A stretch of DNA of 64,000 bases, taken from contig JABTUV010000011.1 in assembly GCA_015075175.1 (NCBI GenBank), forward strand, positions 1-64,000. The letters are read 5' to 3'. Under the pieces are notes generated by a model. The model did no database searches, had not been told where the DNA came from, and worked only from the letters and a program-made list of their open reading frames with translations. The stretch is from a bacterium (GTDB lineage Bacteria > Hinthialibacterota > Hinthialibacteria > H5-UNCL2). This document shows positions 1-64,000 of the stretch, piece after piece (positions within the stretch are counted from its first letter, which is position 1; the number at the start of each line of letters is the position of its first letter). A program made the position numbers and the translations under genes.

Positions 1-1077
1 GCCGATGTGCATGAAGACGAAGCGGGTATCGGGGGCGGCGCGGCACAGTTCGCATGCGGAGGCGGGGTTGTCGCGCACGCGTGCGAGCGGCATGCCGTTG
101 TTGCCGGCGTAATAGCCGGTGTGCAGCTTGACCGGCAGGCCGGCTCGGGTCGCCCGGTCCACGGCGTACCAGAAAAGATGGTCCTCCAGCGCCTTCTTGT
201 CCTCGCGCGTGGTCGCCTCTCCCGCCAGTCGCCGGCGAAAGATGGGCGCGGCCGTCTCCGCCGGAACCCGCGCGTAGTTGATGTCCCGCGCGTAGGCGTT
301 GGTGGACTTGGCCGCCACCGCGTAACGACCGAACGTCTCAAACCACCAGTCGATCACGCGATGCCAGTCGGAGAGCTCGCTCAACTCGATGCCGGTCGGG
401 CGCCGATAGCGCTCGATGTTGGACGCGCCGATCATGCCGGCGATGGCGATGTCCTGCATGAGCAGGGTGGGCTGGCGCGAGCGCATGAAGGGCGGACCTT
501 CCAGGCTGTTGACCTGGCAGGAGGCGAGCTGGGCGCGGTCGGAGAGGATGTCGCGATAGAATCCCGGCCGGCGCGCGCGCCCGTAGCCCTCCGCAACTTT
601 CTCAATGGTCTTGTCGGAGAGGTCCGGCACGCCGTAGAGCTCGTAGAGGGTGATGCGCACCGCCTGGCCGTAACCGGTATGCTTGACCGCCGGCCAGTAG
701 GGCGCCAGGAGCGGCCACTTCTCCAGCGGGTCGAGCTGGGAGGAGAAGAACCTGCCGATGTCCTGCCGCGGCATGCCCGCCGAGACCAGGTCCGAGTTGA
801 GATAATGGGACAAGACGAAGGTCCAGTCGTCGGCGGATACCCGCGGATGGCCCGATCCGGGCATGCGTCCCGCCTCCTCCAGGAGATGCTCGTGCGTATC
901 GACCAGGGGAGTCGAGAAGACCTTCCGGGTGAGTTGCCGGCGCGCGTCGCCGGCCCGCCGCGGGGCGGGCGCCGCCAGCGAGCCGCCGTCCAGCATCGTC
1001 AACGCCCCCGCCGCGCCCACTCCGCTGATCCACGCTCGCCGCGAAAGTTGCGCTCTCCCTGATATCGCTAATCCCCC
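1..1077 (-). CDS. Tat-leader amidohydrolase-family protein, partial at window edge
   Basis: The frame runs leftwards off the window, so the C-terminus is missing; roughly 340 residues are visible. After a twin-arginine leader (SRRAWISGVGAAGALTM) the mature part opens with DTHEHL, the HxH-type metal motif of the amidohydrolase superfamily. Near the edge it has KLHTGYY and FMHIG, which fit later metal-binding strands of the same TIM barrel. A secreted metal-dependent hydrolase or lyase is likely; the substrate is unknown. No ATG, GTG or TTG lies between the in-frame stop at 1138-1140 and the RR motif, and part of that stretch is hexamer repeat, so the start is unresolved. GTG 1020 or ATG 996 would lose the Tat motif. 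An indel or repeat invasion of the 5' end is possible. Confidence 0.6.
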
Positions 1078-1089
1078 AGTCGTGCTGTT

Positions 1090-1137
1090 ACTCTTAATCT
1101 TCCTCTTGCTCTTAACTCGTACTCTTAAATCGTAATC
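1090..1137. repeat. degenerate hexamer repeat, inverted relative to the copy at 1288
   Basis: Units of the form CTCTTA/CTTGCT/AATCTT run through this stretch. They are the reverse complement of the AAGAGC/AAGATT hexamers at 1288-1410. It occupies the expected leader region of the amidohydrolase gene. The DNA between the two copies (1138-1287) holds no gene that I can support. Confidence 0.7.
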
Positions 1138-1287
1138 TCAATCAGCCTCCATTCTACCACGGCTCCACTTGCCAGCGCAACCGACCACTGGCGGCAGCGC
1201 ATATGGGGGTGGGACGGACCCTTCGGCGGGCTCAGGACTCGCATTCTTGGCCGTGGGGCGGGTGGGAGTGACCGAGCCGCTCGATGA

Positions 1288-1410
1288 GGATTCAGATTAA
1301 GATTAAGAGCAAGAGCAAGAGCAAGAGCAAGAGCAAGAGCAAGAGCAAGATTAAGATTAAGAGTAAGATTAAGAGTAAGAGTAAGCGTAAGAGTAAGAGC
1401 AAGATTACGA
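1288..1410. repeat. hexanucleotide tandem repeat (AAGAGC/AAGATT/AAGAGT)
   Basis: About 20 units with period 6, each starting AAG followed by AGC, ATT or AGT, fill this stretch directly 3' of the stop codon of the RhaT-type gene. Read on the minus strand it would give alternating Leu-Asn/Leu-Ala/Leu-Thr residues, which is not a credible protein, so I treat it as non-coding simple repeat. Confidence 0.85.
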
Positions 1411-1411
1411 A

Positions 1412-2479
1412 TCAGGGCGCCGGGGGCGCCAGGTAATTCGCATATCCCACGACCCCGATGCCGACGATCAAGACAACGAGTCCCGCCAGCATCACGACCA
1501 GCGCACGCCGGCCGGCGTGCTTCCACTCGCCCGATAACAGACCTAACACGTTCCCGGTCAACACCGCCATGCCGTTGTAAATCGGCCAGCCGATGGAGGC
1601 GCCCAGCTTGGGGTCCATGTTGTTGGCCGCCATGCCGTAAACGGAGATGCTCCCCATCCATAGGAAGCCCATGATGAAGGTGTAGAAGTAGTACTTGCCC
1701 GTGCCCTCGGCGGCGTAATCGCGCCAGCGGCGGTTGCGGGCGACCAGGGCCAAGGTATAGACGATGTTGGCGAAGAAGCCGCCGAAGAGCGCGACGAGCC
1801 AGACCGTGTTGGGCGCAAAGGTCGTCGGGGCGTTGATGGCGGTCCAGAAATTGTTGATCCCGTACGCCGCCGCGTTGAGCTGTGCGGCCGTATCCGAGAG
1901 CGGCCTGCCGACGATGAAGGCGTAGTTGAGCATAGGCGCGGTCGCGCCGGCCACGAGGCAGATGACGAGTCCCAAGAGCATTGATTTCTGCGGTTGACCG
2001 CTCGCCGCGGCGCCGGCGCCGCGTTCCTTCAACCACGCCGCGTAACTGCACACTCCGATGCCGGCAATCATCACCAGCACGCCAACAATGATCGTGACGC
2101 CCTCGGGAGTGGAAATCTTCTCCGGCGTCTGGGTCAGGAGCGGCATGATCGAGCCGATGGCGATGATGAGGCCCAGCATGAGCGCATAACCCAGCGCCAG
2201 GCCCATGTAGGCGACCCCGAAACCGAAGGCGATGGCCGATACTCCCCAGACGGCCCCGCAGCCGAAGACCCGCAACACCACCGCCGCATCCGCCTGCCGG
2301 TAGACTTCAAAAAGGTTGGGCACGGTCAGCCAGGCCAGCGTCCAGGGGACCACGATCAGCGCCCAGACCGACCAGAGGCTCCACATGTTTTCCCACTTCC
2401 AGCGGGTGATGGATTTCATGGGCAGAGCGAAGGAGCCGGTCATCACCCCCCCGACCAAGGCGACCAGAATCCAGGTCAT
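1412..2479 (-). CDS. rhaT: RhaT-family sugar:proton symporter
   Basis: The 355-residue protein has about ten hydrophobic helices and the family opening MTWILVALVGGVMTGSFALP followed by MKSITRWKWENMWS, typical of the L-rhamnose-proton symporter family (E. coli RhaT is of similar size). It should import a deoxysugar or related monosaccharide across the inner membrane. I chose ATG 2479 because it aligns with the family start; an in-frame ATG at 2539 would add 20 unrelated residues. No rhamnose catabolic genes are nearby, so the actual substrate is open. The stop codon abuts the hexamer repeat. Confidence 0.85.
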   Translation of the reverse strand: MTWILVALVGGVMTGSFALPMKSITRWKWENMWSLWSVWALIVVPWTLAWLTVPNLFEVYRQADAAVVLRVFGCGAVWGVSAIAFGFGVAYMGLALGYALMLGLIIAIGSIMPLLTQTPEKISTPEGVTIIVGVLVMIAGIGVCSYAAWLKERGAGAAASGQPQKSMLLGLVICLVAGATAPMLNYAFIVGRPLSDTAAQLNAAAYGINNFWTAINAPTTFAPNTVWLVALFGGFFANIVYTLALVARNRRWRDYAAEGTGKYYFYTFIMGFLWMGSISVYGMAANNMDPKLGASIGWPIYNGMAVLTGNVLGLLSGEWKHAGRRALVVMLAGLVVLIVGIGVVGYANYLAPPAP

Positions 2480-2664
2480 GGCGTATACCTCGACTGACGT
2501 ATGTAGGTGGGTTGCGGCGTCAGCATAGTCAGGTGACACGGGCGGAGCAAGCCCAAATTGCGCAGGTGAAAACGATTTTTATTGATGAAAACAGAAAACC
2601 CCACCCGGAGTACCGGATTGGGCCTGCGGCGGTATCACGAAGTTTGTACTCCGGCAGAGACGAT

Positions 2665-3918
2665 TCAGGGGTAGTTCTTAAAGAGGTCGTGCCGTGGCCA
2701 GGCGCCGATCTCCGCGATGGCCCCCTTCACCGCCGCCTCGCAACCGCCGGCGATGCCGCGACCGCTCGCCCCGTCGGCGGTGTTGAAAAGAATGGCCAGA
2801 TTCACGGTGTTGGAGAGCATTGTCAACTGCGTCGAGGTTCCCGCCAGGTATCCGCCGTGCCAGAGATTAGTCCCATTGCCCCGGCCCGTGGGACGCACCT
2901 CCAGGCCGCAACCGTAATAATGATCGCGCGGCCGGCCGTCCTCGTCATACCCGGCCAATCCCGCCGGTCGCGCCAGGAGCGTCGCCATGCGCGTGGCGTC
3001 CAAGAGAGTGTTGCCGGCGGGACGCCGGTCGAAGGTGGTAGCGAACCGCAGAAGATCGACGACCGACGCGATCCAGCCGCCGTGCGCGTCCATCACCTCG
3101 ATGTAGAGGGCGTCGTATTGGCGCGGAGCCGAGCCGCCGCGGCGCGGACGCCGATCGTAGTAATGCACCTCCTCCGGGGCCAATAGACTCTCCGCGCTCC
3201 GGGCCAGCCTCATACGCGTGATCCCCAGCGGCAGCAGCACGCGCTCTTTCACGTAATCCTCGTAGCTCGTGCCGCTGCGCACCTCGATCACGCGCCCCAA
3301 CAGCGAATAGCCGAAATTGGAGTAAACGCTCTGCGCGCCGGGATCAAACTGCAGCGGCTGCCGGAACATGAACTCGTAGATGGCATCCAGCGGCACGGGC
3401 ATGGGCACGCCCATCTCCTCGGCGATGCGCTGCCGGCTGCGGCCGACCATGGGGTCCAGAAAACGGTTGCGATGCCATCCCCCCGTGTGGTGCAAGAGGT
3501 GGTCGATGGTCACTTTCTCCATCCTGGGATCGACCAGCTGCATGCGCTTGTATTTGGGTTCTTCCCGCAGCACGGCCAGGAAGGGTTCGTCCAGGCGCAG
3601 CTTGCCCGCTTGCACGAGCTGCAAGACGGCCACTCCGGTGAAGGGCTTGGAGATGCTGGCGATGCGAAAGAGGGCGGTGGGTTCGACGGGCACGCCGGCT
3701 TCGCGATCGGCCCAACCGAAGCCGCGGGCATAGACGAGCCGCCCCTGCCAGCTGATGCCGACGGCGACGCCGACGGCCTCTTCCGCGCTGACGTAGTCGA
3801 TCACGGCGCGGTCCACGGCGGCCAGCCCGGGCACGGCCACGCCGGTGACGGGAATCGGCTCCCGGGCTTGACACTCAAAAACAACTATCGAGACGAGAAC
3901 CCAATGTAGGGTGCGCAT
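2665..3918 (-). CDS. secreted serine hydrolase, class C beta-lactamase family
   Basis: The 417-residue protein has an N-terminal hydrophobic export segment (HWVLVSIVVF) and then the three class C/PBP-like motifs: SISK (S88-x-x-K91), YSN in VYSNFGYS, and HGG in WHGGYLAGT. Such proteins are periplasmic or outer-membrane esterases, D-aminopeptidases or beta-lactamase relatives; the substrate cannot be read from sequence. The ATG at 3916-3918 lies inside the first REP unit of the adjacent array and is the only ATG that yields a signal peptide. In the other REP units this codon is GTG; here one base differs to give ATG. The stretch between this gene and rhaT (2480-2664) holds a degenerate palindromic repeat ending GTACTCC and no gene. 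Confidence 0.8.
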   Translation of the reverse strand: MRTLHWVLVSIVVFECQAREPIPVTGVAVPGLAAVDRAVIDYVSAEEAVGVAVGISWQGRLVYARGFGWADREAGVPVEPTALFRIASISKPFTGVAVLQLVQAGKLRLDEPFLAVLREEPKYKRMQLVDPRMEKVTIDHLLHHTGGWHRNRFLDPMVGRSRQRIAEEMGVPMPVPLDAIYEFMFRQPLQFDPGAQSVYSNFGYSLLGRVIEVRSGTSYEDYVKERVLLPLGITRMRLARSAESLLAPEEVHYYDRRPRRGGSAPRQYDALYIEVMDAHGGWIASVVDLLRFATTFDRRPAGNTLLDATRMATLLARPAGLAGYDEDGRPRDHYYGCGLEVRPTGRGNGTNLWHGGYLAGTSTQLTMLSNTVNLAILFNTADGASGRGIAGGCEAAVKGAIAEIGAWPRHDLFKNYP

Positions 3919-4052
3919 CGCGCACCAACCCCCCGCGCCCAAACCCCATAGGGTGCGCACCGCGCACCGACTCCCCGCGCCCAAACCCCGTAGGGTGCGC
4001 ACCGCGCACCATCCCCCCGCGCCCAAACCCCGTAGGGTGCGCACCGCGCACC
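3906..4052 (+). repeat. REP array, four units, left of the RAYT gene
   Basis: Four units start at 3906, 3948, 3990 and 4032, an exact 42-bp period. Each has GTAG (ATAG in the second), then a 7-bp stem GGTGCGC/GCGCACC around a 3-nt loop. The tetranucleotide at the foot of a short GC hairpin is the hallmark of bacterial REP sequences recognised by RAYT transposases. The GTAG side faces left here, and the opposite array at 4708 is inverted relative to it. Confidence 0.9.
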
Positions 4053-4105
4053 ATCCGTCGCGCGCCGATCTCCCAGCATACTCCCCGCCGATGCAGCTCA
4101 TACCC

Positions 4106-4681
4106 TCACTCCCCAACGTCGAGATTGTCAACCCAAGGCGGCGTGGCGACTGGCGGGCGTCCGCTGCAATTACAGAGCCAATCCGCAGCATATTCCCCCC
4201 TTTCCACCCACTTTGTGAAGCTGCTGTACGGCCACGCGTGAGCGCAAACCGTGTGACCGTGCTTGATCGGATTGTAGTGAATGTAATCGAGATGCGCTTT
4301 GAAATCATCTTCATCGCGCAGCGTATGCTCCCAAAAGCGCCTTTGGAATAGGCCGCCTTCACGTCGCTTCCCCATTGACGCACCGACGTTAGGCATGGGG
4401 AGACCCGCCGCGCGGTACAGCTGGCTGAACCGCCGTTTGATGCGCCCCCACCGGATCGAGTAGTTTGCCTCGCCCTCGGGCATCTGCCAGATGCAATGAA
4501 GATGATCTGGCAGTAATACGACCGCCTCGATCGACAAGGGATGCTCGCGCCGAACAAACGTGAAAGCCTCATGTAGCAGTCGGCGTGTTACGTGCTGGGA
4601 AAACAACGGATGTTGGTGCGCGACCTTGACCGTGAAGAAAAAGAGACCACCCGGGACGTAATTGCGAATATAGTTGGGCAT
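4106..4681 (-). CDS. REP-associated tyrosine transposase (RAYT, IS200-like Y1 HUH)
   Basis: The 191-residue protein is a single-domain Y1 transposase. It has the HUH metal motif in PDHLHCIW and the RAYT-type catalytic tyrosine region YIHYNPIKHG, with FFTVKVAHQHPLF and FQRRFWEHTLRDEDDF matching the family fold. These enzymes cut single-stranded DNA at GTAG next to REP hairpins and are thought to have spread REPs as domesticated genes. It sits between two inverted REP arrays (3906-4052 and 4708-4867), the usual REPtron layout. ATG 4681 fits the family start; an in-frame GTG inside the right array would add 14 repeat-coded residues. All catalytic residues seem intact, so it may be active. Confidence 0.93.
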   Translation of the reverse strand: MPNYIRNYVPGGLFFFTVKVAHQHPLFSQHVTRRLLHEAFTFVRREHPLSIEAVVLLPDHLHCIWQMPEGEANYSIRWGRIKRRFSQLYRAAGLPMPNVGASMGKRREGGLFQRRFWEHTLRDEDDFKAHLDYIHYNPIKHGHTVCAHAWPYSSFTKWVERGEYAADWLCNCSGRPPVATPPWVDNLDVGE

Positions 4682-4707
4682 CGTTTGAACGAGTCCTGCA
4701 AGACACC

Positions 4708-4867
4708 GGTGCGCGGTGCGCACCCTACGGGGGCCAATCGTCGGTGCGCGGTGCGCACCCTACGGGGCCAATCGTCGGTGCGCGGTGCGCACCCTACGGG
4801 GGCCAATCGTCGGTGCGCGGTGCGCACCCCACGGCGCCCAATCGTCGGTGCGCGGTGCGCACCCTAC
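4708..4867 (-). repeat. REP array, five units, right of the RAYT gene
   Basis: Units lie at 4708-4728, 4743-4763, 4777-4797, 4812-4832 and 4847-4867, with a period of 34-35 bp. They have the same hairpin as the left array but inverted: CTAC on the plus strand is GTAG on the minus strand, with CCAC in the fourth unit. The spacer GGGGCCAATCGTC differs from the left-array spacer, so each array grew by its own tandem duplication. Confidence 0.9.
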
Positions 4868-6030
4868 GGCGCCGGTTGCGGCGTCGCCGGGCCGACCCGG
4901 CCGCCGGCCAGGAACAGCCGCACCACCTGCTCGGTTTTCTCGGCGATCAGTTCCTCGGCGTGGAGCATGAAGTACTCGACGTCGGCGGGGCCGTGGCCGA
5001 TGGCGAAGACCGCATCGATGCCGTGCGAGAGTAGCGCCTGGTAGCCCTCGCGCAGGCGGCCCGCGATGGCGACGACCGGCAGGCCCGTCTCCTTGGCCAT
5101 GCGGGCCACACCGACCGGCGCCTTGCCGTACACCGTCTGGCCGTCCAGGGCGCCTTCGCCGGTAATCACGAGGTCCGCGCCCACCAGCCGCTCGCGCATC
5201 CGGGCGTGCTCCAGGACGAGATCGATGCCCTTGTCCAAGACCGCGCCGAGAAAGCCGCACATGCCGCCGCCCAGCCCGCCCGCCGCCCCGCTGCCGGGAA
5301 TGTCGGAAACGCGGATTTTCAGGTCTTCTTCCATCACCTGCGCCAGTCTGGCCAGGCCGCGATCCAGGATCTCGACCATTTCGGGGGTGGCGCCCTTTTG
5401 CGGGCCGAAGACGGCGGCGGCGCCCTCCGGTCCGAACATCCTGTTGGTGACGTCGCAGGCGACGCGCACCAGTACTCCCTCCAGGCGGGGATCGACCTCG
5501 GACGAGTCGATGCGCGCCAGCTCCAGAAGGGCGCGCCCGCCGCGCGGCAGGGGCCTGCCGTACCGGTCCAGCAGCCGATAACCGAGCGCCTCGGCCATGC
5601 CCGCGCCGCCGTCGTTGGTCGCGCTGCCGCCGATGCCGGCGATGATCCGCTCCGCCCCCCGGTCCAACGCCGCCCGGATCAACTGGCCGGTACCGTAGGG
5701 ACTGGTGATAAGTGGATTGCGCTCGCCCGGCGACAGCAACCGCAGGCCGGAAGCCTCCGCCATCTCGATCACGGCGGTCACCCCGTCGCCCAGCATTCCG
5801 AAGCGCGCGATAATCGGCCGTCCCAGCGGGTCCTCGACCGATACGGAAAAGACCGCGCCTCCGGTGGCGGCGACCAGCGCCTCCAGCGTGCCGTCGCCGC
5901 CGTCGGCCACGGGGACTTCGACGGCCTCGAGATGGGCGCCCACGGCCCGCACTCCCCGCGCCATCGCCGCCGCAACCTGCGGCGACGAGAGACATTCTTT
6001 ATAAGCGTTGGGCGCCAATACCACCTTCAT
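4864..6030 (-). CDS. glxK: glycerate 2-kinase (GarK/GlxK family)
   Basis: The 388-residue protein matches the bacterial glycerate kinase family over its whole length: N-terminal MKVVLAPNAYKECLSS, PVADGGDGTLEAL, the phosphate-binding GIGGSATNDGGAGMAEALG, and near the C-terminus VITGEGALDGQTVYGKAP. It phosphorylates glycerate with ATP, linking glyoxylate or sugar-acid breakdown to glycolysis. That would fit the glycolate-oxidase-type genes at 24.7 kb, though the two are far apart. Its TAG stop lies inside the GTAG of the last REP unit, so the REP array begins exactly at the end of the coding region. Confidence 0.92.
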   Translation of the reverse strand: MKVVLAPNAYKECLSSPQVAAAMARGVRAVGAHLEAVEVPVADGGDGTLEALVAATGGAVFSVSVEDPLGRPIIARFGMLGDGVTAVIEMAEASGLRLLSPGERNPLITSPYGTGQLIRAALDRGAERIIAGIGGSATNDGGAGMAEALGYRLLDRYGRPLPRGGRALLELARIDSSEVDPRLEGVLVRVACDVTNRMFGPEGAAAVFGPQKGATPEMVEILDRGLARLAQVMEEDLKIRVSDIPGSGAAGGLGGGMCGFLGAVLDKGIDLVLEHARMRERLVGADLVITGEGALDGQTVYGKAPVGVARMAKETGLPVVAIAGRLREGYQALLSHGIDAVFAIGHGPADVEYFMLHAEELIAEKTEQVVRLFLAGGRVGPATPQPAP

Positions 6031-6094
6031 GGTCTTATCTTGATCTCAATCGTGTTCGTGCGTGCGGTCCGGTTCGTGCGTGCTCCCCCACTCG

Positions 6095-7213
6095 CTAATG
6101 ATCCGCCTCCAGGGTCTCCTCCGACGGCTCGACTTTCTGATTGACGGTGCGATCGCGCACCGAGCGGTCGAAGAAGAGCCGGCTGGGGGCGTCGTCCAAC
6201 TGGCGGATCAGGGACTCGAGATGGGCGCTGGTCTGTTCCAGGTTGAGCAGGATGATGCGAATCTGCTGCCGATTCTCCTCCAGCAACGTGCGGCCGGCGC
6301 GCATGACGGCGGTGGCGTCGTCCACCACTTCGCCGACATGAAGGACGGCGTCGTCGGCGTCGGCGAGCAGCTTTTCCATCCGCGACTGGACGGCGTCGAT
6401 GCGCGCGGAGAGGTTTTCCGCCTCGCCGCGCAGGGCCGCCAGCGCGCGGCGCAGTTCCGGCCGCGCCTCCTCCAGGGTCGCATGGCCCTTCTTGAGCAGC
6501 GAAGCCGCGTCGGCGCTGGTCGTCTCCACGTTTCCAAGCGTGCGCTGCACGCGCGGCGTGGCGTCCCCGATCATCTCGTCCACTTCCGCCGCGATCTTGG
6601 CGAAACGCGAACCCGCCGCGTGAAAATCCCGGATGATCTGCCGCGAGGTGTGCTGGAAGTCCTCCGACGACACCAGCTCCTTGACCGCCGCAATGGCGTC
6701 GTTGACCTTGGGCAGCGTGTTCTTCATCACTTCGTCCATGAGCGTCTGCGTCTTGACGGCGATCTCGGTGAAGTCGGCCAGGCCGTCGCCGCGGATGCGG
6801 GGAATCTCCTGCGAGAGGGGATCGCTGATCTTGGGCAGCGGCTGCATGGGACGCTCCGTGACCGGATCCAGGATGGCCACGAAGGGGCGGTTGAGGAATC
6901 CCACTTGGGTGATCTTGGCCACGCTCTCGGCCAGCACGTCTACCCGATCCTCGATGCGCATCCGCACCACGACCGCCCGCCGGCCCTCCAGGGTGATGTG
7001 GCGCTGATCTTCGACGGTCCCGATCTGCAGGCCGCGATGGATGACGGGGGCGTGCGCGGGCAGCCCCTGCACCGAGTCGAACACCGCGTCGATGTAATAG
7101 TGACCGGTGAAAAAGCGCCCGAAGTCGCCCACCGCGAATACCAGCGCCACCAAGAGCGCGCTCGCGACCAGGATGACCGCGCCCGCCTTCACTTCGTTCT
7201 TGTCGTAACTCAT
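6095..7213 (-). CDS. mlaD: MlaD-type MCE-domain lipid transport protein
   Basis: The 372-residue protein has one N-terminal membrane helix (about residues 12-32), then an MCE domain (HYYIDAVFDSVQGLPAHAPV, then GLQIGTVEDQ) and a long alpha-helical C-terminal tail (residues ~150-350) with coiled-coil character. MlaD-like proteins form the periplasmic ring that carries phospholipids or other lipids between the membranes, anchored to an MlaE-MlaF ABC complex. It is last in a four-gene minus-strand operon and follows mlaF after 7 bp. The long tail is typical of MlaD relatives outside enterobacteria. Confidence 0.88.
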   Translation of the reverse strand: MSYDKNEVKAGAVILVASALLVALVFAVGDFGRFFTGHYYIDAVFDSVQGLPAHAPVIHRGLQIGTVEDQRHITLEGRRAVVVRMRIEDRVDVLAESVAKITQVGFLNRPFVAILDPVTERPMQPLPKISDPLSQEIPRIRGDGLADFTEIAVKTQTLMDEVMKNTLPKVNDAIAAVKELVSSEDFQHTSRQIIRDFHAAGSRFAKIAAEVDEMIGDATPRVQRTLGNVETTSADAASLLKKGHATLEEARPELRRALAALRGEAENLSARIDAVQSRMEKLLADADDAVLHVGEVVDDATAVMRAGRTLLEENRQQIRIILLNLEQTSAHLESLIRQLDDAPSRLFFDRSVRDRTVNQKVEPSEETLEADH

Positions 7214-7220
7214 CGTCTTC

Positions 7221-8079
7221 CTATCTCCCGCGCGACCAATTGGCCGGATCGACGTCGAAGAGGTCCGCCAGGTAGTCCCCCTTGGATTGCTGCAGTGGAA
7301 TGGGCCCGTCGGGCGAGCCGTGGATGAACTGAAGCACCCGCTCGTCGCGGCTGCCTTTGATCTCCTCGGGCGAGCCGTCCGCGATCACCTTCCCCTGGTA
7401 GAGCATAACCATGTGGTCGGCGATGCGAAAGGCGCTGGTCATGTCATGCGTGACCACAATGCTCGTGATCCCCATCTTGCGCGACAGGTCCATGATCAAT
7501 TGGTCGACCACGGCGGTGACGATGGGGTCCAGTCCGGCGGACGGCTCGTCGTAGAAGACCAGCTCGGGGTCCATGGCGATGGCGCGGGCCAGCCCCACGC
7601 GCTTCTTCATGCCCCCGGAAATCTGACTGGGCAGAAGGTCCTCGAAGCCGCGCAATCCCACCTGCTCCAACTTGATCTTGACCACCATGCGGATGATCTT
7701 CTCGTCCAGGTCGCTGTGCTCGCGCAGGGGCAGCGCGACGTTGTCGCCCACGTTCATGCTGTTGAAGAGGGCGCCGCTCTGGAAGAGGATGCCGAAGCGG
7801 CGCCGGTACTCGTCCATCTCGCGGCGCGAGAACCGGCAGATGTTGCGGCCCTTCCAGAAGATGCCGCCCTCGTCGGGTTTGTAGACGCCCACCAGGTGCT
7901 TCAGGAGCGTGCTCTTGCCGCAGCCTGAGCCGCCCATGATGACGAGCGTTTCGCCGCGCCGGACGGTGAAGTTGATCCCTCCAGCACGGCGCGGGGGCGA
8001 AGCGCTTGACCAGGTCGCGCACCTCCAGCATGGGAGGCTCGTCTGTCGCGGGGTGAGGTGGCGCCGGCGGTTCCGCCAT
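7221..8079 (-). CDS. mlaF: MlaF-type ABC transporter ATPase, frameshifted
   Basis: The N-terminal MLEVRDLVKRFAP and the rest, from about INFTVRRGETLVIMGGSG onward, lie in different frames; the change falls at about 7975-8000. Two missing bases in GC-rich runs would restore the expected AVLEGINF. All ATPase motifs are present downstream: Walker A GGSGCGKST, the signature QISGGMKKRVGLARA, Walker B ELVFYDEP and the H-loop VVTHD. ATG 8079 overlaps the mlaE stop as TGATG, so translation is coupled. The intact motifs argue for a sequencing indel or a very recent mutation rather than an old pseudogene. Confidence 0.85.
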
Positions 8080-8906
8080 CACGTCAACCCGAGGCGGTAG
8101 AAGAGGGCGGTGAAAAGCCCGTCCGCCAGGATGATGAGTACGATGGAGCTGACCACGGAGCGGGTCGTCGCGCGGCCCACGCCTTCCGCGCCGCCCTCCA
8201 CGGCCAGCCCCTCGTGACAGGCCACCAGCGCGATCAGCGTGCCGAAAACCATGCTCTTGACCAGGCCCGTGATGATGTCGCGGTTCAAGAGGCCGGAGAT
8301 GGTCAGCTCGTAGTACTCGGAGAGCGCGATGCGCTGAAAGATGCCCACGCCCACGAGCGCCCCCCCGACCATGCCCACGAGGTCGGCCAGAATCGTCAGG
8401 AAGGGCATCATCACCACGAGGCCGATGAAGCGGGGCACCACCAGGAATCGCACCGGCTCGATCGCCATGGTGGAAAGCGCCATGACTTCTTCCGACACCT
8501 TCATGGTACCCAGTTCGGCGGTCATGGCGGCGCCGACGCGGGCGGCGATGACGATGCCCACGAGCAGCGGGCCCATCTCGCGCGTCAGCGTGACGGCGAT
8601 GCCCTGCGCCATGAAGGTCTCCTGGCCGAACTTCTCCAACTGCGCCAGGGCGTTGATGCCCAGGATCGCTCCCACGAGGAAGAGAATCAGAAAGATGATG
8701 GGGATGGAGTGGTAGCCCACTTCGGCCATGAACAGTGCGATGCTCTTGCGGCCCAGTTTCTTGCGCGTCTTCCAGCGGCCGATAAAGAGCCAGTAGAGCG
8801 TCTCGGAGAAGAGCGCGTACAGGCGGTAGACGTAGGCCAGGAACTCGAAGGTGGCGCGTCCCAGGGCGCCGGCCATGCTGGTCATGGTGCCGCTCCCGAC
8901 ACTCAC
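8079..8906 (-). CDS. mlaE: MlaE-type ABC transporter permease
   Basis: The 275-residue protein has about six membrane segments and the MlaE core: GYHSIPIIFLILFLVGAILG, then LTREMGPLLVGIVIAARVGA and AELGTMKVSEEVMAL. It is the inner-membrane subunit of the phospholipid transport system. GTG 8906 overlaps the upstream STAS-gene stop by 4 bp (GTGA); ATG 8885 is an alternative that removes seven residues. Confidence 0.9.
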   Translation of the reverse strand: MSVGSGTMTSMAGALGRATFEFLAYVYRLYALFSETLYWLFIGRWKTRKKLGRKSIALFMAEVGYHSIPIIFLILFLVGAILGINALAQLEKFGQETFMAQGIAVTLTREMGPLLVGIVIAARVGAAMTAELGTMKVSEEVMALSTMAIEPVRFLVVPRFIGLVVMMPFLTILADLVGMVGGALVGVGIFQRIALSEYYELTISGLLNRDIITGLVKSMVFGTLIALVACHEGLAVEGGAEGVGRATTRSVVSSIVLIILADGLFTALFYRLGLT

Positions 8907-9235
8907 AGGCTGGAAAACGCCTGGTTTTGATCCTGGTAGATGTCGAACACGTCGCCCAGGTGGGCGATGGCAAACACGTCCCGCACGGTGTTCTCAACCC
9001 CGCAGATGGCGAAGCGTCCGCCGCCGCGATTGGCCAGCTGCAATCCTTCCACCAGCGTCGCCAGGCCGGAACTGTCGATGTGCCGGACGTAGGTCAGGTC
9101 CACCAGCACCCGCCCCTCCTTGCGTTTGAAGCCCTCCAGAATGGCGGCTCTCATGCGCGGCGAGGTGGACAGGTCCACGTCGCCTTCCACTTCGATCACC
9201 GTGACATCTTTGTGGGTGCGGGTCGTAATCTCCAT
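8903..9235 (-). CDS. STAS-domain protein (MlaB or anti-sigma-antagonist-like)
   Basis: This 110-residue single STAS domain starts MEITTRTHKDVTVIEVEGDVD and has HIDSSGLATL, where the second serine of DSSG is the usual phosphorylation site of SpoIIAA-type proteins. Being first in an operon with mlaE, mlaF and mlaD, it is likely the MlaB-equivalent subunit that stabilises the ATPase, although the retained phosphorylatable serine leaves room for control by a kinase. The start is a clear ATG and the gene overlaps mlaE. Confidence 0.8.
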   Translation of the reverse strand: MEITTRTHKDVTVIEVEGDVDLSTSPRMRAAILEGFKRKEGRVLVDLTYVRHIDSSGLATLVEGLQLANRGGGRFAICGVENTVRDVFAIAHLGDVFDIYQDQNQAFSSL

Positions 9236-9406
9236 GTTGCTACCGCATACAGAAGAACGGGCGTCGCCGCCGGCGCGGGATAAGTGCTCGTCTTTTTAAC
9301 AGAATCCCGCGCCGGGAGCAAGGCGAAATCGGGTCGGGGGCGCGTTGGGGGGTGGAGAATCAGCGACGGCTCGCACAATGGGCCTTGGCAGGGTCGCGAA
9401 AGACAG

Positions 9407-9487
9407 AAAAACCGAGTCCTCAAGTAGCGGCCCGGCGAGCTGCGTGCAATGATGCGAGATGTAACTTCGGGCCGCGTATCGAGAGGA
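9407..9487 (-). repeat. dispersed element shared with 32411-32500
   Basis: Read on the minus strand this segment runs CTCTCGATACGCGGC, CGAAGTTACATCTCGCA and CCGCTACTTGAGGACTCGG, ending in a T-rich tail. The same blocks in the same order appear on the plus strand at 32411-32500. The two are diverged copies of one roughly 80-bp element in opposite orientation. Confidence 0.75.
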
Positions 9488-9550
9488 CGGCGTGAAGGCG
9501 GGCCGGCCGGTGCCAAGCCGCCGTGCCTCTCGATACGGCCGCAGACGGCC

Positions 9551-9790
9551 TACTCGAGGACACGGCTCACTTTACCGCATGATCGGGACCTACTCGAGGA
9601 CACGGCTCACTTTACCGCATGATCGGGACCTACTCGAGGACACACGGCTCACTTTACCGCGTGATCAGCCCACTGGAGGACACGGCTCACTTTACCGCAT
9701 GATCGGGGCTTACTCGAGGACACGGCTCACTTTACCGCGTGATCGGGGCCTACTGGAGGACACGGCTTGCACGCGCGCGTTCAGGTCATC
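9551..9790. repeat. 40-bp tandem repeat, about six units
   Basis: Units start at 9551, 9591, 9631, 9671, 9711 and 9751, an exact 40-bp period. Each carries TACTCGAGGACACGGCTCAC and then TTTACCGCATGATCGGG, with slight variants (TACTGGAGGA, CGCGTGATC). The units are contiguous with no unique spacers, so this is not a CRISPR array. Confidence 0.9.
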
Positions 9791-9978
9791 GGGGGAAGGA
9801 ACAGGCTCCGACTTTGAAGTGGGAGGCCGGAGGTAAGCAGGGTGTCCGCGCAAAATCGGCGACTGTCCCCTCGCCGTCCTCTCGCCATCGCCGCATAGAC
9901 AAGGTTGGGCGGACGGGGTATAACGTTGCGGCGCGCGGCGCCTGATTCTGGCTAGCGGGAGCATCCCCTTTGCGCGGC

Positions 9979-11112
9979 ATGTTCGCCCTCCTGTCGCTTT
10001 ACGCCATCCCCTTCATCGAGGCGCTGGTACTGGCGCTCCTGCTCACGCCCGTGACCATCTGGCTGGCGCCCAAAATCGGCTACCTGGACCATCCCGGCCA
10101 TCGCAAAGTGCACGACCGGCCCAAGCCGGTGCTGGGCGGACTGGGCATCTTCGCCGCCTTTCAAGCCGTCCTCCTGGGCAACCTGTGGTTGAGCGGACTG
10201 GTCGCCCGCCTCCCCTTTCCCGCCGATTCGTTTCTGGCCGAACTGATGGGCGAGGTGCGCGTCCACCAGGCCGGCATCTCCTTCATCCGCGGCCAACTGT
10301 CGGGATTCATCCTGGCGGGCTGGATGGTGTTTGCGCTCGGGCTGTTCGACGACAAGCGCGGCATGCATCCCCTCCTCAAGCTGAGCGGCCAACTCCTGGC
10401 CGGCGCCATCCTCTTCTACTTCGGCATCCGCATCGACTTCCTCTACGAAATCTCCCCCGCAATCTCCGCCGTGACGACCATGCTCTGGATCGCCATGGTC
10501 GCCAACGCGTTCAACTGGATCGACAACATGGACGGGCTGTGCGCCGGCATCGCCGCCATCGCCTGCCTCTTCTTCGCCATGGTCGCCCACCAGGTGGACG
10601 CGCAGGTGTTCATGGTGCTGGCGTTTCTCACCCTGGCCGGCGCCTGCACCGGATTTCTTTACTATAACAGCCATCCCAGCCGGCTCTTCATGGGCGACTC
10701 CGGCAGCATGTTCATCGGCTACAACGTGGCCGCGCTCTCCGTCCTGGCCAGCTACACCACCAGCCACACCGGCGACGGACTGGCGTTCTTCATCCCGCTG
10801 GTCATCCGGGCGATTCCGCTGTTCGACATGTGTACCGTCATCGCCATCCGGCTGAAACGCGGCAAGCCGATATATCTGGGCGACAAGAACCACATCTCGC
10901 ACCGGCTGGTGGACCTGGGACTGACGCATCGGCAGGCGGTGTCGATGATCTATCTCTTCACCATCTGCACGGGCATGGGGGCGCTGCTGCTGCATCGCCT
11001 CAACACCACGCTGCGCATCATCGCGCTGATCCAGGTGGCGGTGATCTTTCTAGTGATTCTGCTTCTTGAGCGGGTACCGCCGCGGGGCCGCAACGGTGCC
11101 GTAGGCCCATGA
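9979..11112 (+). CDS. WecA/MraY-family polyprenyl-phosphate sugar-1-phosphate transferase
   Basis: The protein has about 377 residues and some ten membrane helices. PNPT-family motifs are present: GYLDHPGHRKVHDRPKPVLGG, the acidic LGLFDDKRGMHP, NAFNWIDNMDGLCAG, and MGDSGSMFIGY. It should transfer a sugar 1-phosphate (typically GlcNAc-1-P) from a UDP-sugar to undecaprenyl phosphate on the cytoplasmic face, starting a surface polysaccharide. I prefer ATG 9979; an in-frame TTG at 9970 is the other option. The gene overlaps the next one by 4 bp (ATGA), so they are co-translated. Confidence 0.88.
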   Translation: MFALLSLYAIPFIEALVLALLLTPVTIWLAPKIGYLDHPGHRKVHDRPKPVLGGLGIFAAFQAVLLGNLWLSGLVARLPFPADSFLAELMGEVRVHQAGISFIRGQLSGFILAGWMVFALGLFDDKRGMHPLLKLSGQLLAGAILFYFGIRIDFLYEISPAISAVTTMLWIAMVANAFNWIDNMDGLCAGIAAIACLFFAMVAHQVDAQVFMVLAFLTLAGACTGFLYYNSHPSRLFMGDSGSMFIGYNVAALSVLASYTTSHTGDGLAFFIPLVIRAIPLFDMCTVIAIRLKRGKPIYLGDKNHISHRLVDLGLTHRQAVSMIYLFTICTGMGALLLHRLNTTLRIIALIQVAVIFLVILLLERVPPRGRNGAVGP

Positions 11113-13057
11113 CGGCCGCGGGGACGGATGCGTCCGAACGGCCGTCGCCGTTGACCTGGGTACTGCTGTTGTGCCTGCTCTTACCCGCGGCGGGCGCATT
11201 CCTGCCCCTGTTGGGCTTGCCCCTGGGGATGGAAGAGCTCCTGCCGGCCAGCTGTTTCCTCTTGGTACTGGCGATGCTCCTATGCGGCGCAGCACGCTGC
11301 GCAACTACGAGTGCTGCGCCGGCGGCGATCTTTCTCCTGCTCCATATCTCTTATGGGAAAGCGCGGCGATGCTGCGCGCCGGAAGGCGCGGCGGGACGGC
11401 CAAGGTCGCCGGCATCCTCCTGGCGGCGGGGCTGGCACAGGTCGCTTCGCAGCCGGCCGCGCGGCAGGCGCTGCGACACCATCTTCCGGCCGCGCTCGCG
11501 CTGGTCGTCTCCGCCGTCGCCGTGTACGGGCTGGTTCGCCACTTCGCCAGCCAGGACGCCGCGCGCGCCACCATCGAAGCGCAAAACCTGGTTCCCGAGA
11601 TGCGCCGCCGCATGCTCCACGCCCTCCAACAGCATCGTCTCTCCGTCCTCTTCGGCAACTCCAACCAACTGGCGGCGTTGTTCGTCCTGTCGCTGCCGTT
11701 TTTCGTCGTCCTGGTCCGTCGCGCGCGCGCCGCAGGGCGGGCGGGCTGGACGCTTTTGGCGATCGTCGTGCTGGCGGCCCTCTTGTGTACCAAGTCGCGC
11801 GGCGGCCTCTTGGCGGCGGGCGCGACCGCCGTACTGCTCGCTTGGCGCGGCGATTTCGGATTCCGGCTGTCGCGCGGGTCGAAATCAGGCTTCGCCGTCA
11901 TCGTGCTCATCCTTCTGTGCACGGTAGTCGCCCTGGGCGGCAAGCGGCTGCGGGACGTGGAGACCATCCGCGCGCGGGGAGAGTACTGGCAGGCGGCGGC
12001 GCAAATGATCGCGGCGCGGCCGCTGGTCGGCCACGGCATCGAGGGCTATCGCTTCCATTTTCCCGCCTATCGCGTTCCCGGCGGAGTCGAGGCGCGGCAA
12101 CCGCACAACTGGCCGCTGGAGGCCGCCGTCGAGGGCGGCGTTTTGCCCGCGCTCTGGAGCTTCGCCCTGCTCCTCTGGCTGGCCTGCCTGGCCCTGCGAA
12201 ACTGTGGCGACCCTGTGATGGCTGCCTGCCGGATCGCCGCCGCCGTGTTCGCGCTGCAATGCTTGTGGGACTTTCACAACAACGTGACGTGGCTCTTGGC
12301 GCTGTTTGCGGCGCTCTGGGCGCTGGCGGAGCCGCCGGGCCGGCTGTCGCGCAGAACCACATGGGGGCTGGCCGTCCTCACGATCGCGTGCAGCGCGGCC
12401 TTGGGCGCGGGCGCGGCCGGCTGGGTCGGACCGGCGCGCGCCTGGGTCCTGGCCGTCGCGCTGGTGTTGGTGGTTGCGGGAATGCTCGTCGGGCGGCGCG
12501 TGGGCTGGATGGTCGCCGCCGGCGCGCTCTTCATCTTCGCCTGGAGCGTGGTCTACCAGGGGTCGCTGTCGAAAGTGGATGAAGACCACGGCGTGGCGGC
12601 GTGGCGGGGGGGCGATGCAACCACCGCGCGGGTGCTGTTGGGGCGCGCTGCCGTGCGCCAGCCCTGGCGACCCGGCCCCTGGGCCGCGCACGGGGTGCTC
12701 TTGCATCGCATGGGAGACGATGCCCTGGCCGAGCGTATGCTCAGGACCGCTATCGCGCTTTCGCCCAGCACGCCGCATCAGCACGCCTCGCTGGCCGAAG
12801 TGTATCGCTCCAGCGGGCGCGCGGAAGCGGCCTTTCGTGAGGCCCGGCTGGCGGCGTCGCTGCATCCGGCGCGCGCGGAGTATCGGGAACTCTTGTCCAA
12901 GATTCTCTCCGAGCTCGGGCAGAGCCGGGAGGCGGCGCGGCAGGCGGAATGGGCGCGGCGGCTGGACGTTTTGCCGGACGGGGGCTGGCTGGCGCCGGAG
13001 CTGCCCCGCGGCGCGGCCCTGCGCGAGACCCTTCCCCCGCCGGAGCCGGCCTCGTGA
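11109..13057 (+). CDS. O-antigen ligase/Wzy-like membrane protein with TPR tail, frame disrupted
   Basis: The start at 11109 (overlapping the upstream stop) encodes two hydrophobic helices, LTWVLLLCLLLPAAGAFLPL and SCFLLVLAMLLC. Beyond about 11285 the convincing protein continues in another frame (GTAKVAGILLAAG onward). It has many membrane helices, the ligase-type RPLVGHGIEGYRFHFP loop and VEARQPHNWPLE, then a C-terminal TPR region (about 12580-13000: AWRGGDATTARVLLGRAAV, ALSPSTPHQHASLAEVYRSSG). The switch coincides with a REP-type insertion at 11285-11325 in a transmembrane region. The protein would polymerise or ligate polysaccharide in the periplasm, fitting its WecA-type and PseG-like neighbours. 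Insertion damage or an indel error could explain the break. Confidence 0.7.
11285..11325 (-). repeat. second-family REP element inside the ligase gene
   Basis: On the minus strand this reads GTAG then TT and the hairpin GCGCAGC/GCTGCGC with a 2-nt loop, identical to the element at 28353-28375. A second half-copy (GTGCTGCGCCGG) follows in the opposite orientation up to 11325. The reading frame of the surrounding gene changes at this point. Confidence 0.8.
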
Positions 13058-14058
13058 AGATCGAGATCCGCGTGGACGGCGGTCCGGCCGTGGGCATGGG
13101 CCACGTGGTGCGATGCGTCGCCTTGGCGCGCGCCCTCGGCCCGGACTGCCGCTTCATGATGCGTTACAGCCTGCCCGCCGTGCGCTACGCACGCGAAGCG
13201 GGCCTGCCCGTGTTGCTCCTGCCCGACGAGGACGCCAATCCCGCCGCCGCGCAATGGGCCGCCGCCGCCGGCGCCGAGCTCCTCATCGTGGACCTCTTCG
13301 ACGTGCCGCGCTCCGAACGCGAGCTTCTCGCCTCCGTCGGATGCCCCACCGTCACTCTCGCCGATCTGGGTTATGACGATCTCCCGGGCGACCTGCTCTT
13401 CAACGGCTTCATCGGCTTCGGCAAGCACGAAGAGAGGCCGACCCGTTTCGGCGGCATGGCGTATCTGGGAACGGACTTCAAGCTGGTGCGAGCACCGCCG
13501 CGACAGGATGATAAGGCGATTCCTGCGCTGGCGCAGCGCATTCTCGTCACCGCGGGCGGCGGCGACGCCACCGGCATGACGGCTCTCTCTCTGGCCGCGC
13601 TGGCGCAACTGGACCTTCCCCTCAGCGTGGTCGTCCTGGAGGGGCCGGCGATGGACGTGGAAAGCGACGTCTACCGGGCCTCGCTGGCGGACTTTCCGCA
13701 TCCGATCGAGCGGCGGCGTGCGGGCGATCCGTTCGCGCCTGCGGCGGCCGCCGATCTTGCCATTTCCGCGGGCGGTGATACAGTGTATGAGCTGGCGGTG
13801 CTGGGCGCGCCGACGCTGATTCTCTGTCACGTGGACCACCAGTTGCAGACGGCGGCGGCGTTCGCGGCGGAGGGCGCGGCGGAAAACCTGGGGCTGGTGC
13901 GCGAGTGCACACCCGAGCAACTGGCCGCCGCGGTCGAGGCGCTGGCGCGCGATCCCGACCGGCGCGCCGCCTTCTCGCACCGCGCGCGCCGGTTGGTCGA
14001 CGGCGGCGGATTGGCACGCACCGTCCAGACCATTCGCCGCCTCTGTTCATCCCCATAG
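13054..14058 (+). CDS. PseG-like nucleotide-sugar hydrolase (glycosyltransferase fold)
   Basis: The 334-residue protein opens KIEIRVDGGPAVGMGHVVRC, the signature of PseG, which removes UDP from UDP-2,4-diacetamido-2,4,6-trideoxy-altrose in pseudaminic acid synthesis. The C-terminal half has SAGGDTVYELAVLGAPTLIL, the sugar-nucleotide binding region. The GTG at 13054 overlaps the previous stop by 4 bp. No other pseudaminic acid gene (PseB, C, H, I, F) is in the window, so the substrate could be another UDP- or CMP-activated sugar; the family call is firmer than the pathway. Confidence 0.75.
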   Translation: MKIEIRVDGGPAVGMGHVVRCVALARALGPDCRFMMRYSLPAVRYAREAGLPVLLLPDEDANPAAAQWAAAAGAELLIVDLFDVPRSERELLASVGCPTVTLADLGYDDLPGDLLFNGFIGFGKHEERPTRFGGMAYLGTDFKLVRAPPRQDDKAIPALAQRILVTAGGGDATGMTALSLAALAQLDLPLSVVVLEGPAMDVESDVYRASLADFPHPIERRRAGDPFAPAAAADLAISAGGDTVYELAVLGAPTLILCHVDHQLQTAAAFAAEGAAENLGLVRECTPEQLAAAVEALARDPDRRAAFSHRARRLVDGGGLARTVQTIRRLCSSP

Positions 14059-14075
14059 GTTCCCGGGAGGCCAAA

Positions 14076-15032
14076 ATGAGTTCCACCCACACGCGCAGAC
14101 GGTTCCTCGGCAGCACTCTGGTGGGCGCGGCGGCGCTGGCCGCCTCCTCTCGCGTCTTCAGCGCCGAAGAGAAGCGTAAGCGCCGCTACGACATCGGCGT
14201 CGCCGGCATCTCCTTCAGCCAGATGGTCGGCGGCGACTTCAAGAAGCTCCTAGGGATCTTCCCTGTCATCCGCGAAGAGCTCGAGTTGTCGTTTTTTGAT
14301 CTCACCACGGCCATCATGACGCCGCCCAGTCTGGCCATGGTCGGTCAGTTGCAGGCGGCGTCCCAAAAGAGCGGCGTGGCCGTGCGCAACATCCTCGTAG
14401 GCGGCGAAGGGAACCTGGGGGCGAAGGAAAAGGCCGAGCGCGAGCGAGCCGTGCGCTACCATCGCAAGTGGATCGACGTGGCCGCCGACCTGGGCGCATC
14501 CGCCATCCGCTGCAACTGGGGCGGTGAGGAGCGCGGGATGCTCGGCAAGCCCGAGGTGGAACGCGACTTTGTGGTCCGCTCGGGCGACGCCTTTCGTGCT
14601 CTCATCGACTACGGCAAGGCGCAGAAGATCGACATCATGGTGGAAAACCACGGCGGCGCCTCCTCGCAGCCGCGCCTGGTCGTCGCGCTGATGAAGGAAG
14701 TCAATGACAGACACTTCGGCACGCTGCCGGATTTCGGCAACTTCCCGCCCGAAATCGACCGCTACGAGGGCATCGACGCGATGATGCCGTGGGCCAAGAC
14801 CATCTCGGCCAAGTGCTATGACTTCGGCCCGGATGGAAACGAGTTGACCATCGACTTTGCGCGCATGATGGAGATCGTCTGCGACAAGCACGGATATTCG
14901 GGCTACGTGCACATCGAGTACGAGGGGCCGCGCTACGCGGCCGAGCGGGGGGTGGCGCCGCTGGACAAGCTGGAGGGGGTGCGCGCCGCCAAGCGCCTCC
15001 TGGAACGCCTGCGCGAGGTGGAAGGGGCCTGA
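14076..15032 (+). CDS. Tat-exported TIM-barrel sugar isomerase/epimerase-like protein
   Basis: The 318-residue protein begins with a Tat signal (TRRRFLGSTLVGAAALAASS). The rest matches the xylose-isomerase-like TIM-barrel family, with VENHGGASSQP, LPDFGNFPPEIDRYEGID, KCYDFGPDG and GYVHIEYEGP supplying likely metal ligands (Glu, Asp, His, Glu). Such proteins are common in lineages that degrade complex glycans; their reactions are mostly unknown. GGGAGG sits 8 bp before the ATG. It is followed by the permease gene after only 6 bp. Confidence 0.8.
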   Translation: MSSTHTRRRFLGSTLVGAAALAASSRVFSAEEKRKRRYDIGVAGISFSQMVGGDFKKLLGIFPVIREELELSFFDLTTAIMTPPSLAMVGQLQAASQKSGVAVRNILVGGEGNLGAKEKAERERAVRYHRKWIDVAADLGASAIRCNWGGEERGMLGKPEVERDFVVRSGDAFRALIDYGKAQKIDIMVENHGGASSQPRLVVALMKEVNDRHFGTLPDFGNFPPEIDRYEGIDAMMPWAKTISAKCYDFGPDGNELTIDFARMMEIVCDKHGYSGYVHIEYEGPRYAAERGVAPLDKLEGVRAAKRLLERLREVEGA

Positions 15033-15038
15033 CCCATC

Positions 15039-15998
15039 GTGAGGAGCCTCGCCCGCCTTCTCAGGAGCAAGGAAGCCTTCGTCTTTCTGCTTTTCTCCGG
15101 CATCGTGGCGGCCGTCACCATCATTTGCGCCGTCCGCGGCAGCGCTCCGTTCCTGAACAAGCTCAACCTGCAGCAGATGGCCCGCGACACCAGCTTTCTG
15201 GGCATTTTGGCGATGGGCGAGACCTTCGTCATCATCGCCGCCGGCATCGATCTTTCGGTCGGCTCGATGGTCAGCTTTTCCTGCGTGGCGCTGGCGTGGA
15301 TGTACGCCGCGGGCGTGCCGCTGTGGGCCGGATCGCTGGTGGTGCTGGCGATGGCGGCGGTGATCGGACTGTATCACGGTTTTCTCGTGGCCCGCGTGCG
15401 GGTTTCGGCGTTCATCGTCACGCTGGGGACCATGGGCATCGCCATGGGGGTGGCGCGCGTGATCACCAACGAGGTCCCCATCTCGGGCATTCCCGCCGGT
15501 TTCAAGTGGTTGGCCAACGGCCTGGTGTGGGGCGTGCCGGTCCCCTTCTTTCTCTTATTGGGTATTTTGGCGGTCGCGGCGTTTTTCGCCCACTTTACCG
15601 TGTACGGGCGGTATCTCTACAGCCTGGGGGGCAATCGCGAGGCGACGCGGCTTTCGGGCGTGAACGTGCGCTGGGTCGAGACCAGCGCCTACGTAGCAGG
15701 CACGATTCTGGCCGCTTTGACGGGTCTATTGTACGCGGCTCTGACCGGACAGGGGGATCCCAAGTCGGGAGAACTCCTGGAGCTGGAGGCGATTACCGCG
15801 GCGGTCGTGGGGGGATGCAGCCTTTCCGGCGGTGTCGGCAGCGTGCTGGGCGCGGTGCTGGGCGCGGCGACCATCGTGGCCTTGCAGAAGGGACTGCTCT
15901 TTCTCGGAGTACCCACGACGGCGCACAAGATCGTGATCGGGGGCGTCCTCGTCGTAGCGGTCGCCATCGACACCTGGCGACAAGAAAGACGCCGGTAG
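15039..15998 (+). CDS. ribose-type (RbsC/XylH-like) ABC transporter permease
   Basis: The 319-residue protein has about eight to ten helices with the carbohydrate-permease core GETFVIIAAGIDLSVGSMVS, FIVTLGTMGIAMGVARVI, SLGGNREATRLSGV and ITAAVVGGCSLSGGVGSVLG. It is the membrane subunit of a CUT2-type sugar importer. The ATPase and binding protein are absent from this window, so it is an orphan here. The start is GTG 15039. Its TAG stop is embedded in GTAGGGTGC, which matches the first nine bases of the RAYT-linked REP family, followed by different repeats. Confidence 0.85.
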   Translation: MRSLARLLRSKEAFVFLLFSGIVAAVTIICAVRGSAPFLNKLNLQQMARDTSFLGILAMGETFVIIAAGIDLSVGSMVSFSCVALAWMYAAGVPLWAGSLVVLAMAAVIGLYHGFLVARVRVSAFIVTLGTMGIAMGVARVITNEVPISGIPAGFKWLANGLVWGVPVPFFLLLGILAVAAFFAHFTVYGRYLYSLGGNREATRLSGVNVRWVETSAYVAGTILAALTGLLYAALTGQGDPKSGELLELEAITAAVVGGCSLSGGVGSVLGAVLGAATIVALQKGLLFLGVPTTAHKIVIGGVLVVAVAIDTWRQERRR

Positions 15999-16002
15999 GG
16001 TG

Positions 16003-16178
16003 CTTCTTTACCTCTCCCAGGGGGAGAGGTCGGCGCGAAGCGCGCATCTTCACCTCTCCCACGGGGAGAGGTCGGCGCGAAGCGCCGGGTGAGGGAAACT
16101 CTATCGCGCCCTCTCGACTGCAACCCTCCCCAGGGAGGGACTTCACCCTCCCAAGGGAGAGGGCTGCACCTCCCGGGG
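16003..16178. repeat. CTCTCCC/GGGAGAG palindromic repeat cluster
   Basis: Several short palindromes of the type CCTCTCCCACGGGGAGAGG, each followed by TCGGCGCGAAGCG, occur in tandem, then variants such as CCTCCCAAGGGAGAGG. They lie between the permease and the remnant cation-efflux gene. No gene is supported in them. Confidence 0.75.
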
Positions 16179-17100
16179 AGAGGCGTTTGCGGGCGGCGTC
16201 GTCGCTTCCGGCTCGATGTGGATCAACACATCCTGAACTTGCGGCAGCACGGCGCGGATGGCATCCTTCACGCGATGCGCTACCTCGTGGCCTTCCCGCA
16301 CCGTCATGGTCTCCCTTGAGCTTCCACGTGCAGATCGACAAAATACTCGAAACCCATCTTGCGGATGCTGCAGGCCTCGACGTGAAGGACGCCGGACACG
16401 TCGGCGGCCAGGCGGCGCACGCTGGCCTCCAGCTGGGGATCGGCGCGGCATCCATCACCTCGTCAAGCGCCGGCTGCGCAGCCGCCAGCCGTTGAAGGCG
16501 ATCAGGGTGCAGGCGAAGAGCGCCGCCCAACCGTCCGCCGCCTCGTAGCCGGCCCTCCGATCACGGCGATGGAAATCCCGATGAACGCCGCCGCCGAAGT
16601 GATGGCGTCGCTCCTGTGATGCCAGGCGTCGGTCGTCACGGCGGTACTGCCCAGCTCCCTCCCCACGCGCTTCATGCCGCGATAAAGGGTTTCTTAACGG
16701 CAATCACCAACACGAGGACCAGCAGGGTAAAGGGCGCGGGGGCGTCGGCGTGGTAGACGATCTTGTGCACGCTCTGGATGGCGAGGAAGATGGCCGCGCC
16801 GATCAGGCCCAGCGAGACCACGATGGCGGCCAGCGGCTCGGCCTTGCCGTGGCCGTAGGGATGGCCGGCGTCGGGAGGCCGGGTCGCCACCCGCAGTCCG
16901 GACAGAACCACGATGGAGCTGAACACGTCCAGGGTGGATTCCATGGCGTCGGCGATCAGGGCGTAGGAGTGGCCGAGGACGCCGGCGGCGCCCTTCACGA
17001 GGGCCAGCAGCAGATTGACCGCGATGCCGACCAGCGTGGCGCGCTGCGCGCGCAGGCCGGGATGCCGCGGGCGGGAGGAGAGGACTCGTTCACAAGGCAA
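16143..17100 (-). pseudogene. cation diffusion facilitator (CDF) efflux protein, multiply frameshifted
   Basis: An intact N-terminal part (17100 to 16672) shows the CDF fold: NLLLALVKGAAGVLGHSYAL, IADAMESTLDVFSS with the metal-binding Asp, and GHPYGHGKAEPLAAI. Downstream pieces of the same family lie in other frames: AGYEAADGWAALFACTLIAF, ALDEVMDAAP, and the cytoplasmic domain TMTVREGHEVAHRVKDAI to DVLIHIEPE. At least four frame changes are needed to join them. CDF proteins export divalent metals such as Zn, Co or Fe. This many changes suggests a decayed gene, though a locally poor assembly is possible. Confidence 0.8.
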
Positions 17101-17304
17101 TCACTCGCGTGAGAGTCCTGAGTACGGCTCAGGCGGCGATTATCCTAGCTCTTGACGCGGGGTGATGCCAGAGGATTTTCGAGACCGGCGCCGCCGTACC
17201 GCCGGCAGCTCCGGCGGCAGGCGCACCCTTTTGAGTACAAAAGGGTGGCACCCGGCTGAAGCCACGAGCACCCGTTTGATACTGGCTACGAAAGGGGGCG
17301 GCGC

Positions 17305-17363
17305 GGCGCAGCACCCCTCGATACTACCTCCGGCCTACTCGGGACCAGGCGCTGCGCAACTAC
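17305..17363 (-). repeat. second-family REP element, long form
   Basis: On the minus strand it runs from GTAG through TTGCGCAGCGCCTGG, a CGAGTAGGCC segment and ATCGAGGGG to GTGCTGCGCC. Long copies are also at 22463-22521, 32121-32192 and 52780-52837. It overlaps the 3' end of the cupin gene. Confidence 0.85.
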
Positions 17364-17721
17364 GCGTCGCGATGCACCGTGTCGGGGAAAACGCCGGCAG
17401 GCAGATGGCGACGTACTCCGTCTCGCCCTCGGGCGTACTGTATTGCACCCACTCCCCAGCCTTGGCGACCACCGCCTCACCTTCGCGCACGATCAATCTG
17501 CCCTCACGATGGCAGACGTAGAGCGCGCCGGAGAGCACCAGCGTAAACTCGTCGAACCCGGCGTCTGGCCCGGCTCCGACCCAGAAACTGCGAAGAATTC
17601 GCATGCGCGCGACCGAAAGCCGCGCCTCGCCGCTGTTCTTGCGGCCGATGTACTCCTCGATCACTTTCGGCTTCGTGCCGACGCCCGGGATGCGCGCGGG
17701 AGCGGGGATGTGAATGGGCAT
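17335..17721 (-). CDS. small cupin-domain protein
   Basis: The 128-residue protein is one cupin barrel: residues ~60-110 contain GFDEFTLVLSGALYVCHR, EGEAVVAKAGEWVQYSTPEG and TEYVAICLPAFSP. Its ligand and reaction are unknown; small EutQ-like cupins of this type often bind metals or sugars. The last dozen residues are coded by a REP element and differ from the family ending. One extra base in the CCCC run near 17393 would instead give SPDTVHRDA and a stop at the TAG of the REP's GTAG, so a 1-bp deletion seems to have altered the C-terminus. Confidence 0.72.
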   Translation of the reverse strand: MPIHIPAPARIPGVGTKPKVIEEYIGRKNSGEARLSVARMRILRSFWVGAGPDAGFDEFTLVLSGALYVCHREGRLIVREGEAVVAKAGEWVQYSTPEGETEYVAICLPAFSPTRCIATRSCAAPGPE

Positions 17722-17777
17722 GTGGACCTCTCTGGAATTGACTCAGCAGCAAAAGTGGCGTGGCTCCCGCCGCCCGA

Positions 17778-17999
17778 TCATGCTTCAAACTCACTTCGCG
17801 GAACGCCGGACTGCCGAATGATGGACTGGAGGGTGCCGATGCGCAGTTCCGGGTGGTCTGGAACAGGCACTGTAACCGTGCCTCCGGGCAGCGACTTCTG
17901 TACCACAACGTGGCTTCCCCGCCGTCGTACCACCAGAAAACCGTGCCTTTCGAGAATCGCGCAGACATCCGCTCCGGAGAGAACTCTGAGCTTACCCAA
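17778..17999 (-). CDS. hicA: HicA-type mRNA interferase toxin
   Basis: The 73-residue protein shows the HicA dsRBD-like fold: VLSGADVCAILERHGFLVVR, then RRGSHVVVQK with the catalytic histidine, and TVTVPVPDHPELRIGTLQSI. It should cut mRNA unless bound by HicB. The best start is TTG 17999, inside the last codons of hicB; ATG 18023 would add eight residues and deepen the overlap. The antitoxin-first gene order with overlapping ends is usual for hicBA variants. Confidence 0.85.
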   Translation of the reverse strand: MGKLRVLSGADVCAILERHGFLVVRRRGSHVVVQKSLPGGTVTVPVPDHPELRIGTLQSIIRQSGVPRSEFEA

Positions 18000-18216
18000 C
18001 GGCGACCTCCACGCGGGTGACATACACTTCTTCGTGCAAACGCCGCCGAATTTCCTCCTGTGGGGCGATCTCGAAAAACAACTCCAGCGCCTCGCGAAGA
18101 TTGTCGCGCGCTTCCTCAACGCTGTTGCCCTGGCTGGCGATGTCCAATTCAGCGCAGAGAGCCACGTAACCATCTCCCTCGCGCTCAATGATGGCAGTCA
18201 GCTGTTTTTGCGCCAT
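17992..18216 (-). CDS. hicB: HicB-type antitoxin
   Basis: The 74-residue protein is the short, partial-RNase-H-fold HicB form: LTAIIEREGDGYVALCAELD, IASQGNSVEEARDNLREALE and LFFEIAP. It neutralises the HicA toxin coded immediately downstream. It has no obvious C-terminal DNA-binding helix-turn-helix, so autoregulation may need another factor. The pair is flanked by a cupin gene and a cysteine desulfurase and has no visible link to either. Confidence 0.87.
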   Translation of the reverse strand: MAQKQLTAIIEREGDGYVALCAELDIASQGNSVEEARDNLREALELFFEIAPQEEIRRRLHEEVYVTRVEVAVG

Positions 18217-18291
18217 GGACTTTCTCCGCTTTTCGATAGACCTCTAAGATCGCGCCTACTCGAGTCATTAGAACAACAACACACGGATATG

Positions 18292-19452
18292 TCAACATCC
18301 GGCGCGACAGACCGTCGTGAGTCTCTCAACCGCGGACAGGAGCGCCGCGACGTCAGCCTCTTCGTGAAAGTGTCCCAGGCTGGCGCGGACCGTGCCGTCG
18401 GGGAAGGTCCCGAGCGCCCGGTGCGCGGCGGGGGCGCAGTGCAGCCCGCTGCGCACCTTGACCCCGAAGTCGTCGTCCAGCCGCCGCCCCAGCTCGAGCG
18501 GGTCCATGCCCTCGATGCGGAACGAGAAGACGCCCACCCGACGGGCGACGTCCGTCGGTCCATACAGCGACACGCCCGGCAGGTGGGGCAGCTCGGACAA
18601 GACGAGGCGCATGAGCTCTTCCTCACGGCGGCGCAGGGCGGCCACGCCCCGCGACAGGAGCCAGTCCACGCCCGCCGAAAGGCCCGAAATGCCCGGCAGG
18701 TTGTGGGAGCCGGCCTCGTGGCGGTCGGGCCAGAAGTCGGGCTGACGGTCCTCTTCGCTGCGACTGCCGGTTCCGCCTTCGCGCAGGGTGTCCAACTCCA
18801 ATCCCGGCCGCACGATCAGTACACCCGTGCCCAACGGACCGAGGAGTCCCTTATGGCCGGGCGCGGCCAGGAGATCGACGCCCATCGCCGTCACGTCGAT
18901 GGGGACATGTCCCGCCGACTGCGCCGCATCCAGGAGCAGCGGAATCCCCCGCCGCCGGCACTCGGGCGCAATCTCCTCCACCGGTTGCAACGTTCCGGAA
19001 ACATTGCTGGCATGAACCACGGCTACAAGACAGGTCTCGGGGCGCATGGCGAGGATGACGTTGCGCGGATCGATGCGCCCCTCGTGGTCGGCGGGGACGC
19101 GCGTGGTCGTGATTGCGCCGGCTTCCACCAGCTTGCGCAGGGGGCGCAGCACCGAGTTGTGCTCCATCGCGGTGTAGACCACGTGCCCACCGGGACGCAC
19201 GAGTCCCTTGATGGCCAGATTGAGCGCATCGGTGCAATTGAGGGTGAAGATGACGCGCTCGGGATCGGGGGCGTTGAAGAGGCGCGCCAGGCGCGCGCGA
19301 GCGATAGCGATGATGTCGCCGGCCTGGCGCGCCTGCCGATAGGCGCCCCGCCCCGCCGAGGCTCCGCACTCCAGTCCGTACCGCTGCACGGCCGCGTGGA
19401 CTTCTTCCGGCTTGGGATAACTGGTCGCCGCGTTATCGAAATACAGATTCAA
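18292..19452 (-). CDS. cysteine desulfurase (class V aminotransferase family)
   Basis: The 386-residue PLP enzyme starts MNLYFDNAATSYPKPEEVH. It has TAMEHNSVLRPLRKL, VHASNVSGTLQPVEEI, LLLDAAQSAGHVPIDV, the PLP lysine in LAAPGHKGLLGPLGTG, and a catalytic-loop cysteine in VRSGLHCAPAAHRALGT. It releases sulfur from cysteine for Fe-S clusters or other thio-cofactors. The loop sequence resembles the stand-alone SufS/CsdA-like subgroup. No scaffold or Suf genes are adjacent, but the nearby hydrogenase and NarH-type proteins need many Fe-S clusters. Confidence 0.9.
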   Translation of the reverse strand: MNLYFDNAATSYPKPEEVHAAVQRYGLECGASAGRGAYRQARQAGDIIAIARARLARLFNAPDPERVIFTLNCTDALNLAIKGLVRPGGHVVYTAMEHNSVLRPLRKLVEAGAITTTRVPADHEGRIDPRNVILAMRPETCLVAVVHASNVSGTLQPVEEIAPECRRRGIPLLLDAAQSAGHVPIDVTAMGVDLLAAPGHKGLLGPLGTGVLIVRPGLELDTLREGGTGSRSEEDRQPDFWPDRHEAGSHNLPGISGLSAGVDWLLSRGVAALRRREEELMRLVLSELPHLPGVSLYGPTDVARRVGVFSFRIEGMDPLELGRRLDDDFGVKVRSGLHCAPAAHRALGTFPDGTVRASLGHFHEEADVAALLSAVERLTTVCRAGC

Positions 19453-19862
19453 TTCCCACTCCCTCCCGTCGACTTCGCCGTCAGTCTACCACCGGCGGGC
19501 GGGCGGCTCAACCCTCCGCCTGATGCTGAGGACCAACCTGATGCGGCCTCCGCTCCCCCTTTATAAGGGGGGTCGGGGGGGATTTTGCCTGAGTGCGACA
19601 ATGCCGCTCTCATGCCCGCCCTTCGACTTCGCGCTTCGCGCTTCGCTCAGGGCTGTCGGGTTAGTTGTCGCGTCGCTCTCAGGGCTGTCTGGGAGATTAA
19701 TCGGCCGCGCTGAAGGGTTGTGGCAGGAGAGAGGGAGCAGTCACCGATCTTGAACGGGAGAGCTCGCGCGCATGGCGGGCTGCGAGTTCAAAATCGGCGA
19801 CTGTCCCTCTTGGCCGGTCCCTCATTGCCGGGACTGCGATCGTCGCCTATGATGGTGGCGAC
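19453..19862. other. 410-bp intergenic region with short dispersed repeats
   Basis: It contains a CCCCCTTTATAAGGGGGG hairpin at about 19555-19582 (relatives at 27407-27437 and 32073-32102). It also has TTCGCTCAGGGCTGTC-type repeats at 19635-19690, which recur near 32265. I see no gene and no convincing promoter for hypF in it. Confidence 0.6.
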
Positions 19863-22133
19863 ATGGGCGGGGTACGCATCAGAATCGAGGGGCGCGTGCA
19901 GGGCGTGGGGTTCCGGCCCACGGTGTACCGCTGCGCGGTCGCCTTGGGGCTGTCGGGGGCGGTCCGCAACGTGGCCGGCGGCGTCGAGATCGACCTGGCC
20001 GGCGACGCGGCGACGGCACGACGCTTTCTCTCCGAACTGGAACGGCATCTGCCGCCGCTGGCCCAACTGCGCCGCGTCAACCTCTCCTCGCTGCGACAGC
20101 CGCCTCCCGCGGGTTTTCGCATCGAGGCCAGCGCAGGCATGGGAGAACGCATCGGCGAAATCTGCCCCGACGTGGCCCTCTGTCCTGACTGCCGGCGCGA
20201 GCTTGCCGATCCCGCCGACCGCCGCCATGGCTATCCCTTCATCAATTGCACCAACTGCGGCCCGCGCTTCACCATCGTGCGCGGCCTGCCCTACGACCGC
20301 GAACGTACGACCATGGCGGGCTTTCCCATGTGCGAGACTTGCCGCGCGGAGTACACCGATCCGGCGAACCGCCGCTACCACGCCGAGCCTATCGCCTGCC
20401 CCGCGTGCGGACCCGCGTTGTTCCTTCTGGATCGGAGCGGGTACGTGCCCTGTGACGATCCGCTGGAAGCGGCGCGGGAGCGATTGCGAGCCGGCGAGAG
20501 CGTGCTGGTCAAGGGCCTGGGCGGCTATCATCTGGCCTGCGATGCGACCAACTCGCGGGCGGTCGAACGCCTGCGCGCCAAGAAGCGCCGCCCGCACAAG
20601 CCTTTCGCGGTCATGTTCGCGCGCGAGGCCTTGGCGGACTACGTCGAGGTGGACGCCGCGGCGCTGGCCCTCCTCGCCTCGCCCGAGGCGCCCATCGTGC
20701 TTCTGCCCAGGCGCGTTCCATGCGACCGTCCGCTGCTGGCGGCGTCGATTGCGCCCGACAACGCCTGGATCGGCGCCTTTCTACCCTACACGCCGCTGCA
20801 CGAACTACTCATGCAGGATTTCCCCGCCCTCGTGATGACCAGCGCCAACTTCACCGATGAGCCGCTCGTTTCGCGCGAGGATGAACTGGCGCCCATGCTC
20901 GAGTCGGTCGCCGACGTGGCGCTGGCGCACAACCGCCCCATCGAGCACAAGTGCGACGATTCGGTGTTGCGTCCCGTGGGAGCGCTGACCATCCCGGTCC
21001 GCCGCGCACGCGGTTGGGTCCCGCGTCCCATTCCCCTGCCTTTGCCGGAAATCGCCGACGGCGTGCTGGCGGTGGGCGGCGAATTGAAGTCCACCTTCGG
21101 CCTCCTCTGCGGCGGCAGCGCCTTGCTTTCCCAGCATCTGGGCGACTTGGACGACTTGCGCAGCCTGGAGAACTGGGACAAGGAGCTGGCGGACTTTTCG
21201 CGCCTCTTTGAATTCACTCCCGAGCGCGTGGTGTGCGACTTGCATCCGGATTATCTCTCCACGCGCCGCGCGGAAACGATGGGGTTGCCGCTCTTGCGAG
21301 TGCAGCATCACTACGCGCACCTGGCCTCGTGCCTGGCCGACAACGCCGAGCGCGGGCCGGCGGTGGGCGTCATTTTCGACGGGACAGGCTACGGGACCGA
21401 CGGCACGCTGTGGGGCGGGGAGTTTCTCTACGGCGACCTCCGGGAGTGGCGGCGGGAGGGATGGTTGGCGCCGGTCCCGCTGCCGGGGGGGGAGCAGGCG
21501 ATCCGCGAGCCGTGGCGTATCGCCTGGGCGATGCTGGCGCGACTGGATGGTCCCCTGGCGCGCGCGGCGCGGGACGAATTGACCCAGCGGGTAGGCGAGA
21601 CGCGCGCCGGTACGGTCGCGCACATGCTCGAGCGCGGCTTCAACTGCCCGCTTTCGTCCGGCGTCGGGCGGCTCCTGGACGGGCTGGCGTGCCTTTTGGG
21701 GCTGGGCGACGCCATCAGCCACGAGGCGCAATTGCCCGTCGCCTTGGAAGGTCTTTACGAACCCGGCGATGGCACGCATTATGCTTCTCACATCCAGGAA
21801 ACGCCCCACGGTTGGGTGTTGGATCCCCTGCCGTGGCTGGAGGGGGTGTTGGAAGACCGAGCACACGGGGTAGCGCCGGGCGAGATTTCCGGGCGGCTGC
21901 ATCGCGCGCTCATCGCGGCGTCGGCCGAGCTGGCGGCGCGAGTCGCCGCCGCACGCGGCTGCGACACGGTCGCGCTTTCCGGCGGCGCCCTGGTCAACGC
22001 TGTGTTACTCTTGGGACTCGTGGAGGCGCTCTCGGTGCGGGGTTTGCGCGTGCTCGTGCACCGCCAGGTCCCCCCCAACGACGGCGGCATCGCATTGGGG
22101 CAACTGGCCATCGGCGCGCACGCGGAAAAATAG
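19863..22133 (+). CDS. hypF: hydrogenase maturation carbamoyltransferase HypF
   Basis: The 756-residue protein has the full HypF architecture: acylphosphatase domain (1-90, RIRIEGRVQGVGFRPTVYR), two CxxC-x18-CxxC zinc motifs (CPDC...CTNC and CETC...CPAC, ~105-190), a YrdC-like domain (~200-390, KRRPHKPFAVMF), and a Kae1-like domain with RVQHHYAHLASC and GVIFDGTGYGTDGTLWGGE. It makes the cyanide ligands of the [NiFe] centre from carbamoyl phosphate. The TAG stop lies within the left arm of a 30-bp inverted repeat. It heads the hypFCDE cluster. Confidence 0.97.
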   Translation: MGGVRIRIEGRVQGVGFRPTVYRCAVALGLSGAVRNVAGGVEIDLAGDAATARRFLSELERHLPPLAQLRRVNLSSLRQPPPAGFRIEASAGMGERIGEICPDVALCPDCRRELADPADRRHGYPFINCTNCGPRFTIVRGLPYDRERTTMAGFPMCETCRAEYTDPANRRYHAEPIACPACGPALFLLDRSGYVPCDDPLEAARERLRAGESVLVKGLGGYHLACDATNSRAVERLRAKKRRPHKPFAVMFAREALADYVEVDAAALALLASPEAPIVLLPRRVPCDRPLLAASIAPDNAWIGAFLPYTPLHELLMQDFPALVMTSANFTDEPLVSREDELAPMLESVADVALAHNRPIEHKCDDSVLRPVGALTIPVRRARGWVPRPIPLPLPEIADGVLAVGGELKSTFGLLCGGSALLSQHLGDLDDLRSLENWDKELADFSRLFEFTPERVVCDLHPDYLSTRRAETMGLPLLRVQHHYAHLASCLADNAERGPAVGVIFDGTGYGTDGTLWGGEFLYGDLREWRREGWLAPVPLPGGEQAIREPWRIAWAMLARLDGPLARAARDELTQRVGETRAGTVAHMLERGFNCPLSSGVGRLLDGLACLLGLGDAISHEAQLPVALEGLYEPGDGTHYASHIQETPHGWVLDPLPWLEGVLEDRAHGVAPGEISGRLHRALIAASAELAARVAAARGCDTVALSGGALVNAVLLLGLVEALSVRGLRVLVHRQVPPNDGGIALGQLAIGAHAEK

Positions 22134-22214
22134 GGTCAGCGCCTATTTTTGCCGCCGGCGCTTGCTTCAACCGAAAGACTTACTGCAAAAATAGGCGCTG
22201 ACCCCATTTTTCCG
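22123..22214. repeat. 30-bp inverted repeat between hypF and hypC
   Basis: Arms 22123-22152 and 22185-22214 match with one mismatch around a 32-bp loop; the core is AGGGTCAGCGCCTATTTTT. The left arm contains the last codons and stop of hypF. It could act as a transcription attenuator or mRNA stabiliser, or be a miniature mobile element; which is unknown. Confidence 0.85.
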
Positions 22215-22227
22215 ATAGGAGACGGTC

Positions 22228-22461
22228 ATGTGTCTGGCGGTTCCGGTCAAGCTGGTCAGCAAGGACGGCGCGCGGGGAGAGATCGAACTCTCCGGCGTGC
22301 GCCGTCGCGCCGATCTGCGCCTCCTGCCCGACGCTGCGCCCGGCCAGTACGTGCTCTTTCACGCCGGTTTCGCCATTCAAGTCGTCGATGAAACCTATTA
22401 TCGCGAATATTGGCAGCTGCGGAATCAATTCGAGGAGCTGAAGCGTGCCGGACAAGCCTAA
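22228..22461 (+). CDS. hypC: hydrogenase maturation chaperone HypC
   Basis: The 77-residue protein begins MCLAVPVKL with the essential Cys2, and has GEIELSGVRRRADLRLLPD and GQYVLFHAGFAIQVVDE. HypC carries the Fe(CN)2CO unit with HypD and docks to the large subunit precursor. ATG follows AGGAG closely. Its last codons overlap the hypD start. Confidence 0.95.
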   Translation: MCLAVPVKLVSKDGARGEIELSGVRRRADLRLLPDAAPGQYVLFHAGFAIQVVDETYYREYWQLRNQFEELKRAGQA

Positions 22462-23593
22462 CGTAGTTGCGCAGCGCCTGGCCCCGAGTAGGCCAGAGGC
22501 CGTATCGAGGGATGCTGCGCCTGCCGCTGCGCCTGCGGTCGCCGCCATGCACCGCCATTTCGCGGCGCTCGGCCGCAAACAGGTCCGCCTGATGGAAGTC
22601 TGCGGCACGCATACCATGGCCATCTATCGCCACGGGCTGCGCAGCCTCTTTCCCGCCGGACTCGAGCTGACCTCGGGACCGGGGTGTCCCGTGTGCGTCA
22701 CGCCTACCGGCGTGATCGACGCGGCGATCAGGTTGGCGCGCATTCCCGAGGTGACGTTGTGCACGTTCGGCGACATGCTGCGCGTGCCCGGAAGTACCAG
22801 CAGCCTGGACGCCGAACGCGCCGCCGGCGCGTCTGTGCGCGTCTGCTATTCGTCGCTGGATGCGCTCGACATCGCCCGCGCCCAACCCGACCGTCAAGTC
22901 GTCTTCGCCGGCGTCGGCTTCGAGACCACCGCGCCCACCATGGCCGCCACCATTCTTTCGGCGGAGGAGGAGAACATCGCCAACTTCTCCGCGCTGGTCA
23001 GCTATAAGACCATGCCTCAGCCCATGCGTGCGCTGTTGCAGGATCAAACTGTGAGCCTGGAGGGCTTTCTCTGTCCCGGTCACGTCAGCGTGGTTACCGG
23101 CTCGCAAATCTACGAGTTCATCCCCGCCGAGTTCGGCATTCCGTGCGTGGTCGCGGGCTTTGAACCGCACGAGATTCTTGAAGGCCTCGCCATGCTCTTG
23201 TCGCAGTTGGCGGAAGGCCGCGCCGAGGTGGAAATCCAGTACAAGGCCGCGGTGGTGCGCGAGGGCAACCCCACCGCGCGCGCGGTGATGAATCAGGTCT
23301 TCGAGCCGGTCGATGCGGAGTGGCGCGGGCTGGGTGTGATTGCCGGCTCGGGGCTGGCGCTTCGCTCAGACTATGTCAAGTATGACGCCTGCGCGCGTTT
23401 CGGCGTTTCAATTCCAGACAGTCCGCCTCATCCGGGGTGTTCGTGCGGCGACGTCCTGCGCGGCGCGATGCGGCCTGAAGAGTGCCCGCTGTTCGGCGCG
23501 GCCTGCACGCCGGAGACGCCCTTCGGCCCGTGCATGGTCTCCTCGGAGGGCGCCTGCGCCGCGCACCACAAGTACGGCGTGGCGATCACGTGA
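22445..23593 (+). CDS. hypD: hydrogenase maturation Fe-S protein HypD
   Basis: The 382-residue protein has all HypD signatures: LMEVCGTHTMAIYRHG, SGPGCPVCVTPTGVID, GFETTAPTMAATI, EGFLCPGHVSVVTG and the C-terminal [4Fe-4S] cysteines in HPGCSCGDVLRG and GAACTPETPFGPCMVS. It assembles the iron-cyanide-CO moiety with HypC. GTG 22445 overlaps hypC by 17 bp. Residues ~6-27 (NVVAQRLAPSRPEAVSRDAA) are coded by a second-family REP element, so the N-terminus carries a repeat-derived extension before the conserved AMHRHFAALGRKQ. Confidence 0.96.
   Translation: MPDKPNVVAQRLAPSRPEAVSRDAAPAAAPAVAAMHRHFAALGRKQVRLMEVCGTHTMAIYRHGLRSLFPAGLELTSGPGCPVCVTPTGVIDAAIRLARIPEVTLCTFGDMLRVPGSTSSLDAERAAGASVRVCYSSLDALDIARAQPDRQVVFAGVGFETTAPTMAATILSAEEENIANFSALVSYKTMPQPMRALLQDQTVSLEGFLCPGHVSVVTGSQIYEFIPAEFGIPCVVAGFEPHEILEGLAMLLSQLAEGRAEVEIQYKAAVVREGNPTARAVMNQVFEPVDAEWRGLGVIAGSGLALRSDYVKYDACARFGVSIPDSPPHPGCSCGDVLRGAMRPEECPLFGAACTPETPFGPCMVSSEGACAAHHKYGVAIT
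22463..22521 (+). repeat. second-family REP element coding the HypD N-terminus
   Basis: It runs from GTAG and TTGCGCAGCGCCTGG through GAGTAGGCC and GTATCGAGGG to ATGCTGCGCC. It is nearly identical to copies at 17305-17363 (inverted) and 32121-32192. It lies wholly inside the hypD reading frame, just after the hypC stop. Confidence 0.88.
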
Positions 23594-24600
23594 ACAGCGG
23601 GCGCATCCTCCTGGCGCACGGCGGCGGCGGCGTTCTGATGCACCGCCTCATCACCGAGCGCATCGTTCCAAAACTGGGAAACCCCGCCCTGGCGCCGCTC
23701 CTGGACAGCGCGATCCTGAATATTTCCAAAACGCGACTTGCATTGACGACCGATTCATTCGTGGTCAAGCCGATCTTCTTTCCCGGCGGCGACATCGGCC
23801 GGCTGGCGGTGTGCGGAACGATCAACGACCTGGCGGCGGTCGGCGCCGTGCCGCGCTTTCTCACCCTGGCTCTCATACTTGAGGAAGGGCTGCCGCTGGA
23901 AGTATTGGATCGCGTGCTGGACGGCATCGCCGCGGCGGCAAGTGAGGCCGACGTCATCGTGGCGACGGGCGATACGAAAGTCGTCGAGCGGGGCGCGGCG
24001 GACGGCATGTATATCAACACGGCGGGGATCGGCGAGGTTCCCGCGGGCCGGAATCTCTCCCCCAAAAACATTCAGCCCGGCGACGTGGTTCTCACCACGG
24101 GGACGCTGGGTGATCATGGCATCGCCGTGATGAGCCGGCGCGAGGGAATTGAATTTACTACCGAGTTGGTGAGCGACGTGGCGCCCTTGGCAAGTGTGAT
24201 GGAGGCTATGATGGCGGCGGCGCCGAGCGTGCGTTGCCTGCGCGATCCCACGCGCGGGGGGGCGGCCATGACGCTGGGCGATTTCGCGCGCGAGAGCGGA
24301 ACGGCCGTCTGGATCGAGGAGGCGCGAGTGCCGATCCGGCCTGAGGTCGCGGGCGCGTGCGAGATGCTGGGCATCGACCCCTTGTACGTGGCCAGCGAGG
24401 GGAAGTACCTCGTCGTCTGTCCCGGAGACGAGAGCGAGGCGGCGCTGGCGGCGCTCCGTTCGCATCCGCTGGGCCGACACGCCGCCAGGATCGGCGAAGT
24501 CCGCGCCGCCCCCGCCGGCAAACTGGTCCTTTCGACGCGCATCGGCGGCCGGCGCCTGGTCGAGATGCCGCACGGGGAGATGCTGCCGAGGATCTGCTGA
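23590..24600 (+). CDS. hypE: hydrogenase maturation protein HypE
   Basis: The 336-residue PurM-like ATPase begins (GTG) NSGRILLAHGGGGVLMHRLI. It has LTTDSFVVKPIFFPGGDIGR, the cofactor segment RDPTRGGAAMTLGDFA, and ends PRIC with the C-terminal cysteine that HypF carbamoylates and HypE dehydrates to a thiocyanate. The GTG overlaps the hypD stop by 4 bp. hypA, hypB and slyD for nickel insertion are not in this window. Confidence 0.96.
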   Translation: MNSGRILLAHGGGGVLMHRLITERIVPKLGNPALAPLLDSAILNISKTRLALTTDSFVVKPIFFPGGDIGRLAVCGTINDLAAVGAVPRFLTLALILEEGLPLEVLDRVLDGIAAAASEADVIVATGDTKVVERGAADGMYINTAGIGEVPAGRNLSPKNIQPGDVVLTTGTLGDHGIAVMSRREGIEFTTELVSDVAPLASVMEAMMAAAPSVRCLRDPTRGGAAMTLGDFARESGTAVWIEEARVPIRPEVAGACEMLGIDPLYVASEGKYLVVCPGDESEAALAALRSHPLGRHAARIGEVRAAPAGKLVLSTRIGGRRLVEMPHGEMLPRIC

Positions 24601-24721
24601 GGAGCATGAGCGGCATGGGACCTATGGCACTTTGTCCCTTCGTAGACATGTTGCCTGACGGTTGCGGCTAGTACCCTGCTTTGTTATGGTAGCGCGGCCA
24701 GCTTGAGGAGGGCCGCGCCAC

Positions 24722-26170
24722 ATGCCGTATAGTCCCCGCGTCCATCATCGCCTGGTCGAGCGCCTGGGGCGCGAGCGCGTGCTCGTTTCCCCCGAGGAGC
24801 TCTTGACTTACAGCTACGACGCCACCCCCATGCTCGGGCATCGCCCCGAGGCCGTCGCCATCGTCAAGAACGCCGACGAGGTCGCCTTCGTGCATCGGCT
24901 GGCCAACGAGGAGCTCTGCCCGCTCGTCCCCCGCGGCTCGGGTACGGGGCTGTCCGGCGGCTCCGTTCCCGTTCCCGGCTCGGTCGTCCTGCTCATGACG
25001 CACATGAACAGAATCCTCGAAATCGACTCCAGGAACCTGACGGCGACCGTCGAACCCGGCGTGATTACCGGCGTGCTCCAGGCCGAAGTGGAAAAACTCG
25101 GCCTCTTCTATCCCCCCGATCCCGGCAGCGCGCGCATCTGCACGCTGGGCGGCAACGTGGCCGAGAACGCCGGCGGCCTGCGCGGTCTCAAGTACGGCGT
25201 GACCAAGAATTACGTCATGGGCATGGAGGTCGTTCTGCCTACCGGCGAGTTGTTGAAGCTGGGCGGCAAGTGCGTCAAGGACGTGGCGGGCTACAACCTC
25301 AGCGATTTTCTCGTGGGCAGCGAGGGACTCTTGGGGACCTTCACGCAGTTCACCCTCAAGCTGCTTCCCAAACCGGAAGCGCGCAAGACCATGCTGGCGG
25401 TGTACGACTCGATCAGCGACGCGGCGGAGACGGTCTCCGACATCATCGCCGCGCACATTTTGCCCTGTACGCTGGAGTTTCTGGACCAGATGACGGTGCG
25501 ATGCGTGGAGGAGAGTTTCCAGTTGGGCCTGCTGACGGATTGCGGGGCGCTGCTGCTGATCGAGGTAGACGGGCGGCAGCCGGTCGTCGAAGAAGACGCC
25601 CGGACCATCATGGACATCTGCCGCAAGCGCCATGCGCGGAGCCTTTCGCTGGCGGGCGGCGAGGACGAAGCGGAAGGGTTGCGGGCGGCGCGCCGCGCCG
25701 CCTTCTCCGCGCTCGCCCGCGCCCGGCCCACCTGCATCCTCGAAGATGTCACCGTCCCCAGGAGCGAAGTCGCCCCCATGGTCGAAGTCGTGCGCCGAAT
25801 CGCCAAAGAAGAGGACCTCTTGATCGCCAACTTCGGCCACGCCGGCGACGGCAACCTGCACCCGACCTGTCTAACCGACGAGCGCAACGAGAGCGAGATC
25901 GAGCGCGTGCATCGTGCTTTCACCGCCATCTTCCACGCCGCCGTGCGCATGGGGGGCACGATCACCGGCGAGCACGGCGTGGGCATCGCCAAGAAGCCGT
26001 TTCTCGAATGCGTGGCCGGACCGGAGGGCCTCGAGTTGATGAAGAAACTGAAGGCGACGCTGGACCCCAACGCCATTCTCAATCCCGGCAAGATGTTCGA
26101 GGCCAAGCCGCGCCGCGAGGGTCCGCTCCCCGGAGAGGGTCGCGCAGAGCCGCGGAGAGCGCAGAGATGA
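24722..26170 (+). CDS. glcD: glycolate oxidase subunit GlcD-like FAD-linked oxidase
   Basis: The 482-residue protein has the FAD-PCMH domain (PLVPRGSGTGLSGGSVPVPG, LGGNVAENAGGLRGLKYGV) and the C-terminal FAD-oxidase domain (ANFGHAGDGNLHPT, TITGEHGVGIAKKPFL, LDPNAILNPGKMF). It oxidises a 2-hydroxyacid such as glycolate or D-lactate, passing electrons to the Fe-S partner coded downstream. GAGGAGG precedes the ATG. The last ~18 residues (REGPLPGEGRAEPRRAQR) are coded by the tandem repeat that follows, and the stop TGA overlaps a repeat-borne ATG. Confidence 0.92.
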   Translation: MPYSPRVHHRLVERLGRERVLVSPEELLTYSYDATPMLGHRPEAVAIVKNADEVAFVHRLANEELCPLVPRGSGTGLSGGSVPVPGSVVLLMTHMNRILEIDSRNLTATVEPGVITGVLQAEVEKLGLFYPPDPGSARICTLGGNVAENAGGLRGLKYGVTKNYVMGMEVVLPTGELLKLGGKCVKDVAGYNLSDFLVGSEGLLGTFTQFTLKLLPKPEARKTMLAVYDSISDAAETVSDIIAAHILPCTLEFLDQMTVRCVEESFQLGLLTDCGALLLIEVDGRQPVVEEDARTIMDICRKRHARSLSLAGGEDEAEGLRAARRAAFSALARARPTCILEDVTVPRSEVAPMVEVVRRIAKEEDLLIANFGHAGDGNLHPTCLTDERNESEIERVHRAFTAIFHAAVRMGGTITGEHGVGIAKKPFLECVAGPEGLELMKKLKATLDPNAILNPGKMFEAKPRREGPLPGEGRAEPRRAQR

Positions 26171-26470
26171 ATATGCCTCATAATAATGACTCCGCGTCCT
26201 CTTCGCCTCCGCGCGAGGGTCCGCTGCCTGGAGAGGGTCGCGCAGAGCCGCGGAGAGCGCAGAGATGAAGATGTTTGTAGAGGGTCGCGCAGAGATGAAT
26301 AGGCCTCATAATAATGACTCCGCATCCTCTGCGCCTCCGCGCGAGGGTCCGCTGCCTGGAGAGGGTCGCGCAGAGCCGCGGAGGGCGCAGAGATGAATAT
26401 GCCTCATAATAATGACTCCGCGTCCTCTTCGCCTCCGCGCGAGCCTTCCTCCGCGTCCTCTGCGCCTCTG
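26115..26470 (+). repeat. 98-bp tandem repeat between glcD and glcF carrying duplicated start sites
   Basis: Units beginning GCGAGGGTCCGCT or similar start at 26115, 26213, 26341 and 26439 (98-bp spacing, one 128-bp variant). Each ends with a GGAG-rich stretch and AGAGATGAATATGCCTC, so the ribosome-binding and start context of glcF occurs several times. The ATGA at 26167-26170 looks like the original coupled junction of the two genes. Confidence 0.85.
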
Positions 26471-27805
26471 CGCGAGCCTTCCTCCGCGTTCTCCCACTCG
26501 CAGTTGCATCTGCCCGACGAGGAGCTTTTGCATCGCTGCATCTCGTGCGGATTCTGTCTGCCCACGTGTCCGACTTACAACGCGAGCCTCTTGGAGCGCA
26601 GTTCCCCGCGGGGGCGTCTGCGTCTGATCAAAGCCGTGGCGTATGGAGAGCTGCCGGTCTCGGACATTTTCGCGGAGGAGATGTCGTACTGCCTGGCGTG
26701 CCGGGCGTGCGAAACGGCCTGTCCGGCGGGGGTGCAATACGGCAAGCTGGCCGAGGCGGCGCGCGCCTTCGTGCGGGAACAGAGACCTCCGCGCTTCTGG
26801 CCGCGCCTCTTGCGCACGTTGATTCTTGAGAAAATCTTCCCCTATCCGAATCGCCTCAATCTCCTGGGTCGGTTGCTCTATTGGTCGCAGCGGTTGAAGC
26901 TGCCGGAGATCGGGCTGGCGACGGGCGTGCTCAAACTCTGGCCGGCGCTGGCGCGCATCACGCCGCTGGCGCCGCGCGTCGCCGGCAAGTTCTCGCATCA
27001 GATCGTGCCGGCCCACCTGCCGGCCAGGGGCGCGCGCCGCGGCAGGGTGGGAGTCCTGTCCGGCTGCGTGGCCGGCCTCATTTATCCCGACGTCAACCTG
27101 GACACGGTGGAAGTATTGGCGCGCAACGGCTGGGAAGTGGTCGTGCCGCCCCAGCAGCGCTGCTGCGGCTCGCTGCATGGGCACACCGGCGACCATGCGA
27201 CCGCCATGATGCTGGCCCGGCACAACATCGACGTGTTTCTTGCCGCCGGAGTCCAGGCCATCATCGTCAACGCCGCCGGCTGTAGCTCGTTTATGAAAGA
27301 GTACGACTTCCTCCTGGCCGACGATCCCGAGTACGCCGAAAAGGCGAAGACGGTCGCACACATGACGCGCGATATCTGCGAGTTCCTTGCCGAGACGGGC
27401 TTCACTCCCCCCTTAACAAGGGGGGATGGGGGGGATAAAGTGCGCGTGACTTACCACGAAGCCTGCCATCTCGCGCACGCGCAGAAAATCCGCTCCGCCC
27501 CGCGCCGGGTCCTCGCCGCTATCCCCGGCCTCGCGCTGGTCGAGCTGCCCGAATCCGATTGGTGCTGCGGCTCGGCAGGCATCTACAACGTGGTGCGACA
27601 CAAGGACGCGGAAGTCTTTCTGGAACGCAAGATGAAGAACATCGAGTCGACCGGCGCTTCCATCGTGGTCTCGGGCAATCCCGGCTGTTCGGTGCAATTG
27701 GAGTACGGCGCCCGCAGCCGGGGCCTGGCACTGCAGGTGCGGCATCCGGTGTCGCTTCTGGCCGAGGCCTATCGGAGCGAGAACGGCGCGGAGAGAGAGA
27801 CATGA
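26393..27805 (+). CDS. glcF: glycolate oxidase GlcF-like Fe-S subunit
   Basis: The 470-residue protein has two N-terminal [4Fe-4S] motifs (CISCGFCLPTCPTY, CLACRACETACPAG) and two C-terminal CCG domains (CCGSLHGHTGDH, YHEACHLAHAQ, SDWCCGSAGIYN), the standard GlcF/LldF-type layout. It accepts electrons from GlcD and passes them to the quinone pool or another carrier. Residues 1-33 are coded by the upstream repeat and look unconserved; conservation starts near LHLPDEELLHRCISC. A PPLTRGDGGDK insert (27407-27437) is coded by a palindromic repeat. The last bases overlap the next start. Confidence 0.9.
   Translation: MNMPHNNDSASSSPPREPSSASSAPLREPSSAFSHSQLHLPDEELLHRCISCGFCLPTCPTYNASLLERSSPRGRLRLIKAVAYGELPVSDIFAEEMSYCLACRACETACPAGVQYGKLAEAARAFVREQRPPRFWPRLLRTLILEKIFPYPNRLNLLGRLLYWSQRLKLPEIGLATGVLKLWPALARITPLAPRVAGKFSHQIVPAHLPARGARRGRVGVLSGCVAGLIYPDVNLDTVEVLARNGWEVVVPPQQRCCGSLHGHTGDHATAMMLARHNIDVFLAAGVQAIIVNAAGCSSFMKEYDFLLADDPEYAEKAKTVAHMTRDICEFLAETGFTPPLTRGDGGDKVRVTYHEACHLAHAQKIRSAPRRVLAAIPGLALVELPESDWCCGSAGIYNVVRHKDAEVFLERKMKNIESTGASIVVSGNPGCSVQLEYGARSRGLALQVRHPVSLLAEAYRSENGAERET
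27407..27437. repeat. CCCCCCTT-loop-AAGGGGGG hairpin inside glcF
   Basis: A perfect 8-bp stem with a 3-nt loop is followed by ATGGGGGGGATAA. The same type of element occurs intergenically at 19555-19582 and 32073-32102. Here it is in frame and codes PPLTRGDGGDK between the conserved segments CEFLAETGF and VRVTYHEAC. Confidence 0.85.
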
Positions 27806-28356
27806 CGCGCTTTTTGCCCCTGGTCGTTTTGTGTGTACTGATCGCCGCCGCGTGGCTTTGGACGCGCCAGTCCGGCATCGTGCACTACATCGGGCCTTTG
27901 GACATCCCGGCCAGTGCGACTCCCGCAACGCCGGTCGCCTCGACGCCCGGCGGCTGGGTGCAAGCCTGGAAGGTTCTGCCCTATGATCCCGCGCGAGACA
28001 TGGACCCCGACCAGGTCGCTCCCACGCAGACGGCGGACTGGAGGCCGGTCGCCGCCGACGGAGGGGTCGCCACGGCCAGGGGAGTTGTGCCCGACGAGAC
28101 GGCAGGCTCCGTGTTTGCGCAGGCCATTGTGGAGTGTGCGAGCGCGGGCGAGGGCAGGCTGCGCGTGGGTTGGACGGGCATGGCGACGCTGTGGTGGAAC
28201 GGGGAGTGCGTGCTGGATTTCGCCGCATCGCCGGGCGAGCCGGCAACGGCGCAGCGCACGCTGGAAGTCTCCGCGGGCGCGGGTCGTAATACGCTGCTCC
28301 TCCGCATTACGACCGACGGCGAGCCGGCCCGCTGGTGCGCGCAGCTCACGCCGTAG
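27802..28356 (+). CDS. small membrane-anchored protein of unknown function
   Basis: The 184-residue protein has an N-terminal hydrophobic helix (LPLVVLCVLIAAAWLW) as signal or anchor, then a proline/alanine-rich linker and a beta-rich domain with GMATLWWNGECVLDF and RNTLLLRITTDG. The beta-rich part recalls the small accessory jelly-roll folds of glycosidases, but I do not recognise a family. ATG 27802 overlaps the glcF stop by 4 bp, so it is the third gene of that operon. Its TAG stop is the TAG of a REP element's GTAG. Confidence 0.6.
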   Translation: MTRFLPLVVLCVLIAAAWLWTRQSGIVHYIGPLDIPASATPATPVASTPGGWVQAWKVLPYDPARDMDPDQVAPTQTADWRPVAADGGVATARGVVPDETAGSVFAQAIVECASAGEGRLRVGWTGMATLWWNGECVLDFAASPGEPATAQRTLEVSAGAGRNTLLLRITTDGEPARWCAQLTP

Positions 28357-28482
28357 TTGCGCAGCGTGCTGCGCCGGTGCGCGGTGCGCACCCTACGCCG
28401 TAGTTGCGCAGCTGCGCCGGTGCGCGGTGCGCACCCTACGCCGTGGTTACGCAGCTGCGCCGGTGCGCGGTGCGCACCCTAC
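28353..28482 (-). repeat. composite REP cluster: alternating second- and first-family units
   Basis: Second-family hairpins (GTAGTTGCGCAGC type) at 28353, 28400 and a variant at 28441 alternate with RAYT-family units at 28376-28396, 28419-28439 and 28462-28482, a 43-bp period. The composite unit has been tandemly copied three times between two convergent genes. Confidence 0.9.
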
Positions 28483-28509
28483 GCTGTCCCATCCGTCTCA
28501 TTCTCTGTC

Positions 28510-30951
28510 TCAATAGCACGCGGCGTCCTGGCTGGCGCGACAACGCCCCAGCCAGGTCAACCCCGCCCCATAGGCGGCATGAAACGCGCTCTGCGCCCCT
28601 TCCGTGTCGCCCAAACCGAAACACGCCAGCGACTTGAGATAGAGCAGATACGGCCGCGCCGGATGGCGCATGGCCAGCCGCCAGTCGGCCTGCCGGTCCA
28701 TGCGCTGCCACAACCTGCCCGCCGCCTCCGGATACCCCAGGTTCTCCAGCGCCTTCGCCTTCCAGTAGCAGAGGCTGTCCAACGGCCCGCGCGGCTCCCG
28801 CGCCGCCTTCTCCCACGCCAGCCGCGCGTCGTCCGGCTTGTCGATGGGCAGAAAACTGTCCCCCAGATGCACCAAAGCCTCCGTCCCGTAGCCCAGGTAT
28901 CCCAGATCATCGCCCAACCAGGCGGGAATGAACTGCGCCGCGCGGAAATAGTGCCACTGCTGGTCCAGCGACATGGCCGCCAGACCCAGCCGCGTATGCA
29001 CGACCACCCACAGCCAGGAGAGCGCGATCTCCAGATGGCGGGTGTCGAACTGGGAGTTCATCTTGATTTCGAGGGCGGCGTTCCAGTTCTCCTGTTCGAC
29101 GCGCAGGGCGACGCGCAAGCGGCGCACGTCGGGATGGTCGGGTTGGCCGAAGTCGCAGAGCAGGCGTTCGGCCTCGGGCAGGCGATGCAGGGCGAAGAGC
29201 GCGCCGACGGCGCGCTGCAGGTAGAGCATCTCGCCGGCGCGCGCTCATGCGCAAAAGGAACCAGTCGCAGGCCGCCGCGCGCGTCTCCCCGCTGCTCCAC
29301 CAGCGCCATGCCCAGGCAGTACGCCGCCACGACATCACCGTCCTCCGCCGCCAGCCGCCAGATTTCCATCGCCTCCTCCCAGCGGCCGGTAAAATACTCG
29401 CGACTGCCCCGACAGGGCGGGGGAAGGCCGTCCAAATTGGGCGGCTCCTCCAGGGCGGCGCGAAAACGGCGATAGCGCTCCTCCGCTTCGCCGGTGCGGT
29501 CCAGCGTCATGGCGCGCCGATGGAACTTCTCCGCCTCGACCGGCAGGCGCAGAATCCAGAGGCGCTCGGCCCAGGCCAGGCATTCGCGGAAGTCATCCAG
29601 GTCCGGGGCCTCCTCGGGGGCGTCCAGGATGTCCTGGGCGATCTGGTCCAGCGAGATGCGCTCGGCGTGCGCCGCACGGCGGGCCTCTTCTTCCAGGAGG
29701 TCCGCCGCGCACAATCTCACCGGCCCCAGCTGCGCCGACACCCCCGCGCGCGTCCACTGCCGCCGGTCGATGCCCAACCGCACGGTCGTGGTTTCCTCCG
29801 GTCCTACCGCGACCTCCGCTTCCTCAAGCAGGCGTCCGTCCTGAAAGACGCGCACGGGCAGCGACTGCTCGACCGCGGAGAAGATGACCAGTTCCGGCGG
29901 ATCCGCCTCCCGCACCCAGCGGCATAGCAGGGTACGGGTCGCGGCGTCCCAGCCGCCCGTGCCCGGCGCGGGCAGCCAGTACTCGCGCAACGTCTGGGTT
30001 TCGCCCGGCGGGAACAACCCCAGGTCGTGCTGCGTGTCGAATCGCCCCGCTTGGATTTCCAGGTACGGACCGTCGTGGTCGGTGAGTTCGCGTTCCCAGC
30101 GCGCGCGGCTGGGGCCGTATCCCCAAGAGAAAACCTTCTTGCCCGGCAAAACGGAGACGTCGGCCACGTGACACACGCCCCAGCCGCGCGCGTGGTCGTA
30201 CACGCCGAAGGCGTGGCCGGCGCATTTCTCGGCGAACAGGCTGACCACCCAGCGGATGTTGTGGGTGCGCGACAGATCGGCCTTGCCCAGAAAGGGCCAA
30301 TGAAACGGCGGCGCGCCCGGCTCGTGCATGTGCACGCGCTCGAAGGGCGCCAGAATCTCTGTGTCCGGCGTATCGGGGACGGCCGCGTTGCTCCAGTAAT
30401 AATACGAGTGGGGATGGGACGTAGGGTTGGCCAGCGTGATGCGCGTCTCCAGGGCGCGCGTGCCCGGGCGCAGGATCTGTCGCACCCGCCAGGTCATGCC
30501 GGTCGCCCGGTCCGTCTCGCCCACTTCGACCCACGCGGAGCCGTCCGGGCTGCGGGCCCACGTACATTCCACCGGATCAATCGTCCATACATTATGACCA
30601 AGTAGGAAGTTGTATTCGACCCGCCGGAATCCATGGTCCACGGATGGCCAGTTCGCGCGGTTTGACGACCGTGTTCACGTAAAAGAAGTCTTTGCCCGCC
30701 CGCTTGTCGTAGGCGCGATAGAGTCTCCCGCCCAGGTCGGGCAGGATCGTGCAACGCAAGTACTCGTTTTCCAGCACGATAGCGCGATAGGTCTGATTCC
30801 GGCGGGGACCAGAGGGCAGCTTGCGCGGATAGGGAAAGGCCCGCCAGTCGCGCCGGCCCACGGCGAACACGTCGGGATGGGGGTCCACCCGATCCCAGGG
30901 TTCGGTCGGCAGCGTCAGCGTCTCTTCCCGGAGCAGAACTTCCAGTGGCAT
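28510..30951 (-). CDS. DUF5107 domain/TPR protein, two frameshifts
   Basis: About 810 residues are spread over three frames. Part 1 (from ATG 30951) has YRAIVLENEYLRCTILPDLG, GGRLYRAYDKRAGKDFFY and the family motif VKPRELAIRGPW. Part 2 resumes near 30630 with VEYNFLLGHNVWT and runs to about 29240. Part 3 (from about 29230) carries TPR-like helices (AVGALFALHRLPEAERLL, AWEKAAREPRGPLDSLCYWK). DUF5107-TPR proteins are cytoplasmic, sugar-mutarotase-like folds in glycan degraders; the activity is not established. Each break needs one or two bases, so indel errors are plausible. No signal peptide is seen. Confidence 0.75.
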
Positions 30952-31041
30952 GGCGGTTGCGGGGGAGCATACCACAACCGGGAGCGGCGGGAAGCGGCGA
31001 AATCGCTTGCGTTGCGAAGAGTCTCACGCTAGGATTGGTCC

Positions 31042-31055
31042 AGTCCATATGGACT
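31042..31055. promoter_or_regulatory. 14-bp perfect palindrome upstream of the pseudopilin gene
   Basis: AGTCCATATGGACT is followed by six Ts in the 193-bp divergent region between the DUF5107 gene and the pseudopilin gene. It could be an operator, or a weak hairpin-T attenuator for the pseudopilin transcript. The stem is only five to seven base pairs, so the role is open. Confidence 0.4.
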
Positions 31056-31144
31056 TTTTTGCGTTGTTTTTTTTTGGTGAGTCGAAGCCCGGTGCACGTC
31101 CCGCCATTCGGCCGCCTACCCAGCACTGTAAGGAGAGCGGAAAC

Positions 31145-31852
31145 ATGACGAGGAAAGGATTTACGTTGATTGAGCTCCTGATCGTGGTAGCGATCATCGC
31201 GATCCTGGCGGCGATTGCCGTCCCGAACTTCCTGCACGCGCAGATTCGCGCAAAGATTGCGCGCTCGCTGGCGGACATGAAGAGCGTGGGAACCGCGGTG
31301 GAGGCCTTCCGCGTCGACTATGGCATGGACCTTCTCGATAACTGGGACGACGACGATGCGTCAGAGTTGGCTAAGTACACCGGCCATCCGGGCTTGGCGC
31401 ATACCGCGCCGGCGTCCGTTCCCATCCAGAGCCGGCACATGAACTTCGTTCAGAACCTGCTGACCTCGCCCATTACCTACATCAAGACCCTCCCCGAGGA
31501 CCCCTTCCTCCTGTACAAGACGGAAGCGGAATGCCTCTCCAAGGGCTATCCCGCAGGCGTGTGTTCATTGACGTTCATCCTGAACGGGCGCTACCTGTAC
31601 GCCGACCAGGACGGGCACCGCGGCGGTAATACCAAGGACCACAACATCGATGCCCTCTTGGAGAACACGGCGCCGCTGCGCGGCCTGCGGCCGCTCAAAA
31701 ACGGAGAGTGGATCATTCTGGGTGTTGGCCCCGACAACAAGATGGAGCAGGTGGCGCTGTCGTATCTGCGCGGCATTCCGTATGATCCCAGCAACGGCCT
31801 GAAAAGCGAAGGTGACCTGACGGTGCGCAGCAGCGGCGGGGTGAACAATTAA
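31145..31852 (+). CDS. type II secretion/type IV pilus-like pseudopilin
   Basis: The 235-residue protein begins MTRKGFTLIELLIVVAIIAI, a prepilin peptidase site (G|FTLIE) plus the hydrophobic stalk, followed by PNFLHAQIRAKIARSLADMK, the form common in single-gene pseudopilins of uncultivated glycan-degrading phyla. The C-terminal domain (ILNGRYLYADQDG, LRPLKNGEWIILGVGPDN) is a G-type pseudopilin variant. AAGGAG lies 8 bp before ATG. No secretion machinery is nearby; such genes are often scattered as many paralogues. Confidence 0.9.
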   Translation: MTRKGFTLIELLIVVAIIAILAAIAVPNFLHAQIRAKIARSLADMKSVGTAVEAFRVDYGMDLLDNWDDDDASELAKYTGHPGLAHTAPASVPIQSRHMNFVQNLLTSPITYIKTLPEDPFLLYKTEAECLSKGYPAGVCSLTFILNGRYLYADQDGHRGGNTKDHNIDALLENTAPLRGLRPLKNGEWIILGVGPDNKMEQVALSYLRGIPYDPSNGLKSEGDLTVRSSGGVNN

Positions 31853-32015
31853 GCACCTTGACAGAACCCGGCTGGTTGGCTTATAAAAAGAGCAACATGT
31901 CAGAGCGTACGGGCCTGCGATTTTACTGGTACTTTTACTTTGAGCCGAAAGCGACCGGCTTCCGTGCGCCCGTCTGTTGCACCTGACCGAAAGCAAAAGA
32001 AGAGAGTGACAGAGC

Positions 32016-32046
32016 GAGGGCTTCGGACGCCGGTTCCGAAGCCCTC
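32016..32046. terminator. 12-bp stem hairpin, possible terminator
   Basis: GAGGGCTTCGGA and its exact complement enclose a 7-nt loop, followed by TCTTGTTG rather than a clean T-run. It lies 163 bp after the pseudopilin stop. It may terminate that transcript, or be another palindromic repeat. Confidence 0.45.
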
Positions 32047-32120
32047 TCTTGTTGTGGGGGACCGCTCCGGCGCCCCCCCTAAAAAAGGGGGGTTGGGGGA
32101 ACAAAGCGCGACGCGCCATC

Positions 32121-32192
32121 GTAGTTGCGCAGCGCCTTGCCCCGAGCCATGCCGCGAGTAGGCCGACGGCCGTATCGAGGGGTGCTGTGCGC
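32121..32192 (+). repeat. second-family REP element, long form, intergenic
   Basis: GTAG, TTGCGCAGCGCCTTG, CGAGTAGGCC, GGCCGTATCGAGGGG and GTGCTGTGC follow in the same order as at 22463-22521, with a short insertion (CCATGCCG). It shows the unconstrained form of the sequence that codes the HypD N-terminus. Confidence 0.85.
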
Positions 32193-32410
32193 GGCAGCAA
32201 GCTGCCGCAGTCCACAAGGCCGCCCCCTTCGACAGGCTCAGGACTTCGCTTCGACTTCGGCCTTCGCTCAGGGCTGTCGGGTTGGGTTTTGGGGGGGGCT
32301 GAGCGGAAGGACGGACAGAAACCGAAGGCGCTGAGCGAAGCGCGAAGCGCGCAGTTGAAGGGCCGGATTGGATGCGGAAGACCAACTTAACGCGGCCTGG
32401 GTGCATCGAG

Positions 32411-32500
32411 GCCGCCTCTCGATACGCGGCGCGAAGTTACATCTCGCACGGCAAGCAGGTGATCCGGCGCGCCGCTACTCGAGGACTCGGATCTTGTTTT
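32411..32500 (+). repeat. dispersed element, partner of 9407-9487
   Basis: CTCTCGATACGCGGCGCGAA, GTTACATCTCGCA and CCGCTACTCGAGGACTCGGA appear in the same order as in the inverted copy at 9407-9487, again with a T-run directly after. The T-run and following bases sit just upstream of the DAHP synthase gene. Confidence 0.75.
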
Positions 32501-32567
32501 TTTTCCGAAAATCCCTGGTTGCTCCTTTTTTAAGAGCGGAAGCGTGGAGAGAGGGAGGAACGCGATC

Positions 32568-33608
32568 ATGATCATCGTAATGAAACACGGCAGCCCGGAG
32601 GCGGACCTGCGCAAGGTTGTCGAGAAGGTGGAAGCGATGGGACTACACACCGACATTTCGGCGGGAGAGACCCAGACCATCATCGGAGTCCTGGGCGACG
32701 TGACCCAGGTCTCGACCGAGGATTTCGAGGGCATGGCGGGAGTCGAGAAAGTGCTGCGGGTGCAAAAACCGTACAAGCTGGCCAGCCGGGACTTCCGGCC
32801 CATGGACACCGTTGTCGAGGTGGGGCCGTTGCGGGTCGGGGGCGGGTATCTGGGAGTGATCGCGGGGCCGTGCTCGGTGGAGAGCGAGGCGCAGGTCGTG
32901 GAGATCGCGCGGCGGCTGAAAGCGGCGGGCGCGCACGCCCTGCGCGGCGGCGCCTACAAACCGCGCACCAATCCCTACGCCTTCCAGGGCCACAAGGAGG
33001 ACGGCCTGAAGATGCTGGCCGCCGCGCGCGCCGAGACCGGCCTGCCCATCGTCACCGAAGTGGTCACCCCCGCCGACGTGGAAACCGTCGCCCGCTACGC
33101 CGACGTGATGCAGATCGGCGCGCGCAACATGCAGAACTACCTGCTGCTCTCCGAAGTGGGCCGCGCCCACAAACCGGTCCTCTTGAAACGCGGCATGAGC
33201 GCCACCCTGGAGGAGCTCTGCTGCGCCGCCGAGTACATCATGGCCGAGAGCTCCAAGCAGGTGATCCTGTGCGAGCGCGGCATCCGCACGTTTGAGACCC
33301 ACAGCCGCAACACGCTCTCGCTCTGCGCCGTACCCGCGCTCAAGGAGATGACGCATCTTCCCGTGATCGTGGACCCGAGCCACGGGACGGGCAAGCGGGC
33401 GTGGGTGGCCGCGATGACGCGGGCGGCGGTGGCCGCGGGGGCGGACGGACTCATCATCGAGGCCCACGTCGAGCCTGAGCGCGCCCTCACGGACGGATTC
33501 CAGACTATCTCCTGCGACGATTTCGCCCGTCTCATGGACGACGTGCGTAAAATCGCCGAAGTGGTAGGCAGGAAAATCGGGGTTTGCACTTCCGCCGCGG
33601 CGGCGTAA
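32568..33608 (+). CDS. aroF: 3-deoxy-7-phosphoheptulonate (DAHP) synthase, type I-beta
   Basis: The 346-residue protein has an N-terminal ~70-residue ferredoxin-like regulatory segment (MIIVMKHGSPEADLRKVVEK) and a KDO8P-like catalytic barrel: GVIAGPCSVESE, LRGGAYKPRTNPYAFQG, VLLKRGMSATLEE, ILCERGIRTFE, PVIVDPSHGTGKR and GLIIEAHVEPE. It joins PEP and erythrose 4-phosphate, the first step to aromatic amino acids. GAGGGAGG precedes ATG 32568; an in-frame upstream GTG would add eight residues. Confidence 0.95.
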   Translation: MIIVMKHGSPEADLRKVVEKVEAMGLHTDISAGETQTIIGVLGDVTQVSTEDFEGMAGVEKVLRVQKPYKLASRDFRPMDTVVEVGPLRVGGGYLGVIAGPCSVESEAQVVEIARRLKAAGAHALRGGAYKPRTNPYAFQGHKEDGLKMLAAARAETGLPIVTEVVTPADVETVARYADVMQIGARNMQNYLLLSEVGRAHKPVLLKRGMSATLEELCCAAEYIMAESSKQVILCERGIRTFETHSRNTLSLCAVPALKEMTHLPVIVDPSHGTGKRAWVAAMTRAAVAAGADGLIIEAHVEPERALTDGFQTISCDDFARLMDDVRKIAEVVGRKIGVCTSAAAA

Positions 33609-33617
33609 ACTGCCCGC

Positions 33618-34940
33618 ATGAGAAAATCCTCCCTCGGCGCACTCGCCGTTCTTCTCGCGGCGGGGTTTGCGTGCGTTCGTGCTCCGGCGGAAGAAGAGCC
33701 GGCCGCGCGCGTGGAAGCGTGGCTCTCCGCACTGGTCGCGGATGATCCCGCGCCCCTCTCCGACGCGCTCCTCTCCGGCCTCCTGCCCGAGCGCGTGGCG
33801 CGCCGCTATCATCCCACCCTCTCCATCGACCAAACCGATCCGGCGGGTTTTCGCGCGGGACTGGCGGAGGGACTCTCCGCCGCGCTGGCGCAGTGGGCGC
33901 GCGCCTGGCGCGACGCCCGCTTCTCGCTGCTGGCGACGGAAGTCGTCTCGGCGACCGAGACCGTCGTGGTCGCGCGCATCGAGAACCAGCGGGAACGCCA
34001 GTATCTCAGCTTCGTCTTCGAGCAACGCGACGGCGCCCAGCGACTGGCCGACATCCGCCTGCCGCTCCTGGGGACCGACCTTGAGAGCATGATGGTGGAC
34101 GCGGTCACCAATCGCCCCGCGCCCAAGCGGCGGCAGGCGGCGGTGGACCTCCTGGTGTGGACGGGACGGGCGGCCTGCAGCGCGGCGGTGGTGGTGGGAA
34201 TCATGCTCCTGGTCCGGGCGGGCGGCAGCCGGCGCAGGCGCGCCGCCGGTGGGACCCTGCTGGTGCTCTTGGGCGCGGGCGGCCTCATGCTCTTGTCGCG
34301 CGCGACGCCCCGCGTCTCCCCCGAGGAACAGGACATCTGGCTGCGCCGCGAGCGCATCGCGCTGATTACCAACTATCTGTCGCGCGGCGACTGGCGGCAG
34401 GCGGAGGAACTGGCGCGCGATTTTCGAGCGCGCTGGCCGTATCGCCCGCGCGGACTCCTGTTTTTGTCCCATGCGCTCTTCGCGCAGCGCAAATACGCCG
34501 AGGCCGAGCAACTGTATCATCAAATGGTGGCGCAGAATGCGTACCGGGAGCTGGCGCACCAGCAGTTGGCGCGGATTGCGGAGGCAAGCGGTGAGTACGC
34601 GCGCGCGGCCGAGCACCTCCGCGCGGTCGTGGCGGCGATGGGCCCGGACCCCTCGCTGCTGGTCGAGCTGGCGCACGACCAGTTGCGCTCGGGAGCGGTG
34701 CTGGCGGCCTCCGAGACGCTGACGCAGGCACTGGAGCGTGAGCCGGCGCACCTCTTGGCGCGCGAGATGCGGGCGCGCGCGGCGCTGCGCATGAGTGATC
34801 CCGTCGCCGCCGCGTCCGACCTCCTCGAATTGCGGCGGCGCGATCCGCGCCTTGCGCCCGCGACGCTGCGCACCGATCCCGAGTTCGCCCCCCTCTTCTC
34901 CGACCCGCGGTTTGCGTCCCTGCTGGAGGCCGCGCCCTAA
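33618..34940 (+). CDS. exported membrane protein with TPR repeats
   Basis: The 440-residue protein has a signal peptide (SLGALAVLLAAGFACVRA), a domain to ~165, two membrane segments (~180-200 AACSAAVVVGIMLLVRA, and ~208-225 GTLLVLLGAGGLMLLS), then TPR-like helices from ~240 (ITNYLSRGDWRQAEELARDF, HALFAQRKYAEAEQLYHQM). The function is unknown; TPR modules usually scaffold protein complexes. It starts 9 bp after the aroF stop, so it may be cotranscribed without sharing the pathway. Confidence 0.7.
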   Translation: MRKSSLGALAVLLAAGFACVRAPAEEEPAARVEAWLSALVADDPAPLSDALLSGLLPERVARRYHPTLSIDQTDPAGFRAGLAEGLSAALAQWARAWRDARFSLLATEVVSATETVVVARIENQRERQYLSFVFEQRDGAQRLADIRLPLLGTDLESMMVDAVTNRPAPKRRQAAVDLLVWTGRAACSAAVVVGIMLLVRAGGSRRRRAAGGTLLVLLGAGGLMLLSRATPRVSPEEQDIWLRRERIALITNYLSRGDWRQAEELARDFRARWPYRPRGLLFLSHALFAQRKYAEAEQLYHQMVAQNAYRELAHQQLARIAEASGEYARAAEHLRAVVAAMGPDPSLLVELAHDQLRSGAVLAASETLTQALEREPAHLLAREMRARAALRMSDPVAAASDLLELRRRDPRLAPATLRTDPEFAPLFSDPRFASLLEAAP

Positions 34941-35030
34941 CCTCGGCCCTGACGCCCCGTACCGCCGGCATCCCTGCCGGCGTCGGGGCAGGAATCGCCG
35001 CGAAGCGAGAGGTATTTGACCCTTGGTAGC

Positions 35031-35115
35031 TCATTTCGACCGAAGGGAGAAATCCTCTGCCTCGCGCTCGACTCGTGGTAGCGGCGGGGAAGATTTCTCC
35101 CTTCGGTCGAAATGA
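35031..35115. repeat. 24-bp perfect inverted repeat, 37-nt loop
   Basis: The arms at 35031-35054 and 35092-35115 are exact complements; their core is TTTCGACCGAAGGGAGAAAT. The right arm runs straight into the 22-bp tandem array, which repeats part of the same sequence (TTCGGTCGAAATGA). Confidence 0.9.
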
Positions 35116-35206
35116 CATGGGGATTCGGTCGAAATGACATGGGGATTCGGTCGAAATGACATGGGGATTCGGTCGAAATGACGTGGGGTTTCGGTCGGAA
35201 TGACAG
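35102..35206. repeat. 22-bp tandem repeat, five units
   Basis: Units start at 35102, 35124, 35146, 35168 and 35190, each containing TTCGGTCGAAATGACATGGG with small changes in the last ones. They are contiguous without spacers. Confidence 0.9.
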
Positions 35207-35472
35207 ATCAATTCCACCGGCGCCGCGACGACCGCGCGATGTCAATCGAGCGCGCTGTCCTCCCCCTCACCCGTTCGTCCGCGACGGTGCACGAACGACC
35301 TCTCCCATTGGGAGCGGCGAAGAACTCCGCAGCCATGTATTCTTGCGGCTGCCCCCCCTGTCTCCGGATGCCATTGACAGCCGGTTTCCGGCGGGCCTAA
35401 TATAAAGCTGCGATCGTCTGCCCTCGCCCCTGCCTGCGATCGACGTCGCGAGTTCTTGAGAGGTCGGCGGCC

Positions 35473-36736
35473 ATGGTTCGCCTGCGCCTTGAGGACTTCC
35501 TGGGAGAGAATCCCGAGATCGCCGGGATCCGCCGGCATCTGCCGCGCTTGGCGGCCAGCCGCCTGCCCATCCTCATCCACGGCGAAACCGGCACGGGCAA
35601 AACCATGCTGGCCGCCATCATCCACGATCTCTCCGCCTGCCGCTGCGGCCCCTACGTGCATCTGGACTGCGGCGCCATGGTCGAAGACCTGGTCGCCAAC
35701 GAACTCTTCGGGCACGTGCGCGGCTCCTTCACCAGCGCAGACCGCACCCAGTCGGGATTGATCGAGCAGGCCCGCGGCGGCACCCTCTTTCTGGACGAGC
35801 TGGGCAACCTCAGCTTCGAGGCCCAGACCAAGCTCCTGCAAGTGCTGGACGAGGGCAGGTTCCGGCGCGTGGGCGGGACGGAGGAAATCGAAGTCGAGGT
35901 GCGCGTCATCGGGGCCAGCAGCCGGCCGCTGCAACGCTACGTCGAGGAGGGACGCTTCCGCAAGGACCTCTACTACCGCCTGAAGGGTCTACGCCTCTCT
36001 CTACCGCCGCTGCGGCAGCGGCGCGAGGACATCGTCCTTCTCTTCAAGTATTATCTTGCGCAATACAGTCAGGCGGCCGACCGCTGGGCCGCTGCGGTCT
36101 CACCGCGACGCGCGCGAGATGCTCGTCAACCATCCCTGGCCCGGCAACGTGCGCGAACTCATGCGCCTGGCCGAGGAACTGGCCTGCCTGCACGACCTCG
36201 AGTACATCACTGCCGCCGACCTGGCCGCCTACGACCTTTCCTCCCTCTGCTGCTGGCAGATCAAGCGCTGCGAGCGGCGCGACTGTCCCGCCTACGGCCG
36301 CAGCGACCATCGCTGCTGGCTCATCCCCGACACCCTGGGTCCTGACGGCTGTCCCCACGGCCTGCCCGAGAAGCTCCACTACCGCCTGCACTGCGAGGTG
36401 TTCGTCTCCAGTTGCGCAGAAATCGCGGGCAAGAGCGACGCGGATCGCTTCGAGTTCCTGTCTCAGCAAGTGCGGGGGTGGTGCCAGGCGCCGGTTCCGC
36501 CGGTGCTGGCCGACGGCGGGTATCGCCTGGATCAGATGACGTTCCGGCAGTTCCGCAACCAGGTCGTGGCGGGGTCCATTCGTCACTACCTGGCGACCAT
36601 CTTGCGCAACACGGGCGGGAGCGTGGAGGATGCCTGCCGCGTCTCCGGCCTGTCGCGCAGCACGCTCTACCAGATGCTGAGGGCGCATGGGCTGGCGATT
36701 GAGGACTTCAGGCCGCGCGGGGTCGGGGAGGGATAG
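35473..36736 (+). CDS. sigma54-dependent activator with CW-type cysteine sensor segment, one frameshift
   Basis: The N-terminal AAA+ domain has Walker A HGETGTGKTMLA, a GAFTGA-loop variant (RGSFTSAD), Walker B GTLFLDELGN and FRKDLYYRLKGLRLSLPPLR. Near 36080-36110 the frame changes, and the protein resumes with AREMLVNHPWPGNVREL. An unusual insert follows: CCWQIKRCERRDCPAYG, then HRCWLIPDT and C-x-V-F, a CW-type cysteine cluster as seen in anaerobe sensor proteins. A Fis-type HTH ends it (ACRVSGLSRSTLYQMLRAHG). There is no receiver or GAF domain, so sensing probably uses the cysteines (metal, Fe-S or redox). It lies directly upstream of the sigma54-promoted hydrogenase operon. Confidence 0.85.
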
Positions 36737-36882
36737 GTCCCATAGGTCTCATTGGTCCCATAGCACACGTATCTACTGGGAAGATTTTGTGTTAGCGTGG
36801 TCATCCGATATTCTCGCCCGAGGGCCTATTAACACATAAGTCGCTATTTTTGAGGTAGATAGCGCTCGTATGGGATCGCGTT

Positions 36883-36899
36883 GTGCGGGATTCCCACAC
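36883..36899. promoter_or_regulatory. candidate enhancer (UAS) palindrome
   Basis: GTGCGGGA-T-TCCCACAC is an 8-1-8 inverted repeat with one mismatch, about 110-125 bp upstream of the -24 element. That is the usual distance for an enhancer bound by a Fis-type activator domain. Binding by the neighbouring regulator is inferred. Confidence 0.5.
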
Positions 36900-37007
36900 G
36901 CTATTGTTTACATTTTCACGATTTCACGACGCCCACATCCCCTTGACATCATTCGTTACATCTTGAAATCCCACAACATGCGTTATTTCTTTGAGTTGAT
37001 TTGCGGG

Positions 37008-37024
37008 TTGGCATCGTTATTGCT
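37008..37024 (+). promoter_or_regulatory. sigma54 (-24/-12) promoter of the hydrogenase operon
   Basis: TTGGCATCGTTATTGCT matches the TGGCAC-N5-TTGC consensus, with GG at 37010-37011 and GC at 37022-37023, exactly ten bases apart. Transcription would start near 37035, about 30 bp before the GTG start of the first operon gene. An adjacent sigma54 activator gene supports the call. Confidence 0.85.
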
Positions 37025-37063
37025 TTCACGAGTCTCACGACGTTCATGCTGGAGAGATCCATC

Positions 37064-38125
37064 GTGCGTACAGACTTCCTACCGTATGCGCGACTGCCGG
37101 AGTTGCGGGCTGTGCTGGAGGGGCGCTATCGCGTGGTCTGGCAGGAAGCGGCACGGGCGCCGGGCAACGCAGCCTGTCGCCGCCGAGCGCCTGCAAGTCG
37201 CTGGAAAGCCCGCGCCCTCCATATTCCGTCCGGGGCGGATTTTTTCCGCCCCTGCGCGAGGAAGTGGCCGAGTTTCCCGTGGGCGACGCCGGCCGCACCC
37301 GTCGCGCACCAAGCGCCTCCCCGAACGGACAAGCCGCTCGCCCTGGTGAACCTGCGGCCCTGCGACCTGGCCGCATTGCGCATCCTGGACGATGTCTTCC
37401 TCTCCGGCGACGTCGTGGATCCATTCTATCAAGCCCGCCGCCAGTCCACCCTGATCGTCTCCGTGGATTGCGTGACGCCGGCGCCGACCTGCTTCTGTCA
37501 TCTCGTGGGCGGCGCCCCGTTCACCGACGCGGGCATGGGCCTTCATCTCTCGCCGCTGGCCACAGGATACCGGGTGCACGCGGACAGCGACGCGGGCGAG
37601 CGCATGATCACCGAGTTGGCACTGGCCCCACCGGAATTGCGCGAGGAGGAGGAGCTGCCTGCCCGCCGCCAGGCGGCGATGGAGGCTCTGGCCGCCGCCA
37701 ACCAGCGCTTCACCCTGACCCGCTCTCCGTATACGACGGTGGCGGAACGCGCCGCCTCGGACCGGTGGCAGGACCTCTTCGCCGGCTGCGTGGAGTGCGG
37801 CGCCTGCTGCCGCGTCTGTCCCACCTGCTACTGCTTCTATCTCTTCGACGAGCTGACCGGGGGCGGGCAGGAGGCGCGCTGCCGGCGTTGCCGCACCTGG
37901 GACAGCTGCATCACCGCGGACTACGCGCGTATGGCCGGCCCTCCCAACGCCAAGCCCAATCCCCGGCCGCGCCTGCGCACGCGCTTCGCCAACCGTTTCG
38001 ACCACAAGTACCGGTTTCATTATGAAACCAGCGGGGAGTACGCCTGCGTGGGCTGCGGACGCTGCGCCGAGGTCTGCATGGCCCGCTCCGATCCCCGTGA
38101 AGTCCTGCGGGTGCTGGAACAATGA
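37064..38125 (+). CDS. sulfhydrogenase beta-like Fe-S subunit, internal frame changes
   Basis: The start is GTG 37064 after GGAGAG. The protein begins RTDFLPYARLPELRAVLEGR, and from about residue 90 reads LALVNLRPCDLAALRILDDV, TLIVSVDCVTPAPTCFCHLV, CVECGACCRVCPTCYCFYLF and CVGCGRCAEVCMARSDPREV. This is the HydB-type layout with an N-terminal domain and two C-terminal [4Fe-4S] clusters. Between about 37150 and 37330 the conserved text (FPPLREEVAEFPVGD) lies in another frame, so at least two compensating indels are present. It should relay electrons between the flavin subunit downstream and the hydrogenase. Confidence 0.8.
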   Translation: MRTDFLPYARLPELRAVLEGRYRVVWQEAARAPGNAACRRRAPASRWKARALHIPSGADFFRPCARKWPSFPWATPAAPVAHQAPPRTDKPLALVNLRPCDLAALRILDDVFLSGDVVDPFYQARRQSTLIVSVDCVTPAPTCFCHLVGGAPFTDAGMGLHLSPLATGYRVHADSDAGERMITELALAPPELREEEELPARRQAAMEALAAANQRFTLTRSPYTTVAERAASDRWQDLFAGCVECGACCRVCPTCYCFYLFDELTGGGQEARCRRCRTWDSCITADYARMAGPPNAKPNPRPRLRTRFANRFDHKYRFHYETSGEYACVGCGRCAEVCMARSDPREVLRVLEQ

Positions 38126-38943
38126 TCACTTTCAACCCCTACGCTCCCCGACTGTGCAAGCTGGTCGAAGTCAAGACCGAGACTCCGACCATCAAAACGT
38201 TCGTGCTGGAAATGCCCGAGCCGTTTCACTTCCGCGCCGGCCAGTTCATCGAGCTGACGCTGCCGGGCGCGGGTGAGGCGCCCTTTACCCCCTCGTCCTC
38301 TCCCCTCGAACACGACCGCCTGGAGACGACCGTGATTCGCACCGGCAGCATGACCGACCGGCTGCACGAGGTCGAGCCGGGCGCCTGGCTGGGCGTGCGC
38401 GGGCCTTTCGGCAAGGGCTACCCGATCGAGAAATACCGCGGCAAAGAGATTCTCGTGGTGGGCGGCGGCTGCGGGTTGGCCCCCTTGCGCTCGCTCATCT
38501 ACCAGCTTCTTTCCGAATCCTACCGTTACCGCCGCATCTCGATCAAGTACGGCGCGCGCGAGCCGGACGAACTGCTCTATCGCGATAGCTACGCGACGTG
38601 GACGGCGGAACGGCCCAACGTGGACTTCACCTGCACCGTGGACGCCGGCGCCCCCGGTTGGACGGGTCGCGTCGGCTTGGTCACCACGCTCCTGTCGGGC
38701 CTCGATCTCAGCCTGCCCGACACGGTCGCCTTCGTGTGCGGACCCGAGGTCATGCTCAAGTTTGTGACGCTGACGCTGCTCAAGGAAGGGCTTTCGGCGG
38801 AGCAGATTTATCTCTCGATGAACCGCCGCATGAGCTGCGGCATCGGCCAGTGCGGGCGTTGCAGCATCGGTCCCTACTATCTGTGCAAGGACGGCCCGGA
38901 CATGAACTACGCGGCCATCCAGCAGTACGAGAACGTCTTCTGA
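38122..38943 (+). CDS. sulfhydrogenase gamma-like FAD/NAD(P)-binding subunit
   Basis: The 273-residue protein is of the ferredoxin-NADP reductase type: FAD domain (EMPEPFHFRAGQFIELTLPG), the NAD(P) domain start EILVVGGGCGLAPLRSLIY, then VAFVCGPEVMLKFV. It ends with a [2Fe-2S] cysteine set in RRMSCGIGQCGRCSIGPYYLC. In group 3b hydrogenases this subunit exchanges electrons with NAD(P)H. ATG overlaps the previous stop by 4 bp. Finding it in front of a group 4 membrane hydrogenase suggests NAD(P)H can feed, or be made by, the complex. Confidence 0.9.
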   Translation: MITFNPYAPRLCKLVEVKTETPTIKTFVLEMPEPFHFRAGQFIELTLPGAGEAPFTPSSSPLEHDRLETTVIRTGSMTDRLHEVEPGAWLGVRGPFGKGYPIEKYRGKEILVVGGGCGLAPLRSLIYQLLSESYRYRRISIKYGAREPDELLYRDSYATWTAERPNVDFTCTVDAGAPGWTGRVGLVTTLLSGLDLSLPDTVAFVCGPEVMLKFVTLTLLKEGLSAEQIYLSMNRRMSCGIGQCGRCSIGPYYLCKDGPDMNYAAIQQYENVF

Positions 38944-38958
38944 ACCGGGAGGAGCCTC

Positions 38959-40695
38959 ATGCAGACGGGAGTGATCGGCCATTGCAGCTTCTGTTCGCTC
39001 TGCTGTCCCATGACGGCGGAACACTGGTGGGCGGCGCATTACTGGTCGGCCCCGGAGACGGAAGAGGCGGGCCGGCATGGGCTGTGCGCGCGGGGCGGCA
39101 GTCTCTTTTCGCTCCTGGAGAATCCGGCGCGCGCGCGCGGCGGCGTCTTGCGCCGGGAGGAGCAACAGACGCGCCTCTATGGCGAGGCCGTCGTGCACGC
39201 CTTCCAGCGGCTGGTGGAGGAGGCCGGCCGATCGGGACGCATGGCCGTGCTTCTGGACGGCAACCTGCCCTGCGAGGACCTGGTCGCCGCGCATGAGTGG
39301 GCGAAGGCGCGGGGAGACGCCGTGGCCGCGGTTTACCTGCCTGCCGGCGATTTCGATCTCTTGGACGGACTGTCCGCGGGGGAGGCGGTGGTGCGCGGTG
39401 CGCACCCTACGGGGGAGGCGGTGGTGCGCGGTGCGCACCCTACGGGGGAGGTGACGGTGCGCGTTGCACAGCCGGCGGAGTGTGGCGCCATGCTGATCGT
39501 GGGCGATGCGCTCTCGACGCATCCCGCGCTGGCCCGTCCGCTCTTGGACGCCAAGTACGCGCGTCCGGGCCGGCCCATCCTGGTCATGGACACTTTCGCC
39601 TCCCGCACCATGCGCTTCGCCGATCTCGCCCTGACGGTCGAGCCGGGCGGCCAGGAGGCGCTGCTCGGCGCGTTGCGGCGCGCGCTGGCGGGCGAGACCT
39701 CGGCGATAGCGCACGTCGCCGCGCTCGGCCACACGGACACCAAACTGGTCGAGCGCGCGCTGGGTCGCCTCGCGAGCGCCGCCAAGCCGCTCGTGGTCGT
39801 CTCCCCCGAGCCGACCAAGGCCGAGGATTGGCGCGGCATCGGCGCGGCCGCCGCCCAACTGGCGGCGGACACGTTCGGCTCGGTCCTGCCGCTTTACAGC
39901 TACGGCAATGCGCTCGGCGCCTATCGCGTGCATCGCAATCTCGGCATGCCGCGCTTCGAGTCGCTCCTCTCCATGCGCGATCCTGACTGGTCGCTCCTGG
40001 TTTTCGTGGGTTGGGACCCAACGCTCACCTTTCCCGTCGAGCTTCTGCGGCCGCTGCATCGGCGTTTTCCCCGAATCGTGGCGCTGTCTCCGGTCGAAAC
40101 GCCGGCCTGGCGGGCGGCGGACCTGGCGGCGGCGATGCCGCTGCTGCTGGAATACTCCGGCCACGTGGTGCGGCGACGGAAGCGAAGTCGAGCTTCGCTG
40201 GCGCTGCTGCTGATGGCCGGCGTCTGTCGGGTGCGCGACTTCTTCGACGCCGGCGGCGCGGAGCTCCCGACGGCATGGCGCGAGACGCCCGCCCCCGCCC
40301 CGCGCGTCGCGCCCGCGGCCTCGACCGCGGCGTCCCGCGGATTCTGTCTCCTGGCGGCCTCCAGCACCCTGCACTTCTCCGACGGCGCTCTCACGCGCCA
40401 GGCCGCCGCCACTCAACATCTTTCCGGTGAGGACGCGCTGCGTATCAGTCCCGCCGCCGCCCGCCGGCTCAATCTGCGCGAGGGGCAGCGCGTCTCCATC
40501 CGGCGCGACGGCCTGGAACTGTCGCTCGCCTGCGAACTGGACGCCGCCCTGCCGGCCGAGCTGGCGGTTGCCCCGCTGCACCGACCCGAAGTGCGGCGCT
40601 TTCTGCCCTGGCGCCTGGATGCCTCCGGCCCGCGCCTGTCGTGCGTCGCCCCCGCCGTCCAGATTTTCCCGCTGGCCGAAGAAGGAGCCGCCTAG
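38959..40695 (+). CDS. molybdopterin-oxidoreductase-like Fe-S subunit (NuoG/FwdB-like)
   Basis: The 578-residue protein has an N-terminal [4Fe-4S] motif (HCSFCSLCCPM, then GLCARGG), a MopB-like middle (MLIVGDALSTHPALARPLLD, ARPGRPILVMDTFASRTMRF, LLVFVGWDP) and a C-terminal molybdopterin-dinucleotide-binding-like domain (LRISPAAARRLNLREGQRVS). I see no Sec/Cys/Ser ligand in the usual FdhF position, so it may lack a working Mo centre and only carry electrons, as NuoG does. Residues ~140-165 (two VVRGAHPTGEA blocks) are coded by two RAYT-family REP units in frame. GGGAGG precedes the ATG. Confidence 0.75.
   Translation: MQTGVIGHCSFCSLCCPMTAEHWWAAHYWSAPETEEAGRHGLCARGGSLFSLLENPARARGGVLRREEQQTRLYGEAVVHAFQRLVEEAGRSGRMAVLLDGNLPCEDLVAAHEWAKARGDAVAAVYLPAGDFDLLDGLSAGEAVVRGAHPTGEAVVRGAHPTGEVTVRVAQPAECGAMLIVGDALSTHPALARPLLDAKYARPGRPILVMDTFASRTMRFADLALTVEPGGQEALLGALRRALAGETSAIAHVAALGHTDTKLVERALGRLASAAKPLVVVSPEPTKAEDWRGIGAAAAQLAADTFGSVLPLYSYGNALGAYRVHRNLGMPRFESLLSMRDPDWSLLVFVGWDPTLTFPVELLRPLHRRFPRIVALSPVETPAWRAADLAAAMPLLLEYSGHVVRRRKRSRASLALLLMAGVCRVRDFFDAGGAELPTAWRETPAPAPRVAPAASTAASRGFCLLAASSTLHFSDGALTRQAAATQHLSGEDALRISPAAARRLNLREGQRVSIRRDGLELSLACELDAALPAELAVAPLHRPEVRRFLPWRLDASGPRLSCVAPAVQIFPLAEEGAA
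39390..39443 (-). repeat. two RAYT-family REP units inside the MopB-like gene
   Basis: Hairpin-plus-CTAC units lie at 39390-39410 and 39423-39443, a 33-bp (11-codon) period that keeps the frame. A degenerate third unit follows (GGTGACGGTGCGCG). The sequence matches the arrays beside the RAYT gene. Confidence 0.93.
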
Positions 40696-41181
40696 ATGGA
40701 GATTACCCGGCGCGTGCTCGTCAACGTGGACCGCTGCATCGACTGCAAGGCTTGCTTCGTCGCCTGCTTTGACGGCCATCACGGCGAACCCATCATTCAC
40801 CATGCGCCCGGGCCTTACGGCTTCCCCATCCTGTGCCGGCAGTGCGAGGAACCGACGTGCGTGGCCGCCTGTCCCTACGGGGCGATGGAGCGCGACCCGC
40901 ACGGAGTGGTCTTGCGGCGGCTGCCCATGTGCCGGGCGTGCTGGTCGTGCGTTCCCGCCTGCCCCTTCGGCGCCATCGACGCGGCGATGGTGGAACGGCG
41001 CGTGGCCAAGTGCGACTTGTGTGAGGATCGCGTGCTGGCCGGCGGGCGCCCCCGTTGCGTGGCCGCCTGTCCCGCCGGCGCGCTCGAGTTCGTCGAAGTC
41101 GCCGAGGCGGATCTGGAACAGCGCGGCCTCTTTGTCATCGCCGGCCGCACTCTTGGCAAGGACCTGTGGAGACGGCGCTAA
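40696..41181 (+). CDS. HycB/HydN-like four-cluster ferredoxin subunit
   Basis: The 161-residue protein has four cysteine groups: CIDCKACFVAC, CRQCEEPTCVAACP, CRACWSCVPACP and CDLC...CVAACPAG, the layout of HycB/DmsB-type polyferredoxins with four [4Fe-4S] clusters. It likely links the MopB-like subunit to the hydrogenase core. ATG directly follows the previous stop. Confidence 0.9.
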   Translation: MEITRRVLVNVDRCIDCKACFVACFDGHHGEPIIHHAPGPYGFPILCRQCEEPTCVAACPYGAMERDPHGVVLRRLPMCRACWSCVPACPFGAIDAAMVERRVAKCDLCEDRVLAGGRPRCVAACPAGALEFVEVAEADLEQRGLFVIAGRTLGKDLWRRR

Positions 41182-41184
41182 GGC

Positions 41185-41233
41185 GGAGTACAAACTTCAG
41201 TTTGTCTTCGAGCAGGCTGAAGCCTGTACTCCT
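41185..41233. repeat. GGAGTAC...GTACTCC palindromic element
   Basis: It contains two 14-bp palindromes, CAAACTTCAGTTTG and CAGGCTGAAGCCTG, between GGAGTAC and GTACTCC ends. Copies are at 46178-46225 and 51322-51369. It lies between the electron-input genes and the hydrogenase core genes. Confidence 0.9.
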
Positions 41234-41259
41234 GGAAACGTCATAAGAAAGGGAGCGAG

Positions 41260-42186
41260 ATGGCGCAGGCGTTGGGCATCTTCGTGGCGGGCACGCTGGG
41301 GACCATGGTCCTGGGGCTGTTGTCCAAGTGGTTCGACCGCAAGCTGACCGCGCGCGTGCAGTATCGCGTGGGTCCGCCCCTTCTCCAACCCTTTTACGAC
41401 ATCCTCAAGCTCCTGGGCAAGGAGACGCTCGTTCCAGCCGACGCGCGTCGCAGCGGATTCCTCCTGGCGCCGCTGGTGGGCCTGTCGGCGACCGCCGTCG
41501 CCGCCGGCATCCTGTGGGCGAGCGCCGTCAACCCGGCGGGCGCGTTCGTCGGCGATCTCATCGTGCTCCTTTACGTCCTCACGCTGCCCTCGCTCTCGCT
41601 GGTCGTAGGCGGAAGCGCCTCCGGCAACCCCTTCGGCGCGGTAGGCGCCAGCCGCGAGATCAAGCTCCTCATCGCCTACGAGCTGCCGCTGATCACGGCC
41701 ATCGTGACGGCCCTGGTGCATGCGGAGGCCTGGAGTTTCCGGCTGGCGGACCTGGCCGCCCACCAGGCGGCCCACGGCCCCATCGCGGCGAGCCTCTCCG
41801 GCGCCCTGGCGCTCCTCGTGTCTCTCTTCTGCATCCAGGCCAAGCTGGGCCTCGTGCCCTTCGACACCGCCGAGGCCGACACCGAACTGATGGGCGGCGT
41901 GCTCGTCGAGTACTCGGGGCCGCCGCTGGCGCTCATCCATCTCTTCCGCGCCATGCTCCTGGCGGTCCTGCCCATGCTCCTCATCACCGTGTTTCTTGGC
42001 GGAATACGCCTGAGCTGGCCGGGCATCCTGGGCACGCTCCTGGCCTACCTGCTGATTCTGGTCTTCGTCGTGCTCCTGCGCAACACCAACCCCCGCCTGC
42101 GCATCGACCAGGCGGTGAAGTTCTTCTGGCTGCTCTTGTTTCCCATTGCGATGCTGGCGCTCATTCTGGCGCTGGCGGGATACTGA
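41260..42186 (+). CDS. hydrogenase membrane subunit, NuoH/EchB/MbhM-like
   Basis: The 308-residue protein has about eight helices and conserved complex-I-like loops: RVQYRVGPPLLQPFYDILKL, GNPFGAVGASREIKLLIAYE, LGLVPFDTAEADTELMGG and EYSGPPLALIHLFRAM. It anchors the peripheral arm and forms the first part of the ion path. GAAAGGGAG precedes the ATG. Confidence 0.93.
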   Translation: MAQALGIFVAGTLGTMVLGLLSKWFDRKLTARVQYRVGPPLLQPFYDILKLLGKETLVPADARRSGFLLAPLVGLSATAVAAGILWASAVNPAGAFVGDLIVLLYVLTLPSLSLVVGGSASGNPFGAVGASREIKLLIAYELPLITAIVTALVHAEAWSFRLADLAAHQAAHGPIAASLSGALALLVSLFCIQAKLGLVPFDTAEADTELMGGVLVEYSGPPLALIHLFRAMLLAVLPMLLITVFLGGIRLSWPGILGTLLAYLLILVFVVLLRNTNPRLRIDQAVKFFWLLLFPIAMLALILALAGY

Positions 42187-42203
42187 GAAGAAGGAGAGAG
42201 GGC

Positions 42204-42641
42204 GTGAACTGGCGAATCTGGGCGTTGCAGAAGTCTCCGTGGGTTTATCACGTGAACGCGGGGGCGTGCAACAACTGCGACATCGAGGTGCTTGAGTTGT
42301 TGACGCCGCGCTTCGACGTGGAGCGGTTCGGGATCACGCTGGTGGGCAGCCCGCGGCACGCCGACGCCCTGCTCGTGTCCGGCATCTGCACGCGTCAGAT
42401 CGCCCCACGCCTGCAGGACCTTTACGCGCAGACGCCGAAGCCCTGCGTGGTCTTCTGCATCGGGACCTGCGCCTGCGCCCGCGGCATCTTTCACGACTCC
42501 TACCACGCCGCCGCCGGCCCCGTGGACGAGGTCATCCGCGCCGTCGATCCGGCGGCCACCATTCTCTACATCCCCGGCTGTCCGCCCAAGCCGGAGGCCA
42601 TGATCCTGGGCGTAGTCAAGGCGCTGCGCGCGCTGGCTTAA
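42204..42641 (+). CDS. hydrogenase small subunit, NuoB/EchC/MbhJ-like
   Basis: The 145-residue protein has the proximal [4Fe-4S] ligands in GACNNCDIEVLELLTPRFDV, CIGTCACARG and IPGCPPKPEAMILG. It is the short group 4 form without a Tat signal. The GTG at 42204 follows AAGGAGAG. It passes electrons to the NiFe site of the large subunit. Confidence 0.93.
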   Translation: MNWRIWALQKSPWVYHVNAGACNNCDIEVLELLTPRFDVERFGITLVGSPRHADALLVSGICTRQIAPRLQDLYAQTPKPCVVFCIGTCACARGIFHDSYHAAAGPVDEVIRAVDPAATILYIPGCPPKPEAMILGVVKALRALA

Positions 42642-42661
42642 CCGCAAGGAGTAATGCGAAC

Positions 42662-43126
42662 GTGAGCCTGCAAACCGACCACGAAACGAGCACGGGAGCG
42701 CCGGCGCAGAAGCTGGAGCGCGGCCTGGGCCCGCGCCTCCTGCGATTGGAGCAGCCGCATCCCAACCGCATCTATCTCACCGTCGCCCCCGGCGACCACG
42801 TGGCCGCCGCCGTCTTCCTCTTCGACGAGCTCTCCGCCCGCCTGGCCACCGCCTCCGCCGTGGACCATCGCGACCATCTCGAAATCAACTACCACTTCGC
42901 GCTGGACGGCGACCGCTGCGTCGTGACCGTCAAGACCTTCGCGCCCAAGCCCGAGCCCCACCTGGAATCGCTGGCGCGCATGATCGCGGGAGCGGAGTGG
43001 ATCGAGCGCGAGATCGCCGACCTCTTCGGTTGCCGTTTTGACGGTCATCCCCGGCCCGAGCGGCTTATCCTGGCCGACGACTGGCCCGCCGACCGCCATC
43101 CCCTCCGCCGCGGAGGCCCCTCATGA
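42662..43126 (+). CDS. hydrogenase NuoC/MbhK-like 30-kDa subunit
   Basis: The 154-residue protein corresponds to the NuoC-like domain that is fused in HycE but separate here: HLEINYHFALDGDRCVVTVK, EWIEREIADLFGCRFDGHP and ERLILADDWP. GTG 42662 follows AAGGAG. It overlaps the large-subunit start by 4 bp. Confidence 0.9.
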   Translation: MSLQTDHETSTGAPAQKLERGLGPRLLRLEQPHPNRIYLTVAPGDHVAAAVFLFDELSARLATASAVDHRDHLEINYHFALDGDRCVVTVKTFAPKPEPHLESLARMIAGAEWIEREIADLFGCRFDGHPRPERLILADDWPADRHPLRRGGPS

Positions 43127-44304
43127 CCCGCACCGTCTTGCCCATCGGTCCCTTTCATCCTCTGCAGGAGGAAGCCGAGTTCTTCCAACTCTACGTCGAC
43201 GGCGAGACCGTCGTGGACATGGACGTGCGCATCTCCTACAACCATCGCGGCATCGAGGACATCTCCACCCGTCGCACCTTCGACCAGGTCCCCTACCTGG
43301 TCGAGCGGGTGTGCGGCATCTGCTCCGCCAGCCATCCCCTGGCTTACATCCAGGCGGTCGAGGAACTGGCGGGAATCACGCCGCCGGAGCGCTCCCTCTA
43401 CCTGCGCACCATCGTCAACGAGTTGGAGCGACTCCACAGCCATCTCCTCTGGGTCGGGCTGGCGGGACACTTTCTCGGCTACAACACCGTCTTCATGTGG
43501 GCCTGGAAATACCGCGAGCCGGTACTGGACCTGCTCGAAGCGACCACCGGCAGCCGCATCAACTACGCCAACGCCAAGATCGGCGGTTCGCGCCGCGACA
43601 TCCCCAACGAGCTGGCGCCGCGCATCCTCTCCGTCCTCTCCGAGCTTGAGGGCAAGCTGGAGATGCTGACGGGGGCGGTGCTGGACGATTACGTCCTGCA
43701 TCTGCGCACCAAGGGCGTGGGGGTGCTGTCGCGGGAGGATGCGCGCGACTATTGCGTGACCGGTCCGACGGCGCGCGCCTCGGGAATCGCCATCGACGTG
43801 CGGCGGGACGATCCCTATGCCGCTTATGACCGCATCGAGTGGAACGTGATCAGCGCGGCCGAGGGCGACGTGTTCGCCAAGGCCAAGGTGCGGCTGTTGG
43901 AGTGCTTCGAGTCGATCAAAATCATCCGGCAGTGCGCGCGGCAGTTGCCGGAGGGTCCCATCGAGGTTCCCGTCGCGGCGATTCCGCCGGGCGAGGCGGT
44001 GGGGCACGTGGAGGCGCCGCGCGGCGAAACCTTCCATTACGTCGTGTCCGACGGCGGACCCTGCCCGGCGCGGCACAAGGTGCGCGCGCCCAGCTACGTC
44101 AACATCCCCTCCTTCAAGGCGGCCTGCGTGGGCCAGCCGCTGGCGGACGTCACCATCGCGCTGGCGGCCGTGGACCCCTGTTACAGTTGCACCGAGCGGC
44201 TGGCGGTCGCGCTGGACGCGCGCACGCGCCGCCCGCTTTACACGTTCGACGATCTCGTGCGGCTCTCGCAGGAGAAGACCGCGCGCCTGGCCCGGGAGGT
44301 GTGA
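43123..44304 (+). CDS. group 4 [NiFe] hydrogenase large (catalytic) subunit
   Basis: The 393-residue protein keeps both nickel-iron ligand pairs: C64/C67 in ERVCGICSASH and C353/C356 in DPCYSCTER. This separates it from NuoD, which has lost them. The 34 residues after TER match the removable C-terminal tail of HycE-type precursors, consistent with the HycI-like protease gene at the operon end. Other family segments are YNHRGIEDISTRRTFDQVPY and IVNELERLHSHLLWVGLAGH. Reaction: 2H+ + 2e- = H2. The exact subgroup (4d Mbh-like, 4g or other) needs phylogeny. Confidence 0.95.
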   Translation: MTRTVLPIGPFHPLQEEAEFFQLYVDGETVVDMDVRISYNHRGIEDISTRRTFDQVPYLVERVCGICSASHPLAYIQAVEELAGITPPERSLYLRTIVNELERLHSHLLWVGLAGHFLGYNTVFMWAWKYREPVLDLLEATTGSRINYANAKIGGSRRDIPNELAPRILSVLSELEGKLEMLTGAVLDDYVLHLRTKGVGVLSREDARDYCVTGPTARASGIAIDVRRDDPYAAYDRIEWNVISAAEGDVFAKAKVRLLECFESIKIIRQCARQLPEGPIEVPVAAIPPGEAVGHVEAPRGETFHYVVSDGGPCPARHKVRAPSYVNIPSFKAACVGQPLADVTIALAAVDPCYSCTERLAVALDARTRRPLYTFDDLVRLSQEKTARLAREV

Positions 44305-44309
44305 GCCCC

Positions 44310-46193
44310 ATGCCCGATGTACCTCCAATGTTGGTCCCCGTCGTAGTCGCGCTGGTCGTCGGGGCCGGATGTTGGCTCCTGGGGCGCCGCTCGCCCGCGC
44401 TCTCCGGCGGCCTTACCCTGGCCGCGGCCGTCTGCATCGCGCTGGCCTGCGCGCAACTGTGGCGGCAGGACGAGCCGCTGGAGTCCGTCATCCCCTTCTT
44501 CGCCATGCCGACCGTAACCTTGCAGATCGCCCTGAAAAGTACGATGCTGGGCGGTTTTCTGGCTTTCGTCGCCGCCGCATTCACCGCGCTCATCGCGCTC
44601 TTTTCGCTCGGCTATCGCGGGACCGTCCAGAACCCGGGCAAGTTCTGCGCCTATCTCCTGTGGAGCAACGCCGCCGCCCTCGGCGTGTTTTACGCCAACG
44701 ATTTTCTCTTTCTGCTCTTCTGTTGGGAGGCGCTGTCGGTCCTCCTGTATCTGCTGATCGGGCAAGGGCGAGAGGAGAGGGCGCCGGCGGCGGCGGCCAA
44801 GAGCCTGGCGGTGCTGGGCTTCTCGGACGGCTGCCTGGTGCTGGCCGTGGTGCTGGCGCTGGCGAGCAGCGGCGGCGCGCGCATGGACCAGTTCCACGTG
44901 GCGATGGGCGGCGCGGGCAGCTACGCCATGTACGGCCTCTTTCTGGTAGCGGCGCTGGCCAAGGCGGGCGCCTATCCGGTCCACACCTGGCTGCCCACCG
45001 CCTCAGAGGGCGCTCCCATCTCCGTGATGGCCTTTTTGCCCGCCGCCCTCGACAAGCTTTTGGGCATCTATCTCCTGGCGCGCATCTCCTTCAACTACTT
45101 CACGCTGGACGGCGCGCTCTCGACCCTCCTGCTTATTTTGGGGATGGTCACGATTCTATCCGCCGTGTTCATGGCCATGATCCAACACGACCTGCCGCGC
45201 CTGCTCTCCTTCCACGCCGTCAGCCAGGTCGGCTACATGGTGCTGGGTCTCGGGACCGGCAACCCAATCGGCATCGTGGGCGGGCTGTTCCACATGCTCA
45301 ACCACGCCATCTACAAGTGCTGCCTCTTTCTGTGCGCGGGCAAGCTGGAGAATCGCACCGGACAGTTGGAATTGGATCGACTGGGCGGGCTGGCGCGGGT
45401 CGCGCCGACCGCCTTCATCGGCTGCGTGATCGCGGCCATGGCGATTTCGGGGATTCCCCCGCTCAACGGCTTCGTCTCCAAGTGGATGATCTACCAGGGC
45501 GTCCTGTCGATGCAATCGCCCCTGGGTGCGATCGCCATGGTCGTCGCGGTATTTGGCAGCGCGCTGACGCTGGCATCGTTCGTCAAGGTCGTTTACTCGT
45601 GCTATTGGGGCGCGGCGTCCGATGGTCTCGTTATTAGGAGCGAGCCGCGGCCCTGGGCGACCGGCGTGCCCATCGCGGTGCTGGCAGGACTCTGCATCCT
45701 GCTGGGCGTCTGGGCCTACGCGCCCGTCAACTTCCTGTCGTCGGTCGCCGAGTTCGACCTGCGCGGCGGCGTCGCGCCCGCCTTTGCCGGCGAGACGCTG
45801 GCGCCCGCCTCCGGTTTCTGGAGCCCGACGACCGCGACCGCGCTCATCCTGGTCGGCCTCGCGCTGGGTCTTCTGCTCTATGCCGTTACACGCACGCTGA
45901 AGTTTCGCAGCGTGCCCAATTTCGTCTCGGGCGAGCGCCTCTCCGGCACCGCCGTGCGCTACTCCGGCGCCTCGTTTTACAGCACCATCCGCGAACTGCC
46001 CGTCCTCTCCGTCATGTACACGGACGGCGAGGCCGGCGTCTACGATCCGTATCGCCTGGGGGGACGCTACGGCTACAGCCTGGTGCAAACCCTGCGCCGC
46101 CTGCACACCGGCGTGCTGCTCGTCTATCTCTCGTGGTGCATTCTCGGGCTGGCGCTGATTATGGGATTTCTTCTGGCGGAGTACAGGCTTTAG
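44310..46193 (+). CDS. NuoL/HycC/HyfB-like proton-translocating subunit
   Basis: The 627-residue protein has about 14-16 helices and the antiporter core: LFCWEALSVLLYLLIGQGRE, AALAKAGAYPVHTWLPTASE, QHDLPRLLSFHAVSQVGYMV and FHMLNHAIYKCCLFLCAG, including the key Glu and Lys residues. It is one of two such subunits in the operon, so the complex has at least two ion channels. Its last codons and TAG stop (EYRL-stop) are supplied by a GGAGTAC-type palindromic repeat. Confidence 0.92.
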   Translation: MPDVPPMLVPVVVALVVGAGCWLLGRRSPALSGGLTLAAAVCIALACAQLWRQDEPLESVIPFFAMPTVTLQIALKSTMLGGFLAFVAAAFTALIALFSLGYRGTVQNPGKFCAYLLWSNAAALGVFYANDFLFLLFCWEALSVLLYLLIGQGREERAPAAAAKSLAVLGFSDGCLVLAVVLALASSGGARMDQFHVAMGGAGSYAMYGLFLVAALAKAGAYPVHTWLPTASEGAPISVMAFLPAALDKLLGIYLLARISFNYFTLDGALSTLLLILGMVTILSAVFMAMIQHDLPRLLSFHAVSQVGYMVLGLGTGNPIGIVGGLFHMLNHAIYKCCLFLCAGKLENRTGQLELDRLGGLARVAPTAFIGCVIAAMAISGIPPLNGFVSKWMIYQGVLSMQSPLGAIAMVVAVFGSALTLASFVKVVYSCYWGAASDGLVIRSEPRPWATGVPIAVLAGLCILLGVWAYAPVNFLSSVAEFDLRGGVAPAFAGETLAPASGFWSPTTATALILVGLALGLLLYAVTRTLKFRSVPNFVSGERLSGTAVRYSGASFYSTIRELPVLSVMYTDGEAGVYDPYRLGGRYGYSLVQTLRRLHTGVLLVYLSWCILGLALIMGFLLAEYRL

Positions 46194-46225
46194 CCTGTCT
46201 GATTTCAAACTGAAGTTTGAACTCC
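46178..46225. repeat. GGAGTAC palindromic element at the NuoL-like/Mrp junction
   Basis: CAGGCTTTAGCCTG and CAAACTGAAGTTTG palindromes lie between GGAGTAC and ACTCC. It forms the 3' end of the NuoL-like gene and the spacer before the Mrp-type genes. Confidence 0.88.
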
Positions 46226-46245
46226 GCAAGAAAAAGGAGGACGCG

Positions 46246-46806
46246 GTGACGGCTATCTTGATCGGACTCTTTGCGCTGCTCATCTTCATGATCGTGGCGT
46301 GCCTGATCGCCATCGAGACGCGCGACCTCCTGTCCGCGGTCGTGTGCGTGGGGGCGGCCGGCTTCGGACTGGCGCTGGCGGACCTCTTACTCTCCGCGCC
46401 CGACCTGGCCTTGACGCAGATGGTGGTCGAATTCATCTGCGTGGTAGTCCTGATCCGCGTGGTCGTGACGCGCCAGGACCACACGCACGAGACGCCCAAG
46501 GACACGTTCGCCTTGGCAGCGGTCGTCCTGTGCCTGGGGCTGTTTCTGGCTGCCTGCGGGTTCACCTTCGCGGCCCTGCGGCCCTTCGGCGCGCCCCTCT
46601 TCGCCGGGCCGGAACCGACCATGGCGGGCCAGTACGTGGCGCACGGCCTGCCCGACACCGGCGCCGTCAATTACGTCACCAGCATTCTTCTCGACTTCCG
46701 CGGCTACGACACGCTGGGTGAGGCGACCGTCATCTTCGTCTCCATCATCGGCGCCTACGCGGTCCTGAGAAGCGTGGGGAGGATCGGCCATGCAAGCCAC
46801 AAGTGA
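46246..46806 (+). CDS. DUF4040/MbhD-MbhE-like Mrp module subunit
   Basis: The 186-residue membrane protein fuses a DUF4040 part (LLSAVVCVGAAGFGLALADL, APDLALTQMVVEFICVVVLI) with an MbhE-like part (GAVNYVTSILLDFRGYDTLG, EATVIFVSIIGAYAVLR). These correspond to the C-terminal portion of MrpA. GTG 46246 follows AAGGAGG. Together with the NuoL-like gene before it, it replaces a full MrpA. Confidence 0.88.
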   Translation: MTAILIGLFALLIFMIVACLIAIETRDLLSAVVCVGAAGFGLALADLLLSAPDLALTQMVVEFICVVVLIRVVVTRQDHTHETPKDTFALAAVVLCLGLFLAACGFTFAALRPFGAPLFAGPEPTMAGQYVAHGLPDTGAVNYVTSILLDFRGYDTLGEATVIFVSIIGAYAVLRSVGRIGHASHK

Positions 46807-47248
46807 GAGCGGGGGCGGCCTGTCCCCCATCGTAAAGACCGTCGCGCGCTGGATGGCGGGCTTCATCCTCGTGTTCGGTCTGTCGGTCGTGCTCTACGGG
46901 CACCTGACGCCGGGAGGCGGATTCGCGGGCGGAGTCGTGCTCTCGGCCGCCTTCATCCTCGTGGTACTCTCCCACGGCAGGAGGGAGGTCCTGCAGATAC
47001 TGAGCGAGCGCGCGCCCACGATCTACGACGGCCTGGCCGCGCTGGCCTTTCTCCTCCTCGCCGTACTGGGCTATGCCGCGGGCGGATTCTTCCTCAATTT
47101 CCTGCCCAAGGGACAGCCCTTCCAGCTCTGGAGCGGCGGCATCATTCCCCTCTGCAACCTGGCCATCGGCGTGAAGGTCGGCGCCTGCCTCTTCGGCGTC
47201 TTCGCCGCCCTCGCCGTCTTTCGCCATCTGCATCAAAGGAGCGCGTGA
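46790..47248 (+). CDS. mnhB: Na+/H+ antiporter subunit MnhB/MrpB
   Basis: The 152-residue protein has four helices and the MnhB motif YGHLTPGGGFAGGVVLSAAF, plus GGIIPLCNLAIGVKVGACLF. It overlaps the preceding gene by 17 bp. It belongs to the ion-translocating Mrp module. Confidence 0.93.
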   Translation: MQATSESGGGLSPIVKTVARWMAGFILVFGLSVVLYGHLTPGGGFAGGVVLSAAFILVVLSHGRREVLQILSERAPTIYDGLAALAFLLLAVLGYAAGGFFLNFLPKGQPFQLWSGGIIPLCNLAIGVKVGACLFGVFAALAVFRHLHQRSA

Positions 47249-47619
47249 CGATCATGCCCACGCTGGACCATCTGCCCTATCTTTTCGCCATGCTACTTTT
47301 TGTGATCGGCCTTTATGCCATCGTGGCCAAGAAGAACCTGGTCAAGCTGATCCTGGGCCTGATCGTGATCGAGTACGCCGTCAACCTGTTCCTCTTGCTG
47401 CTGGGCTACCGTGGAGGCGGGGTGGCGCCGATCTTGACGCGGCGCGACGCGCCGGCGGAGTTCCTGGCGCGCACCGTCGATCCCCTGCCGCAGGCCCTGA
47501 TTTTGACCGCCATCGTGATCGGCCTGGGGACCCTCGCGCTGGTAACGGCGCTGGCCCTGCGCCTCTACGACCGCTATGGCACCTTCGACATCACCGAGAT
47601 CAAGAAGCTGAAAGGATGA
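47245..47619 (+). CDS. mnhC: Na+/H+ antiporter subunit MnhC/MrpC (NuoK-like)
   Basis: The 124-residue protein has three helices: YLFAMLLFVIGLYAIVAKKN, LIVIEYAVNLFLLLLGYRGG with the conserved Glu, and PLPQALILTAIVIGLGTLAL. Its GTG overlaps the mnhB stop by 4 bp. Confidence 0.93.
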   Translation: MTIMPTLDHLPYLFAMLLFVIGLYAIVAKKNLVKLILGLIVIEYAVNLFLLLLGYRGGGVAPILTRRDAPAEFLARTVDPLPQALILTAIVIGLGTLALVTALALRLYDRYGTFDITEIKKLKG

Positions 47620-49145
47620 GCGTCCCGATGGAAACGTTGCCGCTCTTCATCGCCATTCCGCTCGCGGTCGCCTTCCTCTTTCCGGTATTCGAGAAACTCT
47701 CGCTGCGCCGCGCCCTCCTGGACGGGCTGGCGGTCCTGGCCACCGCCGCGCTGCTGGCCGGCTCCCTCGGCCTGCTCGCCCAACCCGACCGCGTCTACTG
47801 GATCGGCGGCTGGGCGCCCCCCGTCACCGGCATCAACCTGGTCTCCGACGGCCTCTCCCGCCTCATGCTGGTCGTGGTCCAGGCCATCAGCTTCTTCTCC
47901 ATCGTCTTCTCCCTGCGCTACATGGACCGTTACAGCTCGCGCGGTTTCTACTACGGCCTCTTCTTTCTCCTCCTGGCGGGCATGAACGGCGTGGTGTTGA
48001 CGGGCGACCTCTTCAACCTGTTCGTGTTCATCGAGATCGCCGCCATCGCGTCCTATGCGCTGGTCGCCTTCGGCTGCGAGAGCGAGGAGCTGGAGGCGTC
48101 GTTCAAGTATCTCGTGCTGGGTTCGGTCTCCTCGGCCTTTATTCTCCTGGGCGTGGGTATGCTCTACAACCTGACGGGCACGCTCAACATGGCGGAAGTG
48201 GCGGCCAAGGCTCCGGCGCTTTCCGGCCTGCCCATCATGGCCATGGTCGGCGCGTGCTTCCTTTTCGGCTTCGGACTGAAGGCGGCCATGGTCCCCTTCC
48301 ACGCCTGGCTGCCGGACGCCCATCCCTCCGCGCCCGCCCCCATCTCCGCCATGCTCTCGGGCGTCCTCATCAAGGCCGGCGGCGTCTACGTGCTGTTTCG
48401 GCTGTTCTTCTCCGTATTCGGCATGGACCTGCTCTACGCCCGCGTGTTCATGGCGCTGGGAGCGGTCTCGATGCTCATCGGAGTGCTGCTGGCCGTGGGG
48501 CAGTGGGACTTCAAGCGCCTTCTGGCCTACCACAGCATCAGCCAGATGGGTTACGTGCTCCTCTCGGTCGGAGTGGGAGGTGAAGTCCTGGCGCGGGGTG
48601 GACCGACGCCGGTCGCCGCCCTGGCCGTCTTCGCCGGCCTCTTCCATCTTGTGAATCACGCGGCCTTCAAGTCGCTGCTCTTTCTCTGCTCCGGTTCGAT
48701 GGAGTACGTGACCGGCACGCGGCAACTGGCGGAGATGGGCGGCTTGTCGCGGCCCATGCCCCTGACCGGCCTGGCCTGCCGCGTAGCCGCGCTCTCCATC
48801 TCCGGCATCCCGCCCTTCAACGGCTTCTGGAGCAAACTGCTCATTATCATTGCCATCGTGCAGGCGGGGCACTACGCGCTGGCGGCGCTGACCGTGCTGG
48901 TCAGCTTTTTGACGCTGCTCTCCTTCATCAAGGTGCAACGCTACGCGCTGGAAGGCCCCCTGCCCGAACTCCTGCGCTCGGTGCGCGAGGCGGGCCTGGC
49001 CATGTCGCTGCCGCTGTTGGCGTTGGCCGCCCTCTGCCTCCTGGGAGGTTTGCTCCTGCCGCTCTACGCCGGCGCTCTCTTTACTCCGGCACAGGAGGCC
49101 ATGCTCTCCGGCCTCAACTACGCGCGCGCGATCCTGGGAGGCTGA
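47616..49145 (+). CDS. mnhD: Na+/H+ antiporter subunit MnhD/MrpD (NuoN/M-like)
   Basis: The 509-residue protein is an antiporter-type subunit with about 14 helices: GDLFNLFVFIEIAAIASYAL, FGLKAAMVPFHAWLPDAHPS, DFKRLLAYHSISQMGYVLLS and FHLVNHAAFKSLLFLCSGSM. It is the second large ion channel of the complex. ATGA overlap with mnhC. Confidence 0.94.
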   Translation: MSVPMETLPLFIAIPLAVAFLFPVFEKLSLRRALLDGLAVLATAALLAGSLGLLAQPDRVYWIGGWAPPVTGINLVSDGLSRLMLVVVQAISFFSIVFSLRYMDRYSSRGFYYGLFFLLLAGMNGVVLTGDLFNLFVFIEIAAIASYALVAFGCESEELEASFKYLVLGSVSSAFILLGVGMLYNLTGTLNMAEVAAKAPALSGLPIMAMVGACFLFGFGLKAAMVPFHAWLPDAHPSAPAPISAMLSGVLIKAGGVYVLFRLFFSVFGMDLLYARVFMALGAVSMLIGVLLAVGQWDFKRLLAYHSISQMGYVLLSVGVGGEVLARGGPTPVAALAVFAGLFHLVNHAAFKSLLFLCSGSMEYVTGTRQLAEMGGLSRPMPLTGLACRVAALSISGIPPFNGFWSKLLIIIAIVQAGHYALAALTVLVSFLTLLSFIKVQRYALEGPLPELLRSVREAGLAMSLPLLALAALCLLGGLLLPLYAGALFTPAQEAMLSGLNYARAILGG

Positions 49146-49148
49146 CCC

Positions 49149-49634
49149 ATGAAACGCTTCGCCGCCTTTCCGTTGTTCCTGCTCGTCTGGATGGGCCTCA
49201 CCTGGAGCCTCCATTGGCAGGACCTCTTGGCGGGAGTGCTGGTCTCGCTGGTCGTCTGCCTGCTGGTCGGTCGCTTCGTCGCGCTGTCGGTCCTGCCCAT
49301 GCTCTCGCCGCGACGCATCTTCTGGACGCTGGTTTACCTCCCGTTCTTCTTCTACCACTGCGTGCGCGCCAACCTGGACGTGGCCTATCGCGTGCTGCAT
49401 CCCGACACGCCCATCCGTCCCGGCTTCATCCGGGTCGAGACCACGCTCCCCAGCCGCGCGGCGCGCGTCATCCTGGCCTCCAGCATCACGCTGACGCCGG
49501 GCACCCTGGCCGTCGATCTGGTCGATTCCTCGCTCTACATCCACTGGATCAACGTGCGCGGCAAGACCCACGCCGACTACCATCGCGCCGTGGTCGCGCC
49601 CTTTGAACGCATCCTCAAGGAGATATTCCGATGA
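49149..49634 (+). CDS. mnhE: Na+/H+ antiporter subunit MnhE/MrpE
   Basis: The 161-residue protein has N-terminal helices and the MnhE motif FIRVETTLPSRAARVILASS followed by ITLTPGTLAVDL and LYIHWINVRG. It completes the small-subunit set with mnhF and mnhG. It overlaps mnhF by 4 bp. Confidence 0.93.
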   Translation: MKRFAAFPLFLLVWMGLTWSLHWQDLLAGVLVSLVVCLLVGRFVALSVLPMLSPRRIFWTLVYLPFFFYHCVRANLDVAYRVLHPDTPIRPGFIRVETTLPSRAARVILASSITLTPGTLAVDLVDSSLYIHWINVRGKTHADYHRAVVAPFERILKEIFR

Positions 49635-49894
49635 ACTGGGTCTATCTTGCGGCGGCGGGGCTGTTCGTGGGCGCCTTCCTCTGCCTCTTCCGCATCGGCC
49701 GGGGTCCCAGCGCCCCCGACCGCGCCGTCGCCATCGACATCCTGGGCACGCTGGTGGTCGGCTTCTGCTGCCTGCTGGCGATTCGCACCGGCCAGGATTT
49801 TCTCATGAACATCGCCATCGCCTGGGCGCTGATGAGCTTTCTGGGCGCCATCGCGCTGGCCAAGTACCTGGAAGGGAAGGCCTTCGATGAGTAG
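49631..49894 (+). CDS. mnhF: Na+/H+ antiporter subunit MnhF/MrpF
   Basis: The 87-residue, three-helix protein has FRIGRGPSAPDRAVAIDILG, the MnhF signature, then FLMNIAIAWALMSFLGAIAL and AKYLEGK. Both ends overlap neighbouring genes. Confidence 0.93.
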   Translation: MNWVYLAAAGLFVGAFLCLFRIGRGPSAPDRAVAIDILGTLVVGFCCLLAIRTGQDFLMNIAIAWALMSFLGAIALAKYLEGKAFDE

Positions 49895-50279
49895 CGAAGC
49901 ATGGGCCGAAACGCTGATACTGATCGGAGTTCTCTTCGACCTCCTGGGCACGATCGGGCTGGTGCGACTGCCCGACGTTTACAACCGACTCCAGGCGGGA
50001 ACCAAGTGCGTGACGCTGGGGACGTGTTTCATTCTGGCGGGCGCGGCGGTGTGGGCGGGAGGGGCTTTGGCGATGAAGGCGGTGATCTGCATGGCCTTCG
50101 TGCTCTTGACCTCGCCGGTCGGCGCGCACGCCCTGGCCCGCAGCGCCTACCGCTCGGGCGTGGCCGCCTGGGAGGGAACCGTGGTGGATGACTATCGCGG
50201 GCACGTCGAGCGACTCATGCACGCGCCGACCCCCATGAAAGACGAGGCGACCGCTCTCGCGCAAACCGAAATTGCGTGA
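49887..50279 (+). CDS. mnhG: Na+/H+ antiporter subunit MnhG/MrpG
   Basis: The 130-residue protein has three helices and the MnhG pattern LLGTIGLVRLPDVYNRLQAG, TKCVTLGTCFILAGA and ICMAFVLLTSPVGAHALARS. It overlaps mnhF by 8 bp. With mnhB-F and the DUF4040 gene it makes a complete Mrp-type module, except for a full MrpA. Confidence 0.93.
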   Translation: MSSEAWAETLILIGVLFDLLGTIGLVRLPDVYNRLQAGTKCVTLGTCFILAGAAVWAGGALAMKAVICMAFVLLTSPVGAHALARSAYRSGVAAWEGTVVDDYRGHVERLMHAPTPMKDEATALAQTEIA

Positions 50280-50861
50280 GCTGCTGGAGCGACGCGCGCC
50301 CCTACGACGGCCCCTACATCGCTGCCGTTTCGGCAGCGCCGTCCGAGCTGGCGCCCGGTTTCGCAGCAAGCCCAGGTTTGACGCCGAGGCGTGCGTGGGC
50401 TGCGGCGCCTGCGCGGAAATGTGCCGCCGCCGCGCCTCACCTACGGATGACCCCCACCACTCGCCGCCCGTCCGCCGCCTGTCGCTGCGCCTGGGCGCTG
50501 CATCTTCTGCGGCCACTGCGAACTCAACTGCCTCACGAAAAAGGGCATTCATCTCACCCCGCAGTACGACCTGGCGATCTTCGATCGCCACGCGGCGGTC
50601 CAGACGCTGGAAAAGAAGCTGCTCCTGTGCGAAAAGTGCGGGGCGGTGGTGACGACCCGGGACCACTTGCGCTGGATCAGTGAAGAAGTGGGCGCGGGCG
50701 TGTACGCCAGTCCCACCCTGCTCCTGGCGCGTGAGGAGGCGCTGGGGCTGGTCGAGTTCGCGCCCCCCGAAGGCGACCGCACGCCCACGCGCGCGGATAT
50801 GATCAAGCTTCTGTGTCCGGGCTGCCGGCGCGCGGTCGTCGCGCGCGAACTGTGGGGCTGA
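50272..50861 (+). CDS. HycF/EchF-like dicluster ferredoxin, several frameshifts
   Basis: Pieces in different frames assemble a HycF-like protein: RELLERR, then SELAPGF, then RSKPRFDAEACVGCGACAEM, then GRCIFCGHCELNC and LTPQYDLAIFDRHAAVQTLE, LLLCEKCGAVVTTRD, and at the end LLCPGCRRAVVARELWG. Two [4Fe-4S] motifs plus C-terminal CxxC pairs match HycF, which links clusters to the small subunit. At least three indels are needed. Since neighbouring operon genes are intact, local sequence error is as likely as decay. It begins inside the mnhG stop. Confidence 0.75.
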
Positions 50862-50867
50862 ACGGCC

Positions 50868-51320
50868 ATGGCCGGGGTCCGCGCGTGGCGCGCTGGCGCG
50901 CGAACTGGCCCGTCCCGCGGTACTCGTGGGCATCGGCCAGCGGCTCTGCGGCGATGACGGCATCGGCCCGAGATCGCCGTCCGGCTCCACGGCCGCAGCG
51001 TCTTTGAATGCGTGGACGCCGGTCCGGCGCCGGAAAACTTCCTCGGCGCCATCGCCCGGCGCCGCCCCGCCATGATCCTGCTCGTGGACGCCGTGCGCTT
51101 TCATGCGCCTGCTGGAACCGTCCGGCTGTTCAGCGCGGAAGGCTGGCGGAGACGGACGCCAGTACCCACGGCCTCTCGCCGGGCCTGCCCTGCGCTTGAT
51201 GAGCGAACGGACGGGCGCTCGGCCCGGCTCCTGGGAATCCAGCCGCACTCTTGCGAACTCGGGGAGGGACTGTCCCCGGTCTGCCGGCGCGCCGCAACCC
51301 GCGTCTGCCGCGCGCCTCGC
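50868..51320 (+). CDS. hycI: HycI-like [NiFe] hydrogenase maturation protease, frameshifted
   Basis: Fragments in several frames give the HycI/HoxM family: LVGIGQRLCGDDGIGPEIAV, VFECVDAGPAPENFLGAIAR, RPAMILLVDAVRF, AETDASTHGLSPG and LLGIQPHSCELGEGLSPVCR, ending near 51320. The Asp and His nickel-sensing positions can be found. It would remove the 34-residue tail of the large subunit after TER. A GGAGTAC-type repeat lies at the 3' end, where the gene meets the convergent torD-like gene. Confidence 0.75.
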
Positions 51321-51321
51321 C

Positions 51322-51369
51322 GAGTCCCAGGCTTCAGCCTGCGGGGACGCAAACTGAAGTTTGTACTCC
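51322..51369. repeat. GGAGTAC palindromic element at the convergent operon junction
   Basis: CAGGCTTCAGCCTG and CAAACTGAAGTTTG palindromes separate the ends of the hydrogenase and respiratory operons. Read on the minus strand it extends the TorD frame (EYKLQFASPQAEAW) without a stop. Confidence 0.88.
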
Positions 51370-52007
51370 CCGACGATACGAACGACGCCGCGCTCCCACG
51401 CGGTCGCCCAGTGGTCCGGGGCGTCCGCCTCCAGCTTTTGCGCCGCCGCCCGCGTCCACGCCAGATGGCGGGAGACGAAATCCCGCCGCGCCGCCGCAAG
51501 ACCGCCGTCCGCATCGCCGCCCTCGCATTCCCTCAGGCACAAATAAGACATGAACTCCAACTGATGCCTCAGGTGGTCGGCGGTTTCGTTGGCCGCGCGC
51601 CGCAGCGACAGTCCGAAGCGCCGGTAGAAGAGAATGTTCTCGTGGAGGATTCTCGGGACAGGCTCGCGCTTGTTCCAGTGCGACTCGATCAGCGGGCAGG
51701 GCGGCGTGGGCGCGCCGACCTCGAATACGGACAGGTACTCCTCCTGGTATTGGGCGAAATCGGGCGGCAGAGAGAGAACCCGGACCGCCAAGGGGACGTC
51801 CGATGTGGAGTGCGGCGGCTTGCCGCCGCATGGCCCAAGCTGCGGACCGCCACGCGCGGCGGCAAGCAGCCGCACGCCAGAGGCCGTATTCGGCTCGCGC
51901 AGCCAGGCCCACTGCGCCTCGCTGGGAAAACGGAAGAGATGATGGAGAAACGTCCAAGCCGCCGCTTCTTCCCGCAACAGAGATGTTCCCGCGAGTAGCG
52001 CCATCAT
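51370..52007 (-). CDS. TorD/NarJ-family Mo-enzyme chaperone, C-terminus unresolved
   Basis: It starts MMALLAGTSLLREEAAAWTF and has the family core FAQYQEEYLSVFEVGAPTPP, CPLIESHWNKREPVPRILHE and LRHQLEFMSYLCLRE. These chaperones insert the molybdenum cofactor and proofread Tat export of NarG/DmsA-type proteins. The conserved part ends near 51370; beyond it the frame runs through a palindromic repeat and stays open to 49803, antisense to hydrogenase genes, so the natural stop seems lost. LLAAARGGPQLGPCGGKPPH (about 51803-51876) is a palindrome-coded insertion. ATG overlaps the upstream gene by 4 bp. Confidence 0.82.
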
Positions 52008-52735
52008 TGCGCCTCGTACCAGAGGCTGAAATACTTCAACCCGTCGCGCTGCTGCCGCTCGCCGTCCCAAACGGCGAAACAGAGCGGAGTTTTCGGCGTC
52101 AGAGAAGGCAGGACCACGATCAGCGTCCAGCCGCCGTCGTGGTAACGCGCCGCGAACGGCTGAGCTGTACCACCCGGGGCGGTACTGGCGCGACCGTGCG
52201 CGGCCAGGAGTTCCAGACCCACGCCGGCGCGCCAATAATAGAGTTCAACGGGGTCGGCCTTCTCGCCCATCATCATCGAGGGATAGGGACTTTGCGGGCC
52301 GCGCCTTTTGGGGACCATGGCGCAGAAGGCGTCGGGAAAGGCGCCCGTGTTCTCGGTATGGATGGGATAGATGTGCGGGTCGCCGGCGTCGGGATAGCGG
52401 ACGCCGCGGCCGGACGTGGTCTTGGTCGCGTCCGACCAACGCGCGCAGAGGACGAGGCTGCCGTCGGGCAGCCGCAGCGCGCGCATCCGAACCTCGGGAC
52501 GATGGCCGTCGTCGGTGGCATCGCCCACGTAAAGCGGCGGGGTGCGATTGAAGCGCAGGAGGCTCTCGGGCGCGTCGCTCCAGGCGGGAGCGTCCGGATC
52601 GAGCAAGGGCGTGACGGTCGCCGCGTCCACGGACTTGACGGGTAGGGGCAAGGCTCCCGACTCGTCCACGGCGCGCGCGGGCGGCGACAGCGCCACGATC
52701 CCGATGATGATGAGTGCCAAGGCGAGGCCGCGCAT
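52004..52735 (-). CDS. ethylbenzene-dehydrogenase-type haem b (gamma) subunit
   Basis: The 243-residue protein has a signal peptide (LALALIIIGIVALSPPARA) and an EB_dh-like beta domain: LPDGSLVLCARWSDATKTTS, FPDAFCAMVPKRRG, SMMMGEKADPVELYYWRAG and WTLIVVLPSLTP. In type II DMSO reductases this periplasmic subunit binds one haem b, with Met and Lys ligands, as the electron gate. AAAGGAG precedes ATG 52735. Confidence 0.85.
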   Translation of the reverse strand: MRGLALALIIIGIVALSPPARAVDESGALPLPVKSVDAATVTPLLDPDAPAWSDAPESLLRFNRTPPLYVGDATDDGHRPEVRMRALRLPDGSLVLCARWSDATKTTSGRGVRYPDAGDPHIYPIHTENTGAFPDAFCAMVPKRRGPQSPYPSMMMGEKADPVELYYWRAGVGLELLAAHGRASTAPGGTAQPFAARYHDGGWTLIVVLPSLTPKTPLCFAVWDGERQQRDGLKYFSLWYEAQ

Positions 52736-52779
52736 GGTGTTCACACTCCTTTCATGATTACTTCGGCCAGAGGCCGGAA

Positions 52780-52869
52780 GCGCAGCACCCCTCGATACGG
52801 CCTGCGGCCTACTCGGGGCCAGGCGCTGCACAACTGCGACGTACGGCGCAGCACGCTGCGCAACCACGG
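52780..52869 (-). repeat. long and short second-family REP elements
   Basis: A long copy (52780-52837) is followed by a short hairpin copy (52844-52869), both inverted, between the NarH-like and haem b genes of the respiratory operon. Their GTAG tetranucleotide is degraded (GCAG and GTGG). Confidence 0.8.
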
Positions 52870-52908
52870 CGGATCGCCGGCCTGGCTGCCGCAGTCCAGA
52901 AAGCCCAG

Positions 52909-54069
52909 CTACGCGCGACAATGCGCGCTGAGGGCGCAGCCGTGGCAATTGGACGCGCCTGCGGCGGCGTGGCCTGCCACTTCGGGGGCCGCCTTGCCCG
53001 GCGTGCCCATAAGGGTCAGCGCCGGCCCCGCCGGCGCGTCGCTCGTGCGACGGCCCACCTCCCCCGGCGCCGCCTCCCGCACCTGTCTGGGCACGATGCG
53101 ATAACGCACTCCCTCGTCCCGCCCGATCAAGAGTTGCAGGACCTCGCTCCCGCCTCCCGACTGCACCTTCACCAACTCGGCATGAAGAAACTCGATCACG
53201 CCGACGACCTTGGGGCCGAACAGGTATTTCAGGTACGCCAGCGGCAGGCGCGGATCCTCCAGCAGGCTCCGACCCGCAAAACCCTCTTTGGGCGGATTGA
53301 ACGGCGGAACGTAGTAGACATTGGGATGCGTCCCCTTGTCGGGAAAGAGTCCCAGAGCCACTTTGTATTTGAGTACCAGCTTGTGCACGGGTGAGTCGGG
53401 ATCGTCGAGCAATCCCACGAAGCGGATGCGCCCCGGGCATTGCGCCGCGCAGGCGTTGACCCGCCCCTTCTCCAGCCGCGGGTAGCAGAAAATGCACTTC
53501 TCGCTCTTGCCGGTGACTTCGTTAAAGTAGATTTTCTTGTACGGACAGGCCTTGATGCAGTAGCGATAGCCGCGGCAGCGATCCTGATCGATGAGGACGA
53601 TGCCGTCCTCCTGGCGCTTGTAGATGGCCTTGCGCGGGCAGGCTTCCAGGCAGGCCGGATGCGTGCAGTGATTGCAGATGCGTGGAAGATAGAAGTAATA
53701 AGGATTGTTCGTGTCCCAGCCGCCGACGTCCTCCTCCCAGTTGGGGCCGTAGTCAGGCAGGCGATGCGGCATGACGGGCTTGTTGCTGCCGCCGTAGAGG
53801 CGCTGGCCGTAGTCGTACTCGAGCGCCGCGCCGTAATCCTCCAGCGGCGGCAGGGACGAGGGCCGCAGAAACCGCTGCGCGTCGAAGCCGCCCCCGATGC
53901 GATGCCAGTCCCGCGGATAGCCCGCGCCCGGATGCGTCTCCACGTTGTTCCAGTACATGTAGTCCATGCCGTCGCCGTCGGTCCACTGTTTCTTGCAGGC
54001 CAATGTGCAGGTCTGGCACCCGATGCACTTATTCAGGTCCATGACCATGGCGTATTGATGCTTGGACAT
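52909..54069 (-). CDS. NarH-like Fe-S subunit of a type II DMSO reductase
   Basis: The 386-residue protein has four cysteine groups: CIGCQTCTLACKKQW, CNHCTHPACLEACPRK, CRGYRYCIKACPYKK and CIFCYPRLE...CAAQCPG. The tyrosine in CRGYRYC replaces a cysteine, so that cluster is probably [3Fe-4S], as in NarH where Trp occupies the place. MYWNNVETHPGAGYPRDW is typical of this subfamily. AAGGAG precedes ATG 54069. A C-terminal Cys-rich tail (NCHGCALSAHC) is unusual. Confidence 0.92.
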   Translation of the reverse strand: MSKHQYAMVMDLNKCIGCQTCTLACKKQWTDGDGMDYMYWNNVETHPGAGYPRDWHRIGGGFDAQRFLRPSSLPPLEDYGAALEYDYGQRLYGGSNKPVMPHRLPDYGPNWEEDVGGWDTNNPYYFYLPRICNHCTHPACLEACPRKAIYKRQEDGIVLIDQDRCRGYRYCIKACPYKKIYFNEVTGKSEKCIFCYPRLEKGRVNACAAQCPGRIRFVGLLDDPDSPVHKLVLKYKVALGLFPDKGTHPNVYYVPPFNPPKEGFAGRSLLEDPRLPLAYLKYLFGPKVVGVIEFLHAELVKVQSGGGSEVLQLLIGRDEGVRYRIVPRQVREAAPGEVGRRTSDAPAGPALTLMGTPGKAAPEVAGHAAAGASNCHGCALSAHCRA

Positions 54070-54116
54070 ATTCACTGCTCCTTGGCGGCTCACTGTAGTC
54101 TGCCGCCTGCGTCAGC

Positions 54117-54287
54117 GGCGCCTCTCGATACGCGCCCTTCAATACCGCGAGTACGCCTACTCGGAACGCTGCTCGAGGACGCGGATTTCCGGTTTTCGCA
54201 CACACTTAACAACGAGGTTTCATAAGGCGCAAGCACAAGCCGCGTTCTCGAGTAGCGGTACTCCGCGTATCGAGAGATCGCGGCGCC
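54117..54287. repeat. inverted pair of CTCTCGATACG...CTCGAG elements
   Basis: CTCTCGATACGCG near 54122 and its inverted relative ending near 54276, with CTCGAGGACGCGGA and TTCTCGAGTAGCGG between, belong to the same family as 9407-9487 and 32411-32500. They fill the 233-bp gap between the NarG-like and NarH-like genes. Confidence 0.7.
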
Positions 54288-54302
54288 CTTGATGCGCCAC
54301 CA

Positions 54303-57167
54303 TCAGCCGAGCACGCCCTCCAGCGTGCTTTTGGCCGCGCCGGGATCGTAGCCCTCGATGGGTCCGGTGTACTTCTCGACTTCCACCTTGATGTCGCGGT
54401 TGTTTCCGGTCGGTCCCCAGTAATTGAGACGGAAATTGAGATGCCCGTAGCCGCCGATCAGTTGCGTCGGCTTGATCTTGATGTAAGTCAGCGACTGCCA
54501 GCCGCCCTGTTGAAATCCTAGGAAGCGCTCCCAGCCGTGGTACATGGTGAGGCGGCCGCGCTTCTCGCCGGGAAGAAGTTTTGCCTTGACGATGGCCTCG
54601 CCGGAGCCGTTGTGGATGCGGACCCAGTCGTTGTCGGCGATGCCGCGCTCGGCGGCGTCCGCCGGATGGAGGTAAACGATGGGCAGCCCCCGCTGCAGCC
54701 GCAGCATGTAGCGGTTGTCGCGCCAGGTCGAGTGGATGGACCAGCGCCCATGCGGCGTATTCCAGTAAAAGGGATACTCGGCGTCGTCCTGCGGCTCCTT
54801 ATGGACGGGCAGCGCCTCGCCCAGCTCCAGATACCAGGGATGATCGACGTAAAACTGCTGCCGGCCCGTCAGCGTGCGCCAAGGCCGCTTCTTCTCCAGT
54901 TGGTGCGTGAAAGGCGTGTAGGCGCGGCCCGGCTCGATGTCGCTGTTCCACGCCTCCTCGTCGATTTTCACGAAACGCTTCGGATGCTCCTGGATGTTGT
55001 GATAGGTCATGCCCTCGGTCTCGGGCGAGTGGGCCAGGATGAAGTTGGCGGCGTCCTCGTCGCTTGCCAGCGCCCCCTGTCCGCTCCAGTCGGAATAGAA
55101 GCGCGTGAAGTCCCGCGTCCAGGAAAGTCCCTCATCGATATAGGGCGTCAGGCCGCGCGCCTTGGCGGTTTCCTCGATCTTCTGCGCCAGCGCCGCGAAG
55201 ATGTCCCAGTCGGTTTTGGACTCGTACAGCGGATCCAGCACCTTGCCGAAGGGATGAATGTAGGAATGGCAGTCGGTACTGTTCAGGTCGGTCTTCTCAT
55301 AGTAACTGGCGGCGGGCAGGACCACGTCGCTGTAGAGGGCGGTCGTATCCATGCGGAAGTTGACGTTGACGACGAGGTCGAGGTCCTGCCAGAGCGAGCG
55401 CAGGATGGCCTCGTTGCCCTTGGCCTGGTTGAGATAGTTGGCGCGCCAGACGACGAGGGCGCGGGGCTTGCGCGGCAGGTCGTGCATCTCTTCGGGCGAA
55501 AGCGCAGCCCAGTCATTCTTCGGCCACAGCGGCATCCAGCCGTTTTTCACCGATTCGAGAATATAGTGCTCGATGGGTTTGCCGGCGATGAGATGCGGGT
55601 CGTTTTGTTTACTATGACAATACGTCCAGAGCGTGGTGTTCTGGAAGCGCTGCTTCTGGGGCCGTTGGGGAAGGCGAGTTGCAATGAAGCCGTGTTCGGG
55701 CCAGATGCGCTCCTGGCCGACGTAATGGTTGAAGCCGCCGCCGTTCCTGCCCACGTTGCCGGTGAGCGCAACGACCAGGATCATGGCGCGGTTGAGCAGA
55801 TCGTTGTGGTACCAGTGGTTGGTACCCGCGCCGTGAATGATCATGGCGGGCTTGCGGGTTCCGAAGTCGCGCATGAACTGGACGAGATCGTTTTCCGGCA
55901 CGCCGCAACGTCGGGCCGCGCCGGAGACGGAATAGAGCGGATCGGACAAGAGCTGGATCAGCCGCTCCAGCACGGTCGTCACTTCGCAGGAGCTACCGTC
56001 TTTGAGGGTCATCTTCCAGCGGCCGCGCAGGATCGGGGCGAGTCCGTCCAGCCTGAGCGTCTTCTCGCCGCTTCCCAGGCTGCCGGGTGCGGGCTTGGGA
56101 GCGTCGCTCGCTGCGTCCCAGACGTAAAAGAGCGACTCCGCGCCGTCGCCGCCTTCACCCAGGTCCGAGCCGCGCAGAAACCGGCCCGTGTCGAGCCGCA
56201 CGAGCAACGGCAGGTCGGTCTGCTCCTTCACGTAGGGCTCGTCGATCAGGTTGTTCTCGATCAGGTAGCGGCAGGTCGCCAGGGCGAGTACCGCGTCCGT
56301 GCCCGGCTCGATGCGCATGTACTGGTCCGCGTGGATGCTGCTGGTGTTGTAATCGGGCGAAATGCAGACGACTTTGGCGCCGTTGTAGCGGGCCTCCCAG
56401 GCGAAGTGCGCGTCGGGGATGCGCGTGGCGTTGATGTTGCTGCCCCACAAGACGATGTACTTCGAGTTGAACCAGTCCGCGCACTCGCACGACTCGGTCT
56501 GAACTCCCCAGGTGATCGGCTCGCCCGGCGGTAGGTCGCAATACCAGTCATAAAAAGAGCAGAAGACGCCGCCGAGAAAGTGGGCGATGCGCGAGCCGGC
56601 GCAGAAGGAGACCGGCGACATGGCGGGAATCACGGAGAAGAAGGTATTGGTGTCCGGGCCGTGATGATAGACGTTGTCCAGCAGTTTTTCGGCGACGTGG
56701 GTAAGCGCCTCGTCCCAGCTGACGCGGCGCCAGCGGCCCTCGCCGCGCTCGCCGACACGCATCAACGGATACTTGAGCCGCTGCGCGCCGTACACGTACT
56801 CGACGAAGCACGCCCCCTTCTGGCAGCCGCGCGGATTGTAGTCGGGCAGGTCCTCGTTGATGCGCGGATAGTCGCCCGCCTGCTCCTCGCGCAGCATCAC
56901 GCCGTCCTTCACGTACACCTTCCACGAGCAGGAGCCGGTGCAATTGGCGGAGTGGGTGCTGCGCACCACGCGGTCCCAGGTGAACTGCCGCCGATAGAGG
57001 TCCTCCCAGCTGCGATAGGGATAGCTCTCCAGCGGATCGACGCCGACGATGTCGAACTCCTCCAGCTGCCCATAGAGTTCGGAGGGCAGAAGGGCGGCCA
57101 GCGATAGGGCGCCGCCGGCTCCGAGGAATCCGCGGCGTGAAAGTTTGAGCTCGTCCGGCTTCTTCAT
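54303..57167 (-). CDS. NarG-like Tat-exported molybdenum oxidoreductase (DMSO reductase type II)
   Basis: The 954-residue protein has a Tat signal (KLSRRGFLGAGGALSLAALL). The FS0 cluster ligands are STHSANCTGSCSW and PRGCQKGAC, with a histidine first as in NarG, and the Mo-binding Asp region is SFYDWYCDLPPGEPITWG. Further NarG-type text is IVLWGSNINATRIPDAHF, CISPDYNTSSIHADQYMRIE and GNVGRNGGGFNHYVGQERIW. Export implies an outward-facing nitrate reductase-like enzyme, though chlorate, selenate or hydrocarbon substrates cannot be excluded. ATG 57167 has GGGAGAC before it; ATG 57191 overlaps the cytochrome stop. Confidence 0.9.
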   Translation of the reverse strand: MKKPDELKLSRRGFLGAGGALSLAALLPSELYGQLEEFDIVGVDPLESYPYRSWEDLYRRQFTWDRVVRSTHSANCTGSCSWKVYVKDGVMLREEQAGDYPRINEDLPDYNPRGCQKGACFVEYVYGAQRLKYPLMRVGERGEGRWRRVSWDEALTHVAEKLLDNVYHHGPDTNTFFSVIPAMSPVSFCAGSRIAHFLGGVFCSFYDWYCDLPPGEPITWGVQTESCECADWFNSKYIVLWGSNINATRIPDAHFAWEARYNGAKVVCISPDYNTSSIHADQYMRIEPGTDAVLALATCRYLIENNLIDEPYVKEQTDLPLLVRLDTGRFLRGSDLGEGGDGAESLFYVWDAASDAPKPAPGSLGSGEKTLRLDGLAPILRGRWKMTLKDGSSCEVTTVLERLIQLLSDPLYSVSGAARRCGVPENDLVQFMRDFGTRKPAMIIHGAGTNHWYHNDLLNRAMILVVALTGNVGRNGGGFNHYVGQERIWPEHGFIATRLPQRPQKQRFQNTTLWTYCHSKQNDPHLIAGKPIEHYILESVKNGWMPLWPKNDWAALSPEEMHDLPRKPRALVVWRANYLNQAKGNEAILRSLWQDLDLVVNVNFRMDTTALYSDVVLPAASYYEKTDLNSTDCHSYIHPFGKVLDPLYESKTDWDIFAALAQKIEETAKARGLTPYIDEGLSWTRDFTRFYSDWSGQGALASDEDAANFILAHSPETEGMTYHNIQEHPKRFVKIDEEAWNSDIEPGRAYTPFTHQLEKKRPWRTLTGRQQFYVDHPWYLELGEALPVHKEPQDDAEYPFYWNTPHGRWSIHSTWRDNRYMLRLQRGLPIVYLHPADAAERGIADNDWVRIHNGSGEAIVKAKLLPGEKRGRLTMYHGWERFLGFQQGGWQSLTYIKIKPTQLIGGYGHLNFRLNYWGPTGNNRDIKVEVEKYTGPIEGYDPGAAKSTLEGVLG

Positions 57168-57187
57168 GGCGCCGTCTCCCCTGTCCG

Positions 57188-58696
57188 TCATGGTTGACCC
57201 TGCGCGCGCGCGACCGGCGAGGCGGCCCGGTCTTGGCCGCCCAGCTTGCGCAGATAGGCGATCACGTCTTCGATGTCGCGCTCAAAAAATCCGCCGCGCG
57301 AGAGAAACCCGGGCATGGCGGTGTTGGCGCGGCCCTCCGCGATGGTGGCATAGAGGAATCCGTCGGCAGCGTGGCGCTGGAAGGTGGATGTCACGAGCGA
57401 GGGAGCCAAGAGGCCGGCGCCGCCGGGACCGTGGCAGCCGGTGCAATGGCGGGTGAAGATGGCCGCGCCGCGGCCCGCGTCGCCCGTGCTGCGATAGTTG
57501 GGATCATGCGCCCGCGCCAGAATCGGCTCGGCCAGGCGACTGCCCTGCGGCACGGGCGTGGCCAGGAGATAGCGGCGCAATTCGGCGATCTCGGCATCGG
57601 AGAGTCCGCCCGCCGCCGCACCCCACGCGGGCATCGCCGTCCCCGGACGGCCCTCGCGGATGACGGCCTCCACGTAACTGGCCGAGGCGATCTGCGCGAA
57701 CGCCACCCCCCGTACGGCGGGCGCAAAGGCGGCGTAAAACTTATCGTAGATTCCAATTTCGCCGGTATCGTGGCAGGGCGAACAAAACTGCGAAAACAGC
57801 GCCTCCCCCGAAGCCGGCGCGGGCCGCGCCGCCAGATAGTACTCCCGATGTTTCTCCGGCGAGAGATAGCTCCTCGGCAAGTCGCGGTTCTGCAGCGAGA
57901 GCATGTAAACGGTGAGGGCGGTGTTCTCCTCGCGCGAGAGTTGCGGCGGCTTCATCAGGCTGCCGGGGACCACGCGCTGGGGACTGTCGAAGTGCTCGGC
58001 CAGCCACTGCGGCAGGGTGTGCTCGCCGGAGACTCCCGCCATGGGCAGTTGTCCCCGCACTTTCATTCCGACGCCGTCCAGCGCCGGTCCCAGGCTGCCG
58101 CCGCGGCCCGACAACCGGTGGCAGGCCCGGCAGCCCTTCTCCCCGAAGAGCCGCTCGCCCAACGCATACACCTCGCCGCCGCGATGTTCCACCTCCGGCC
58201 CGGTATGACACAGGCCGCACGAGGATTGCGTGTACTCCGGCGGCAGGAGCGGATAGTCCCAGTGATGGCCGACCGCCTTGGCCTCCTCGAACGTCAGCGC
58301 CCGCCCCTGCCCGCGATGGCACACCGTGCAACCGAACTTCTCCGGCGGATGGTGGATGAGATAGTCGCCGGAATGCGCGCGATAGGGCTGCGGTTGATCG
58401 GTCATGCGCGGATCGTCCACGCCGGGATGGCAGGTGATGCAGCGATCCACGGTTCCCAGCTCGGGCAGGACGTTCTGCACGATGCGGTTCTCGAACTGGC
58501 GGGCGAGGGCGGCGCCGCGCGCATCGCCGGCTTTTTCCGCCAGTATCCCGGCGTAGCGACCGCGGATGATGCGCCAGGGAGCGAACACGTTCTCCGCCAG
58601 CGCCGAGGCCAGGAGCACGGCCAGCGTCGCAAGACTCGTGAGCAAGAGCGCCCACTTGATGCGTCGATCCAGCTGCGGAAGGTTGATCTCGCTCAT
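57188..58696 (-). CDS. six-haem membrane-anchored cytochrome c
   Basis: The 502-residue protein has one N-terminal helix (ALLLTSLATLAVLLASALAE) and six CxxCH sites: CITCH, CTVCH, CGLCH, CRACH, CSPCH and CTGCH. The last two lie in mono-haem cytochrome c-like modules with TAMPAWG and TAMPGFL methionines. It probably carries electrons from the Rieske/cytochrome b complex to the NarG-like enzyme in the periplasm. Confidence 0.92.
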   Translation of the reverse strand: MSEINLPQLDRRIKWALLLTSLATLAVLLASALAENVFAPWRIIRGRYAGILAEKAGDARGAALARQFENRIVQNVLPELGTVDRCITCHPGVDDPRMTDQPQPYRAHSGDYLIHHPPEKFGCTVCHRGQGRALTFEEAKAVGHHWDYPLLPPEYTQSSCGLCHTGPEVEHRGGEVYALGERLFGEKGCRACHRLSGRGGSLGPALDGVGMKVRGQLPMAGVSGEHTLPQWLAEHFDSPQRVVPGSLMKPPQLSREENTALTVYMLSLQNRDLPRSYLSPEKHREYYLAARPAPASGEALFSQFCSPCHDTGEIGIYDKFYAAFAPAVRGVAFAQIASASYVEAVIREGRPGTAMPAWGAAAGGLSDAEIAELRRYLLATPVPQGSRLAEPILARAHDPNYRSTGDAGRGAAIFTRHCTGCHGPGGAGLLAPSLVTSTFQRHAADGFLYATIAEGRANTAMPGFLSRGGFFERDIEDVIAYLRKLGGQDRAASPVARAQGQP

Positions 58697-58703
58697 AATC
58701 TCC

Positions 58704-60251
58704 TCAGTGCACCGGCCAGTCGGCGGGACTCCAGTAGAACTCCCAGTTGGGTCCGCGCAGATACGTGCCCACGTAGGTCAGAATCACGAACCCGACCAGA
58801 AAGCAGGTGAACAGCGCAATCGCTCCCAGCCGCGTCGAGCGCGTGCGCGAGAGAATCCACAGCGACCAGACGGCGTAGGCGACCGTGAGCAGGCTGCCGG
58901 GATTGAAGATGATGATCCAGAGTTGATGGATGTCGGGGAACCAGTTGCGCAGCCACCCGTAACGCACCGGAACCGCCACGGAGAGGACCGCGGCGATGGC
59001 GGCGAAGAGCACCGACCAGGCGGCGATGCGCTTGCCGCGCGCTCCGCTGAACCAGACGCCGGCCGGCTCCTTCTCGCGGTCCAGGAACGGGATCAGCGCC
59101 AGACCCAAGACGACGATGGCGGGAATCACGAGGCCGCCGACGAAGGCGGAGTAGGAGACCATCTCCTGGAGACCGAGAAAATACCAGGGCGCCTTGGCGG
59201 GATTCTCGGGCACGGCGGGGTTGGCGATCTCCTTCAAGGGCGCGTCGAAGAGAAGTCCCAGCGCCACGCATACGAGCATCGTGATCATGAAAACCAGCAG
59301 CTCCGCGCGCAGGAGATAGGGCCAAGCCGGCACGGTCTCGTCCGGATCCTGGCCGGTGTAGGGCGAGCGGCCTTTCACAATGCACATGAGGCCGTAGCTC
59401 TTGCCGGGCGCGGACGACGGTGTCTGCATCTGCGGCGTCATGGTTCCCACGCCCTTGCCCGCGGGCGTCGGGGTGCCCTCCGGTCGCGCCAGGCCCCCGT
59501 CCTTGCGGATGCGCCAGATGTGCACGCCCATGATTAACACCATCGCAATCGGCAGCACCATCACGTGCAGGAGATAGAAGCGCGTCAGGGCCTCCTGCCC
59601 GACCGTACTGGCGCCCAAGAGCAGTTCCCGCTGCAGGTCGCCGACGTTGAACGCCGCCGGCAGCCCCAAAGCGTGCACCAGCTCGTTGGGCGAGGCCGCG
59701 ATGTTGGCCCCGATGGTCACCGCCCAGTAGGCCAGCTGGTCCCAGGGCAGAAGATAGCCGGAAAAGGACAGCGCCAGCGTCAACACGAAGAGCATCATGC
59801 CGAGTACCCAGTTGAACTCGCGCGGCGCCTTGTAGGCGGCGGTGTAAAACACCCGCGCCATGTGCAGAATGACGGTAATCACCATCAGGTGCGCGGCCCA
59901 GCGATGGATGTTGCGGATGAATCGCCCCGTGGGCACGACGTAATGCAGATCCTTGATCGAGTTGTAGGCCAGCTCGACGGACGGCGTGTAATAGACCATG
60001 AGCAGCACGCCGGTCGCCGTGAGAATGACGAACTGGGCGATGAGCGAGACGCCCAGGCCCCAGGTGGTCGTCAGGCTGAGGGTGCGGGGATGGATGCGCG
60101 TGGCATGAACGTGGAGAAAGAAGTTGGTGAAGACGGCCTGCGAGCGGGCGCGGTCGGAGCTGGGCGCGCCGTGGCGGACGAGACTGTCGCGGAGGTTACG
60201 CGGCAGGGCGCGCAGGTTTTCCCAGAACGTAGCAAGACCGGATGCGGCCAT
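58704..60251 (-). CDS. cytochrome b of a b6f/bc-type quinol oxidase complex
   Basis: The 515-residue protein fuses cytochrome b6 and subunit IV parts. Haem-ligand pairs are IHRWAAHLMVITVILH (13 residues apart) and LLHVMVLPIAMVLIMGVH (14 apart, the b6 form). The Qo-type motif is APWYFLGLQEM. About eight helices are present, with a soluble loop (~265-310) and extra C-terminal helices. It oxidises quinol together with the Rieske protein coded just upstream. Confidence 0.93.
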   Translation of the reverse strand: MAASGLATFWENLRALPRNLRDSLVRHGAPSSDRARSQAVFTNFFLHVHATRIHPRTLSLTTTWGLGVSLIAQFVILTATGVLLMVYYTPSVELAYNSIKDLHYVVPTGRFIRNIHRWAAHLMVITVILHMARVFYTAAYKAPREFNWVLGMMLFVLTLALSFSGYLLPWDQLAYWAVTIGANIAASPNELVHALGLPAAFNVGDLQRELLLGASTVGQEALTRFYLLHVMVLPIAMVLIMGVHIWRIRKDGGLARPEGTPTPAGKGVGTMTPQMQTPSSAPGKSYGLMCIVKGRSPYTGQDPDETVPAWPYLLRAELLVFMITMLVCVALGLLFDAPLKEIANPAVPENPAKAPWYFLGLQEMVSYSAFVGGLVIPAIVVLGLALIPFLDREKEPAGVWFSGARGKRIAAWSVLFAAIAAVLSVAVPVRYGWLRNWFPDIHQLWIIIFNPGSLLTVAYAVWSLWILSRTRSTRLGAIALFTCFLVGFVILTYVGTYLRGPNWEFYWSPADWPVH

Positions 60252-60268
60252 GATCTCTTGCGACTCCT

Positions 60269-60757
60269 TCAGGCCGGTCGCCCGGACGTGGGTGGATAGA
60301 AATCTCCGGCGGGGACTTCGCGGGCGGCATCGACCACCAGCGCACCGTCGGCGGCTTGCGAGACTTCCAGCCAGCGCAGGGGCCGCGGCGCCGGCCCGCC
60401 CAGGACTTTCCCCTGCGCGTCGAAGCGCGAGCCGTGGCAGGGACAGAGGAATCCGCCGTCCGCGTCTTCACCCACCACGCAACCCAGATGCGTGCAGACG
60501 AGCGAGAGCGCGGCCACGCCCGCCTCGGTCGCAATCATGCGCACTATCTGATCGGGCAGAACTTTAACCGTGCCGGGCGGATACTCGAGCGGGCTGCCGG
60601 CGCGGAAGCGGCTGGAGGCCTCGGGCGAGACGCGCGGTTTGGGCAGGCGCGCCATGCCCACGAGCGAGCCGCCCACCGCCAGCGCCGCCGTCCACAGCCC
60701 GGCCAGGCCCAACCAGTCGCGCCGCGGCATCTCATCGGGTTCTAGGCGACCAGGCAT
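60269..60757 (-). CDS. Rieske [2Fe-2S] protein
   Basis: The 162-residue protein has an N-terminal anchor helix ([19 protein letters not shown]) and the Rieske ligands CTHLGC and [12 protein letters not shown]. It takes the first electron from quinol in the bc-type complex. The start overlaps the end of the flavoprotein gene by 16 bp; ATG 60730 (before PRRDW) is an alternative. Confidence 0.93.
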
Positions 60758-62658
60758 CGGGGTCTCTCCTCGAAATGAAAGCGTTCCATGGTAATGGCTC
60801 CCGTCGGGCAGCGTTCGGCGCAGAGAGCGCAGCGGATGCAGAGGGTTTCGTCCTTCAGGATGGCCGAGGCTTGCTCGGCGGGAAAGCCGTTCAGTCGGCG
60901 CGATACGACTTCGGAGAGTCGCCTGTCGCCGTCCATCTGCTCCAGCGCGACGATGCGCAGACAGAGCTCGGGGCAGACGTCCACGCAGCCGCCGCAGAGG
61001 ATGCAGCGGTCCCCGTCAAAGACGGTGTTGACGCCGCAATCCAGGCAGCGTCCGGCCTCGCGCCGGGCGGCCGGCTCGGAAAGCGCGCACTCGACCATGC
61101 GGTCCTGGCCCGCCAGCCGTTCGGCCACGGGCAGGGTGGGGGGATGCGCGCGGGGGATCTTCTCGTAGTCTTTTTCGCGCGCGTAATCGGGCACGGGAAA
61201 GTGCAGCTCGACGTGCTCGGGCGTAATCGCGCGTCCGGTGAAGCGCCGATAGACGGCCCGCGCCACGGCCTTGCCCGAAGCCACCGCGTGGATCAGCAGC
61301 TTGGTCCCATAAGCAAGGTCGCCGGCCACGAACACGTCGGGCGTGGAGGTTTCACCCGTCTCGGGATCGCACGCCGGAAGCCCGCGCTCGGTCAGCTTGA
61401 GCCCGTCGCGGGCCGCGTCGATGAAGTCGAGATCATAGCTCTGGCCGATGGCGACCAGCACCGTGTCGCAGGGGATTTCGGTCACGTCGCTTTCGTCGAA
61501 ACGGGGACTGAAGCGGCGGTTCTCGTCATAGACCTGCGTACAGCGCACGAAGCGCACGCCGCGCACGTGGCCGCGTTCGTCCAGGAGGATTTCTTTCGGG
61601 CCGAGGCTGTTCCTGCGCAGGATGCCCTCTTCATCGCCTTCGATGATTTCGATGTCGTCGGCGGGCATCTCTTCCAGCGATTCCAGCGAGCAGAGATGGA
61701 CTTGGCGCACGGCGCGCTCGCGCCGGGCCGTGCGAGCGGCGTCCAGGGCGATCTGGCGCAGGACGGTGCGACCCACGTCGTAGGCCACGTTGCCGCCGCC
61801 GACCACGACCACGCGACTGCCGAGCATGGGTGGACGCCCGAGCGCCACGTCGCGCAGAAACTCGACGCCGCCCAGTACTTCCGGCGCCTCGCCGCCGGGC
61901 ACGGGCAGACGGCGCGAGCGTTTGGCGCCCACTGCGATCACCACCGCGTCGTGGCGCGCCCGCAGCTCGGGCAGGCTGACGTCCCGCCCCACCCGGCAGT
62001 TGGTTTTGGCCTCCACGCCCATCGCCGTGACGACTTCCACTTCGGCGCGGATCAACTCGCGCGGCAGGCGATACTCGGGCACGCCGACGGCGAGCATCCC
62101 CGCCAGCACCGGCTCCATCTCGTAGATGGTGACGGCGCAACCCAGGAGCGCCAGGTCGTGGGCGGCGGCCAGCCCCGCCGGTCCGCTGCCGATGATGCCG
62201 ACGCTCCTGCCGTCGATCTTCGGCACGTCTGAACGAAGCAGCGCCTGAAGTAGCGGCAGCAGTTCATCGCGGTCCTGACATTGGCGGGGGGCATGGCGCT
62301 GGGCGGCTTCTTTAAGGAACTCCACCAGCGTTCGGCCGCCGTCAATTCTGGCTTCGGGGCCGTACTTCTCGCACACGAAGCGCTTGAGGGCGCGGATGGC
62401 GAGGGGCTTGTCCAAGTCGCCGCGGCGGCAGGCGGCTTCGCAAGGCGCGCCGCAGATGCGCCCGCAGATGGAGGCCAGCGGATTGGGGCCGCGCGCGATC
62501 AGATAGGCCAGCTCATCGTCGCCGGCGGCGATCGCCCGTACGTAGCCGCGCGCGTCCGTCGCGACCGGGCAGGCGGCCTGGCACTTGATCTGCCCGCGCC
62601 AGTAGTCGAAGTCGGGCGGTTGGACCGCATAACGACGCGGGGCGGGCGAGGCATTCAT
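60742..62658 (-). CDS. GltD-like FAD/NAD(P) oxidoreductase with added Fe-S clusters
   Basis: The 638-residue protein has an N-terminal Fe-S domain ([31 protein letters not shown]), an FAD-binding [20 protein letters not shown], an NAD(P)-binding [16 protein letters not shown] and [13 protein letters not shown]. It ends with a ferredoxin-like section ([34 protein letters not shown]). It is related to glutamate synthase small subunits but no large subunit is present. Similar proteins act as NAD(P)H-handling electron-entry subunits. It overlaps the Rrf2 gene by 4 bp, and the Rieske gene follows. Confidence 0.87.
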
Positions 62659-63116
62659 GGATGGCCGCTCCCGGCGCAGACGTTGGCCATGCGGCAGAGG
62701 TGCTGGTGCTTGCGCCGTCTGGGCGCGGGGGCGGCGGCCAGGTCCGCCAGCGTCCACTTGGAGAGAATCCGCAACAGCGCCTCGTGCACCTCCAGCATGG
62801 CCGCGTGGAAGGCGCACACCTGGCGACGGTCCGAAACCTCGCGGCAGTAGTCGCCGACTACCTGCCCCTGGCAGGCCTCCACGATGGAGAGCAGGTTGAT
62901 CTCGCCGGCCCGCCGGGCCAGCGTCACGCCGCCCTGCGCGCCACGATGCGCGCGCAGAATGTTGGCCTTGACCAGGAGGTTGTTGATCTTGGAGAGATAG
63001 CTCGGCGACAGCCCCAGCGCCTCGGCGATCTGGCGCGGCGGGACGGGTTCCGGCCGCTTGGCGAGCACCAGGTAAAGCAGCGTCTGGATGGCCGACTCGG
63101 TGGTCTTGGTGAGCAT
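62655..63116 (-). CDS. Rrf2-family transcriptional regulator
   Basis: The 153-residue protein has an N-terminal winged helix (TESAIQTLLYLVLAKR, PRQIAEALGLSPSYLSKINN, HRGAQGGVTLARRAGEI) and three cysteines spaced as in Fe-S-binding members (ACQGQ, DYCREVSDRRQVCAFH), so it likely senses NO, oxygen or Fe-S status. A lysine/His-rich tail follows. It heads the respiratory operon and is preceded by its own promoter and a palindrome, pointing to autoregulation. Confidence 0.9.
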   Translation of the reverse strand: MLTKTTESAIQTLLYLVLAKRPEPVPPRQIAEALGLSPSYLSKINNLLVKANILRAHRGAQGGVTLARRAGEINLLSIVEACQGQVVGDYCREVSDRRQVCAFHAAMLEVHEALLRILSKWTLADLAAAPAPRRRKHQHLCRMANVCAGSGHP

Positions 63117-63133
63117 GGAAGCCTCGCTAATTC

Positions 63134-63148
63134 GGATATATAGTATCC
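63134..63148. promoter_or_regulatory. palindrome over the -10 box, likely Rrf2 operator
   Basis: GGATA-TATAG-TATCC is a 5-5-5 palindrome covering the -10 element; another TATCC lies at 63153-63157. Its position would let the product of the next gene block its own promoter. Confidence 0.6.
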
Positions 63149-63167
63149 CTTTTATCCGCTAAGTCAA
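63140..63167 (-). promoter_or_regulatory. sigma70-type promoter of the respiratory operon
   Basis: On the minus strand TTGACT (63162-63167) and TACTAT (63140-63145) are 16 bp apart, 24 bp upstream of the Rrf2 ATG. This is a near-consensus promoter for the ~12-kb operon. Confidence 0.7.
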
Positions 63168-63188
63168 GGGGATTTTTTACGCAGCGGC

Positions 63189-63308
63189 GTAGGGTGCGCA
63201 CCGCGCACCGATGCCACTGTCATCGTCGCAGCCGCGCGTGATCGGCCAACTACGGCCACGAGTACGAGCCCATTGGGCGGGAGAATCGGTGCGCGGTGCG
63301 CACCCTAC
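63189..63308. repeat. REPIN: inverted pair of RAYT-family REPs
   Basis: A plus-oriented unit (63189-63209) and a minus-oriented unit (63288-63308) enclose 78 bp. Paired inverted REPs of this kind are REPINs, the form thought to be moved by RAYTs. The right unit's GTAG holds the stop codon of the next gene. Confidence 0.9.
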
Positions 63309-64000
63309 GTCACGATTCCCAGCGGCGGTCGCGTCTTCCACGCCCCGCGCGTGAAGTCGGGAAAGTCCACCGGCCGGCTCCGCCGGGCGACCGAGCGCGC
63401 CGACAGCTCGACAATGCAGCTCCAGTCCGCCGCGTCGTAAACATCCATGTCCGGCGGCTGGCCCGACCGGAGGCACTCGATCAGGCGATAATCCTCGATG
63501 TAGTCCATCCCCCCGTGCCCTGCCCCCCGCGAGGCGTCCGCCATGCGCCGGTAGAGCGGATGGTCGAACTCGGGATAGTATTTCTCCGCCTCCTCCCAGC
63601 GGTGCTCGGGGCTGCGCCCTTCCAGATAGATGCGGTCGGGATAACCCTGGAAGATGCCTTTCGTGCCTTGAACGAGATTGATGCGGCTGTATGGGCGCGG
63701 CAGATTGCAGTCATGGCCCAGAATGATGGTCTTGCCCGACTTGGTTTGGATGAGACTCGTGTTCACGTCGCCCTGGCGTTAACGGTGCAGACGGCGGGGA
63801 TCGTCGGGCCGCAGATGCTCCTGCGCGTAGAGATTGAGTCCCAGCGGCGGGCTGCTCATGGAGACGAGAAAGTCGAAGGCGTCGCCGCGGTTGATGTTCA
63901 TGCACTGGGCGACCGGTCCCAGCCCGTGGGTAGGATAGTTGTTGCCGTTCATGTCGATGGAGAACTTCCAGCGCCAGTCCCCCTCGCCGCCGGGCGCCAG
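63305..64000 (-). CDS. Gfo/Idh/MocA (GH109-like) protein, partial, with in-frame TAA
   Basis: The reading frame enters from the right edge (GDWRWKFSIDMNGNNYPTHG, GPVAQCMNINRGDAFDFLVS) and, after a TAA at 63779-63781, continues in the same frame as DVNTSLIQTKSGKTIILGHD and LPRPYSRINLVQGTKGIFQG, then GGMDYIEDYRLIECLRSG. This matches NAD-dependent GH109 alpha-N-acetylgalactosaminidase-like proteins. The family usually has Tyr near the TAA (TAC or TAT would restore it), so a single substitution or read error truncates the gene. A GTG after the TAA could restart only the C-terminal half. Its final TAG is within a REP GTAG. Confidence 0.8.

Follow-up and report, generated by a model that had tools for sequence, protein, structure and literature searches.

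A group 4 [NiFe] hydrogenase of Saganbacteria RX5A, described by Carnevali et al. in 2019 as 'enigmatic' and with an unknown electron donor, is encoded in a region that also specifies Mrp-like subunits, a molybdopterin oxidoreductase that the authors were unable to class as a formate dehydrogenase, cooF, asrA and asrB (PMC6349859). It was found to be nearest to the hydrogenases of Zixibacteria and Omnitrophica, and an Mbh-like function was guessed (PMC6349859). Group 4g of HydDB is uncharacterised and putatively ferredoxin-coupled (PMC5037454), and hydrogenases of Omnitrophota and Cloacimonadota, the same phyla as those of some relatives found here, have been called 4g (PMC8542988). In papers on uncultured anaerobes, such hydrogenases are modelled as ferredoxin-to-H2 pumps.

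In the window analysed here (the whole stretch of 64,000 nucleotides, positions 1 to 64,000 of contig JABTUV010000011.1, from a bacterium of the phylum Hinthialibacterota), 16 genes on the + strand, at about 37.05–50.28 kb, encode HydB, HydG, a MopB-like protein, HycB, NuoH, NuoB, NuoC, NuoD, HyfB, MbhDE and MrpB to MrpG. All the genes named by the first-pass annotation are present, in order and on this strand, with neighbouring genes spaced by −17 to +78 bp. Two further genes that had escaped that annotation, both frameshifted, lie at the end of the operon and encode a NuoI/MbhN-type ferredoxin and a HycI protease; the operons of relatives run on into the same two genes. The features of the operon and its surroundings are as follows.

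19863..24600, + strand: hypF, hypD and hypE maturation genes, accessory (TIGR00143, TIGR00075 and TIGR02124, over cut-offs)
35473..36736, + strand: enhancer-binding protein for sigma-54, with an apparent frameshift (match to the AAA+ part; split over two ORFs that overlap in different frames)
37008..37023, + strand: possible sigma-54 −24/−12 promoter, TTGGCATCGTTATTGC (sole exact match in the window)
37046..38125, + strand: HydB/AsrA-like electron-transfer subunit with two [4Fe-4S] ferredoxin motifs
38122..38943, + strand: HydG/AsrB-like diaphorase with FAD and NAD(P) domains and [2Fe-2S] cysteines (PF00175, PF00970, PF10418)
38959..40695, + strand: MopB-like subunit that retains the [4Fe-4S] cysteines and lacks the catalytic Cys/Sec-His pair; scaffold similar to NuoG/StnC proposed
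40696..41181, + strand: HycB/CooF-like polyferredoxin, 16 cysteines corresponding to four [4Fe-4S] clusters
41260..42186, + strand: NuoH/HycD-like membrane anchor (PF00146, E 4e-64)
42204..42641, + strand: NuoB/HycG-like small subunit with proximal-cluster cysteines (PF01058; cysteine positions)
42662..43126, + strand: NuoC-like 30-kDa subunit (PF00329)
43123..44304, + strand: [NiFe] large subunit, NuoD-like, with RVCGIC, DPCYSC and a 34-residue C-terminal tail
44310..46193, + strand: HyfB/NuoL-type antiporter channel (PF00361; NF005086)
46246..46806, + strand: MbhD/MbhE-like subunit, C-terminal part of MrpA (PF13244, PF20501)
46790..47248, + strand: MrpB (PF04039)
47245..47619, + strand: MrpC (PF00420)
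47616..49145, + strand: MrpD (PF00361)
49149..49634, + strand: MrpE (PF01899)
49631..49894, + strand: MrpF (PF04066)
49887..50279, + strand: MrpG (PF03334)
50260..50861, + strand: NuoI/MbhN-type 2[4Fe-4S] ferredoxin subunit, frameshifted (tblastn; Fer4)
~50893..51320, + strand: HycI-type maturation protease, frameshifted (PF01750 over cut-off; tblastn)

Judged by its published description, the RX5A region has in common with this operon the hydrogenase with its Mrp-like subunits, the molybdopterin oxidoreductase, cooF, asrA and asrB, AsrA and AsrB being homologues of HydB and HydG. The operon is real, conserved and of biological interest, and it has been noted in the literature before; further descriptions may exist beyond the open-access literature. 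The loss of the MopB motif, a sister form free of MopB, the HycI and NuoI ends and a wider distribution go beyond the RX5A description, and new here are the catalytically dead MopB, the division of the family into two forms and where these occur, and a testable reassignment to NAD(P)H.

The core is of the group 4 type, and neither the large nor the small subunit of group 3 is found in the operon. Its complex I-type small subunit, 30-kDa subunit and NuoH-like anchor were all recognised, as were the MbhDE and MrpB-G components typical of the Mrp-linked core of group 4d Mbh. The tail that follows DPCYSCTER in the large subunit is as expected of a protease-processed group 4 protein, and among 81 large subunits the N-terminal Ni-Fe CxxC motif is found in 80 and the C-terminal one in all. 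The presence of both motifs together with a cleavable tail marks the enzyme as a genuine group 4 [NiFe] hydrogenase; the closest PDB matches of the large subunit are Mbh of P. furiosus (E 5e-83) and HycE of E. coli (1e-77). The core, MbhDE, MrpB-G and MbhN-like subunits are shared with HydDB 4g and Mbh (4d), whereas here the input end is formed by sulfhydrogenase-type HydB/HydG, HycB and, in some members, MopB. An in-frame TGA in related NuoD-like genes was considered as a selenocysteine codon and rejected, being the ordinary stop of a complex I NuoD (two sequences).

A large-subunit scan yielded 402 confirmed relatives, 80 of which, 60–74% identical, were kept. Most belong to Planctomycetota, others to Omnitrophota, Bacteroidota, Cloacimonadota, Zixibacteria, Fermentibacteria, Latescibacterota and further groups. 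The gene order is the same in 39 of the 40 loci that hold all 12 core and Mrp genes, and, once HydB, HydG and HycB are counted in, in 31 of the 32 loci that are fully resolved; the full 16-gene order with MopB recurs in four relatives (L013, L017, L040 and L084). HydB and HydG both stand ahead of HycB in 40 of the 42 loci with sufficient upstream sequence, and of the two exceptions L023 retains a HydG match and L043 has a masked stretch at this place. The small gaps and overlaps, together with the order kept in relatives, argue for a single transcript that includes the front genes, as the first-pass annotation had proposed. The annotation's reading as a group 4 [NiFe] hydrogenase linked to Mrp and equipped with a diaphorase of the sulfhydrogenase type is supported, and the genes form one conserved operon. 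The annotation's view of the exact gene set as unfamiliar is not borne out: the set recurs in bacteria of numerous phyla and had been described in 2019, and a unique gene set is rejected on both grounds. In 13 other genomes of the phylum MopB gave no match and no large subunit exceeded 40% identity, so that the distribution is patchy.

Two forms of the operon can be distinguished. MopB is absent in 45 loci and present in 12 loci as well as in the window; the interval between HydG and HycB is shorter than 300 bp in most relatives and accommodates the MopB-like gene in the 12. On the large-subunit tree, the label of MopB presence requires only three changes, and the MopB-bearing rows, except that of Zixibacteria, fall in one clade, which also holds one MopB-free row and rows without upstream sequence. 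The Mbh and HycE references are on long branches that make any deeper placement unsafe, so that no HydDB subgroup is claimed.

For the MopB-like subunit itself, a Pfam search with the single ORF gave no match at E 0.001, and a scan of genome contigs that used just this protein ended with no confirmed relative, presumably owing to its strong divergence. The gene in the window includes an in-frame insert of a 33-bp tandem repeat in three copies (39377..39475, + strand), which is absent from the MopB relatives in the alignment. With a profile built from 10 members, matches were obtained to F420-dependent formate dehydrogenase (2e-45) and further formate dehydrogenases, to NuoG of complex I and to StnC (8oh5_C, 1e-29, with about 430 residues aligned). 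In the AlphaFold model (pLDDT 74, pTM 0.79), the N-terminal 45 residues are modelled poorly; structural alignment of the model gives Z ~23 for formate dehydrogenases and Nap and Z 22 for NuoG. The formate dehydrogenase/NuoG fold is clear from these values, the ranking among the families is not.

Both this fold and the best sequence match of the profile would suit a hydrogenlyase fed by formate or another substrate, with MopB as the catalytic dehydrogenase, similar to the group 4a/4b FHL-Mrp enzymes, with which the operon shares HycB and a MopB-fold protein ahead of a group 4 core. Nevertheless, this explanation is very improbable. Nine of the 10 members retain all four [4Fe-4S] cysteines (the tenth has Asp in place of Cys at one position), but the catalytic Cys/Sec-His pair is found in none of the 10, and the profile aligns Pro-Pro at the catalytic position, as in 'YVPPSD'. 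Furthermore, the 45 relatives with the same core and no MopB indicate that this subunit is not essential to the family, and the authors of the 2019 study could not class its counterpart as a formate dehydrogenase (PMC6349859). An active formate dehydrogenase is rejected by the loss of the motif and by this dispensability, and the further donor that the first-pass annotation had considered finds no support in MopB either. With the cluster ligands and the fold kept but the catalytic pair missing, MopB is probably an electron wire or scaffold similar to NuoG or StnC. The operon thus differs from formate hydrogenlyase (4a/4b) in lacking the formate dehydrogenase catalytic motif and in possessing an NAD(P)H-type diaphorase. 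In turn, an inactive FdhF/MopB-fold domain on the electron path from NAD(P)H is a feature in common with the StnABC transhydrogenase, where the FdhF domain of StnC has been reported to be catalytically inactive (PMC10482914), and with NuoG of complex I, although the flavoprotein module and the terminal site are different.

The front pair is homologous to the beta and gamma subunits of group 3b sulfhydrogenase, although the scores stay under the NCBIfam equivalog cut-offs. HydB matches the profiles NF040829 ShyB, TIGR02910 AsrA and Fer4_22, the score against ShyB (128 bits) being far under the equivalog cut-off of 690, and it matches the beta subunit of P. furiosus sulfhydrogenase 1 (9nez_B) at E 1e-27. 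HydG matches the gamma subunit (9nez_C) at E 4e-48, with the four C-terminal cysteines aligned. This diaphorase pair is shared with P. furiosus SHI (9nez), but it accompanies a membrane group 4 core here and soluble group 3 large and small subunits there. The same genome also contains a separate group 3b sulfhydrogenase operon (L105:4939-9555, on contig C49 at about 116.9–121.5 kb) with HydB, HydG, HydD, HydA and a protease, in which HydA is broken by an in-frame stop. Since that enzyme has its own HydB and HydG, to which those of the operon are 36 and 41% identical, the pair described here looks dedicated to the membrane hydrogenase. This, together with the resemblance of HydG to the sulfhydrogenase gamma subunit, makes NAD(P)H the most probable soluble partner on the basis of homology and gene order.

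We consider it reasonably probable that this membrane-bound, Mrp-linked group 4 [NiFe] hydrogenase acts reversibly as an NAD(P)H:H+ oxidoreductase that translocates ions, and we propose that it would in effect be a complex I-like machine in which [NiFe] is the end point in place of quinone. In the single complex that we infer, electrons from NAD(P)H would enter at the FAD and [2Fe-2S] cluster of HydG and pass to the [4Fe-4S] clusters of HydB, then to HycB by way of the one cluster in the catalytically dead MopB, and from there through the NuoI-like and NuoB-like clusters to the [NiFe] site of the large subunit. The redox step would be coupled via NuoH to the HyfB/MrpD-type channels and the Mrp module. 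The potentials of NADH (about −320 mV) and H2 (−414 mV) allow little ion pumping from NADH to H2, and H2 formation from NAD(P)H comes out as roughly thermoneutral or uphill except where H2 is low. Consequently, the enzyme would be expected either to oxidise H2 with export of ions when H2 is high, or else to release H2 from NAD(P)H at the expense of the ion gradient.

Ferredoxin could also enter directly, via the NuoI-like subunit. In a version of this idea that we regard as possible but rather unlikely, the enzyme would be a ferredoxin-driven Mbh/4g hydrogenase with HydB, HydG and HycB as an NAD(P)H side branch, giving a three-way hub of ferredoxin, NAD(P)H and H2. The NuoI/MbhN-type subunit carried by relatives is consistent with it, as are the putative ferredoxin coupling of 4g in HydDB (PMC5037454) and the Mbh-like function guessed by Carnevali et al. 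(PMC6349859). However, HydB and HydG occur in practically all testable relatives, beyond what a side branch would need, and profile searches recognised no known bifurcating flavoprotein among the genes of the operon. The NAD(P)H-linked reading itself has the 4g ferredoxin label of HydDB, the possible entry of ferredoxin at the NuoI-like subunit, the low HydB score and the frameshifts of NuoI and HycI counting against it.

These frameshifts bear on the state of the locus in this genome. The NuoI-type gene, compared by tblastn with intact copies from loci L005, L013 and L017, runs in frame 1 to ~50490 and in frame 3 from ~50496. HycI gives its PF01750 match with neighbours in frame. In HydB, the reading frame is locally wrong in the middle of the N-terminal part, with homology at ~37207–37287 in frame 1 and the remainder in frame 2. 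If the apparent frameshift of the upstream regulator and the repeat insert within MopB are added, the locus could be a recent pseudogene cluster whose hydrogenase no longer works. Such decay appears doubtful, in view of the twelve intact genes from NuoH to MrpG and the intact hypF, hypD and hypE; moreover, the in-frame stop in HydA of the group 3b operon hints at sequencing error, and the contig, longer than 1 Mb, would fit long reads. The frameshifts in NuoI and HycI may be either assembly errors or real decay. The maturation set comprises hypDEF and the tail of the large subunit, with the operon's own HycI frameshifted, and with both NuoI and HycI affected, the function of the hydrogenase in this strain is uncertain.

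For the family as a whole, the chances appear evenly balanced that it constitutes a widespread and physiologically distinct class of respiratory hydrogenases, Mrp-coupled H2:NAD(P)+ ion pumps whose NuoEFG module is replaced by a sulfhydrogenase diaphorase together with an inactive scaffold of the formate dehydrogenase fold, and that many 4g-like enzymes listed as 'ferredoxin-coupled, putative' would be linked to NAD(P)H. If this is true for a large set of them, the predicted energy yields change, and so does the H2 threshold that separates hydrogen production from its consumption by these bacteria. The natural occurrence of forms with and without MopB also makes it possible to test how a subunit that has lost its catalysis turns into an electron wire, parallel to NuoG of complex I.

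Control by sigma-54 was rejected as a trait of the family. The possible promoter is not conserved upstream of the operons of relatives, and the activator gene is not beside the operon in most of them, being a local element outside the conserved operon. Five tandem 22-bp repeats (TTCGGTCGAAATGACATGGGGA, 35102–35211) lie immediately 5' of the activator gene. Related intergenic repeats with palindromic halves, REP-like and of the form GGAGTACAAACTTCAGTTTG...CAGGCTGAAGCCTGTACTCC, are located between operon genes (41182–41232 and 46175–46245) and 3' of the protease gene (51328–51388). Homologues of the glycolate oxidase subunits GlcD and GlcF are encoded directly 3' of the hyp genes, at 24722–27805. 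On the opposite strand, at 52004–57191, there is an operon of the type II DMSO reductase family with alpha (TIGR03479), beta (TIGR03478) and heme-b gamma subunits, adjoined by a TorD-like chaperone reading frame without its own stop.
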